Shown here piece by piece: positions 1 to 64,000 of a stretch of DNA of 64,000 nt. The stretch's first letter is position 1; each line of letters begins with the position of its first letter. Under the pieces are notes generated by a model that was given only the letters and a program-made list of their open reading frames with translations, ran no database searches and was not told where the DNA came from. The DNA comes from Tetrahymena thermophila SB210 (taxonomy: Eukaryota > Ciliophora > Oligohymenophorea > Hymenostomatida > Tetrahymenidae), in contig NW_002476563.1 of assembly GCF_000189635.1 (NCBI RefSeq), positions 402,183 through 466,182 on the forward strand, in the 5' to 3' direction. The position numbers and the translations under genes are program-made.

Positions 1-1379
1 TTTTGTGCCTATAACTTTGGCTAAGGCTTATTACATGTTGAGTAGCTTTTATCATTTTATTCTTCTAATTCTTCTTTGATTGATCCAAATCCATCAGAAG
101 AGATAAACCCTTAGCTACCAAACAATCTTCTTGTTTCTTCATCAAGAGACAAATGTGCAGGAATACCAAACATCTAAGGAGTTAATCTTGAACGATCAAT
201 TGAGCTTATCAACTCCCTGTCGTCAGGGATTACCAACTTAATCAGCTCTATCAATATTTTTGGAATTTTTTCATTTTAGAAGACTTTGGAAATAACAAAA
301 TTTTAGAAATTGTGGTAGGAAAAAAGCTATTTAAGATCTTCGTTCATAAAAACATTTTTTTTATAATGAATATCATAATATTATTTAATAACTTCCATAT
401 AAATTTTAACAAAATATTGGAATTCCCTTATTGCATTTTTGTAAATTTTGAAAGCATCAATCATTGGACTGTATTTTTCTTCGCTGCTGAATCTATAGGA
501 GCTGATATTATTGTAGAGGTAGTTACTTTCTTATCCATGTTATAGTTGATCTAAGGGAACTACTTAAGGAGCTTAATTTTGTTCTATTTGCTACTAGAAT
601 TAATCTTTAGGGATTTCTTAACTCTCTGTGGGGTTCTAGTTTGTGTTAAGAGTTTCTTCCTATTTCTTCTTTTGAACCTCAAGCTGCTCGCGATATTATT
701 TAATTTATAGAGAGTATCTTGCGTAAAAAGAGGTAATAAAAAGTTATCTTATTTAGAAAAGAGTAAAATTGTGATCATCAAGATGCTAGCTTATGCGTGT
801 GGTGCATTCAAAGTAAAATTAAAGATTCTTTTTCTGAGTGTCAGGATCTATATCTTTAATCATCGATCCATGACCTGCTCTGAGTCCTTGGAACTAATTT
901 TCGAGCATGTATGATGGAAAAGAATTATTATGAACATTATGATTATAATTTGTTGGAATGTATCCAGATATATTAGTAGGATCCTCTTTTTGTAATTTAT
1001 TTTAATTAATATTGTTTGTATTGCTATTGCAACTTTAATAGTTAGACTAGTCATCGTGTCTGTGAGATCTTTTTTGACCATCTGGAAAGTTATTTACAGG
1101 AGTTGGATTGCTTAAAAGATCTGATTTAACGCTTTGAAATTCATTCTCGTTGGTTAAATTTGAACTACCAAAATGCTTTTCAGAGCGCTTATGAGATGAT
1201 TCGGACCCTCTTATTTAATTGTTTTCTCCTTGATTATGGTGTAAGTGAGCATTTTTTTGGTTCTAAAATGCAAAATTATTTTAGTTCTAGTTTGGATTCT
1301 ATGTAGTATCTAAATCGCCTAACAAATTATTCATATTAACCTCAGGCTCTTCTTAAACAACTATTGGTCTTTCGCTCAT
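1..1379 (-). CDS. Q/N-rich protein of unknown function, N-terminal part (runs off left edge)
   Basis: With TAA/TAG read as Gln, the minus strand is open without a TGA from an ATG at 1379 down to base 1 (459 codons). The start was chosen because the protein begins MSERPIVVQE and the upstream DNA is AT-rich and non-coding. The first ~250 residues are low-complexity and rich in N, Q, H and S. A stretch further on (about residues 290-440) is less biased, with segments such as MIDAFKIYKNAIREF and IELIKLVIPDDRELI that suggest a folded helical region. No intron is needed. I do not recognise a family. The C-terminus lies outside the window, so the domain that would name it may be missing. The short ORFs on the other strand and frames here are shadows of this gene. 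Confidence 0.8.
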
Positions 1380-2730
1380 TATCTATTTTATCTCTTTAGG
1401 AATTAAAAAATAATTTAATAAAAGCCCAATTTATTCAACAAATTAAAATTTGCTAAAATTTTTTCTTAATAAAATAAATTTTCTCATTTTTCCTTATAAA
1501 TTCTAAATTTACTTTTCAAATTTGCATTAAAAACATCATCGTATTCCCCTCTATAATCCCTTTTTCCTTTCATTTCAGATATAAGTTTGCCTTCGTATGC
1601 CCAAGGTATGTTGCTCAAAATCATTTTATCACACTTTGAATGAAAAAACCTAAGCCAATTTGGCTTTTTACCCTATTTTATAAAAAATGAAAATTAATAG
1701 TCTTTTGAAGTACTTTAAAGCAATAAATATTATCTAAATCCATAAAACATTAGCTAATCCGCTACAGACTAACTTAAATTAATGGTAAGTAAATGTTGCA
1801 TTTAGTTAATTAATAAACTAAGATAATTTAGTTTGCATACTTTTTTAAATTAACAGGACAGACAATTTGACTCTTTTACTATTCTTAACTCTTCATAATT
1901 CGAGTAATAACTACTTGAGCTGTTATCTAATTCGGTGCTGACAGACTACTATGATAAATCACGTCTATCTTTTAGCCTTTGCTTAGAATTATTTGTCCCC
2001 ATTTTTATTATCTTTACTTATTTAAAGAAAGTATTTTTTATTCTATTTATTATTGTTATTTAATTTTTTTTGATCTATCACCAAGAATTTATAAATATTT
2101 ATGCATCAAAAAAATACAAAATTTTTTTGATTTATCTTTATAATGCGATATAGTTAGTTATTGTAAATTTTTTAACATTTGTTTAATAAGTTGATTAAAT
2201 TTATGTGATTTATAAGCACTTACTATATTTTTATATGTTTTACATTTTTTTACAAAAATTTAAAGAAATTCTTTCTGTAGTTGATCTTATGCAGATTTTT
2301 GATCTATTGATCGATCCATTGCTTGCTTGAGCCCTGCATACTTTATTTAATCTAATTTTCTTCAATAAAATTAATTGACTTTACTCTTTACAACTCTTTT
2401 GGAATGCTTATAGAAATATATTTAAGAGAGAAATTCTCCACTCAATTTAAAAAAAGAAATTAATTATCTACAAATAATTAACTCAACCTAAATTATAATA
2501 ATATGATAATCAAAATACTTTATTCAAAGTAAATTATTGTAGACACTTTTAAAAAAGATACATATTCCAAAATATAAAAATTAATTACTTATATAATTTA
2601 ATAAGCATAGAATTTTCTTTAAAAAAAATCTATTTGACCGAAATTTACCGATCAAAATTAATAAAATACTCACAAGAAGTTTAATTTTAAGTATCTTAAA
2701 ATATATTAATAATATATTAAAACTTAAATA
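1380..2730. other. AT-rich intergenic region
   Basis: This lies between the 5' end of the leftmost gene and the 3' end of the MPDU1-like gene. It is very AT-rich with stops in all frames under the ciliate code. I see no gene, RNA or repeat. It should contain the promoter of the leftmost gene. Confidence 0.6.
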
Positions 2731-4066
2731 TCATTAATCTTTCTTAACTTGTTGTTAATGACGAGCAGGAGTGTTCTTCCAGTAGATGAGTAATTGAGCG
2801 AAAATGGTTCCATTTAAGATAACAGCTTCGAAATTATTGAGCTAATATTATAATAATTAAAATATTATTTTCTTTTAATACTTAAAAACTAATGAATAAT
2901 TACTAAGACAAAGAAATCAGGAGCTTCAGTGAGAACAGTGAAAGTTCTAGCAATGCAACCAGAAAGATTCAAGAAAACTGTAAAAGCAGCAAGTTAACCA
3001 GTGCTTTTGTTCTTGAAGTTGGAATAAATTTGAGGAGCTCTTCCGAAGAAAACTATTAAAAAAAAATAATTGTTAAATTTCTATTTTATTTTACTGATTA
3101 AAATATTTATTTGAAAATAAAGTCTTACATAAGACCATGTTGATGATCATAGCAAAATCGTAAAGCTTAGTGGGAGCAATCTATAAAAGGAGGGGACCAG
3201 CTACAACACCAAAAACTATGTATGTACTTAACAACTTAACAAGGCTGAAATTCTTTCCATAGACGTAAAAGAGAGCCATAATGATAATATTTTAGATAAT
3301 AATGAAGACGTTTTCACCATATAAACTGAAACTATTTTGCTTGTACAAATTGTAGCTGACTGTGAAGAAGTATAAAAATGTCTAATTTTATGATAAATAA
3401 TATTTATTATTTCAAGGATTAAATAAGGCTTTTAAGCATTTTTTATAATGTAGTTTATATTTAAGTCCTTCATATATTAATTTATTTATTAATTTTATTT
3501 AAAATATTAATATCTTTTATATAGCTATAACTACCAATTTTATAAATAATAAATGATATTACTTCAGAAGCAAGAGCAGGGAATGATAAACCTTCAACTG
3601 ATTTATTCTTAACAATCTTAAGGATCTAGGGAACCTTCAAGATAGTAGAAAAGACTACAATACTAGTACCAAGGATCTTAGATAAAGTCTATTTGAATAA
3701 AATATAAATTTAGCATTCAAATTATGTTTTTTTATCTATGATCAAAATTCAAATGAAACTAATTTATAAGGTATGATTATTTACAAACTTGATGCAAGGA
3801 ACGTTCAAGAAATCATTCTTAGTGAAAAAGGTGTCAAAACACTCTTCAGTGAAAATAACAAACTTGTATTTTCTGGTCTATAGATGTTATTTAATATAAA
3901 TGTTAGTTAATACATCGCTGATTTGAGCATTTAAGAAATAAAAAATAAATTATTTCATTCATTAAATGTAGTTTGTAATAGATGAATTTATTACATCAGG
4001 GGCTTTGACTCCAGCAGCCATGACAGTGCAAACTAATATTGCAAGAACTAAAATTGATTTGTTCAT
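2731..4066 (-). CDS. MPDU1: MPDU1/SL15-like PQ-loop membrane protein (dolichol-phosphate-mannose utilisation)
   Basis: Six exons on the minus strand: 4066-3995, 3877-3785, 3688-3563, 3381-3129, 3052-2904, 2841-2731. They total 804 nt (267 aa plus TGA) and all phases agree. The first exon encodes a hydrophobic leader (MNKSILVLAILVCTVMAA). Two PQ-loop motifs are visible: ILKVPQILKI followed by NKSVEGLSFPALASE (PQ near residue 75), and FGRAPQIYSNFKNKST (PQ near residue 188). Several hydrophobic segments surround them. The spacing, the KSVEGLS motif and the total length (human MPDU1 is ~247 aa) match the MPDU1 family. In other eukaryotes these ER membrane proteins are needed for use of mannose- and glucose-phosphate-dolichol in glycan and GPI assembly. 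The function is inferred from family. The exact splice site of exon 1 is the least certain part. Confidence 0.85.
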
Positions 4067-5817
4067 ATCTATTTATCTAATTTCCTAACTCCTAATTGAT
4101 TATTTTTTAACTTTTTAATTTAGTTGAAAATTTATTCTTTTCTTAAATTATATAAAAAAATCTGCTTTTAATTTATCTGTATTTAAATCAAACTAGTTGT
4201 ATCAAAAATGGCTTATCAATCAATTAAAATTTAATATTGAAGTAAATTTGTGTATTAATCAAATTTTGTTAGACTTATTTAATAAACGTTTGTATCTTTG
4301 ATAATATATCATTATCATTTCAACGCGTAGCACTAAATTATTCGATATGTGCTATAAAAATGATGTAATTAAAAGTGTTTCGCTTATTTTGTTTAATTAT
4401 TCCATATTTTTATCATTAAAATTCAAATTTTGCTAAATAAAGCAATAAGCAATCTTCTATTATTTAATTTATTTTCCATTTTGTGTAATTTATGATTAAC
4501 ATTATACATGATTTACATATTGAATATTAAAATCTAAATTTTTTAATTAAGGAAAATAAATTTATTATGAAGATTTAAAAGAAAAGAAGATTTTTGCAAA
4601 ATTTTTGTTTAGTTTAATTGGATTTGAATAGAAAATTTATTACTTTTAAAAAAATTAAAGTTCTTACAATATATTTTGAAATATCATATTATTTTAAATT
4701 TATTTTGAACTATATTTTCTTCAAATAAACATTAAGTAAGCTAGTAAGAAATTATTCTAATTAAAATTTTTAAGTCCCTAATTTCAAAGAATTTTACAAA
4801 AATTAAATTAATTTCATACAAATTCTAATTATTTAAAAATTTTTGTGAATAAAAAAAGTTTATTCTTTTGTTAATCAAGAATTAATATTGTTAAAATGAT
4901 TAATTCTTAGAATTTTTAAGTTTGTAAATTATTTTTTATATTAATTAAGCTTTACAATAAATATTCTTCAAAATAAAAATAATTTATTGCAAAGATAGTT
5001 CAATTTAAAATACATAAATTAAAAAACATTTTATAGGATTTATTAGAATAAAATTTATTTTGTGGCCATTTAACTACTTGATAAGTCAATCAATCCTATT
5101 TAGCAATATATAAAAAAAGAAGTAGTTATATATTTCAATTTTTAGATTTACATATTATATTTTTTATTAACTAAGAAGAAAAGATTAAATAATGAAAATA
5201 AAAATAAGAATCTCTTTATAATTTTCTGATTTGATATTAAATAAATCTAAAATTATATCATTTAGCCAAGTTTAAAGTTTTAGTTTTAAAAGTACTTTTA
5301 AATATCTTATGAGTTGAATTTCATTAATTTTTGTATTTAAAAAATGCTATTAATTTTGATGGTTTTATTTTAATTAATTTAAAATAATTAATAAATAGAT
5401 TTAAACCCTTCTTAAAAACTGGAATATCTAATTTTTAAATTTAGAGTTTAAAAATAAAAATGATTTAATAGAAAAAATAGTTTACAAACTTAAATGACGT
5501 AACAACTAACAAACTGGCAATTTTATCATTCAAAATTTAATTTTGATAACAAAAATAGTTTCTATCCTCTTCTCATGCATCACATACTGACATAGAAATA
5601 AATATAAGGTTTAAAATACTAATGAATACATTTGCTTTTTTATTTTTTATTTCAAAACAATACTTTTTCTCTCTCTAAATATTAAAATAATTAAAATTTT
5701 TTTTAATTTTAACTTTATTCTAATTTTAATTATTAATTTTAATTTGAAAATTTTATTTTAGGTTTTAATTTTTTTTAAGCTGATTAATTAATAAAATATT
5801 TTTCCATTATTGAAAAG
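4067..5817. other. AT-rich region; probably holds the unplaced 5' exon(s) of the LRR gene
   Basis: Divergent region between the MPDU1-like gene (minus) and the LRR gene (plus). It is mostly very AT-rich. The only less AT-rich patch is 5494-5620, where an ATG at 5494 opens ~43 codons (MTQQLTNWQFYHS...). That could be a first exon, but I could not join it to the exon at 5818 with matching phase, so it is not called. Otherwise nothing is visible. Confidence 0.45.
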
Positions 5818-8800
5818 CAATAATCATAATTATTCTTAAAATTTTGATTATTTAACTTCTGCTCTATAAAAATGTACCAATATCAAAAATTTGACACTAT
5901 CCTTAATGTAAATAGAATTATTTTTTTAATTATTTAATTGTTAATTATTGACGCTGATAATATTATACAAGTTTAAACTCTTTTATTTACACTTAATTAA
6001 TTTTTCATAAAATATTTATTTTCATTTATTTTTAAATTTTATTTTTAAGCACTTAAAAATTTTTTAAATCTATTTTAAATAAGTAACCTTAATTTAGGTG
6101 ATTAATAATTATCAAATTTGGGTTTAGCTCTAACAAATTGCTCTTAAATTACAACTTTATCGCTTTAATTATGGTAAACGATTGATTAGACATTCAAATT
6201 TACATTATTATATTCATAAGAATTAAGCAATTTATTATTATTATTATTAAAGTTGGTTTGTTTGTTTGTTGCATTTTCTTATTTGCTTAATTTTCATTTT
6301 TCACTTTGATTTAGAAATTATTATTTGATGGATTAAAAGTTAAAATTAAATTGGACCAGAAGGTGTATAGAGTCTAAGTCTTTTATTAACAAAATATAAC
6401 TCTCTTTCAAGTCTATCACTAAACCTTGTGTAAAAATATTTAGTTTTTAGTTAAAATTACAATTTTTACAAAATTAATAAAATAAAATGCATTTATCAGT
6501 TTGCTTTTTATTCCCTCAAATTCATTTTTTTATTATTTCAATAGGTAATTCTGCCTTTTTTCGATTATTTATTTAACTAATGCAATATAACTCAAATTAT
6601 GTTTGAATTATAAATTAAAAGTGGAAATAGAATCTAGCATTAAGGTATTTCAGATATAGGTTAGGCATTAGTAAAATGTACTAATCTAGCATTTTTGACA
6701 CTCATAGTAGAGTAAAAGTTTTTTTTATAAATTAATTAGTTTGTTTATTTATTATAAAATAATTTGGTGATCTTTATTTAAAATTATATTTGCATTCTTA
6801 AAATTGCTATTATAGGACAAAAATAATAGGTTTTAAATGTATTAAAAGTTAGAATTAAATAGGAGATGAAGGCATATCTAATTTAGGTTAAGCTTTAGAA
6901 AAATGTATTAATTTAACGAAATTAGTACTTGGTATTGGGTAAATAATTTCTTATATATATCAAATAAATTATAAATTCGGCGTTTATTATTAGTAAATAA
7001 GAATAAAAAAAGAGATTTAAAGTATTAAGTTAAATATAAAATACTTTCAATATTCCGCAAATATCATTTGTTTGTTTCTGAAAAAATTTTAGTCTTCATT
7101 ACATTTTTTTTGTTTTTCTCAAAATAAACTAACAATTTTCTAATAAAATAAATAGTTGGAATAAAATTGGGCCATAAGGTGGATAAAACTTGAGTTCTTC
7201 TTTAGCTAAGTGCTCTCATCTAACAAGTTTAGAACTTTTATTACAGTAAATTTTTTTCAAAATTTTAATGTAAAAATTGTAGAACATGTTACAAATAATT
7301 GTAAATTATATCAGTTTAAATAAATAAATAGTTTATTTTATAATTTTAACAAGTAGAATAGCATTAATAAAAAAATAGGAAATTATGTATTTATTAAATT
7401 TCCAAATTAAATTTTTATTGAATATGAAAAAAAATTTTTATGGACTAAATATTTTACTATTTTTTGATTTTTTAATTTATTTCTTATTTATAATATATTT
7501 ATTATAATGTTTTAAAAGTAACAATTAAATAGGCCCATAATGTGTATCAAATTTAGGTTTAGATTTAACAAATTGTTCTAATCTCTCCACATTAAAGCTA
7601 AATATTAGGTTATAAGCTTTAATATTTTTGCAATCAAATTAATAATTTTATATTATTCAAATTTTAAAAGTAAAAATAAAATTGGATCTTAGGGAGCTTC
7701 AGATCTATGTGTTGGTTTCACAAAATTTACCTAACTTAAAACCTTATCTCTTAACTTATAGTAAGAAAATAATTAAATATATGATTGATTTCTTATTTAG
7801 GAAATTAATTTATTTTCATTTAAAAAGGAAAAATTTAAACTTTTTACAAATTTTTTGCATAAATTTATATTTTAATTTTCCAAATAAAATAAGCTTTTAA
7901 ATAATCTAAAATATTTAAATAAATTCTTATTATTGAAAAGAGATAATCAAATTTAATCTTAAGGTGTTATAGGTTTAGGATCTGCCTTAGGAAAGTGTAC
8001 AAATATCTCACATTTGACTGTTAATATAAAGTAAAAAAAAGATAATTTATGAATTATATCAGATTTTTGAATTTAAAAAATTATTAAAGGAATTTTAATT
8101 TTATATATATTAATCTAAATAATATATTAGTTAGAACTAAATAAGTGATGAAGATATAATTGATTTTGGTTCTAAATTGTCTAATTGCACTAATCTTCAT
8201 TTTTTGAGTCTTTTTCTCTGGTAAAATAATTTATGTGTTGATTTAATATAGTAATTATTATCAAATAATCCACTAAGCTTGCTAAATTTATTTACAGTTT
8301 AATTATTTGTTTATTTAATTTTTTCTGTTATTATTATCAATTTTAGTATTTTCATTATTTTTTTTATTTTTTATTAAAAAATAAAGTAATTTAAATTTGA
8401 AGAGTACATCAGGTTTAAATTAAATTTTAAAATGCTGTAATAAAATTTCAACTTTAACACTCTACCTCAGGTAACTTACTTCATTTTGATTGAGTTTTTT
8501 CTTTTAAGGGAAATATTTTAAAAATATTTATTGAAAAATATAAGCAACAATTTAATTTGCAATGAAAATGTATCGAGTTTAGGCTTAGCTTTAGCAAATT
8601 GCTCTAATATCTAAACTTTGACACTTAATTTAGAGTAAAAACAGTATTTTTATTTATTTTTACTATTTTTTGAGTTATAAAAATACCATAATATTTATTC
8701 TTAACTAATATTCAACCTTATAAAAATGAATACTTATTTAGTAAAATTTTACCTGAATATAATAGTTATAATCAAATAGGGAATTTGGGTGCAAAAAATT

Positions 8801-9021
8801 TAATTTCTGGTTTAGTAAAGAGTGCTCATCTCTTAAAATCATTACTTTATCTTCGGTAAAAATATTATTCATTTTTGAAAATGTTTGTAATATTTAATCA
8901 AATAGTTATTAAAATAATTTTTAAATAAAGTTACAATTAGGTTGATGAACTGCAAAAGAAGAAATTGAAAAAATAGATAATTAAAGCCAAGAGATTAGTT
9001 ATTAATTTTGCATTTTTATGA
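5818..9021 (+). CDS. Leucine-rich-repeat protein, one LRR per exon (5' end not placed)
   Basis: Fourteen exons can be read on the plus strand: 5818-5907, 6084-6173, 6340-6429, 6622-6711, 6849-6938, 7156-7245, 7519-7608, 7671-7760, 7941-8030, 8131-8220, 8387-8470, 8545-8634, 8766-8855, 8931-9021. Twelve are exactly 90 nt, one is 84, and the last carries the TGA. Every intron (62-273 nt) is phase 2 with an AG acceptor and a GT donor (mostly GTAA), so any exon could be skipped without frameshift. Each exon encodes one ribonuclease-inhibitor-like LRR of the form NQIGxxGxxNLGxALxKC, then TNLxxLxLxL. The terminal exon ends in a lysine-rich tail (DELQKKKLKKQ). LRRs of this type are protein-binding; the partner is unknown. 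The initiating ATG lies upstream of 5818 and was not found. The perfect phasing argues against a pseudogene. Confidence 0.82.
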
Positions 9022-9878
9022 TAATATAAATAAAATTATATTGTTTAAAATAGAAAATAAAAATAAATAAATAAAAGTTAAAAAAAATATTTTATATTAG
9101 TGCTTTGAGTCTATTCTTGTAAAAACAAATAATCGCTATTTTTACATATTTTTGTTAAATTTTTATATGATAAATTATTTATTTAACTGTTTTAGGTTTT
9201 AAAATATTTATTGAAAAAATGATTATATGACAGTCATTTTATATGTTTTTTTTTCTTTCTTAAATCAGAATTTATCAGATAAACCTTTATTTTAACTAAC
9301 ATCAAACATAGTGTGTTAATTTTTTATATAAAAAAATTAATTTTGCTACAAATTAATAAAGTTTAATTAAAATTTTTAATTTTAATTAAAATTTTTTTGA
9401 TTTTCAATATTAATTAATATAAGGACTAAAATCTATCTATGACTAAAAAATCTTGGTTAAATAGTATTTATAACTAGATTTTCTTTCAAATATTGTTTAT
9501 ATCAATTACAGTTAATTAAATTATAAATTTATGGACAAAATTTTAGGTGTCTGAAACTTTTTGGGGAGTTATATTTTTAGTATTAACTTTCATTTGCAGC
9601 CATTTTTTAATTTAAACATAATTTATTTTAAATAATAACACTTCGTTTTAAACCTATTATTAATTAAAATTTTGAAATATTTCTCAAATCAAAATGAGCC
9701 AATTTTTAGAATATCAGATGATTATTTTATATTCAAAACTAAGATTTATAATTTTATTTTATTAAAATAATAATAAATGAAAATACATATATATCTATAA
9801 AATTCAAGCTATATATTTATTTTTAAAATATAAAATTAATCATCAGTTAAGAATTTTATTCTTTTATTTTTAATTCCT
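9022..9878. other. AT-rich convergent intergenic region
   Basis: Between the 3' ends of the LRR gene (plus) and the ACAD11-like gene (minus). It should contain both 3' UTRs. I see no coding frame, RNA or repeat. Confidence 0.6.
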
Positions 9879-12800
9879 TCAAAGTCTTGGATGATATCTT
9901 TGCAATTCAGACTTAGCAACGGCCATTAAATGTACTTCATCAGGTCCATCAGCTAATCTAAGTGTACGAGCATTAATATAAGCTTATGCTAGATGGTGAT
10001 CCTAAGATACACCTGCTCCACCGTGAATTTAGATAGCGGCATCAATAACTTCACAAGCAACCCTAGGAGCAACAATCTTAATCATACCTATTTTTTTGTA
10101 TAAAAAATATATAAATTAGAAATTTTAATTTATAATTTTATATTATCAAATTACTAATTTCTATTCTAGCATTTTTGGCACCAACTGTATCAATCATTCT
10201 AGCAGCATTTAAAGTTAATAATCTAGCTTAATCTATTTTACATCTGCAATCACCTTTTATTTTAATATTTATGATTATCATATAATTAAAATATATTTTT
10301 TAAAATATACCTATGATTTAAAGTACATTATCATTGTCCTTAAGTTATTTGCCAAATGTAGATCTTCTTCCAACTCTATCACACATTGAATCATAGCATC
10401 TTTCCATCAAGCCAATTAATCTCATACAATGATGGATTCTACCAGGTCCAAGTCTTCCTTGAGAAATTTCAAATCCTCTTCCTTCTCCAAGAATCATGTT
10501 TGAAGCAGGTACTCTTACATTTTAGAAATCGATTTCCATATGGCCATGAGGAGCATCATCACTTTTATAAAAAAGATTAAAAATTTAAATATTTATTTTA
10601 CTAATAAGTTGATTTAAGCCTTAATTATAAAATAACTTTTAACATCCAAAATACAAATTTTTTAACTGTTAAATGAATTTTTTTATAATTTAAGATGATA
10701 AAAATAAATTTTAATAAAGATAAATTGTAAATATTTTAATCTAAAAATAGAATAAATTTTGTAATTTGTAGATAAAAAAATTTTTATTAATCCCTTTCAT
10801 GAATATTTATTTGTTTGCTTGTTATAAAATAAAATATGATTTTTTACATTCCAAAAACTTATAAGGGTCTTAGAATCTTAACTCCAGGTGCATCCATAGG
10901 TACCAAAATTTAAGAGTGTTATTCGTGTCTACGTTTCTTAGGATTAGGAGTAACACCCATAACGATAGCTACCTTGCAATGAGGATCTCCAGCACCTGAA
11001 CTCCACCACTTGCGTCCATTTACAATGTAGAAATTTTCAGGCTCTTTAGGACATCTGCTTATTTATAAACTCATATTAGTAGCATCTGATGAGGCTACTG
11101 CAGGTTCTGTCATGCCATACATAGATCTTATTTCACCATTTAACAAAGGTTCTAACCATTGTTTCTTTTATTCTTTTGTTCCATATAAGTGTAATACTTC
11201 CATGTTGCCTGTATCAGGTGCACTACAATTGAAAACTACTGGAGCTAAGAAAGATCTTCCCTTTATAAAATAATTTTTTTACTAAGATAAAAAAAATTGA
11301 ATTAATATTACCATAATTTCACAAAGAGGAGCATATTCGAGGTTAGTTAAGCCTGAAACAGAAGGGAGGAAGAGATTCCAAAGTCCTTAAGCTTTAGCTT
11401 TTTCTTGAAGTTATTTTAATACAGGAGGAACTGTTTACCATCTTAACTTTTTGTCTTCAGAAATCTAGTTATAGTAGGTTTATTCATTTGGATAAATATA
11501 CTTGTCCATAAAAATGATTAATTTTCTTTCAAGTTCTTTATATTTTGCAGAGAAGTTATTGAAAATTCCCTGGAGCTTGGGATTAGGAGGAATTTCACCA
11601 GTACTTTTCTTAATCATTAACTTGCATCTGTTTGCAAGGAATTTTGCATTTTTATGATATAAACCGGCATTTGTACTGCTGGCGTTTCCAAGTTAAGATC
11701 TCTTTTATATAAATATTAGAAATTATTAAGATAAAAAATGGATATAATTTTTAATATTATGTTACTCTGAAAACTCCTTAGCTGATTGCTGCTAATCTAA
11801 AAAAGGAGAAACACAGATAGAAGTACCAGTCTTTATCAGAAATTTCTTATAAACCCATTTTTTCGCAATAAGTTTAACGAATAGTGAACTCATGAGGAAT
11901 GCCATGATAAGTAAAATCTAATTTACCAAAGCCAAGGATTGATGGGTAGGAATAGTAAGCCATACAAGTGTAAGCAGCATCAGCAATAGGATTGCCTAAA
12001 GCAGTAAGTTCCCAATCAAGAACAGCTAAGATTCTGGGTTCAGTAGGATGGAAAATAACATTATCTAATCTGTAATCACCATGGACTATACTGATTTTAG
12101 AATTGTCAGCAGTTTTAACAGGTTTATTATTAGGTAGCCATTCAATCACATCATCCATATCCTTTATAGGATCAGTTTCAGCTAACTTATAATTGCGGCT
12201 CCAAGTTTCAATTTGCTTATCATAGTAAGCTTCAGGATTTGCAGATAAGTCTCCAAGCCCAATTTAATATGGATCTAACTTATGAAGTCTTACTAAAACA
12301 TCAAGTAATTCTCTATATATCTCTCTTCTTTCATCTGGAATTAAGCCCTTTAAATCTATGTTATCAGCTCTAAAAATTCTTCCTCTAACATAGCTCATTA
12401 CGTAGAATTCAGTACCTTTCCATTAAAAAGTAAATTATTTTATAAATCAAATAAAATTATAAAATTTAAATAGATTTTTTTAGAATAAAAATCAAAATGA
12501 ATGCTTTCTATTCATTTTTTATCTTATAAAATAAAACATTTTATCTAAATCCACTTAAATAAAATTGTTAATTTGTTTTAATATTAATCTTTGTTTTTCT
12601 TGTTTATATTTTACCTATTATTTAAGGGTCACTGCAGTATAATATGGGTTTAGCTACTGGGAAGTTTGCTTTATGAAGAGCAGAAATAATTTTGAATTCT
12701 CTATCAACTAAATGAGCTCCTTTAAGAAGCTTGCCTGGAGGTTTTTTTCTTAAAACGTATTCTTCGTTTCTGTAATTAATATAAAATGTAGGATTAGATT

Positions 12801-12936
12801 GTCCATGTGAAAATTGCTTGATTTCTATTGGATGAACTTATCCGTTAGTATTTTCGTTGTATAAAATTTTATCAAAATATGTTCTCAATTAAACAGAGTC
12901 AAATTGATGATTTTTTCTAACTTCGGTAGTGTCCAT
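9879..12936 (-). CDS. ACAD11: ACAD11-like protein: aminoglycoside-phosphotransferase-type kinase domain fused to acyl-CoA dehydrogenase
   Basis: Seven exons on the minus strand: 12936-12615, 12415-11766, 11701-11312, 11260-10848, 10561-10311, 10253-10155, 10087-9879. They total 2334 nt (777 aa plus TGA) with consistent phases. Residues ~1-290 form an APH/choline-kinase-like domain: the nucleotide-binding region ([18 protein letters not shown]), the catalytic [12 protein letters not shown], and [12 protein letters not shown]. Residues ~320-777 are an acyl-CoA dehydrogenase: [68 protein letters not shown], and the C-terminal [18 protein letters not shown]. Order and length match ACAD10/ACAD11 (human ACAD11 ~780 aa). 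Those proteins act in peroxisomal or mitochondrial breakdown of unusual fatty acids, with the kinase domain reported to phosphorylate 4-hydroxyacyl-CoA. Localisation here is not determined. Paralogy within the ACAD10/11 group cannot be settled by eye. Confidence 0.92.
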
Positions 12937-13744
12937 TTCTTCTTCTTCTTCTTACTTTCTATTTATTTATTAATCCTTTGAAATATTTTTTTTTTTTAAT
13001 TATTTGTAGATTAGAGAGAATCTATTTTTGTTTGAAACGAATTAAGTATTGTTTATTTAATTTAGAAAAGGATTTTTATAATCACAGTCATAAGTTATAT
13101 GATAAATTCCAACAAAAGTGATTCATATGACGTAGAATCAATTCCAATTATATCATTACTCTTTAAATTTATCTAAAGATTTCTGTAAAAAATCTTTATG
13201 TTTGCTGAAATTAACAGTTGGAAAAACAAAAGAAGTAATAATTGATTGTAAAAAGATTTATATTAACCACTAAATTAGATATACACAAATAAACAGATAA
13301 AAAATTAAATACAAAAATAGAAAATTTCTCAACATTAATTGGTGAATAATTAAGAAAATTGTAGATTTTATATAAATAAATAAGTTGTATGTTACAAGTA
13401 AAATAGATAGAAATTAATGTATTTTTATTATTATTTTATTTAGTTTTTATCAAGCAAGAAGGCTATGGAATGTTTTATTTTCAATTTTGATTAATTAATT
13501 ACTAAGTTAATTAAATTATAATTGCTTTAATAATAGTGTGTAAAGAGTGTTAGTAAATAAAATAAGTTTTTATAGATCAGATTTTTATTATATCAAAATA
13601 ATATCTCATTTTCCTCATAATTTTAATTCAAGTTTGTTTTTTATTTGACTGGAGTTTCATTGATTTCTCAAAATTTGCTTACTCTTTTATAAAAATTATA
13701 GATTAAATCGTCTAAATATAAACAAAAATATATAGCTTCATAAA
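12937..13744. other. AT-rich intergenic region
   Basis: Between the start of the ACAD11-like gene and the end of the condensin gene, both on the minus strand. A run of TTC triplets lies just 5' of the ACAD11 start codon (12938-12952). Nothing else is visible. Confidence 0.55.
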
Positions 13745-16700
13745 TCAAGATTCTTAAATTTTGCTTCGTCTAAGGTTTTATGAGTTTTCATTTTCTTGTA
13801 ATGTTTAATCCAAGAAAATAAAAAATTCTAACTCAGTGTGACTTGGATCAACAAGTCTAAGATGTTTTTCGTTTGCCAAATGCAGTATGCTAATAAAGCA
13901 ATTCTAGACTGAAACTCCCTAAGCTTAATTATCTTATCCAAGAGAATTTGGTAATTAATGCATTAAATCACTAAACTTGAGAGAAACATCTTCACTATTA
14001 ATTTGAGTAATCGCACTTTCAATTTACTCCTATTCTTCATTTTCAGATAGCTTGGCTTTATTTTTTCTTTTTCCTCTTTTATTTTAATTTTCTTATACAA
14101 TTTAACTTAATTAGGTTAATTAGCTGTTATTTTCTTTGCTCTTCTATTAAGTCATAGTCTACCATACTGTTTCTTTTAAATCTCTAATTCTCACAGGCTT
14201 TCTTTTTATAGTTTATGAAAAAAAGTTTTGGGTTTTATTTTGAGTGTAGAGACTTTGTGAATTATTATTAGCAGAGAAAGGGTATTGATATCTTCCGTAT
14301 GGTGAGTTATTCATTTAAATATCAAATTGACTTTAGCCTTCTCTTTGTGTGTTAAAAAATCTATTATCTCTTTAATTATTATACTTCTAAGGATTGTAAA
14401 ATCTATCATCCATTTCATCATATAAATCATCAAAGCCAATAGCTTCGTACTCATTTTAATATTCATCATTTTAATTAATAGCATTTTAGCTTGTATTTTA
14501 ATTCTATTAGCTCTACTAAAATATATCAAATTAACTGTCATATTCACTAGTAAATTCCTTTATTCTACTTTATTTTGTATTTTCTATGTATTTTAAACCT
14601 ATTTAGAATACTCTTTTAAAAAATAAATATTTAAATATTATCATAATATAATTAAAATTAGTACTGCTCACTGGTAATTTTATAATCTTTTTGAATAGTA
14701 CTTTTCTACTTTATTTTTACATATTTTAATCCTAAATTACTCTTATATCTCTAAAATTTCTTGCCTATTACTTCTTTATAGCTTTCTTCTTTCTTTTTGG
14801 TTTAGAAAATAAATTATAATTAATCTTTAATGTTTTGACAAATTACTCCATTATTTAGGCTAAAATCAATATATTTTTGTGGCTTCGTTAATCTTTCATA
14901 CTGGTTATTCATGGCTATGTTTTCATTTTATTCTTCAGCTTCCATATCTTCCTTTATCTCTCCAAGTAATAGATCATCTTACAATTTTTTTGAACGTATT
15001 TTTTTCCTTTTATTAGCACTCAGCTTTTGTATATCCCATTGCTTAGGGTCTCCCCAATTTAAATTCCTTTTTAATAAATTTTTATTGAGAAACATTACAT
15101 AAATTAAAAATTTACATGAGAAAATTAGAGAATATTGTTTTATCTCCTCCTCCTACTTTGTTTAAAGAATTATGAAGTAAAGAATTATCAATTTGCTTTG
15201 TTTCTTAAGTTGATGGATTTTCATCCTATAATATATTTTACAATTTTCTATTTTATTGAAGAAGTTTTAACTGAAATTTATACATACATGATAATTTGCA
15301 TAGTCATTTGAAGAATCAAAACCTTAGTATTCGTCATTCAAATCGAATCTTATCTGCTTTGTGTTCTTAAAAATACTGTTATCAGGCGTGTAACTTTAAG
15401 ACATTTATGATAAAATAAAATCTTCTTTGTTTTATGAAGACTGAGATGCATTTTGAAACAATGAATCGTCACTCAGGTTTCTGTACATAAAATTTTATGA
15501 GGTAAAAGCATTCATTTAATATGCTAGGTTTATTTCGTTTAATAAAATTTTATCATTCTCATTTTAAAGCACTTAATTGACTATAGAAGCAGAATTTTCA
15601 TCCATGATTTCCATTTTTTTATTATTTTGAGTTAGAATCTTAATATCATTCTCAGAGTTTAAACTTTAAATATTATCAAATAGCAATTATTAAGAAACTT
15701 CGTCAATCACTGACATCTTAAAATCAATTAATTCTGGAAATAAATCGATAATCTAATCTTCAACAGGAGCTGAGAATTTATTTTTAAATTCTTCTTAAGT
15801 GAATAATTTCATATAATTTGACTTAGTCTATTTTTTTTAATCTCTTTAAACTAATTTTTACTATTTGCCCAATGCCTCATCTAATTCAGACAAATTTATA
15901 CAAAGCTCTTTATCTACTTCCAGTACATTAAGAAGAAGACCTTCCGAGCTAGTATCGTCAAAATACTAGCTTTTCTTCCTAAATAGAGGATCTAGATCAA
16001 AAAGAATATCATACTTATCAACAATTAATTTTTCTGGCTTTTCTATCTGCTTTTAACCAGCAATAAACGGATCAAAATTTTCAAAAGATCCTTGTTAGAT
16101 TTATTTTTCTTCAAATGAAACTATCTTTTTTTCTAATTATTAATTAATTGAATGATTAAAATATAAAATAATGATTTTTTAAAGAATACTTTAATCGTTT
16201 CTGTCTTATTTATTTCCTTCATTCTTGCTTTCATCCTCTTATTCTTCATTTTCCATTTCTTTACTCTTGTCTCCACCTATTTATCCTCTTGCTATACATG
16301 CTAATAAATGATAAGCCTCTTTTGATAGTCTATCAACTTTCATAGAATAGAGCTTGGAAATACACTCTAATATACATCCTGAGTCTTTCCACTCATACAA
16401 AACTAATTAAAGTTCCTATTCTACATCAAAATCAAAAGCTTCATCCGTCTTTATTCTCTTTGTATTTAATGTTTTAAAAAATAATGATGTGTCTTAACTT
16501 TACTTTATACTTACTAAGATAGTAAATATAAAAAATAAATTCTTACACTTTTAGATATTTTTTGGAATATTTGAAGCCATCTATCTTTTAGTTATTTTTA
16601 TTCTGGAGTGAGATGTGAATCATCATCACTTTCTTGATCGCTTTCAGCATCCAAATCTATGCTTTCATCCTATATTTATACAGAGCTCTAACTCATGCTT

Positions 16701-17014
16701 ATGCTTGTGTTAACTCTCCTGATAGGTTTATTAGAAGTCTTCATAGCTAAATCGTCAGATTTAACTAGCTGACTATTATTTCTCCCTTTAAGACTGCTAT
16801 TCACACTTACATTTTTTTTCTAAGAAAAAGATATTTCAGCTGCTTTTTAATTAGAATTAATCTCCCAAATATCATCCTAATAATCAAGATCATAAGATGA
16901 TATGTTACTTTCCTTTTCTGTTTCTAAATCTTCTATGCTATATTTTTCCTTTCTAGAACTCTTCAAAGTGCTTTTTGCCCTTCTAATTTTTGTTTGCTTT
17001 TTGTTTGCATTCAT
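13745..17014 (-). CDS. NCAPH: Condensin complex subunit 2 (CAP-H / Barren kleisin)
   Basis: Six exons on the minus strand: 17014-16547, 16502-16190, 16132-15288, 15225-15116, 15066-14665, 14567-13745 (2961 nt, 986 aa plus TGA). Three blocks identify the Barren family. The N-terminal kleisin region has NTKRIKTDEAFDFD and CISKLYSMKVDRLSKEAYHL, the part that contacts an SMC neck in other condensins. The central block is FDLDPLFRKKSQYFDD with SEGLLLNVLEVD. The C-terminal winged-helix block has VSVQNCFISILHLANEKH. The N-terminus is Lys/Arg- and acid-rich, and the linker is Q/N-rich. The protein would bridge the SMC2/SMC4 heads. Tetrahymena is known to have several CAP-H paralogs for its two nuclei; which one this is cannot be told from sequence alone. 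The acceptors of exons 2 and 6 are the least certain splice sites. Confidence 0.88.
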
Positions 17015-17854
17015 CTTTACTATTTTTGCTAACTAAATGCGTATATCTATCTATCAATATTTATGATTTATAAGCTGATAAAAAAAATAGAGTGCGCAAT
17101 AATTAAGATTTTATTATTTTATTTAATTAAGTATTTTTAAATCACAAAAATAAATACTTGGTAGAATGTCAATCCCACCAAAAATTAAATTTGAATATTT
17201 TCTAATTTTTGGCATAGTTGTTATTACTGCTTTTTTAATAATAAACAAATAGTAATTTATTTTTTTGTATTGCTAATTTTGCATTAAGTAAATTAGACAT
17301 CCAGAAATTCTGAATAATTTAATGTGCAAAAAATATTCTTCTAGATATTATTTTAAGCTAATTAAAATATTTTTTGATATCATCAACCTTTTCCTTTAAG
17401 TTTTTTAAAAGTTTTAAAAATTAAAATTTATTAAATAACCACAATTAAATTTTTTTTTTTCCTAAAAATAGTTATCAAGCAAATTATATTTGTTATCATA
17501 CTAGATTTTATTTGCTCTTTTATTGAGTCATTTTTTATTTCTTGATAAACTAAAAATTAAATTTAATCTAATAATAAAAAATTTCAATGCTCACCTTAAT
17601 TAATTTTAAGATAGTGATTTATGTAAATGAATGAATTAAAATGATTTGTGTCTAATGATATTTTAAACTACGCTATTTTTGTTTTAATACTATTAATTTC
17701 TAAGTATTTAAGATTAAATATATATTTATCAAAATTGAATATTTATGGGTAATATCAAGGTTTTACTTAAAATTTTGATAGGCAATTAAAACTCTTAAAA
17801 ATATTAAATATATAACAAATTAGTAATAAGGGTAGGAGATAGCATATAATTTAA
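17015..17854. other. Divergent intergenic region; duplication unit A begins near 17594
   Basis: Shared upstream region of the condensin gene (minus) and PUS7 (plus). From about 17594 onward it aligns by eye with ~27151 onward (shared CCTTAATTAATTTTA, then ATGATTTGTGTCTAA and TTTATGGGTAATATCAAG). The duplication therefore carried about 260 bp of PUS7 upstream DNA, probably including its promoter. Confidence 0.6.
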
Positions 17855-19817
17855 ATGGAATAATAAAAAGAAACATTAGGAGAAACTAATGTAGGAATTA
17901 CTGCCTTTTTAACCTAAGGTAAACCTTTCAAGGGCATTGTTAAGTATAGAATTTAAGATTTTATTGTAAATGAGGTGACTTAAGAAAAAGAGACACTTTA
18001 TCCTTCTGAGAAGACAATATTTTAGAAATAAAATAATTAGAAGAAAGATTAAAGCAATTAAGAGGCTCCTCAAGAAGAAAAAAAATCAGAATATGAAATT
18101 TCTGATGAGCTTTCCTAGAAGATAAAAGAAATATTCGGGTAGGAAAAAGGAGAAAAGATGATAAAGTTTTATAATGATTTAGAAGCAGGCTTGAAGGCTA
18201 AAGAAAACGAATTTAGTATTTTAATAGACTGCCCAGATGAAAAGGAGGAGAGACTCAAAATTCATTAATTTGTGAGAGAGGAGCTAATTCATATGGACTC
18301 ATCCACTGAGGGAGATAATGCAAAAAAGTCTATTAAAGTATTTTTTACAAAAAACAAAGCAAAAAGAGGTAAAATTGACCAAAAGGTTTACCATTGCGTT
18401 TTATTTAAAAATGGCATAGATAACTTTACTGCCATTCAAAACATCAGCAAATATCTGAGATTACCTCCAAAGAATATTAACGCTGCTGGTATTAAAGACA
18501 AAAGAGGAATCACTACTCAACTTATAAGTATTGCTATGAGTAACACATCAGCTGAGATACTCAATCAAAGATTCCAAAATTCAAGATGGAACAATATGAA
18601 GGTCTAAAATGTTAAAGATGCTACTTCTCAACTTAGAACTGGTGATTTGTACGGAAATAGATTTTCATTAGCAATTAGACTGGTTTCGTACGAAGAATAA
18701 GAAGTCATAAAAGCAGTTGAAGACCTTAAAAAATTAGGGTTTATCAATTATTTTGGTATGTAACGTTTTGGCACAAATAATAGCATTCATACTCACGAAA
18801 TAGGTAAAAATATTAACACTATAAAAAAAATTAAATTACTCAAACAAAAATATAATAAAATTTTTAATTTATGGGTGATTTTTAGCAATTTTTATTTTTT
18901 AATTAGGTTTACTCATCCTAAAAAGACAGTGGGAATAAGTTTTTGATTCAATAGTCGGATAAGAAACAAATGATAAAAGAGTAAATGAAGCTAAAAAAGC
19001 TTTCTTAAAGGATAAAACTTAAATTAGAGATGCTTTGAGAGACATTCCCTTTAAATACAAAATAGAAAGAACATTGTTGTAAGGTTACGAAAGAGTAGGT
19101 ATGAAAAATAATTTCCTATAAGCCATTTGCTTTTTAAACAGGAGCACTAGAAATCTTTATTGTCACGCTTATTAGAGCTATATATGGAATCTACTTGCTT
19201 CTTATAGAATTCAGACATTAGGTAACTAGCTTGTTAAGGGGGATATAGTAGCAAAAAAGAGAGAGAATTTTTTGATAGATGTTGAAGCTGAAGTCGAAGA
19301 AGAAAATGGCTAAGAGGAAGAGTAAGAAGAAGAATCTAAATATTAAAGCATTGGTGATTATGAAATTGAAGTGATAGACGACTCAAATATTGATAAATAT
19401 ACTCTCTATGATGTTCTAATTCCTATTATAGGAGGAAAACTCAAAATACCTGAAAATTTTAATTTAAATGCTTACCTCACCTCAATTTTAGAAAAAGATG
19501 GTCTTGATTAACAATTGTTTGAAAAAATCTAAAAGGAATTTTTTGTAGAAGGAGGTTATAGATTTTTAATATGTTAAGCTGAAGACGTTTAATATTCCAT
19601 TAATAAATACAATGAGAAAAACTAGGACATTCTCACTCCTTACTACAACGTTTAGCAAGATCACTCAGAAGAAAATGGTAAATATAGTGCCCTTTGTTTA
19701 AAGTTTACTCTTGCGAAAGGTTCATATGCAACTATGCTAATCAGAGAATTAACGAAAATGCCTTCTGATTTTGACACCTAAATGGGTTTAAATAAAGAGT
19801 ACTAACAATTAGAATGA
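17855..19817 (+). CDS. PUS7: tRNA/mRNA pseudouridine synthase, PUS7/TruD family
   Basis: Two exons, 17855-18803 and 18907-19817, with a 103-nt intron (phase 1); 1860 nt, 619 aa plus TGA. The TruD signature is present: NAAGIKDKRGITTQ with the catalytic Asp at residue ~215, then FINYFGMQRFGT, HEIG and the C-terminal SYATMLIREL. The N-terminal FKGIVKYRIQDFIVNE is the usual first TruD strand. An acid/Glu-rich insert near residues 395-410 and one near residues 60-75 are lineage-specific. The enzyme isomerises uridine to pseudouridine in tRNAs, and in U2 snRNA and mRNA in yeast. Length is close to yeast Pus7 (676 aa). The start is the first ATG after an AT-rich leader and gives MEQQKETLGE. It is the intact parent-like copy of the broken gene at 27404-29300. 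Confidence 0.93.
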
Positions 19818-21453
19818 TTAAAAAATAATTTTTTCATGTGATTTTTCATGATATATATTTTTATTTTTTTAAAAAGGATATAATTTAATTAAATAAATTA
19901 GCTATACTTCATAATTATATAATAGTTAGATATTAATGGATAATTGAATTTGAAGTAATTCAAGCAGTTATATAATTTTTAAATTATTTTCAAAAATTAA
20001 CTAGGAATAATAATAAATATTCTAATTCTTTTTTGCACTTCAAATTTAGCTTACTTTCTTAAACTTTGTGCTTTAGTTTTTTATTTTATCTTCAAAAAAG
20101 CAGTAATTAACTCTAAAAAAACCACAATTTTTAAAAAATTTTATTTCAGTTATTAAGAGAGAAAGTTAGAAATAATAAATTAAAAATTAATTCATTCATT
20201 TTTAGAAAATAAAGAATGTAAATTAGTTTATATTTTTATGACAAATATATTTTATTCTCATCCAATATTAAAAAAAACTATTTTTCTTAAAACATTAGTA
20301 GTAGAAGAAAATAAAAATTTTATCTAATATAAGTAATTATATACTTTATTATTAATCTAGTATTTATGCATATTAAACTTAGTGAAATTGATGTTTATAA
20401 GATTTCTTTCTATTAATAATACTGTTTCTTAACAAAAATAAAAATTAAAAAATTAATAAAATTGGGGTAAATAATTTATTTTATTAAAAAAAATAAATTT
20501 ATGAAGTGACTTTAATATTAAATTGCTTTCTTATTTTTAAAAAGAATTTCAAAATTTATTTATCACTATAACCTAAAAATATAAATATTTAATTCAGTGA
20601 ATCTAACAAAGAATTTTCAAAAAATAAATGATTATTTTAAAAATTAAAGAATTTTAGAATTAAAATTCTTTCACTTTATACAAAACACCACAGAGAATTA
20701 GTTAAAAACCTAGATTGTAAAAAAATTAAACATCTTTTTATAAATAAAATAATTTTTGTCAAAAATATTAAAACATTCATTTTAAGGAGGTCTTGTTCAT
20801 AAAATAAACTCATACTAACATATTAATTCAGTAAAGTATATCATGCATAAATTAAAATCCTATGTCAATTATACTAATCAAATAAATTTTCTATGAACTC
20901 AAATATAAACCAAATATATGATTTCACTAAAAGTTAGTTTATATATTAATCATAATTTCTTTTTTCATTAATATAAAGAATCTTTTTTGTTTATTAAATA
21001 TTCTGATTAAATTAAGAGTAGTAAATATTTTTTTATTTCATAATTTTAAAAGGAATCTTTTAGTACTAAGCATAAAAAGTAAAAAATAATTAAAAAAGTG
21101 ATTTTACACCAAAAAAAATTGAGTGTTATCTATTTATTGTTTGTAATTAGAAACAAAAGAATAGATAGAACAGCCCAAATCTAATTAACTATAAAGTAAA
21201 TGCATGAATTTTCCTGTTTATTGTATTAAGGATAATAATCAGAGTGTCTTGATTTTATTAATTAATATAATATAATTATAAATGAAGATAATAAAATAAA
21301 ATTTTTGTTTAGATTAACAAATTACTTTAAAGTTTTTTTAGTTATTTAAAAAACCATAATTAAAAATAATGCAAAAAATAAGAATAAAAAACTAAAAGTA
21401 AACACAAATTCTTTATCAAGCAAATACATTTGAAATTATACTATCTAAAAATA
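19818..21453. other. Spacer between PUS7 and membrane-protein gene A
   Basis: Very AT-rich with no open frame under the ciliate code. It aligns loosely with the unit B spacer (29301-31074). From ~20655 it also aligns with the unit C upstream region (~36620 on), for example the shared TTTCACTTTATA and TCAATTATACTAATCAAATA-type segments. It probably holds the promoter of gene A. Confidence 0.6.
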
Positions 21454-24400
21454 ATGAAAAAAATAGGAAAACAAATTCTAAAAGTCTTTTTTGTCTTACT
21501 TTATATAAAGACTTTTGTTAAATGTGCATTATCTTATCAGTAGCAAAAAAATCTAATGAACAAATAAGTATATTCATCACTTCAAGTTGTTCAAGTTGAC
21601 ATAGATAATATATGCTAACTTAAAACGTTAAAATATATAATAACTCTACAATAACCATACTAGGATTACTTCTTTGCACACAGCAATAAATGCGGTTTAA
21701 TACTTTTATAACTTTAAATATCTACAGGAGACTATAAGCTCATTTAAAGTTATCCTATTATAAAGGATGTTTCAGCAATAGCTTACAATTATGCTCTAAA
21801 TACATTATGGGTAGCTGATTACTCCTATAAAATAACTATTTATGACGCTTCTAATCCATAATAGCTTTAAGCTTTGAATCAGATAACTTCATTTAATTTA
21901 TCAACTTAGGCCATCTACTTCAGTTCGGATAACAAACAGGTCTACTTTCTTTAATCATAAGGGAATATTCAAATTTATTTGATGTAGAACTTAGTTTTTA
22001 TCTAAAAGTTTATCAACGCTAATAATCCAGCTTCAATCCTTGTTTTGCCTCAGTAAAACCTTTTAATTTTAGGAGGATATAATTTATACTTCTACTAAAT
22101 CTAGAATAGCAGTTATGATCCCACCTAACCTTATTAGCTTGGTAATTCCTAATAAATTATTACAGGAGACAATACACCTAAAATGTACTTTGTTGATAAT
22201 AAATATCTATTTACTTGGTCCACATTTACAGGATTAAACCATTACGACATTTCTGGTTGCATTAAAACATAAATATGTGATAATACATCAGTTATCATGA
22301 TAGCAACCCAAAAGTAGCTCATCTTAGGATTTTAAAATATCTATTTGACTAAGGACACAAATTACTTCATCGTTTTCTACAATTTTTATGGAATCTACAT
22401 TTATGATGTCAGTTAAAGATCAGGATTTACTCAATACTATAGTATTTAGCTTACAGGATAAAACACTGCTATGGGAATAAGTTAAGATGAAAAATATATT
22501 ATCCTAACTTTAGATAATTCATTGAATGTCTATAGGTAAATCCCTTCAAACCTAAATATTTAAGCTCCAAATATTCTCAATACACATTAAAATACCTTAT
22601 TTAATCAACATGTTTAGTCTATAAAAACATTTTGGCACTGCACTATAGACGATAATCTTAATATGGCTATTACTAATGGAGCTAACGGTGCTTGGCTGAT
22701 GAATATTAATCCTATCAACTATAGTATTAATATAGTATAGCACTTAACTTACCAATTTTCAAATAATATCTTAGATGAAGCTCGCTTCTTGTCAGGACTT
22801 AAGTATATTGCTCTTTCTCCAGGCTACTTGATATATTTCTATTCAAGATCTGCAGATCTTTCACAGTTAACACAGCTTTCTATTTACACACCACCAATGA
22901 ATAATGCTCATATAGGATGCATAAGATAATCAAAAGATGGAAAAACTTTGTTTGTTGCTGGAGGCTAAGCAGGCTTAATAGTGATAGATATTTCTGACAT
23001 TAATAATCCTAAACATATTTCTGCAGTTTATTATACTTTCCCTTAAGCTCCAAGCTGCTAAAGTAAAGGAATTTCGATATCAAATGATGAAAAATATCTT
23101 TATATGACATATAGATATTTAGGTGTTGTAATCTATGACATTTCAGATTTCCACAATCCTAAATAAGTAAATGTTGTTTACACTTTGGGTGGAGAAGACG
23201 TCTTTCTTACTGATGACAATTTAAATATGGTAGTTGTTGATACAATTTATGGGCTTTCTTTCTGGTCACTTGAACCAGATAGAACTCAACCAATAAAATA
23301 AGCATCTCTAATGACTTAAGGATAAGCAGTACACATGAGATTTCTTTAAAACTATAGCTTTATTTTAACAACTTCTATATACAAAGGATAGCTTTTCTTG
23401 ATAGACTACAGAGACAGAACTAATCCGTAGCTCATTCAATCATACTAGTATTAAGGAGTGGAGAATAACTCAGCTGATGTGTGTATTTCACCAGACGAAT
23501 CATTTTCTATGATGATATTCCCTAATGGAGTAGTTTATGTACCTCTAAGAAATCCAGTCGTATTCCATACAGATATTATTTGGTTGCAAGAAACACCAAA
23601 CTCTTCAACGAATAAATAAATCTTAATGAATCCAGTAGATTTTAGCTCACAAGCCCAAAATTTATAAGTTGGTATGAAAGTTATACTTAAACTAAGTCAG
23701 CTTTATTCAGTAAATACCGTAGCCTTGGTAAATGCTTTTTACTATGAAAACTAAGTGATGAACACACTACCTACTTGGGTTACTATCTCCTAGAATTCCT
23801 TAAGCGTATAGGTTTCAGTTGATAAAGCTGCTATTGACTAATCATTAATTTAATCCTAGGTAAAAAAATAAGGTAAGGGAGATGGAATATCTTCTTAAGT
23901 TGTTATACAAAATAAACTCTTTTTTTTCTAGCTTTCAGAAAGAGTTTCAGTTACTGATTTTGTGCAGTCCTAAATAGGAATTACAAGCGCACTCTCTACT
24001 TAGATATATAATGATTGCACGATTTATTAAATAATACTTGACTCTGGTTTTGTAAATCCAAACTACTCTGATAATTAAATTTAAGCTTTTTTAACTTCTT
24101 CAGTTTATACACCACAAATCATGGAATAAATAAAGTACATTCTTCGCCAAAAATTAACTAACTATCCTGTTCAATTCAATATTCAAAATTCTCTTTTTAT
24201 AGACATTTACTCTCAGGTAAAAGTTATCACTTCTTACTCTTCATCAGTTGTTGTTTACTTTTTTGTCAACTCTACTGTAGCATAGTTTGTGAATAAAAAC
24301 TACCCCGCAGTCTTAACTTCTTTTTCTTCTAACTTCGACTAAATTTAAATACAAGGAGGTATTGATTCTGTTAACTCTGTCCTTCTAAATGGTGTCAAAA

Positions 24401-26580
24401 TTTCAAATTTAACAGATCCATCTAAAATCTAAATAAAAATATAAGTCAGTGATGGAGTTAATTATGATATATACAAACAATTTGAATGTGGAGATACTCA
24501 AATAATTACTCTAAATAGTCAGACATATAAAAATCCGAATCTTAGCTTATAAGATGATTTTAATCATAAATTTTCATAAGCCAGTGTTCAGATTTTAACT
24601 AAATTTGATTATTAAATCAGCTCTGAAGTCTTTCTTAATAAAGATGTCTCTAATTTAATTTTAACAGCATTTATTTTGAGCAATAAAGGCACATACACTC
24701 CTTTGAATAATTAATTTTGGCTCTCTTATGATTAAAATTAAAAAGTTTTCTCAGGAACTCCTTCATCAAGCGAATATAATACAGTTATTAGACTCAAAGT
24801 TGTTGCTACAGATGGATATACAACAGCAGAAGATTTTTTAGAAATTCATATTAACGCTATACCTCTTTCTTATGTTCTGACTATTTTATTTTAAGTTTTA
24901 GGTCCTACTCTAGGTCTTTTAGGTTTGTGGAGATACAGCTCTACTTTTTATAATATAATCAATAAAAGTAAACATGAAACTTCTTTGATTACGGTTAATG
25001 CTGGAGAGTAGATTATTTTACAGATTCCACTAATAAAAGATGAAATGTAAATCGCTAGAGACATCTGGGGTAAATTCTACAAGTAATTATCTAAAGATAG
25101 TTTTATATTAGCACTAACCAAATCAAAAGAAACGTATTCAAAAAATAAAATGCATCAAAATATTCAAAAAAAAATTGTAAAAAATTAACAAAATTTTATT
25201 AAATCTATTCAATCTGACTATTTCTTAAAAGTTAACTAAAGTTAAGAATAACAATCTCCATAGAGAAGTAATCCTTTGAGCCCAATCAAGCTTTGCAATG
25301 ACGAAAATGAAAGTTAATTTTAAAACAACTCTCCAACTCATTTACATGAGCTAACTTCTTAAGGCCTCAAAAACAAATTTAAATTTCCACAACTAAACAA
25401 TGATAAAAATATCGAAAATTCATCTTAAGTATCTTAATTTTAGACAATAGTTAGTGCATCTAAAGCTAATAAAATTTAAAGATAAGTCACCAAACTTGAA
25501 AAAAAACAAGTGAAAATGTCAATAATGATATCATAAAAATATAAGTAAGAAGAGCCCAAATAAGCTGAGGATTAATCAAATAACAGCTATTTTACTTAAT
25601 CTGGATACCTGAATAAATAATACATACTAGACTAAGTAAGAATATTTTTAACAACTTAAAAAAAAATTAAAAATAAAGAATTTGTTATCAATCAACTTAA
25701 AGATTCTAATAGTAAATTATCTTACTGTATCTTTGGTCTTGCATCAGTTTAATTTGCTGAATTTGATGAATCAACTAAAAGAATTATTGAGTTTCTTAAA
25801 AGTGTTGCAAGCTAAAGTTTCTCCAGTCAAGAATGGTATAAGCAATATGTTTTTGTATAACCTTGTATTGAATTAATACAGACATAACCTTTTCCTACCA
25901 TTTAAATAAATGAATAAGCATTAAATGAAACTCTGAAGATATTTAACTATGAAGAAATAAATTAAACTTAAAAAACTAATTCTAACTTATTCTTCTCAAT
26001 TTTTAGACCACTTATTGAAGATTACTTGATTGCAAGCTGTTATGGTTTTACCTTTGATACCTTTTACTTTATTCCTCACCCTATTGGAGAATGTCTTCAA
26101 ATGAAAGCTCACTCTCTAAAGTGTATCGAAGGATACGTTCCAGTAACTGATTCTTCTTGTATGAATTTAAGAAAATGCTTAGGGCTTGACTATGTTTAAA
26201 AAGAATTTATTGAAAACTAAAAACTGAACTCTTGGGTTTAGATGATTGACATTTCTAATAATGTCATACTACTTAAAGGGGTCCCTTTAAACAAAGACGT
26301 TGGAAGATATTTATTCAAAATAAATGATTTCAATGGTTACACAATAAAAAGAATAAATATTGAAGTTAATTACAATAAATAATTAGCTTCCTAATTTAAA
26401 AAGAATGAATTAACATAGAAATCTACTGTTTTTCCAGAAGCAGATTAAAATATTGAAGAGGGTTATGCATAAGATGAAGTGCAAATGATGGTTTCTCAGT
26501 ATTGTAATTTTACTAAAAAGAATTCATAGAATTTGAATGATATTTACTAAACAAGTTAAAAAGACGAGCTACTTGAATGA
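21454..26580 (+). CDS. Large single-pass membrane protein with LVIVD-type propeller and cadherin-like domain, copy A
   Basis: One uninterrupted exon of 1709 codons (1708 aa). Residues 1-~27 are a signal peptide (MKKIGKQILKVFFVLLYIK...). Residues ~90-620 hold beta-propeller-like LVIVD repeats, clearest at ~491-625: LFVAGGQAGLIVIDISDINN, then YLGVVIYDISDFHNPKQVN and VYTLGGEDVFL. Residues ~1080-1134 look like a He_PIG/dystroglycan-type cadherin domain: FWLSYDQNQKVFSGTPSSSE with VVATDGYTTAEDFLEI. One membrane segment follows (IPLSYVLTILFQVLGPTLGL, ~1136-1158). The ~550-residue C-terminus is cytoplasmic, first Q/S/K-rich and then a conserved segment with EDYLIASCYGFTFDTFYF. This is a surface receptor or adhesion architecture; the ligand is unknown. 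The function is not established. It is the first of three tandem paralogs. Confidence 0.9.
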
Positions 26581-27403
26581 AATAAAAGTGTATTAATATT
26601 ATTTTAATATATATTTTACATTACTAATTTGTTTTTGCTATAAAGTAGATTATTAATTTTTCTTTTAATTTTATCATAATAACTTTTTTTAATGATTTTT
26701 TAATTTAATTTTGCAATATTAAATTCAAATTTCTAATTAAAAATAATTTTTTATTAGAGAAGTTACAATTGGAGGATTTTTAGACCAGTAGGCAGAAAAA
26801 ACGTCTCTGCCTACTATTTTTTCGCCTTCCAAGTATTTTCCTTGGAGGGCTACTTTTTTAGACTTTTTTAAAAACATTTTTAACAAATTTTAATTATAAA
26901 TTATGTTTCAGTACTTTTTTACTGAATAATTTTTATTTTTTAACCCTTATAAAGTAAAAAATTTTTAAATTCTGAAATGAACTAAATTGAAAATAATATG
27001 AATTTACTTGATTTAAAAATATTTTATTGAATTTGCTTGAAAATTATTTTTTAAATAAATACAGAAGAATGAGTTTCTTGAATGTAAAAAAAATTATAAA
27101 AAATTTATTTCAAAAATTTTGTTTACACCACATATTTCCCTTTATATTAACCTTAATTAATTTTATAATTTATGTAAATAAATAATAAAAATGATTTGTG
27201 TCTAAAGATACTTTAAATTCTACTATTTTTATTTTAATACTATCAATTTCTAAGTATTTAAGATTAAAAAATATTAAACAAAATTGAATATTTATGGGTA
27301 ATATCAAGATTTAACTTAAAATTTTGTTTTACAATTAACACTCTCAAAAATATTAAATAAAAAACAAATTAGTAATAAGGTTAGGAGATAGCATATAATT
27401 TAA
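26581..27403. other. Junction between duplication units A and B
   Basis: AT-rich apart from a GC-richer island of two hairpins (26787-26850, listed separately). Similarity to the PUS7 upstream region begins at ~27151, so 26611-27150 is DNA unique to the A/B junction. No coding frame is visible. Confidence 0.55.
26787..26850. other. Two adjacent hairpins in a GC-richer island
   Basis: Bases 26787-26796 (AGTAGGCAGA) pair perfectly with 26806-26815 across a 9-nt loop. Bases 26824-26833 (GCCTTCCAAG) pair with 26841-26850 across a 7-nt loop, with one G.T. Poly-T runs follow on both sides (T-runs at ~26817 and ~26853). This could be an unrecognised small RNA, a terminator-like structure, or a remnant of a foldback element. 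It does not match a tRNA. Confidence 0.4.
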
Positions 27404-29300
27404 ATGAATTAATAGAAAGCTACATAAGGAGAAACTAATGTAGGTAATAATGTCTTTTTAACCTAAGGCAAACTTTTTATAGGCATTGCTAATTATAGAA
27501 TTAAAGATTTTATTATAAACGAGGATATTTAAGATAAAGAGACCTTCTGAGAAGACAACATTTTAGAAATAAAATAATTAGAAGAACGAGAAAACAAATT
27601 AAATGGCTATTCAAGATGAAAAAAAATCAAAATATGAAATTTCTGAAGAAATTTCTTAGAAAATAAATGAAATATTTGGGTATGAAAAAGGAGAAAAGAT
27701 GATAAAGTTTTGCAAAGACTTAGAAGCAGGCTTGGAGGCTAAAGAAAACGAATTCAATTTTTAGTAGACTGCCCTAATGAAAAGAGAGAGAGACTCAAGA
27801 TTCATCAATTTGTGAGATAGGAGCTAATCCACATGGATTCTTCCACTGAGGGAGATAATGCAAAAAAGTCTATTAAAGTATTTTTTACAAAAAACAAAGC
27901 AAAAAGAGGTAAGATTGACCAAAAGGTTTACAATTGCGTTTTATTTAAAAATGGCATAGACAACTTTACTGCAATTCAAAACATCAGTAAATATCTGAGA
28001 TTACCTCCAAAGAATATTAATGCTGCTGGTATTAAAGAAAAAAGAGGAATCACTACTCATCTTATCAGTATTGCTATGAGTAATACATCAGCTGAGATAC
28101 TCAATCAAAGATTCCAAAATTCTAGATGGAACAAAATGAAATTCTAAAATGTTAAAGATGCTACTTCTAAACTCAGAGCTGGTGATTTGTACGGAAATAG
28201 ATTTTCATTAGCAATTAAACTGGTTTCTTACGAAGAACAAGAAGTCATAAAAGCAGTTGAAGACCTTAAAAAATTAAGGTTTATCAATTATTTTGGTATG
28301 CAACGTTTTGGCACAAATAATAGCATTCATACTCACGAAATAGGTAAAAATATAAATGCTATATATAAAAAAATTAAGTCGCTCAAACAAAACAAAAATA
28401 AAAGTTTTTAATTTATGGGTGATTTTTAACAATTTTTATTTTTTAATTAGGTTTACTCATCCTAAAAAGACAGTAGGAATAAGTTTTTGATTCAATAGTT
28501 GGATAAGAAACAAACGATAAAAGAGTAAATGAAGCTAAAAAAGCTTTCTTAAAGGATAAAACTTAAATTAGAGATGCTTTGAGGGGCATTCCCTTTAAAT
28601 ACAAAATAGAAAGAACATTATTGTAAGGTTACGAAAGAGTAGATATGAAAAATAATTTCCTATAAGCCATTTGATTTTTAAACAAGAGCACTAGAAATCT
28701 TTATTGTCACGCTTACTAGAGCTATATATGGAATCTACTTGCTTCTTATAGAATTCAGACAATAGGTAACTAGCTTGTTAATGGGATATAGTAGCAAAAA
28801 AGAGAGAGAATTTTTTGATAGATGGTGAAGCTGAAGGTGATGATGAAAATGGCTAAGAAGAAGAAGAATCTAAATATTAAAGCATTGGTGATTATGAAAT
28901 TGAAGTGATAGACGACCCAAATATTGATAAATATACTCTCTATGACGTTCTTATTCCTATAATAGGAGGAAAACTTAAAGTCCCTGAAAATTTTAATTTA
29001 AATGCTTATCTCATTTCAATTTTAGAAAAGGATGGTCTTGATTAATAATTGTTTGAATAAGTTTAAAAGAAATTTTATGTAGAAGGAGGTTACAGATTTT
29101 TAATATGTTAAGCTGAAGACGTTTAATACTCTCGATTAATAAATACAATAAAAAAAACCAGACACTCTTACTCCTTACTACAACCTTTAGCAAGATTAAT
29201 AAGAAGAAAACGGTAAATATAGTGCAGAGAATTAACGAAAATTTCTTCTGATTTTGACACCTAAATGGGTTTAAATAAAGAGTACTAACACTTAGAATGA
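27404..29300 (+). pseudogene. PUS7/TruD pseudogene (duplicate of 17855-19817)
   Basis: Clear full-length copy of the PUS7 gene with several disabling lesions. An 8-bp deletion near 27545 (GAGACACTTTATCC reduced to GAGACC) puts a TGA at 27548-27550, codon 49. A second TGA-bearing stretch is near 27617. A 1-bp deletion lies near 27760 and another near 28782. A 51-bp deletion at ~29225 removes the region that in the intact gene encodes most of SYATMLIREL. The catalytic block (AAGIKEKRGITT) and the intron at ~28349-28451 are still recognisable, but Asp-flanking residues have changed (KDK to KEK, so the catalytic Asp itself is lost). No intact enzyme can be made. The standard-code ORFs at 27833-28147 and 28187-28411 are fragments of it. 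Confidence 0.9.
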
Positions 29301-31074
29301 TTAAAAAATAATTTTATATAGAAATTTTTTATCATAAATATATTTCTGTATTTTTTAAAAAAAGAAATAATTAAATTTAAAAAATTAGTTCTACTTCACA
29401 GTTTATTATAATACTTAGATAATAATAATTCTTTATAGTATGTGTTAACACTAAGTTTAAATAGAATTTGTAACAATTTAAAAAATTATACAATTTTAAA
29501 ATTATTTTTTGAAAAAAGGAATAATTATAAATATTTTAACTCTTTTTGAACTCAGAATTTAGTATAATTTGTTAACCTTTGTGCTTTTATTATTGTTACA
29601 TTTTATTCTATCTGAAAAAAAACAGAAATAAAAAGCTAAAAAATCCTCAAAATTAAAAAAATTTTATTTAAATAAAGCAATAAAGCAAAAACTACTTTAT
29701 TTTTAGGAAATAAAGAAGGTAAATTAACTAATATATTAATGATTAATATGATTTATTCTTTGCTTTTAAGAATAATACTATAATACTTAAAACGTCAATA
29801 GATGAAAATAGAAATAATAAAGAAATTAAGTATTAAATAATTCCTGTTTGATTTATTCTTATTACCCCAAGATTTTTATAGCATGTTATTAAATATAAGA
29901 AAGTATATACTTTACATATTCATTTAGCAACGAATTTGATGTTTAAAAGATTATTTTTTTAGTTTTTATTAATCCTCTTGAATGATAAGAAAAATTAAAA
30001 AAATAAAAATTAAAAAAATATGTAAAATTGGGGTAAATAATGATCCTGTTATTGAAATAAGAAATTTTATTAAACCACTTGAGTTTTTTATTACTTTCTT
30101 ATCTTTTTAGAAGAATTTCAAAAAATAAATAAAATCACAATAATCTAAAAATAGAAAAATATTTATTTGATTTTGAGTGGACCAAATAATATCTTCATAA
30201 AATAAATGATTATTTAAAAAATTGAGTTTTTTAAGAGCTTTACAATTATAACTCTTTCACTTTTTATAAAATGCAGAGAGTTAGTTAAAAATCTAGAATA
30301 TAGAAGAATTAAGCATCATTTTGCAAACAAAATTTAATTCTTGCCAATAAAATAATAATTGATTTTTAGGAGGTCTTCTTTATATAATTAATTCATACTA
30401 GTTTTTTAATTCAGTAAAGTGTATATCATTTATAAATAGTTAAAACCATATGTCAATCATACTAATCAAATAAATTTTCTACAATGTCAAATATTAAACG
30501 AAATATATGATTTCAAAAAAATATAATTTATATATTGAACATAATTTCTTTTTTCATTTTATGAAAGTATCTCTTTTGTTTACTTCATCAAGATTGATTT
30601 TAGTTTGTTAACAAATTTAAGAGTATTAAGTATTTTTTTTAAATTTAAAATGAATTTTTTGTACCAATAATATAAAATAAAATAATAAGAAAATTGAAAA
30701 AGTGATGTTACACTAAAAAAAATTTGAGTTTTATCTATTTACTGTTTATGATTTGAAATTAAAAAAGATCAGCCCAAATCTTATTAAATATAAACTAATT
30801 GAATGAATTTTCCAGTTTATTCTACAAAGAATTATATTAACTATGTCTTATTTTATTATTTGACATCATTACAATAGAGGATAACTTTGCTAATGAAATA
30901 AAATTTTTCTACATTAAATAAAATTTTGCTCTTTTTAATAATTTACTTTAAAATTTTTCAAGTTAATTAAAAAGCCACAATTAAAAATAATGCAAAAAAT
31001 AACATTAAAAAGTTAAACTAAATACAAATTCTTTATAAAATAAATAAATTTGAAATAATACTTTCAAAAAAAAG
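29301..31074. other. Spacer between PUS7 pseudogene and membrane-protein gene B
   Basis: AT-rich and non-coding. It aligns loosely with 19818-21453. Its last ~840 bp also align with the region before gene C. It probably holds the promoter of gene B. Confidence 0.6.
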
Positions 31075-34000
31075 ATGAAAAAAATAGCAAAACAAATTCT
31101 AATAATCTCTTTTGCATTACTTTAGATAAAGACTTTCGTAGAATGTGCATTATCTTATGAGTAGTAAATAAATCTTATGAATAAATAAGTATATTCATCA
31201 CTTCAAGTTGTTCAAGTTGATCTAAACACTATCTGTCAAACGAAATAACTAAAGTTTATAATAACTCTACAATAGCCATACTAGAATTACTTCTTTGCAC
31301 TCAGCGATAACTGCGGTTTAGTACTTTCATAACTTTAGATATCAACAGGAGACTATAAGCTCATTTAAAGCTATCCTTCTATAAAGAATGTCTCAGCAAT
31401 AGCTTACAATTATGCTCAGAATACACTATGGGTAGCTGATTACTCCTTTGCGATAACTATTTATGATGCTTCTAATCCCTAAAAGCTTTAAGCTTTGAAT
31501 CAGATAAATTCATTTACTTTATCTACTTAGACCATCTAATTTAGTTATGATAACAAGCAGGTCTTCTTTCTTTAGGCATAAGGGAATATTCAAATTTATT
31601 TGATGTAGAACTTAGTTTTCATTTAAAAGTTTATCAACACTAATAATCCAGCTTCAATTCTCGTTTTGCCTCAGTAAAACCTTTTAATTTTAGGAGGATA
31701 TAATTTATATTTCTACTAAATCTAGAATAGCAGTTATGATCCCACATAACCTTATTAGCTTGGTAATTCCTAATAAATTATTACAGGAGACAATACACCT
31801 AAAATGTACTTTGTTGATAATAAATATCTATTTACTTGGTCCACATTTACAGGATTAAACCATTACGACATTTCTGGTTGCATTAAAACATAAAAATGTG
31901 ATAATACATCAGTTATCATGATAGCAACCCAAAAGTAGCTCATCTTGGGATTTTAAAATATCTATTTGACTAAGGACACAAATTACTTCATCGTTTTCTA
32001 CAATTTTTATGGAATCTACATTTATGATGTCAGTTAAAGATCAGGATTTGCCTAATACTATAGCATTTAGCTTACAGGATTAAATACTGCTATGGGAATA
32101 AGTTAAGACGAATCATTTATTGTCTTAACCTTAGATAATTCATTGAATGTCTATAGGTAAATCCCTTCAAACCTAAATATTCAAGCTCCAAATATTCTCA
32201 ATACACATTAAAATACCTTGTTTAACCAACATGTTTAATCTGTAAGAACATTTTGGCACTGCACCATAGATGATAATCTTAACATGGTTATTTCTAATGG
32301 AGCCAATGGAGCTTGGTTAATGAATATTAATCCTATCAATTACAGTATTAATATAGTCTAGCACTTAACTTACCCATTTTCAAATAATATCTTAGATGAA
32401 CCTCGCTTTTTGTCAGGACTTAAATATCTTGCTCTTTCTCCAGGCTACTTGATATATTTCTATTCGAGATCTGCAGATCTTTCACAAGTGACACAGCTTT
32501 CTATTTACACACCACCAATGAATAATGCTCATATAGGATGCATAAGATAATCAAAAGATGGAAATACTTTGTTTGTTGCTGGAGGTTAAGTAGGCTTGAT
32601 AGTAATAGACATTTCTGACATAAATAACCCTAAACATATCACTGCTGTTTATTATACTTTCCCTTTAGCTCCAAACTGCTAAAGCAAAGGAATTTCGATA
32701 TCAAATGATGAAAAATATCTTTATATGACATATAGATATTTAGGTGTTGTAATCTATGACATTTCAGATTTCCACAATCCTAAATAAGTAAATGTTGTTT
32801 ATACTTTGGGTGGAGAAGATGTATTTCTTACTGATGACAATTTGAATATGGTAGTTGTTGAAACTATTTATGGGCTTTCTTTCTGGTCACTTGAACCAGA
32901 TAGAACAAAACCAATAAAACAAGCATCTCTAAGGACTTAGGGATAAGCAGTACACATGAGATTTCTTTAAAGCTGTAGCTTTATTTTAACAACTTCTTTA
33001 TACAAGGGATAGTTGTTTTTGATTGACTACAGAGACAGAACTAACCCATAGCTTATTCAATCATACTAATATTAAGGAGTGGAGGTTACCTCAGGTGATG
33101 TGTGTGTCTCACCAGACGAATCCTTTTCGATGATGATATTCCCTTATGGAGTTGTTTATATACCTCTAAGAAATCCCGTCGTATTTCATACTGATATAAT
33201 TTGGTTACAAGATATACCAAACTCTTCGATGAAGAAATAAATCTTAATGAATCCAGTTGATTCGATCTCAAAAGCTTAAAATTTATAAGTTGGTATGAAT
33301 GTCATACTTAAACTAAGTCAGCTTTATTCAGTAAATACTGTAACCCTGGTAAACGCTTTTTACTATGAAAACCAAGTTATGAAGCCACTTCCTACTTGGA
33401 TTTCTATCTCCTAGAATTCTTTGAGCGCAGAGGTTTCAGTTGATAAATCTGCCATAGATTCATCATTAATTCAATCTTAAGTAAGCAAATAAGGTAAAGG
33501 TGATGGCATATCCTCTTAAGTTGTTATACAAAATAAACTCGTTTTTTTCTAACTTTCAGAAAGAATTTCAGCTTCTGATTTTGTGCAGTCGTAAATAGGA
33601 ATTTCAAGTTCACTCTCTACTTAAATATTTAATGATTGCATCGCATATCAAATAATATTAGACTCTGGTTTTATAAACCCAAACTACTCAGATAATTAAA
33701 TCCAGTCTTCTTTAACTTCTTAGGTTTATACACCACAAATCTTAGAGTAAATAAAGTTTATTCTTCGCCAAAAAATAACTAATTACCCTGTTCAATTCAA
33801 TATTCAAAATTCTCTCTTTATAGATATTTACTCTCAAGTAAAAGTTATCACTTCATACTCTTCATCAGTTGTTGTTTACTTTTTTGTCAACTCCACTGTA
33901 GCATAGTTTGTGAATAAAAACTACCCCGCAGTCTTAACTTCATTTTCTTCTAACTTCGACTAAATTTAAATATAAGGAGGCATTGATTCTGTTAACTCTG

Positions 34001-36198
34001 TCCTTCTAAATGGTGTCAAAATTTCAAATTTAACAGATCCTTCTTAAATCTAAATAAAAATATAAGTCAGTGATGGAGTTAATTAAGATTTATACAAACA
34101 ATTTGTATGTGGAGATACTCAAATAATTACTCTAAATAGTTAGACATATAAAAATCCGAATCTTAGCTTATAAGATGATTTTAATCGTAAATTTTCTTAA
34201 GCTAGTGTTTAGATTCTAACTAAATTTGATTATCAAATCAGCTCTGAAGTCTTTCTTAATAAAGATTCCTCTAATTTAGTTTTATCTACACTTGTTATGA
34301 ACCACAATGGTACTTATGCTCCTTTGAATAACCAATTTTGGCTCTCTTATGATTAAAATTAAAAAGCTTTCTCAGGGACTCCCTCATCAAGCGAATATAA
34401 TACAATTGTTAATCTCAAGGTTGTTGCTACAGATGGATATACAACAGCAGAAGATTTGTTAGAAATTCATATCAATGCTATACCTCTATCTTATGTGTTG
34501 ACTATTTTATTTTAAATTTTAGGTCCTACTCTCGGTCTTTTAGGTCTATGGAGATACAGTTCTACTCTTTACAATATAATCAATAAAAAGAAGCATGAAA
34601 CTTCTTTGGTTACTGTTAATGCAGGAGAGTAGATCATTTTACAGATTCCTCTAATTAAAGATGAAATGTAAATTGCTAAAGAAATATGGGGTAAATTCTA
34701 CAAGTAATTATCTAAAGAAAGTTTTATATTAGCACTGACCAAATCAAAAGAAAACTATTCAAGAAATAGATTGCATTAAAATATACAAGAGAAAATTGCT
34801 TAAAATTAACAAGCTTTTTTTAAATCCATTCAATCTGACTAGTTCATAAAAAGCAGCTAAAGCTAAGAATAGCAAAATATTATGAGACTTAATGCGTTGA
34901 GTCCAATTAAGATTTGCACAGAAGAAATTGAAAGCTAACTATAAAACAACTCTCCAACTCATATGCTTGATCTAACTCCTTAAGGCATCAAAAATAAACT
35001 TAAATTAACACAAAACGATGATAAATATTTAGAAAATTCATCTTAAGCATCTTAATATAAACCAGTAGTTAGCGCATCTAAAGCCAACAAAATTTAAAGG
35101 CAAGTCACCCAACTCGAGAAAAAACAAATGAAAATGTCAATGATGATATCATAAAAATATAAGTAGGATGAACCAAAATAAGCTGGTGATGAATTAAATA
35201 ACAGTTATTTTACTTAATTTGGATACCTGAATAAATAATACATACTTGATTAAGTAAGAATATTTTTATCAACTCAAAAAAAAATTAAAAATTAAGAATT
35301 TGTCAATAATTAACTTAAAGAAGCTAATAGTAAATTATCTTGCTGTATCTTCGGTCTTGCATCAGTTTAATTTGCTGAATTTGATGAATCAACTAAAAGA
35401 ATTATTGAATTTCTTAAAAGTGTTGCTGACAAAAGTTTTTCTCCTCAAGACTGGTATAAGCAATATGTTTTTGTATAACCTTGTATTGAATTAATATAGA
35501 CATAACCCTTTCCTACCATTTCAATAAATTAATAAGCACTAAATGAAGCTCTGAAAATATTTAACAAGGAAGAAGCAAATTAAGCTTAAAAAACTAACTC
35601 TAGCTCTTCCTTTTAAATTTTTAGACCACTTATTGAGGATTATTTGATTGCATGCTCTTATGGTTTTACCTTTGATACCTTTTACTTTATTCCTCACCCT
35701 ATTGGAGAATGTCTTCAAATGCAAGCTCACTCTCTAAAATGCATAGAAGGATATGTTCCAATAACTAATACTTCTTGTATGAGTTTAAGAAAATGCTTAG
35801 GGCTTGACTATGTTTAAAAAGAATTTATTGATAACTAAAAACTGAATTCTTGGGTTTAGATGATTGATATTTCTAATAATGTTATACTGCTTAAAGGGCT
35901 CCCTTAAAACAAAGATGTTGGTAGATATTTATTCAAAATAAATGATTTCTATGGCTACACAATAAAAAGAATAAATATTGAAGTTATTTACAATAAATAA
36001 TTAGCTTCCTAATATAAAAAGAATGAATTAACATAAAAATCTACTGTTATTCAAGAAGCAGATTTCAATATTGCAGAAGGTTCTATTTAAGATGAAGTAT
36101 AAATGATGGTATCACAGTATTGTAATTCAACTAAAAATAATTCATAGAATTTGTAAGCTATTTACTAAATGAGTGAAAAAGATGAGTTAATTGAATGA
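31075..36198 (+). CDS. Large single-pass membrane protein, copy B
   Basis: One exon, 1708 codons (1707 aa), with no internal TGA found. It has the same layout as copy A: signal peptide (MKKIAKQILIISFALLQIKT), LVIVD-like propeller repeats, cadherin-like domain, one membrane segment (near 34480-34560) and a long Q/S/K-rich cytoplasmic tail. Around 31660-32050 the DNA is almost identical to copies A and C, while the signal peptide and the cytoplasmic linker (34780-35060) differ more. The standard-code ORFs at 33086-33271 (minus), 35300-35494 (plus) and 35539-35730 (minus) are shadows. Its function is unknown, presumably the same cell-surface role as copies A and C. Confidence 0.9.
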
Positions 36199-37501
36199 AA
36201 TAAAAATGTATTAATATTATTTTAATATGTAATTTTTATATACTTCATTCTTTATATTGAGTAGTATCATTTTAAAGATTATTGGTATTTTTTTATTAAT
36301 TTTGAGTTTGAACACTCTCATAGCTCGTTATTTAATTTTCAATGCATCTCTGTTTGTGAAAATTAAGGTTTATATTGATATTTGATTATATTGCTATTTT
36401 TTAACTGTTGAATTTGATAAAATGTATTTGTATAAGTGTTGAAGTTTTATTGGTGTCTATAATTATTAATTTTAACTAATGTGGTTATATTGTTGTTAAT
36501 TATAATTCACCAGTAAATACAATTACTATTATTTTTTTGCTTTTCGTACCTAATTCTTCTATATATACAAAGATTTATACATAATAAATTAGTTTTTTTT
36601 TATTGTAAATTATTTATTGAGATTAGAATTAAAATTCTATCACTTTATAAATAACCTCTTGAGTTTGTTGAAAAGATAAAATATAAAAACATTGAACCTC
36701 GTTTTATAGATAACATTTTAATTCTTGTCAAAAATGTCTTTCATAGACTTTATAAAATTAATTAATAATTGTATTTTAATTCATTTAAGAGCATCTCATA
36801 AATAAAAAATTAAAATTAAAATCAATGTCAGTCACTTATTTAATCAAATAAAATTTCTACAGCTTTTTTAAATTTTATTTTTATTTTCATAACATTGTGT
36901 ATGACGTCAAATAATAAGCTAAATATATGTCTTCACAAAAATTTACTTTTTTTCTTAAATATAATTTATTTTTTCACTTATAAAAAGTATCTCTTTTGAT
37001 TATTAAATATTCCTATCAGGATTTTAGTTTGCTAACAAATTTAATTGTAATAATTATTTTTTTATTTGAAAATTTTAAAATATTTTAAGAATTAAGCATA
37101 AAAAATAATCAAAAAAGAAAATTGATAAAGTTATGTCAACCTAAAATAAATTCAGTGGTTATCTATTTAATGTTAATAATTTAAAGTAAATAAACAGTAC
37201 CATTTAAATCTGATTAATTATAAAGTAAATTCATTCATATTATAGATTATTCTACTAATAATTATAATCAATTTTTTCATTATAATAACTGATATAAGTA
37301 GAAAAGGGGATAACTTAGCTTAATAAGTAAATTTTGTTATTTTTATATGAAATTTTTTTGAGTAATTTTAATTAAAATTTCTTGAATTTATTTAAGAAGA
37401 TTATACTTAAAAATAATGCAAAAGATAACAATAAAAAGTTAAAAGTAAATAAAAATTCTTTATAAAACATATAAATTTTAAACAATACTTTTAAAAATAA
37501 G
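36199..37501. other. Spacer between membrane-protein genes B and C
   Basis: AT-rich. Similarity to the upstream spacers of A and B starts at ~36620. From 36304 to ~36620 it is unique, and no trace of PUS7 was found, so unit C lacks it. Confidence 0.6.
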
Positions 37502-40500
37502 ATGAAAAAAACAGTAAAATAAATTCTAATAATCTTTTGTGGATTGCTCTAGATAAAGACTTTTGTAGAATGTGCATTATCTTATCAGTAGTAAAAAAAT
37601 CTTATGAACAAATAAGTATATTCATCACTTCAAGTTGTTCAAGTTGATCTAAACACCATCTGTCAAACTAAAAAGCTAAATTATATTATAACTCTTCAAT
37701 AGTCATACTAGAATTACTTCTTTGCACTCAGCGATAACTGCGGCTTGGTACTTTCATAACTTTAAATATCAACAGGAGACTATAAGCTCATTTAAAGCTA
37801 TCCTTCTATAAAGAATGTCTCAGCAATAGCTTACAATTATGCTCAGAATACACTATGGGTAGCTGATTACTCCTTTGCGATAACTATTTATGACGCTTCT
37901 AATCCCTAAAAGCTTTAAGCTTTGAATCAGATAAATTCATTTACTTTATCAACTTAGACTATCTAATTTAGTTCTGATAACAAGCAGGTCTTCTTTCTTT
38001 AGTCATAAGGGAATATTCAAATTTATTTGATGTAGAACTTAGTTTTCATTTAAAAGTTTATCAACACTAATAATCCAGCTTCAATTCTCGTTTTGCCTCA
38101 GTATAACCTTTTAATTTTAGGAGGATATAATTTATACTTCTACTAGATCTAGAATAGCAGTTATGATCCCACCTAACCTTATTAGTTTGGTAATTCCTAA
38201 TAAATTATTACAGGAGACAATACACCTAAAATGTACTTTGTTGATAATAAATATCTATTTACTTGGTCCACATTTACAGGATTAAACCATTACGACATTT
38301 CTGGTTGCATTAAAACATAAAAATGTGATAATACATCAGTTATCATGATAGCAACCCAAAAGTAGCTCATCTTGGGATTTTAAAATATCTATTTGACTAA
38401 GGACACAAATTACTTCATCGTTTTCTACAATTTTTATGGAATCTACATTTATGATGTCAGTTAAAGATCAGGATTTGCCTAATACTATAGTATTTAGCTT
38501 ACAGGATTAAATACTGCTATGGGAGTGAGTGAAGATGAATCATTTATTGTCTTAACCTTAGATAATTCATTGAATGTCTATAGGTAAATCCCTTCAAACC
38601 TAAATATTGAAGCTCCAAATATTCTCAATACACATTAAAATACCTTATTTAATCAACATGTTTAATCTATAAGAACATTTTGGCACTGCATCATTGATGA
38701 TAATCTTAACATGGTTATTTCTAATGGAGCCAATGGTGCTTGGTTAATGAATATTAATCCTATCAATTACAGTATTAAAATAGTATAGCACTTAACTTAC
38801 CCATTTTCAAATAATATCTTAGATGAACCTCACTTCTTGTCAGGACTTAAATATCTTGCTCTTTCTCCAGGCTACTTGATATATTTCTATTCGAGATCTG
38901 CAGATCTTTCACAGTTAACACAGCTTTCTATTTACACTCCGCCAATGAATAATGCTCATATAGGATGCATAAGATAATCAAAAGATGGAAATACTTTGTT
39001 TGTTGCTGGTGGTTAAGTAGGCTTAATAGTAATAGACATTTCTGACATCAATAACCCTAAACATATCACCGCTGTTTATTATACTTTCCCTTTAGCTCCA
39101 AACTGCTAAAGCAAAGGAATTTCGATATCAAATGATGAAAAATATCTTTATATGACATATAGATATTTAGGTGTTGTAATCTATGACATTTCAGATTTCC
39201 ACAATCCTAAATAAGTAAATGTTGTTTATACTTTGGGTGGAGAAGATGTATTTCTTACTGATGACAATTTGAATATGGTAGTTGTTGAAACTATTTATGG
39301 GCTTTCTTTCTGGTCACTTGAACCAGATAGAACTAAACCAATAAAATAAGCATCTCTTAGGACTTAGGGATAAGCAGTTCACATGAGATTTCTTTAAAGC
39401 TGTAGTTTTATATTAACAACTTCTTTATACTAAGGATAGTTGTTTTTGATTGACTACAGAGACAGAACTAAACCATAGCTTATTTAATCATACTAATATT
39501 AAGGAGTGGAGATTACCTCAGGTGATGTGTGTGTCTCACCAGACGAATCTTTTTCGATGATGATATTCCCTTATGGAGTTGTTTATATACCTCTAAGAAA
39601 TCCCGTCGTATTTCATACTGATATAATTTGGTTACAAGATATACCAAACTCTTCTATGAAAAAATAAATCTTAATGAATCCAGTAGATTCGATCTCAAAA
39701 GCTCAAAATTTATAAGTTGGTATGAATGTCATACTTAAACTAAGTCAGCTCTATTCAGTAAATACTGTAACCCTGGTAAACGCTTTTTACTATGAAAACC
39801 AAGTTATGAAACCATTACCTACTTGGATTTCTATCTCCTAGAAAACTCTAAGCGCTTAGATTTCAGTCGATAAATCTGCTATTGACTCATCATTAATTCA
39901 ATCCTAAGTAAGCTAATAAGGTAAAGGAGATGGAATATTCTCTTAAATTGTTATACAAAATAAACTCGTTTTCTTCTAACTTTCAGAAAGAATTTCAGCT
40001 TCTGATTTTGTGCAGTCGTAAATAGGAATTTCAAGTTCACTCTCTACTTAAATATTTAATGATTGTATGACATATCAAATAATATTAGACTCGGGTTTTG
40101 TAAATCCAAACTACTCAGATAATTAAATCTAGGCTTTTTTAACTTCTTCTGTTTATACACCACAAATTATGGAGTAAATAAAGTACATTCTTCGCCAAAA
40201 AATAACTAACTACCCTGTTCAATTCAATATTCAAAATTCTCTCTTTATAGATATTTACTCTCAAGTAAAAGTTATCACTTCATACTCTTCATCAGTTGTT
40301 GTTTACTTTTTTGTCAACTCTACTGTAGCATAGTTTGTGAATAAAAACTACCCCGCAGTTTTAACTTCTTTTTCTTCTAACTTCGACTAAATTTAAATAT
40401 AAGGAGGCATTGATTCTGTTAACTCTGTCCTTATAAATGGTGTCAAAATTTCAAATTTGACGGATCAATCTTAAATCTAAATAAAAATATAAGTCAGTGA

Positions 40501-42757
40501 TGGAGTTAATTACGATTTATACAAAGAATTTGTTTGTGGAGATACTCAAATAATTACTCTAAATAGTCAGACATATAAAAATCCGAATCTTAGCTTATAA
40601 GATGATTTTAATCGTAAATTTTCTTAAGCTAGTGTTTAGATTCTAACTAAATTTGATTATCAAATCAACTCTGAAGTCTTTCTTAATAAAGATTCCTCTA
40701 ATTTAGTTTTATCTGCACTTATTTTGAACAACAATGGTACTTATGCTCCTTTGAATAACCAATTTTGGCTCTCTTATGATTAAAATTAAAAAGTTTTCTC
40801 AGGAATTCCCTCAGCAAGTGAATATAACACAGTCCTTAGACTCAAGGTTGTTGCTACAGATGGATATACGACAGCAGAAGATTTTTTTGAAATTGATATA
40901 AATGCTATTCCTCTATCTTATGTGTTGACTCTTTTATTTTAAATTTTAGGTCCTACTCTCGGTCTTTTAGGTTTATGGAGATATAGTTCTACTTTTTATA
41001 ATATAACCAATAAAAGCAAACATGAAACTTCTTTAGTTACGGTTAATGCAGGAGAGTAGATAATTTTTCAAATTCCATTAATAAAAGATGAAATCTAAAT
41101 TGCTAGAGACATTTGGGATAAATTCTACAAATAATTATCAAAAGAAAGCTTTATATTAGCACTAACCAAATCAAAAGAAATTTATTCAAAAAATATATAG
41201 CATCAAAATATACAAATGAAGATTGATTAAAATTAATACATTTTATCTAAATTAAACCAATCTTATTAGTCCATTAAAAGTAACTCAGCTTAAGAATAGA
41301 AAACTCCTAATAGAATTAATCAGTAGTATTCATTCAAGGATTGTGTAGATGAAAATGAAATATCATTTTCAAACAACTTTCAAGCTCATGTTCTTGATCT
41401 AACTGAATAAGGCCTCTAAAATAAATTTACACTTTCACAAAAAGTAGATGATAAAAGTTTTGAAAATTCACCTTCATCATCTTAAAAAAAATCTCTATTT
41501 AGTGTATCTAAAGCTAATAAAATTTTAAGACAAATCTCCCAACTTGATAAAAAACAAGTGAAAATTTCAAAGAAGATATAATAAAAATATAAGTAACAAC
41601 TTTAAAGATAAAAAGCTGGTAATGAATCAAATAACAGTTATTTTACTTAATCTGGATACCTGAATAAATAATACATACTTGAATAAGTAAGAATATTTTT
41701 AACAACTCAAAAAAAAATTAAAAATTAAGAATTTCTTAGCAATTAGCTTAAAGAAACTAATAGTAAATTATCTTGCTGTATCTTCGGCCTTGCATCAGTC
41801 TAATTTGCTGAATTCGATGAATCAACTAAAAGCATTATTAAATTTCTTAAAAATGTTGCAACAAAAAATTTCTCTCCTCAAGACTGGTATAAGCAATATG
41901 TTTTTGTATAACCTTGTATTGAATTAATACAGACATAACCCTTTCCTATCATTAAAATAAATGAATAAACACTAAATGAAGCTTTGAATATATTTAAATA
42001 GGAAGAAATAAATTAAACTTAGAAAACTAACTCTAATTAGTTTTTCTCAATTTTTAGGCCACTTATTGAAGATTATTTAATTGCATACTCATATGGCTTT
42101 ATATTTGATAAATTTTACTTTATTCCTCGTCCTATTGGAGAATGTCTTCATATGAGAGCTCACTCTCTAAAGTGTATTGAAGGATACGTTCCAGTAACTA
42201 ATACTTCTTGTTTGAGTTTAAGAAAATGCTTAGGGCTTGACTATGTTTAAAAAGAACTTATTGATAACTAAAAACTGAATTCTTGGGTAAATATTATAGA
42301 TATTTCAAATAATGTTATGATACTTAAAGGGCTTCCTTAAAACAAAGATGTTGGAAGATATTTATTCAAAATAAATGATTTCTATGGCTACACAATAAAG
42401 AGAATAAATATTGAAGTTAAATACAATGAACAATTAGATTTCTAATTTGAAAAGAATGAAATAATATAGTAAAATATTGATTTTCCAGAAACAGATTCAA
42501 ATATTGCTGAGAGTTTTGTTTAAGATGAAGTACAAACGATAATCACACATCATTACTACCATACGAAAAAGAATTCATAAAATTTGAACACTATTTTCTA
42601 AACAGAAAAAGATGATTTAATTCAATGAAATAAAAATCTATTAATATTCTTTTAATAAATTTTACATTAAAATTGGGTTTTTAGTTTATATTTTTTCTTA
42701 TTCTTTAAATTTAGTAGCATTTTACTTAAAGATTATTGGCTATTTTATATTAATTTA
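36620..42757 (+). repeat. Tandem segmental duplication, unit C (membrane-protein gene only)
   Basis: Contains ~880 bp of upstream spacer plus the full membrane-protein gene and a short 3' flank. These align with 20655 onward (A) and 30237 onward (B). The step from B to C is ~6.4 kb against ~9.6 kb from A to B, because PUS7 and part of the spacer are absent. Confidence 0.8.
37502..42628 (+). CDS. Large single-pass membrane protein, copy C
   Basis: One exon, 1709 codons (1708 aa). The signal peptide is MKKTVKQILIIFCGLLQIKT, followed by the propeller, cadherin-like and membrane segments as in copies A and B (membrane segment near 40910-40985). The cytoplasmic linker (41180-41500) is the most diverged of the three, with extra or changed S/Q/N-rich sequence, while the following conserved part (SCCIFGLASVQFAEFDESTK) is retained. 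No TGA interrupts the frame. Retention of three open copies of a 5.1-kb frame suggests each is under some selection or that the duplication is recent. Confidence 0.9.
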
Positions 42758-43179
42758 TGTAACTAAAATCTTAATTTTAGATTTATTAAAACTAGCTTTA
42801 GATGCTATTTTATAAAAATTTTTAGCTAAATATTTATTTGGTTTTAGTTACTTCAATTTAATTTTTTTTAATAAATCAAAAATAAAAATATTAAAGTAGA
42901 AATAATTTAAATAATTTGACCTAATTATAGACCTCCCCTCTTTACCTTGTTTCGGCATAGTTGGAGGAGTTATGGTAATAGATATTATTATTTTAAAAGT
43001 CTTTTAATATTTAATTCTTATCAAAAGTTTTTATAATATATTGAATTTTCTATTTTTCTAAATCTAAATAACTCAAATTTTGAATAGTTAATATTTATAC
43101 AAGTTTTATAATGTTTAATAAAATCATAATTTATTATTATCTAAACAAATTTATTAATTCTTATAATTTAGATTTAAGT
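42629..43179. other. Intergenic region with a short GC-rich island
   Basis: It contains the end of unit C and AT-rich DNA. At 42929-42977 there is a ~48-bp patch of much higher GC bounded by ATTATAG and GTAATAG. It could read as an internal exon (PSLPCFGIVGGVM) with good splice signals, or form a CCTCC/GGAGG stem. It might be an upstream exon of the selenoprotein gene. Unproven. Confidence 0.4.
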
Positions 43180-43545
43180 ATGATTAGGAAATTCTTTTTG
43201 TAAACATTAAAATAAAATAAATAGTTGACAAGCTTTTAAGGTTACACTTTTGCTAATTACAAATTTGATATTAAGTACTGTGTTTCATGAGGTTCAAGAA
43301 GTGCTTTTAACTAATTAGAAAGACATATTAGGTAAAAGTATGAAATTAATTAAAATACCGTTTAAATTGAATCCAAAACAGCTGATTCTTTTGATGGAAG
43401 TTTTGAAGTCTTTCTTTCTTTAGATAACCAAAAGCAAGTGTAAATATGGAGTGCCTTGAAAGGAGATGGGAGATTTACACAAAGAAATTTAGCCATATTT
43501 GATTAAAGAATTGAAAACTCAATTAATGAAACTAAAAAAGCTTGA
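43180..43545 (+). CDS. SelW/Rdx-family selenoprotein candidate with TGA-encoded Sec
   Basis: Reading from ATG 43180 with TGA at 43288-43290 as selenocysteine gives a 121-aa protein ending at TGA 43543-43545. The internal TGA sits in KYCVS-U-GSRSAF, exactly at the U of the CxxU redox motif of the SelW/SelT/SelH (Rdx) thioredoxin-like fold. After it the frame stays open and keeps the family's hallmarks: amphipathic helix (FNQLERHIRQKYE), GSFEVFLSLDNQ strand pair, GDGRF turn and C-terminal helix (FDQRIENSINET). A SECIS-like hairpin lies 63 nt beyond the stop (43608-43650). Rdx proteins are small thiol-redox or glutathione-linked proteins. The N-terminus is a little longer than usual, and an upstream exon is possible. 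The alternative is a pseudogene with a nonsense mutation, which the hairpin makes unlikely. Confidence 0.82.
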
Positions 43546-44041
43546 AAAGTGAAAAATTATAATATTAATTGATACATTATCTTGATTATGATTTATAAAA
43601 TTTTTAAATGAAAAATAAAACCAAAAGTTTTATTACAGGTTTTGTTTTGAGCTGCTATAATATTTATAGATTTTATAATAAAGTTTTATATCAAATATAA
43701 AATTAATTTTTTAAAATTATTTAAGCGCAATGTCCTTCTTACAACTTGTTAGCATTTATTTTTAATACAAATTGAAATACTCATAATATTATTAAATTTC
43801 TTTTATTTAATTAAGTTTTTAACAATTCTTTTTTTTCTTTAAAAATATATTAATTTGTTATTCCACTATAATGAATTTTGTTTGAATGAATAATTGCAAC
43901 AAATGACTAATATTTTTTAAAAATAAAGCAAATCCTACATAAAAAATGTCTTTTTGTTTATCATTTAAAAATTTTTTTTAATTTTGTTTTAAAATAGTTA
44001 AAGTAAAATAAATTTTTTTAATAAAACAAAACAAACAAATT
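43546..44041. other. Convergent 3' region of the selenoprotein and DNAAF4-like genes
   Basis: It carries the SECIS-like hairpin (listed separately) and is otherwise AT-rich with nothing else visible. Confidence 0.5.
43608..43650 (+). promoter_or_regulatory. SECIS-like element in the selenoprotein 3' UTR
   Basis: ATGA at 43608-43611 and GA at 43649-43650 form the expected non-Watson-Crick quartet. Between them, an 11-bp helix forms from 43612-43622 (AAAATAAAACC) with 43638-43648 (GGTTTTGTTTT), containing one G.T. The apical loop begins with AAAA (43623-43626), the unpaired A run of eukaryotic SECIS elements. The element is 318 nt downstream of the Sec TGA. It would bind SBP2 to recode that TGA. 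Confidence 0.8.
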
Positions 44042-46427
44042 TCATTTTTTAGTTTCATTAATTGTTACATCTATTTTTAAAATATCTTATTTTAATTATT
44101 CGTTATTAGGATCTAATTTTAAAGCTTCTTCTAGGTCAGATTTGGCATTGAAAATTAAATTCTATTTCAAATAAGCATTTGCTCTTCTGACCAAGAACCT
44201 GGATTCAAAGCTAATTAATTTATCTTTTTCCTCTTTAGTTAATTTTTGATTTGTCCAAGAGATGACTCTATTTTTGTAGCTTCTAATTATTTTAAGACCA
44301 CGAAGGCAATTTGTTATAATATCTTCATACTTTTCTAACTTCAGGAAGCATGCACATCTGTTTAGTAATATGGCTAAATATTCTATTGTTTCAGTACTAT
44401 CTATTTTCTTCAAGCATTCATTATAAATTTCAAGTGCTTCACTTACTTTATTTTCCTTAAAAATTAAAAAAATTAAATTAAAACTGAAATTCTTTTAAAA
44501 CTATTTACTTTCATAAATGCAGCTGCTTATGCTTTAAGATGATTGACTTCTTCAATTGCAAAAGATTTTTCTATTTCTTTATAAATTTCTTTAGCCTCAG
44601 AGTTTTTATCATTAATTTAAATAGCTTGTTTAATTGTATCAAATGATTCTTTTAATAATTTCAGTTACTATTGAGCTTTTGCCTTTCTTATGTAAAGCTT
44701 TATCAAAAAATTATTTGAATCTTACACACTTTGCTTATTTATTGGGTTAAAGCTTGCAAATCTTGTAAATTTTTAAACTTTTTCAATACTTTTATTGCAA
44801 AATTCAACACACTCTTAGTTTTTACCCATCTTAAGATATGTTAAACTTATATTTCCCATAGCTGTTTCATTATTGTCAATTTCAAGGCATTTAAAATATT
44901 TTTCTAAGGCTTTTTCATACTAAGCAGATTTGAAAAGAGTATCTCCTTGCTTTTTTATTAAAATACTTTCTTTTCTTTTTTATATAGTTTATTAAACTCC
45001 TTCAAACTATTAAATCAGCTAGTTGTCTTTCAAGTAAAAGATATCTTCACTTAAAGACTTGTCTAAAATTTCTAAACTTCTATCAACATCTCCCTATTTA
45101 TTATATAAAAATTATTTATACCAAATACTTAATTTAGAAATTACCTTCCATGATGTTGCAATAGCTTTCCTTAAAATTGTTTTTAGTCTTAAAGATTAGT
45201 TTTTAGCAAGCTCTTTTTCTTCTTCTTTTAGAGAATTGCAGTAGCTAAGGACCATATCTGCATCCATCAGTGCTTCTTCATAGTTATATAAATGGATATT
45301 GCAAGCACAACGATTAGCTATACAATTTATCATAGACTAATCTAGTTTGTAGGCTTAATTATATGCCATAATAGCTGAATAAAAATCTTAATTTTTATAG
45401 AATTCGTCACCTCTGTCCTTCAACCAAAGAGGATTTTTATTTTCTAAATCATCGCCGCTCTTTTCTTACTATTATTTTACTTTTGGAAGGGGAGGTTCTT
45501 TAAAGTGTTATTCTCTAGCAGCAACTCCTGGATACATTCTCTAAGTAAAGGCTAAATCTAACTTCTTTTATTCTCTCACCTTTGGTTTATCATCATATTC
45601 AACAGCTAATTCTTCGTTCCTGAAAATGTCTTCATCGTTGAAAATAGTATCGTCGTATTTATGAGTCCAAATAATTTAAGGTTTGACTTTTTATGTATTT
45701 TAAAAAATTAAATTTTTCTCATCAATTATTATTTGAAATTAAAAATAATTGAAGTACTTTCTTCCTTGACCTTTGTTTTCTATTCTTAGTTTTGAGTTAT
45801 GTTTCCTTTTTCATCAACATCATCATATATTTTATCAATTGCTTACTTTTGAAAAATGAATAATTTTATTGAATTAAATTTTATGTTTAAAATAATTACA
45901 TTTTTTTCTTCGGTCTTTTTGACTTCTAAAACCTTTCTGTTTTCATCTTCCAATCTCATTTGTTCTTTAGTGGCATGAGTATCGAATTTTATTTTTAAAT
46001 CATTTCTTTGCTTTAAGTGCTCTTAATAAGCTGTCTCTCTTCTTTAGAATGATTCTTATCTTCTTTTCTTTATTTATTCCTTATCTAGACCATCCTCGAT
46101 AAGGTCTTCCCAATGTTTTTTTTCTTCTTTCTTTACTAAAATTATTTCTAGAACTTCATTTGCATAAACGACATTGTTTTCTTATCCTTAAAAGTCGATT
46201 TCATGCTTAAGGTCCAAAACTCTGACCCACTTCTTTTCTGTGATGTTAATTTTTAAAACTAAATCTGAAATAAAGATATCAATTTTCTTCATAGTGATTC
46301 CTTTAATTGGGATTCTAATCTTAACTATTTTGTTATCTTAATACCACTCATAACCATGTTTTGGTTTAATTCTTGGAACTGGCTCTGGTGGAAATTGAGG
46401 GACTCCTGCTGCATTATTTCCTATCAT
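44042..46427 (-). CDS. DNAAF4: DNAAF4 (DYX1C1)-like axonemal dynein assembly factor: CS domain + TPRs
   Basis: Five exons on the minus strand: 46427-45900, 45845-45758, 45686-45145, 45093-44509, 44455-44042 (2157 nt, 718 aa plus TGA), phases consistent. The N-terminus is a p23/CS-like domain (YEWYQDNKIVKIRIPIKGIT to VYANEVLEIILVKKEEKKHW). A charged coiled-coil follows, then the DNAAF4 signature region LAFTQRMYPGVAAREQHFK and the TPR start NPLWLKDRGDEFYKNQDF. The family acts in the cytoplasm with HSP90/R2TP to preassemble ciliary dynein arms, which fits a ciliated cell. Human DNAAF4 is 420 aa. The extra ~270 residues here are a second TPR array (ILIKKQGDTLFKSAQYEKAL, LKLDPNNEQLK). The ORF at 44162-44413 is part of the last exon. 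Confidence 0.85.
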
Positions 46428-47118
46428 TTCTATTTACTTGGCTTTTAAATATTTGGTGAAAGACTAATTAATTAACTATTTTAATTTATTTTCTAAAGAT
46501 ATTGATTGAAAATGAATTATATTTTTTATCAAAAATTTAAAATTTTAATATCTCTTTCACTTTTATTATAATTAATTTTTGTTTTAAAATTTAATAACTC
46601 ATGAATAATATGTAAAAATGAATGAATATTATTTTTCAAAAATATCTAATTAAATGTAATTTTTTTTTCAATAATAAGTAAAAATTTGAAACTTTCTCAA
46701 ATTTATGCAATTATAATTTAATTTAATTCAAACAGCAATTTTTGGTAAAAATTTTAAAATTATTATTTCAAAATTCATTTTAAAATTTAAATATCTTAAA
46801 ATTAGATTTAATTAAAATATTTATTAAAATTATAAAAATTAAATTTGAAAAAAAAGAATATTAATTTTATAATTTTGCAACTATTTCACTAAGAGATAAA
46901 TTATAATTTAGAATGAGTTAAATTTTAAGTATTTGTCAGTAATTATATATCTATCTTCTTATATAGTTAATGGTATTACAAGTGACAGTTTTTAGGCGTA
47001 ATTATATAAATAAAAATATTAATTAATAGAGATTGTTTTTACTTAGAATAATATTTATAATCAATTTATCTATAGATAATCAAAATAATATCTTTCTCTA
47101 TATTAAAACATTACTTCA
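46428..47118. other. AT-rich divergent intergenic region
   Basis: Between the starts of the DNAAF4-like gene (minus) and the cyclic-nucleotide-binding gene (plus). It probably holds both promoters. No gene or repeat is seen. Confidence 0.6.
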
Positions 47119-49359
47119 ATGAGGAGAAAATCAACTCTCAATTAAAGCGCTATTCCTGTAAATAGATTATAATCATACTTATTTAGAATAAAAGTTCTTT
47201 TTCTGGTATAATAATAAATAGGAAATAGTTAACATCCTTCAACTTCCACTAAAAGAGAGGATGAGTTAAGATATTTAAAGATTATGTGAGTTAACATAAA
47301 ATCTGCCTTTATTTGAATCTGTAAAAAAGAGTGGTTAGCTTGATGCAAATTATTAAGTATGCAGTGAGCTCAATCACAAAACATACAGAGAAAATGAAGT
47401 TATATTAACAATTGGTAATAAATAACATTTAAATTTGTTTGATATTTCTTAAATTTCTAATGATTATTTAATCAAAAACATTTAGATAAGCTAAAAATCA
47501 ACGATTAATCATTTTTTATAAATAGGTTAGCATGCTCAGACTTTCTAAATAATCCTTACAGGTCAAGTGGGTGTCTATGTTAGATAAAAGCGCAAAGACC
47601 AAGTTTAAAAGGAAGAGTAGCTATTTTTGGTAAAAACCTTAGGACAAGGTGACTGGTTTGGAGAAGTAGGAATGGTTCATAATTAAGCGAGCTTAGTAAA
47701 TTATGTATGTCTTACAGAAACTCAAACTGCAACATTAGACAAAAAAAGATTTAAAAATGTCCTTGACTAATTCTTTTTAATTCGCATGACATTTTAATTA
47801 AATTTTCTGAGAGAAATTCCCTTATTTTGGGGCTGGAGCGAAAACGACATGAGAATATTATATTAAGTTTATTCAAGATAGAAGTTTATTCAGGAAGAGC
47901 CTGTCTATCTGTAAGGTGATACATCATAATATATTTACATCGTTAAAGAAGGTTAATTTAGGGTAATATTATCTTGTTTTATGCACATATTTAAACTATC
48001 TAAATAGATTAAAAGAATTTCAATTTATGGATAATATTATTTTTGTTAATTCTTTGTTTTAAAGATCTTTCCTTAAAATATTATTTTTGTTTTTAAAAAC
48101 ATAGATTTTTAAACATTTTGATGAGCTTCGTATTAGAAAATACTATGATCAAAGTTTTAAGCAGTAATTGGACTAGGATAAATATCACACAAAAGCAATT
48201 AAAGAATTCGAAGAGGAAAAGAATCTTCAAGTAAAAAATCTAATTTAAAAAATTTTATCGTGTTTATTGTTTTTCAATAGATTGTGTGTGTTAAAATTAC
48301 TTTAAAAATACAGAAAAGCGAATTTATAATTTAATTAAATAGGTTGGTACTATAGAACGTAATGAGATGTTTGGAGAAGAAGATATACTGACAAAAAGGA
48401 ATAGAAAATACTCTGTAGTTTGCGAATCTGATTATGGAGAGCTATTCGTTTTCACAAAATCAGCAATGAGTTGTTTAATAATGAATTAAGAAAAATCTAA
48501 AAATTACATCTTAGCAAGATTTAAGAATAAATAAAATTCTTACTCTAAAAGATTAGATAATATTTCTTAGTATATTTCAAGTGTTAAAATTGATGTTATA
48601 GAAAAAAATTAAGATTAGTTACGAATGACAGAGGATTTTCTTTCAACAAGGGCATCTAAAATTATTGACTAGCAAAGCATGATTTAAAGCATGAAAACGC
48701 TAACAAAACTTAGTGATTCCAAGTATGGAACTATGAGAAATCAAAGTGGTATCAAAAACAGTATTAGAATAGATCTACCTTAATTAAATAATAGCACTGC
48801 TTAAAATTTGACTTTCTATAGACAGCATTCTAATTAAGAAAATTAATTATCTTCAAGCAGGACTAACAACTTAAATAATGAAGATAAAAACAATTTACTA
48901 CTAAGCAGGACTTAAGTTAACTTCAAATCCCTTAACAACTTAAATTCAAATGATAGTCTTGTTAATACTCAATATTATTCTAGTTAAAGCTAACAATAGA
49001 TAGCAGCTGCTGGAAATTATTCAGGTCTACAAAAAGGTCAAGCTGTTTATGAAAAAAGGCGCAAAAATTATATGCAAAAGTATTACGATTAGTTTAAATT
49101 TAATGTAGTTGATAAAAATTACTGCAACAAAATTATTGATTAATGCACAGATATTAATAAAGAATATTCAAATAATAAAATGTATGCTAAAGGGGCTTTT
49201 AATAATAAATTGGGACAGAGAGGTTTCCGTTGTTTGGGTATTGAAGAAATTAGAGATACAAACTAAGAATACGAAAGAGCAAAGCTTAAAATCTAAGAAG
49301 AATTTGATCCAGATTATAAAATTAAGAACTTGAATCACTCAAATAGTATAAAAAAATGA
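47119..49359 (+). CDS. Cyclic-nucleotide-binding domain protein
   Basis: Four exons: 47119-47157, 47222-47962, 48105-48230, 48343-49359 (1923 nt, 640 aa plus TGA), all introns phase 0. After a short leader comes a helical lead-in (LQLPLKERMSQDIQRLCELT) typical of ciliate cNMP proteins. Two cNMP-type beta-barrels follow: one with QIILTGQVGVYVR and LGQGDWFGEVGMV (residues ~130-200), a second with YLQGDTSQYIYIVKEGQF and NEMFGEEDILTKRNRKYS (~230-340). The first phosphate-binding cassette (GDWFGEVGMV) lacks the usual R-[AS]-A end, so ligand binding is uncertain. The second reads FGEEDIL...RKYSV. The C-terminal ~300 residues are S/N/Q-rich. No kinase or channel domain is present, so it is a stand-alone sensor or scaffold, function unknown. 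The first intron is the least certain. Confidence 0.85.
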
Positions 49360-50197
49360 GTACAAACAAAACCAATCTTCATCTAGTTATAATTTTTAAT
49401 ATAAATTAATTGTGTTGATGTTTATTTATATATACAGTTAAAATTCTATTATTACAATATTCTTTATATGAATTAGTATAAATAAAGAACTGATAAAGAT
49501 ATTCTTAAATATTTAATTTTAATAAATTACTTTTTCTATTTTAATTTTTTCTTCTTATTCAAAATATATAAATGCTAATAAGCTAGCTTGAAAAAGTAAA
49601 TTTTAATGAAAAAATTTCAAAAATATGTCTTTGTTTTAAGTAAAAAATGCGAGAAAAAAAATTTTTTACTTTGAGGGTTTGAACCTCTATAATAAGATAA
49701 AGAAAGCTTAATGAATAATTATTTTAATTTTTTGATTAAGTTTTTAAAAATCTAATTCAATTTTATTTTGAGCTTCAGTAGAAATAAGATTGGTTTTATA
49801 ATGCATTTTAGATAATGCAAGAAAATAATTAAAAAATAAAAATAAAAAAATATTCTTTTTAATAAATTTTAGACAAATTGTATTTAAATTTGTTAAATTA
49901 TTATTAGCAGCAGGAAAATTTTAATATGAACTAGATTTTAAATAATAAAATTCAAATAGACAACATTATATTAAATAAAAAATATGGATGGATATTAAAA
50001 GAATTTTGTTTTAAAATAAAGTTTTAAATTTTTATAAAAATTTTTGAACAAATTTGAATGTAAAAGTTTTTTTAAGCTAAAAATGAAAAATCACAGTATT
50101 TTAAAACTAAAAATCCCAAAGATAAAAATTTAATTTATTTTTATAAATTTAATTAATTAAAACAGCAATTATTGATTTTGGTTTCAAAAAATAAAAA
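49360..50197. other. AT-rich intergenic region
   Basis: Between two plus-strand genes. A short palindrome-like GAGGGTTTGAACCTC lies at ~49673-49687; it resembles a tRNA T-arm but has no partner arms. Nothing else is visible. Confidence 0.55.
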
Positions 50198-51784
50198 ATG
50201 GACAATTTAAGTTAACTAATCGAATCTTTTCAATTAAAAATGATTGCATTTTCTAACTTCTAATACGAAGATATTGTTTAATACTTTGAAGAAAGTTTGT
50301 TTGATTTAGATACTAATGAAATAGATCCTAATTACGAATAAAGTAAAATATAGACCCTTTAGAAAATTATTTTAGACTTGATGAGTTTGGAAAAAATTTC
50401 TTTTAACTTTTTTAAAAATTGTGACATCTACAATTCTGCTCTTTAGCTAAAAAATTCATCTAATTACTTTCCAAGCTTACAATATTTATCAATTGATTTC
50501 AGCAACTATTCTGAAATAAAATCATCAGTTTTTGAGAATTTAGGAATTTTCATTTCTAACTTAGAATCTTTAGAATACTTGAGTTTGATTATCGATAACT
50601 TCAATAAATAAAAAATAGATTATAGTTTTAATATTTTCTCAAGTATTTTTAAAAATATTCCAAAAAAGTTAAGTTCATTGAATCTAGATGTTAAATTAAT
50701 TGATATCGACTCATCTTCAATAGAGATCTTTACTCAGTATTTAGAAAAGTTGACAAATCTTTAAAATTTATACTTTCAAGTTGGTGATAATTGTTAATTA
50801 AAAACTGAAAATTCAATAATTTTGGCAAATTCAATTCAAAAACTAATTTAACTAAAAAGACTAAATCTAATAATTTAATCAGATAATTAAATAAGTTAAT
50901 AAGGAATAATTTAGCTTTTATAGAGCATAAGACACCTTAAATCATTAGAAAATTTACATTTAGATATATTTGGAAATGAAACAATATCAGATTAAATACT
51001 TAAAGAAGCCAAATTTTCGTTCTAATATCTTGAAAAATTAACATAGTTTAAATGGATACTTAAAAGTAAAATTTAGAATTAAAAACTTGCTGATGATTTA
51101 GGAGAGTTGTTGCCATGCACAAAATAATTAAAATAGCTAGATTTGATTTATGAAAAATAATATATTTTATTCATGAATGAATAATTAAATGGATTAGATA
51201 ATCTAGAAAGTTTAAGTATTTAAATTAAAAACATTAATGTTTCGATAGAAACAGATAAACTCTTATAAAAAGTATTTTCAATTTAAAGCTTAAAATAACT
51301 GCACCTTAAATTTGAGAAACCTGCTTAAATTTAATTTTAGTTAACCTTAAATTTAGATTGCTTCTTGCAATTAACTAATTTGTAAATTTTAAATTTAGAA
51401 GTAAATTTTAATTTAAATAGTAAAACCTTATTAAACTTAACTAGAAACCTGTAATAAATGAGATAAATCAATTAACTTTCTCTTAAATTTAATAATTAAA
51501 TTATATTGAAGCAAGAAATACTTAATCTCTTTTCATCAATAGAAAATTTATCAGGCTTAATTAAGTTAGTTTTTGTAGTAAAATAAAAAATTATTTATGA
51601 TTATGAAATAACATAAGAAATACAAAATAATATCTATGATAACTTAATCCATATGAATTAAAAACTATAAAACCTTTATTTCATCTAAATCCGCATTGAT
51701 TATGATATAACACTAAAATAAAAATTTTGGAAAATTAAAAAGTCATTTAAAAGACTTGTACAATTTAATAAAAAATTTATTTGA
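50198..51784 (+). CDS. Leucine-rich-repeat protein, single exon
   Basis: One exon of 529 codons (528 aa plus TGA). Irregular LRRs run through most of the length: LSIDFSNYSE, LEYLSLIIDN, LKRLNLIIQSDNQ, LKSLENLHLDIFGNE, LKQLHLKFEK, LQILNLEVNF and INQLSLKFNNQ. The C-terminal ~60 residues are basic (FWKIKKSFKRLVQFNKKF). The repeats resemble the ribonuclease-inhibitor-like set in the split gene at 5818-9021 but are more degenerate and are not separated by introns. It is likely a protein-interaction scaffold; the partner is unknown. Confidence 0.8.
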
Positions 51785-52219
51785 ATTTGTAGAGATAACT
51801 TTTAAATAAATAATTAAATAGAAAAAATATTTTCAAATATGAAAATTTAATTAAATTTGATTTGTTTTTCTTTTATTTATCTAGTCTCAAATTTGAAAAA
51901 TATAATCACCAAAATATTATATATGATGAATACAAAAAGATTTTTGATAAACATACATAAAGAATCGACTATTTAAAATATAAATATATTTTCAATGAAA
52001 ACTTTGGCAATTTGTTAAAAGGAATATATTTGTCGTAATGCTTTATATATAAAACTTTTTTTTATTCATATTTATCTTTCATTTTAATTATCATGTATAT
52101 TTTTTTTTCAAAAATTAATTTTTGTGTTTTCTTTATGCTAATATTAATACATTAAAATAAAAATATATGTATGTATTTATCTAAATTTAATAATTTATAT
52201 TTTAATATATTTTAATTTC
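51785..52219. other. AT-rich convergent intergenic region
   Basis: 3' ends of the LRR gene (plus) and the cysteine-rich gene (minus). Some frames remain partly open to ~52040, but I cannot support another exon. Confidence 0.5.
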
Positions 52220-55200
52220 TCAATAAAATGAAGCTCTCATATATTAATTTTAAAAGTGTTATGTATTTTGATGTTAGATATGATTTTAAGGTGAATTAAT
52301 TCCTTATGATCTATTCATGTCGATTTATGATTACTCATCAAGGTGTCTAGAATCTTAATAAACATAATTTTCTGCAGCAGCTTATTTGGCGAGTTAATTT
52401 TTAACAATCCTATAAATTACATAAATTAAAATCAAACCAACAAAAACACTAAACCCAACAACTAATCCTATCATTAGACCTTTAGAATTTTAATCAGTGA
52501 CATCAATTTTACAATAACCTTCGCTTGTTAATACAAATCCTTCTCTACATTGAGTACATGAACTAGGGCTAGCACCACTGCATTAAAGACAAGTGGAGTT
52601 ACAATTTTAACAAGATGTTACTGCATCATAAGTTCCTCCTAAACAAACGCACTTACCATTCAATACTTATCTTAAAGTGTCTTTGCATCCAATACAATTA
52701 AAATTAGAATCGCAAGATGTGCAAAGTGGGGAGCATGTTCCAGCTTGACCTGATTATTTTACACAAATTCCTTACTAATTTAAATATCCTGAAGCACATT
52801 AAGTGCATTAAGAGTTGGAAGATCCAGCACATGTTAAGCAACTAACATCACACTACTTACATACAAAATTAATTTTATCTTCATAAGTATTTGATGGACA
52901 AATACAATTATTTAATGAATCTCTAACATAACTATCTCTACAAATAACACAGTTTGAAGCTAATCCACCTGAGCATTTTTTGCAAGAACGATGACAACCT
53001 TATATAAATTAAATTTTTTTCATAAATATTTTTTATAATTAAAAATTTTAATTTTTGGTAAAATATCAATTTAAAAATAAATAGTAAATTCTTTAATTTT
53101 ATTTACAGATTTTTAAATTAATGATTTAATTTTTTCAAAATTTAAAATATTATTATTTGCATAATTTTTATTAACCAAATGTGTGAATTTTGGGTTGATG
53201 ATGTTAATAATTAATTTACTTGGACATTGCTAAGATACGTAGTCTTCGTAGGTGTAATCAGGGCAGATGCAATCATTTTAAGTCTAAATATAAATTCTAT
53301 TTCCTCTGCAACTCAAGCATGTATCAGAGGTTGTTTAGCAAGTAGCACATTACCATTAGCAAACATCACACTATTTTGTGTTTGCAATTTCGTAAAATCC
53401 TGGACTACAAGGGCATTAAGGTTATGTAATTCTATTTGCTGCACAAACTGTACAATTATTAGAAGTTACTGAACATTCAGCACATCTTGGATCGCAAGCT
53501 TTTATATATTATATATTTAAAGATTCAATTTATTAATTCTTTTAATCATTTAGATACCTGGACAAACAGCAACTTATGTGTCTAAAAATCCTGAGGGACA
53601 AGAGCAGTTATTTCCGTATCTATTACCATTACACTAGGTGCATGTCTACAAATCAGAGCATTTTGCACAAAAACTACTACATTCTGAATTAAATATTAAA
53701 TTACTATTAAGAATTTTATTTAATTTTATTTACATTAGCATTATCCATAAATATTACTGAAATACCCATCTTAGCATACACATTAATTTCCAGATAAAAT
53801 TCTATTTGAAGTATCACAGCTAGTACAGTTGTTAGGATTTGGTCCATTACAAGTCAAACAGGTAGGATCGCATCTAGGACATGTTACTTAATTTGCTAAG
53901 TAATAATAATAATTTATTAAAAATTAAATAAATTTTATTAATTTACTAATTGAGAAAGTTCCTATGGGACAATTACAATATGGAGGTGAGACACGATTTG
54001 GAGAACATTAAATGCATTAATTAGATCCAGGGCCAGAACATGATAAACAATTTGGATGGCAAGCTATATCAAATTTATTTAAATAATAAATATCTTCTAA
54101 ACTTTAGAGTAAAATTTACGTTAACAAACTCCATTAGCGTCACTATATTTACCGTATTAGCAATCGCAGTTAGGTGGGTCACCTATTTTTTTAAAATTAA
54201 TTGATTAAATTTCTAAAAAATAATAGTTTTTTACGTCCAGCTGCACAAGAAGTACAAGCAGTTCCATTTACACAAGTTCCGCATTTGCTCATGCATTCTT
54301 TTTTAATTGAATTAAGGTTATCTTACATTTAAAAATAAATAATTTTTTAGCTTACATGCACATTCAGGAGTGTTGTTTTCATAGTAGCCAGGTTTGCAAA
54401 GACATTATGGAATAGCTTATCTCGTAGTTCCTGCACATACTAAGCAATTACCTAATCCATCGCAAGTTTAGCATTATACTGGGCAAGCAGAGCATGTTGC
54501 TTGACCAACAATATCAAATCCAGATATGCAAGCACAGTTGTTGGCTAGTTATCTTCCTGGTTGGCATTATTAGCAATCAGCTGGAGTGCTGGTAGGTCCT
54601 GTACATATTGCACATCTATAATTACATGCTTTTTTTATTATAAAAATTATATAATATCTGAAAAAAATATTTTTTGTTGTTGTTGTTTTATTACTTGGGC
54701 AATAAGGTTATAAAGTGTCATAGGAACCTTAAGGACAAATACATTAATTAACATTAAGATTTCTTGGTAGAGTATTTGCTGGTGCAGATCCTGCTGGGCA
54801 ACTAGTACAGTTTGTGCTTGTGTTAGAGCAATTCCAACATGTTGGATCACAAGCTAAATAATTTTTTTTATATTTTAGTTAATTAAAACATTTAAAATTT
54901 AATTTACTGTTGCAAGCTAAATTATTAAAATCTCCAAAATAATGAGCTGCACAAGCACATGCTTGATTAGGATCTCTTGTGGGAGACTTACATGCAGTGC
55001 ATTGAGGTTAGTTGGGACCAGTACATTAAGAGCATACGTTAAAACAAGGTTAACAAGCAGGGGTACCAGCTATTTCATAATTATTAACGAGACAATTACA
55101 TGCTGGTATTGTTAAGGGGTCTCTATTCGCTGCACATTAAGTACAGTTAGTTGCAGTATTTGAGCATGTAGCACATCTAAAATTACAAGCTAGAATATAA

Positions 55201-57967
55201 GTAAAACAGTCAGGATTCAATAATTTTTTGAAATTTATTATATTTTACGTGTACAATTAGCTGCTGTACCATTTAAACTGAAAGAACCATCTGCACAATT
55301 ACCTGAAAAATGAAATAGTAAAAAAATTAAGTTTATAAAATGCTAAGTATAATAAGTATTTACAGGTAGGGGGTCCTATACGATTTGCTGCACAAGTCAG
55401 GCAATTTGCTGCTGAAGTAATACAAGTAGCACATTGAACTGCACAAGCTAAATAATTAAGTAGATTTTTTATAAAATAAACAAACAAATGAAATAGAAAT
55501 AAATATATGAATATTTACGATAACATACACCATTTGAGCCATATTACCCATTAGGACAAGGATTATAGCACAAAGAGTCAAGGGTATTTAGATAATATCC
55601 AGGTGCACATTGAGTACAAGCATTTATTGTAGTAAAAGTACAAGCTATGCAATTAGGAGTACCTTAAATTAAATTAAAACAACAGAGTTCATGGTAAAGA
55701 AAAGAATAGAAAAATAATTTTTACATTGATCAACTGCAAAATAGAAATTATTAAATCCAAAAGTTTATTGTGTACTCCCCTATCCAACCGAAGAAGACAT
55801 TGAAATATTAATTGGAGTAGTAGTATGGGGCACTATTTAATCAACTATTATAATACAATCATTATAGGCCAAGCTTCCACATAGCTGCTGATACCAAGGG
55901 CAATTAGCAGTAGTGTAAGTATAGGTGTTAGAGTCTACAGTGATTGTAACAGAACCTCCTCCAGTCCAATTATCTTTAAAATATATTCAAAATAAATATG
56001 AGTATAAAAAAAATTATTTATAATCACCTATCAAATAGAGTTTGACATATAATCTATATCTATAATGAGGGGGAGCAGTAATTTATTTACTCCAAGACAT
56101 AGAAGTTTGAGATCCATAACCTCCAAAAATTTTATCATTTCCACACCATCCGCTGATTCTAATTGAATATTAACCGTTACATCCACCACATATGCTAAAT
56201 GATGTACCTTTTACACTGAATTCTTTGTTCGTAGCCCAAGGTCTATCAAAAAGACTAAACAGCAACAATCCTATCAATTAAAATCATAATTAATTGAATT
56301 TAATTATTTCTAGATATATATGTAAAAATTGTTTATGATATAAAAAGTTGTAAGGGTAAACAGAACTACCTAATAATTTAAACTCACTCTTTCTTTTTAT
56401 AAATCAAATTTAAGTAATTTTAACTTTACCTAATAAAAAATTAAATAAAATTAACTATAAATTTATTTAAAATGAGCACATGACTATCTCTATTTATTTT
56501 TATATCAGAAAGAGGTGCATAAAATATTAATAACTCATTCATTAAAAAAATAAATCTATAAAAATTGTTTTTATCTCAAACAAAATGGATTTTCTTCTTC
56601 TAATTTGCTAGTTCAAAATTAATTATTAACTTATTTGATTTTATTTGAATAATTTTGCTTTAATAAAAGCAAATGAATGCATTTATGATAAAAGTAATGA
56701 GTTAAACGAAATTATTGCTCAGATTAATATGTAAGAAATTCAGTAATTAATTTATTATATTAACATTAATTCATTGTTAAAATAATTACCTGTTTAGGGA
56801 CTTAACTTATACTCATACGGTTAACAGTTATTGCTATTTAAATAGAATAAATGTATTAAATTATTTTCTTTGATAATTAATTTAATTACCCAACAGTCTC
56901 TAATCCCATTGGACATGAAGAGTAGCAAGTCAAATCCTAAGCATTCAAGAAGTAACCAGCATTACATGCAGAGCATGCAGTAATATTTTTTGGAGTGGCA
57001 CAGTTTAAAACATTAAGCAAGCATATTCTATTAACTGTATCAGGAGTGTATCCAGAAGGACAACTAGATACACAATTATTACTCAACATAAAATGGGAAT
57101 TGTCACAAGTACATAAGTTACCATTTAATGTTGCATAGGCTGGGCAACTAGTACATATCTATGAATTTGATGCTGAACACTATGTGCAACTAAAGTGACA
57201 AGGTTTAACCCAAGCCCTTTAATTTAAAAATTGAATTAGAGCTTAAAATTGTGTATAAAGATTAAATAAAAAAATATTTTTGTTAGAATGAAATTACTAA
57301 AAGTTTCTTATATAATAGCTTTGATCTGAAAGGGGACGCACATAGTTACTTATAACATTTAAAGAAAGAGTATTCACAGTATGAGTAAGGTTTCCTGTAC
57401 ATGTTATTAAATTTGCAAAAGTAAACCCATCATAAGGAGTAAATGTCAAATAGCTAGCTTAAGTACCATCAAGAATAACTTAGATATTATCAGTACCAGT
57501 AAAAGGAGTAGCAATATATTAATAGAAAACATCAATAGTAAAAATTAATTAATTGTGAGGAGTAAGTCCAGATATTGTTCTACTTGCTGGTACATTTTAA
57601 CCTAAAGGACCTAAAGAAGTTAAAGCCCAATTTTAAATACCACCAGACACAACAATAACATTTTTCTACAAGCAAGTCCAATTTACAAGATCACTCATTT
57701 AAACATTTCCCTGTAATTCAAATGCAACTTGAACCATTTCAGTTTCTTTTAATTAAAATATTTTTTAAATTGACTCATTTTAACACTTTTAACTTTAAGT
57801 TAAAGAAATGATTTAGATGTAAAATATGAATATTTATATTAAATAAAATATTTGTTCATTTTGATAATTCTAAGAGATAATTTACATGCCTTTACTAAAC
57901 ACTGAAGGGTAAACATTAAAAACAGTAAAGCTTTCTTTAATGAGGTCATCATTTTTAAAGAAGGCAT
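52220..57967 (-). CDS. Large cysteine-rich type I membrane protein with lectin-like and furin-like modules, many exons
   Basis: The first exons are 57967-57886, 57745-57298, 57216-56890, 56833-56790, 56270-56028, with phases that join correctly. Further short exons follow down to 52220. Exon 1 is a signal peptide (MTSLKKALLFLMFTLQC). Two related beta-sandwich-like domains follow: one at ~57745-57300, the other at ~56270-55735 (FSICGGCNGQYSIRISGWCG, APPHYRYRLYVKLYLI). Each is succeeded by Cys-rich repeats (CHFSCTQCSASNSQICTSC). From ~55700 to 52500 the gene is a run of growth-factor-receptor/furin-like CxxC repeats, and most repeat exons start AG|CT-TGT and end in phase 1. One membrane span (GLMIGLVVGFSVFVGLILIY, near 52440) precedes a ~70-residue Q/N-rich tail ending in TGA 52220. 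It is likely a surface protein; the ligand is unknown. It could be two genes, but the intron at 56271-56789 joins in phase. Confidence 0.75.
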
Positions 57968-59292
57968 AAATTGATTTTAGTTAATATCTTTTTTTCTACT
58001 TATTTAGTGAATCACTATTTAATTCAAATTATATTGGTATCTATTTTTCTTTATTTCTTAATTAGATATGCTTTGTGGCTAACCAATAAATTTGAAGAAA
58101 ATTTATAATAAAAAAAGTTGGTTGTTAATATAAGTTTTAAAGAATTTCTAACCAGAAATATTAAAAATCACCAACAAAATCCTTTTTTGTTAACAAAGTA
58201 TTTGATCTAAAGTTTTTATAAAAGACTTGCTCAATAGATAAAAAATTTAATTAAAGGTTATTTTTGATTTCAAAACCATATTTTAAATAATGATTAAATA
58301 TCACCATACACTCTTAATTTGTTTATTCATTATTTTGTGATATTCTAATGATTACCTTGTCAAATTCATTTTAGTTATCTTTGAAGAATTGTTAATTTTC
58401 CATTCTGATATAAGAAAGATTACATAATATTATTCATACCAGAAGCTTACATAATTTTATCGTTCAAAAATAAATATATTATTATTTGATTTTTAATTCA
58501 TTCATCCACCATTAAATAAGAAATTTCTACAATTAACAGCTTACTCTTAAAAATAAAAAATAGTTATCATACTGATAAAATTTATTTTATTAGAATTTAA
58601 TTTTTTGATTTAATCAATCATTTCATGGTTTTATTATTTATTTTTTTTAATATTGAGTTATTTATTTATTTTAGAATTTATAATTTATATTGAATAATCT
58701 AAAATTGGGATAAAAACCTTAGGCTATTTGCATTTTTTAGGATGCTTAGTTTGACGATTTTACTGTAGGTGACAAGACTTTAAAGTAATTTTTTTTACAT
58801 GAATCTATTAGAGTAAAAATGTATGTGTTTGGAAAGGTATTTTCCTCTATTAAAATGATAAATAAATTCAAAAAAAATAAACAGCTTTTTGCGTATTTAA
58901 AGTTTAATTTATTTTATTGTGCAATTAATTTTATTCAAAATAAAGTGAAGCTAAAGTGCTTTGGAAAAATGAAAATAGTTTTGTAATAAAAAATAACAAT
59001 TATTATATTATAAATTATTAATTAGTTAATTAAGAATATACACAGTTATATTTAAAATGGATAACGAATTTTAATTCTATTACAAAATCAAGGGTTGGTT
59101 GACCTGATTAATAGAATTTAAATAAGATTGCATTTTTATTTGTTTGGTTATAAATAATATTTTACATAGATTTAGATAATAATTTTTCTTGATGGTTTAT
59201 TTTCTTTTTAATAAGTTGCTTTGATAATAATTGATAACTCTTATTTAATAGAGATGGTGCTTAAAAATGAATGTTGTGTTTCTATATAATTT
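57968..59292. other. AT-rich intergenic region
   Basis: Between the Q/N-rich gene and the cysteine-rich gene, both minus. I see no supportable exon, RNA or repeat. It should include the promoter of the cysteine-rich gene. Confidence 0.55.
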
Positions 59293-62200
59293 TCATTAAA
59301 AAGAAATTTGTTGTACTTGAGGCTTGAAATTTTATCGAGAGTTTTTAAAGTTTAGAAATTGTTGCTATTAATTATACTGTTCACCTTGTTAAAAAGGTAT
59401 TTATTGTCTATTATTTATTATTTCCATAGCAGGCTTTTAGAGTAATCTTTGGTGGTTTTATATTACTTTGGCTCCCCTACTAAGAGTACTTTAAAGTGAA
59501 TCCAATTCTCCTATTTACTTATTATAATTTCTTTTTGAATCTAGGTTACTATAAATATTAGATTCATACAAAATTTTTTCTTACTGCTTGCGTTCTATTT
59601 CTTCATTTAGAATATCTTTCTCAGGCTGGGAGAAAAAATTAGCAGTTATCTTTTTGAATTCGTTAGTTGTTGGACCATTTGCTTGAAATTAAGGAGGTTC
59701 TGTGTTAAGGTTGTATTCAGGTAAATAATTAAGATGGTCTTCGTTAAATAAAGGAGAATTTGTTGTTTGCTGAGAGTTAGCTGTTTATGGGATATTTTTG
59801 TTAATTACATTTTTATTAGGTTTTACATCTGCCTTGCTAGAGAAAACTCTGTTTAATATTTTTGTTTAGGGTTTTCTAGTTAAGAATTTTTTAGTTGAGG
59901 CAGTTCCATTTGTTGTTAGAGTTTACTGATTGATTGGATCTGAAATTTTTATAGGATCAAGCTGAATCCTCTTCGAGATAGTCATCTAACCTAGAGATTA
60001 GTGCTTTCTCATTAGAGATTCATAAGGTTACAAGTTTTAGTTAGTTAAATTCTAACTAGGATTGTTTAAATTTTGATTGAACATGTTTTACTATTCAAAA
60101 TATGTCTTTAAATTTATTTATTGCTTAGGAATCTACTAGTCAGGTGGTGGTAAAAACATTTTTTACTTTTGCAGAGTTGAGTTAACTATTGTATCAGTTT
60201 TTTATCTTTCGTTTACATCTAAGGATTGCTAATGTGAATGAGGTGCGCTAGCAAAATTATTTATTTCTTTTAACTCTGGTTTTTAATCTTCATTGAAATC
60301 ATATTTATTTTGAGCTTTATTTTGATAATTTACTTAAGATGTGTCTGATTTTTAATTAACTTTTATCTCAGAGTTGTATTAAGGTGAAATCCTTTGTGCT
60401 TCTCTTTGAGATTATTAGATATTGCTTTACATAGCTGCTAAATTCTTAGAATAATATACTTCAGCTGCTTGAGCTAGCTAAATAGGATTTAGTGTTTTAG
60501 GACTGTTTGTCCTCATGCCCACCCTGCTGCTTACTGAATTAATCATGTTTGACTATTAATTTTATTATTGAGACATTTAAGAAACGGGAACAGATTAAAC
60601 AATACTGAAATATTAATTGTTATTCATATTTTCTTCATGCTATTGCTACATAGATGGGCTTAACATCTACATCTAGTTCATGTTTAAGCCTATAACTTTT
60701 TGCCCAACTGGACTATTGTAGTTTGTACTTTTTATACTCATTTCTGGGGTTGTTTCTTATGTTGAGTTGCTATTATTTTAAAGTGGATACAGTTCATGGT
60801 TTGTTTAGCTATTTTAGTTAACAACCTGATTCTAGTATGCTGCTGCTTTGCTTATTGTTCCAGCAGCAACTCCATTTGTTACAGATTGAATTTATGTACG
60901 TTAAATTTTACGATTTTTAAGAGAAGAATTAAAACCCCTATTTTTATATTTAAAAAAGAATGAATAAATATAAAATATAACATTTATTTTGTAAAGAAAT
61001 GCTAAAAATAATAATGTTTTATTTCAATTAATTACTGTTCATTAATATATCTTACAGTAGGATCGTTGTTAGCTAAACTAATTTAAGCGTACTTTACCAT
61101 ACTTTTAGGATTAGCGTTTTGGAACTGCTTGATTGAAGACTAATAAGCAGAATTTGTAGTGGATTGCTGCTGTGATTATTACTGCAACAAGTTTAGCTAT
61201 TAATTTTAATTTGAAGAAATAGAAGGGAGCTTTGTTCCTCCTTCTCTAGAAAGTTTTCTGCCGTTTTACTGAAGTTATAGATTTTGATTAAAATTAAACG
61301 TTGCATTAAATTGCATGTTATTGCTTGTAGATTATCCGTCTTTGCTAATAGAAAAAAACGGATTTTAATCTTCTGAGTTTTTGGCTTACTGTTATTTATT
61401 TTGATAAATCTATTACTATTATTGCTGATTTAATCTAGAGTATTCAAAAGGGTTAAATTATTGGTCGATTTGCATCTCAACCACTTGCTGGTTTGTTTGT
61501 ATTTTTATTTTAGGTGAAAACTAAGGTTCATTTCCTCATAGTTTCTGATCAAGTTTCCCATTGACATTTCTGGTAGACATAGAATAAGAATGTGGCTGTA
61601 ACCTTGGAGATAGAACTGAGTTTTGAATATTCAAATTCTCGCTATTTTTATTTTGTGAGTTGTAGATATTGATAGGCAGAGCCTTAGACAAAGTAGTTCC
61701 TAAATTGTTAATGTTATTGTTGATCAGTTAGTCAAATTCATCATGGTTTCCTCCGCCTCTTGATATTTTTTTCTGCATTTCAAACTACTATTTTGAGCTA
61801 TATGCTCCTGCTTACTATTATTAGATCTATGAAGAGTATGTTGGTACATATGATCCTCCAGGATTTTAATTAGCAAGGTTAACCTAATTCTGATTTGATA
61901 ACATACCTTATATATTAATAATTGCATTATTGTTCTATCTTCTTGTAGATTATTAGGAACTGTTATTTTAATTGCGCTGAGGAGGATTTTCCTAAACTAG
62001 TTGATTTAAATTATTAAGTTATGATTGTAGACCTTCGTAAGCGGATTTGCTTTGAAACTACTCTAAAGCATTTCCTGTAGATATCTTACTTGTCTTTGTT
62101 TAAGTATTTAGTTAATTCTGAAGTTAAACTTAATTATTCATGACCTGCTAAATATGTTCCTTGCTATCAAAAGTTTAATTGTTTTATTCATAGTTAGTCA

Positions 62201-62369
62201 CTTATTATGCAACATGGCTAGTTAATTATTTATCCTGAGAAACTATTTACTTTAGACTGTTTTTGGGTGTAGATTCCTTTGGAAAGAAGAAATTTGCCGT
62301 CTTTCCTAGATCATCAGAAGATTGAGGGTTTTGCAATTCTATATCCTCTGTTTGATGATTTTTTTGCAT
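59293..62369 (-). CDS. Q/N-rich low-complexity protein with one internal in-frame TGA
   Basis: Two exons, 62369-61036 and 60937-59293 (intron phase 2), together 993 codons, starting MQKNHQTEDIELQNPQ. The composition is extremely rich in Q, N and S, with a basic C-terminal region (SISKRIQLDPIKISDP, TKKFLTRKPQTKILNRVF). No domain is recognised. Codon 278 (61536-61538) is TGA. On both sides the frame, codon style and composition are unchanged for hundreds of codons, and the intron further on has the right phase for this frame. The options are a nonsense mutation or base error, readthrough, or removal by a small unconventional intron (for example 61526-61571, a weak GTCAAT donor). A start downstream of the TGA is also possible. 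The expression state is therefore unclear. Confidence 0.7.
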
Positions 62370-63973
62370 TTTACCAAAAAAGACAAACAAAAATGATGGC
62401 TTTTATTGAATAAAGTTTTCTATCTATATTAATTTGCTATTTGTCTTAATTAATATTTTTTGTATGATACTTTTTTCTTTATTTAATTTTTTTTGATTTT
62501 TTTCTTTATTTTTTGTCACTCCTGATGGTTGTAATGAATTTGGTTGATTTGATTATTTGATAATAATGAAAATAATTTGTTATTATCTTTGACTTTTATT
62601 TACTTTTAATTAAATATAATCTATTTTCAATAGCTATCTTAAAGACTTTTTTCAATTTTAATTTAATTCTTTACTATCATTATCATTAATTTCTTTTTAT
62701 TTAAAAAATATATGATAGATTCTCTGTAATAAGCAAAATTATTCTGCTAATGAAATAAGCACTAATTTCAATTATTTAATCATACATACAATCAAATATA
62801 CATATTTCATATAGATTTACATTCAGTTTTAAATGTGTTTCAACACCATCTTTATAACAAATTCTCAATTTTGGCTTTATATTAAGAAATTTGAAAAAAT
62901 TTATTAATTTTTTAAGTAACTCTTTTCTTTTAATTTTCAAACAAAAAAATTATAACATCAAAATTTAAATTTGTGAAAGACAATCTTAGATTATCAAATA
63001 AAAGTTATGCCCTTTTTAGAATATATAAAAAGTAAGCCATATAATTTTTAACTTAAAGAAAGGCTATTAATAATTTGATTAAGATTTCTTTGGTAATTAA
63101 ATCTCCACAACAGTTAACACAAAACAATTTTTTATATCTTTACTTTTAAAGTATTTTGAACTAACTAATGGCAATTATTAAAATTATCATATTAATCAAT
63201 TTAATAGAATTTATTTATTATCAAACTAAGTAACTCATCTAGTAATTAAATCAAACAAATTGAATATTTTTCTATTTTTATTTTAGATAAATTTAATTTT
63301 TATAATTTATTTTAAATATTTTCATAATAAATTGAAGACTATATGATAAGAAATATTTAAAAAAACAACATTTAAATTTAAAAAGAAAACAAAAAAAATT
63401 TAATAATAAAAAGAAATATTTTGAAGCAAATACATTTTTTTTATTTTATAAAATAATTTATTAGTTTGAAAAGTTTATAATAATTACCTTATTTTAATCA
63501 AAGAAATAAAAATTAATTTAATAAATATTAATAAATAAGCAAAAATACTAAAAAACTAGCTTCATTATAGGGACATAAACTAAAAAGTAGTAAAAATAGC
63601 TTTTAATTAAATAATTTAACAAATAAATTTTAATATTTTTATAATAAAATGGATTTAATTTAATTAAGCTATTTAATGCTGAAAATGAGTAATGCCTGCT
63701 ACTTATTTTCTTATTAATTTAATTTTTACAATTTTTAATTCATTTTCAAAGTTTAATTTTTTTAACATTTAATAATGGTCTAAATAAACATATCAAATAT
63801 TATATAAATTATGAACTTGAATAATAAATTATTAAAGGATATTAAAATTTAATAAATCTATAAAACATAAAACACTTTATTATATCATGTATTCTAAAGT
63901 AAGGTTTTTAACAGCAATGATAAATACTAAAATTTTAATAATTAAACAAAAAAGATTATGAAATTTAGTATAT
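62370..63973. other. Subtelomeric AT-rich region without genes
   Basis: About 1.6 kb of very AT-rich DNA between the Q/N-rich gene's start and the telomere. I see no coding frame, no repeated subtelomeric motif and no RNA. The first few hundred bases should hold the promoter of the Q/N-rich gene. Confidence 0.6.
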
Positions 63974-64000
63974 TTGGGGTTGGGGTTGGGGTTGTGGGGT
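63974..64000 (+). repeat. Telomere (GGGGTT repeats) at the right chromosome end
   Basis: The final bases are TTGGGG repeats, four G-runs in all, the last preceded by an irregular TTGTGGGG. The G-rich strand runs 5' to 3' toward the end, the correct polarity for a right telomere. GGGGTT is the Tetrahymena telomerase product. Only a few repeats are included and the last is imperfect, perhaps a read error. Confidence 0.93.

Follow-up and report, generated by a model that had tools for sequence, protein, structure and literature searches.

A candidate SelW-type selenoprotein gene in a ciliate, with UGA proposed as both selenocysteine and stop

Described ciliate selenoproteins and the present locus

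In an organism that stops translation at UGA alone, both meanings of that codon, selenocysteine (Sec) and termination, have to coexist in each selenoprotein mRNA. The closest described set is that of Tetrahymena thermophila, for which the available portion of PMC2612030 gives six putative selenoproteins (two GPx, three TrxR and SPS2), retrieved in BLAST searches whose queries were selenoproteins from six named sources. These resemble the locus described here in that UAA and UAG encode Gln, UGA serves as sole stop and as Sec, and the SECIS elements, which are AT-rich, lie in the 3' UTR; unlike the present gene, however, none of the six is assigned in that portion to SelW/Rdx. A later paper keeps, in its accessible text, one of the two T. 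thermophila GPx, with no SECIS found for that one (PMC7409322), and the Sec machinery (Sec-tRNA, eEFSec, SBP2 and SPS) is reported for this species in the available parts of both papers (PMC2612030, PMC7409322). The nearest single protein is eSelW of Euplotes crassus, likewise a ciliate SelW, in which Sec in the N-terminal part (codon 9) is joined by a further in-frame UGA towards the C-terminus (codon 85). According to the accessible text of PMC3737529, UGA in Euplotes is Sec or Cys and never stop, whereas the second UGA here must be a stop; the same text reports that, in human cells, Sec is inserted more efficiently at codon 85 of eSelW than at its natural codon 9.

Neither the use of all 64 codons nor the existence of a ciliate SelW is therefore new: the former, which the original prediction had described as already reported for Tetrahymena, is so stated in the available part of PMC7409322, and the latter is the Euplotes protein in that of PMC3737529. 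What is added here is a SECIS element and a two-UGA geometry. Literature searches on selenoproteins of ciliates and, by name, of Tetrahymena, Paramecium and Ichthyophthirius showed no paper recognisable by title or abstract as treating a Tetrahymena SelW among the matches listed, a scope outside which lay the 2006 genome paper and most subscription papers; in PMC2375036, Tetrahymena appears only in the references. On the evidence of sequence, the locus described below very probably encodes a SelW-type selenoprotein with Sec at the UGA of codon 37. Its features (Table 1) lie in a 64-kb stretch of DNA, hereafter the window, with a G+C content of 24.5%.

Table 1. Features of the candidate selenoprotein gene and its SECIS element (positions in the window).
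Feature	Position	Strand	Basis
SelW/Rdx-type selenoprotein CDS (predicted), 121 aa, apparently one exon	43180..43545	+	Code 6 with TGA37 as Sec; family profiles; G+C
Predicted Sec TGA, U of CxxU (C34-V-S-U37)	43288..43290	+	Translation, profiles, alignment, residue swaps
Predicted stop TGA, 62 nt 5' of SECIS AUGA	43543..43545	+	Drop in G+C and coding score past it
Second in-frame TGA, possible back-up stop, 35 nt 5' of SECIS core	43570..43572	+	
SECIS element, full-length match to Rfam SECIS_1 (model positions 1-64)	43600..43663	+	Rfam search
SECIS AUGA, 5' side of non-Watson-Crick core	43608..43611	+	
SECIS helix II, 11 pairs between 43612-43622 and 43638-43648, with the apical loop from AAAA at 43623	43612..43648	+	Fold
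GA, 3' side of core (UGAG; last position not the usual A/U)	43649..43650	+	

Reading frame, protein family and the residue at codon 37

Translated under code 6, 43180-43545 (+) reads M...YCVSUGSRS...KKA-stop; codon 37 is TGA, ten TAA/TAG codons are Gln, and the TGA of codon 122 closes the frame. Two curated profiles recognise the product, and both matches run across TGA37: Pfam Rdx (PF10262) at 37.3 bits (cut-off 22.6, E=3.1e-9, residues 30-101) and NCBIfam TIGR02174 (CXXU_selWTH) at 37.8 bits (cut-off 34.2, E=1.8e-9, residues 30-99). The 121-aa frame with TGA at codons 37 and 122, as first proposed, is thereby confirmed, and its identification as an Rdx/SelW protein with TGA as Sec, made with no mention of a SECIS element, is supported. 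For the 84 residues after TGA37 taken alone, Rdx is the sole Pfam match within E=0.01 (18.2 bits, E=0.003), and the 36 residues before it have no Rdx match in Pfam up to E=1. The Rdx similarity expected downstream of the TGA is thus present and co-linear, but stays below the cut-off when that piece stands by itself.

This shortfall favours a former Cys- or Sec-encoding gene, now dead, whose reading frame simply stops at the first TGA, with pseudogene or UTR beyond it; SECIS relics without Sec have moreover been reported in ciliate GPx genes (PMC7409322, available part). Composition argues otherwise. The flanks (300 nt each side) have a G+C of 0.17 and 0.15, whereas 43180-43287 has 0.22 and 43291-43542 has 0.28; coding-like composition thus passes the first TGA and stops at the second. 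The 84 codons after codon 37 contain no other TGA, the SECIS element is rightly placed, and the TGA falls on the sole residue where Sec is usual, all of which make a dead gene very unlikely. In the sense frame the codon score rises from -2.6 before TGA37 to +13.8 after it, and the scores of both flanks are negative in six of six frames. Over 43291-43542 the antisense frame scores higher than the sense frame (20.5 vs 13.8), a point in favour of the true gene being the antisense frame 42876-44054 (-) and the sense frame accidental; yet in the two antisense frames tried there was no Pfam match better than E=0.14, and the Rdx match (3.1e-9) and the SECIS element are both on the sense strand, leaving this reading a negligible probability. 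Equally improbable is the removal of TGA37 by an intron. Within the ORF, 122 GT-AG pairs at least 18 nt apart would take it out, but every such pair deletes codon 37 and the stretch has coding-like G+C. Splicing-out of 43288-43290, foreseen in the original prediction as a counter-reading, is possible on paper; 48 of the pairs keep the frame, and 46 of these would leave the product with no YC.

At codon 37 the profile scores 37.4 bits with Cys, as against 29.4 with Trp, 30.6 with Arg and 29.9 with Gln; since Cys gains 6.8 to 8.0 bits, the TGA occupies the redox Cys/Sec site of the family. That Cys is the best of the four residues tried would also fit a second tRNA, or readthrough, placing another amino acid (Cys or Trp) at UGA37 with no selenium involved, and UGA is indeed Cys in Euplotes (accessible text of PMC3737529). 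Against such a reading, a SECIS element would be purposeless, and TGA ends not only this gene but three nearby long paralogous ORFs. A terminal TGA is built into any ORF called under code 6; the informative point is that the alignment of the three copies runs up to the codon immediately preceding TGA in each, so that TGA does act as a stop, while TAA (92-101 uses each) and TAG (27-32 each) occur in them as sense codons. We consider a non-Sec amino acid at codon 37 extremely unlikely. Pseudogene, general UGA reassignment, splicing and antisense gene were accordingly all rejected in favour of a Sec-containing Rdx protein.

Comparison with relatives points the same way for the family. Human SelW is identical to the ciliate protein at 18 of 67 residues aligned by BLASTP. 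When the query is aligned with four members of the SelW family, of which three are partial sequences, Y33, C34, C/U37, G73, F75, E76 and G97 are invariant across all five; the YCxxC/U motif, G-x-FE and a later G are thus kept. A single-sequence AlphaFold2 model (mean pLDDT 70.4, with blocks of 66-84 over residues 21-120) has the order beta-alpha-beta-beta-beta-alpha and places residue 37 in the loop that connects strand 1 to helix 1; the CxxU motif (C34-V-S-U37) follows strand 1 (26-34 in the model), the arrangement by which the family is recognised. Among the best 50 of 1376 Foldseek matches (E up to 10), 2obk is second and 2npb nineteenth, with 2oka and 2fa8 also present; 2npb and 2fa8 are SelW-related by title, and 2obk and 2oka are chains that we take to be of the SelW family. 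None of these 50 reaches E 0.001 or better, the first is a T. gondii mitoribosome chain, and many complex I and mitoribosome chains are intermixed among them, so that the modelled fold is consistent with the Rdx family without being decisive. A PDB sequence search with the selenoprotein gave, up to E=10, one match, unrelated, at E=0.16. Assignment to SelW rather than to SelT, SelH or Rdx12 is a judgement from the short length of the predicted protein and a KGDG motif in common with human SelW. Mammalian SelW (mouse, 2npb) and C17orf37 (2ljk), presumably Rdx12/MIEN1, share the Rdx family and a CxxU/CxxC motif with the ciliate protein, which differs from them in 1) 24 additional residues before the motif, basic and with no D/E before residue 30; 2) about five more residues between strands three and four; and 3) S-R rather than Y-K after U-G. 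Residues 1-29 (43180-43266, +), with several K/R and no D/E, might by eye be a mitochondrial targeting sequence.

Searches for relatives and copies were negative within their scope. Viral contigs gave 11 pattern matches and prokaryotic genome contigs 76, none of them a relative; plasmids gave no match; and tblastn against the window (best 20 rows) revealed no second copy of the gene, the non-self rows that touch this protein lying at E=4.4 (across a join in the query) and E=13.

The SECIS element and its surroundings

The SECIS match begins 54 nt past the stop, on the same strand as the gene, so that the coordinates originally proposed hold for the coding part, while the functional unit extends beyond them to about 43663. 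SECIS_1 is the top Rfam match of the window on both strands, matching at full length with 28.7 bits and E=0.16 over 4227 families, which is below the Rfam gathering score of 35; no Rfam family reaches its gathering score in the window, and the one other match up to E=10 is unrelated (E=9.3). Dividing 0.16 by the number of families gives this single family an E-value of about 4e-5 for both strands of the 64 kb, a figure that takes no account of the position just after a stop. The element contains the AUGA...GA core, helix II and apical A run of a SECIS, folding with a helix II of 11 pairs, a 15-nt apical loop that opens with AAAA and a UGAA/UGAG core, and 43546-43663 would be transcribed as 3' UTR. 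Its minimum free energy is ordinary for its composition (69-nt stretch, z -0.75; 44 of 200 shuffles fold as well), and the evidence is accordingly that of an ordered motif and not of stability.

A home-made SECIS pattern, devised after this element was known, recovers it together with four of the six published T. thermophila SECIS elements. When the 300 nt 3' of the stop are shuffled, three of 20,000 shuffles score equal or better by this pattern, and 100 dinucleotide shuffles of the window give a chance rate, at this score or better, of 0.02 matches per 64-kb strand. The window itself holds two plus-strand and two minus-strand pattern matches. One minus-strand match, at 37706-37663 inside a plus-strand long ORF, scores 15.0 against 14.5 for the element described here; it has no Rfam match up to E=10 and is probably due to chance. 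MAFFT alignments of SECIS elements misplace helix II in some rows, as judged by eye. A predicted SECIS without Sec in nine ciliate GPx genes, and Sec without a detectable SECIS in 11, as reported in the available part of PMC7409322, further counsel caution on SECIS as evidence.

The remainder of the window shows several features in their own right. The three paralogous ORFs, of about 1700-1800 codons, stand in tandem at 21286-26580, 31054-36198 and 37214-42628 (+), the selenoprotein gene lying directly 3' of the third; at the protein level copy 2 shares 86% and copy 3 83% identity with copy 1, and at the DNA level identity is 88-90%. Scans of copies 1 and 3 with Pfam gave sub-cut-off matches to beta-propeller (copies 1 and 3) and Ig-like (copy 1) families. 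A duplicated gene (17593-19690 and 27150-29225, +; DNA 90.5% identical), which by a motif looks like a TruD/PUS7 pseudouridine synthase, seems part of the same tandem duplication. At 44042-46556 (-), an ORF with a CS domain (21.0 bits, cut-off 21.3) adjoins TPR ORFs, perhaps forming one gene with introns, which we assume could be a DNAAF4/DYX1C1-like cilium assembly gene; the gene at 45576-46556 (-) has, by eye, one probable intron of about 54 nt, longer than those of Paramecium. PDB sequence searches with three other ORFs returned no match, no match and 20 acyl-CoA dehydrogenases, respectively, and ARAGORN found no tRNA in the window. Repeats of TTGGGG, the Tetrahymena telomere repeat, occupy 63974-64000, where the window apparently reaches a macronuclear telomere. 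We take the source of the DNA to be Tetrahymena or a close relative.

Two UGA codons at different distances from one SECIS element

The stop UGA lies 85 codons after the Sec UGA, and the distances to the SECIS core are 317 nt for the Sec UGA, 62 nt for the terminal UGA and 35 nt for the next in-frame UGA. The UGA within the AUGA of the SECIS core (43609-43611, +) is also in frame with the ORF, such that at least three in-frame UGAs follow the Sec codon. In the scheme that we propose, a ribosome would decode the UGA of codon 37 as Sec and carry on until the codon 122 UGA, at which eRF1 would end the chain; the in-frame UGA eight codons past the stop could catch leakage. The product, from an apparently single-exon gene, would be a small redox protein with a thioredoxin fold, belonging to the SelW/Rdx family. 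The frame, the match to the family, the SECIS match and the distances are seen in the sequence; transcription of the gene, Sec insertion, termination at codon 122 and a redox role are predictions.

The codon 122 UGA may stay a stop through its closeness to the SECIS element (62 nt) or through a position preference of the element itself, and the candidates are distance, proximity to poly(A) and SECIS structure. Three sets of published observations bear on these. Firstly, Sec insertion is cited, in the accessible text of PMC3737529, as needing a minimum of 51 nt between UGA and SECIS, with best effect at 200 nt or more, which would place the terminal UGA near the limit and the next UGA, at 35 nt, below it. 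Secondly, the distance from true stop to SECIS is usually 50-110 nt, as cited in the available part of PMC7409322, making 62 nt an ordinary value. Thirdly, in Euplotes TR2 the UGA-SECIS distance was doubled with coding unchanged, a result that the authors, in the accessible text of PMC3737529, attribute to the SECIS itself or its structure and that counts against a pure distance rule at codon 122; proximity to poly(A) has been discussed for Euplotes termination in the available part of PMC10235951. If the SECIS here acted as that of Euplotes SelW does in human cells, the stop at codon 122 would leak. Distance to the SECIS as the cause of termination is, on balance, a tentative suggestion that we regard as somewhat more doubtful than not.

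If the DNA is that of T. thermophila, the published list of its selenoproteins, compiled from BLAST searches with queries from animals, algae and Plasmodium, is incomplete. The broader reading, to which we give neither preference nor dismissal, is that the locus represents an unlisted Tetrahymena selenoprotein family and the first SelW from a ciliate that has no stop codon other than UGA, and that position relative to the SECIS or to poly(A) sets the meaning of UGA, in contrast to Euplotes SelW, which in human cells took Sec better at the UGA closer to its end. Were it true, the gene would be a natural two-UGA reporter, with one codon read as Sec at 317 nt and as stop at 62 nt from one and the same SECIS element; being small, with one Sec, one stop and a SECIS close by, it offers a compact case for testing what separates the two meanings of UGA.
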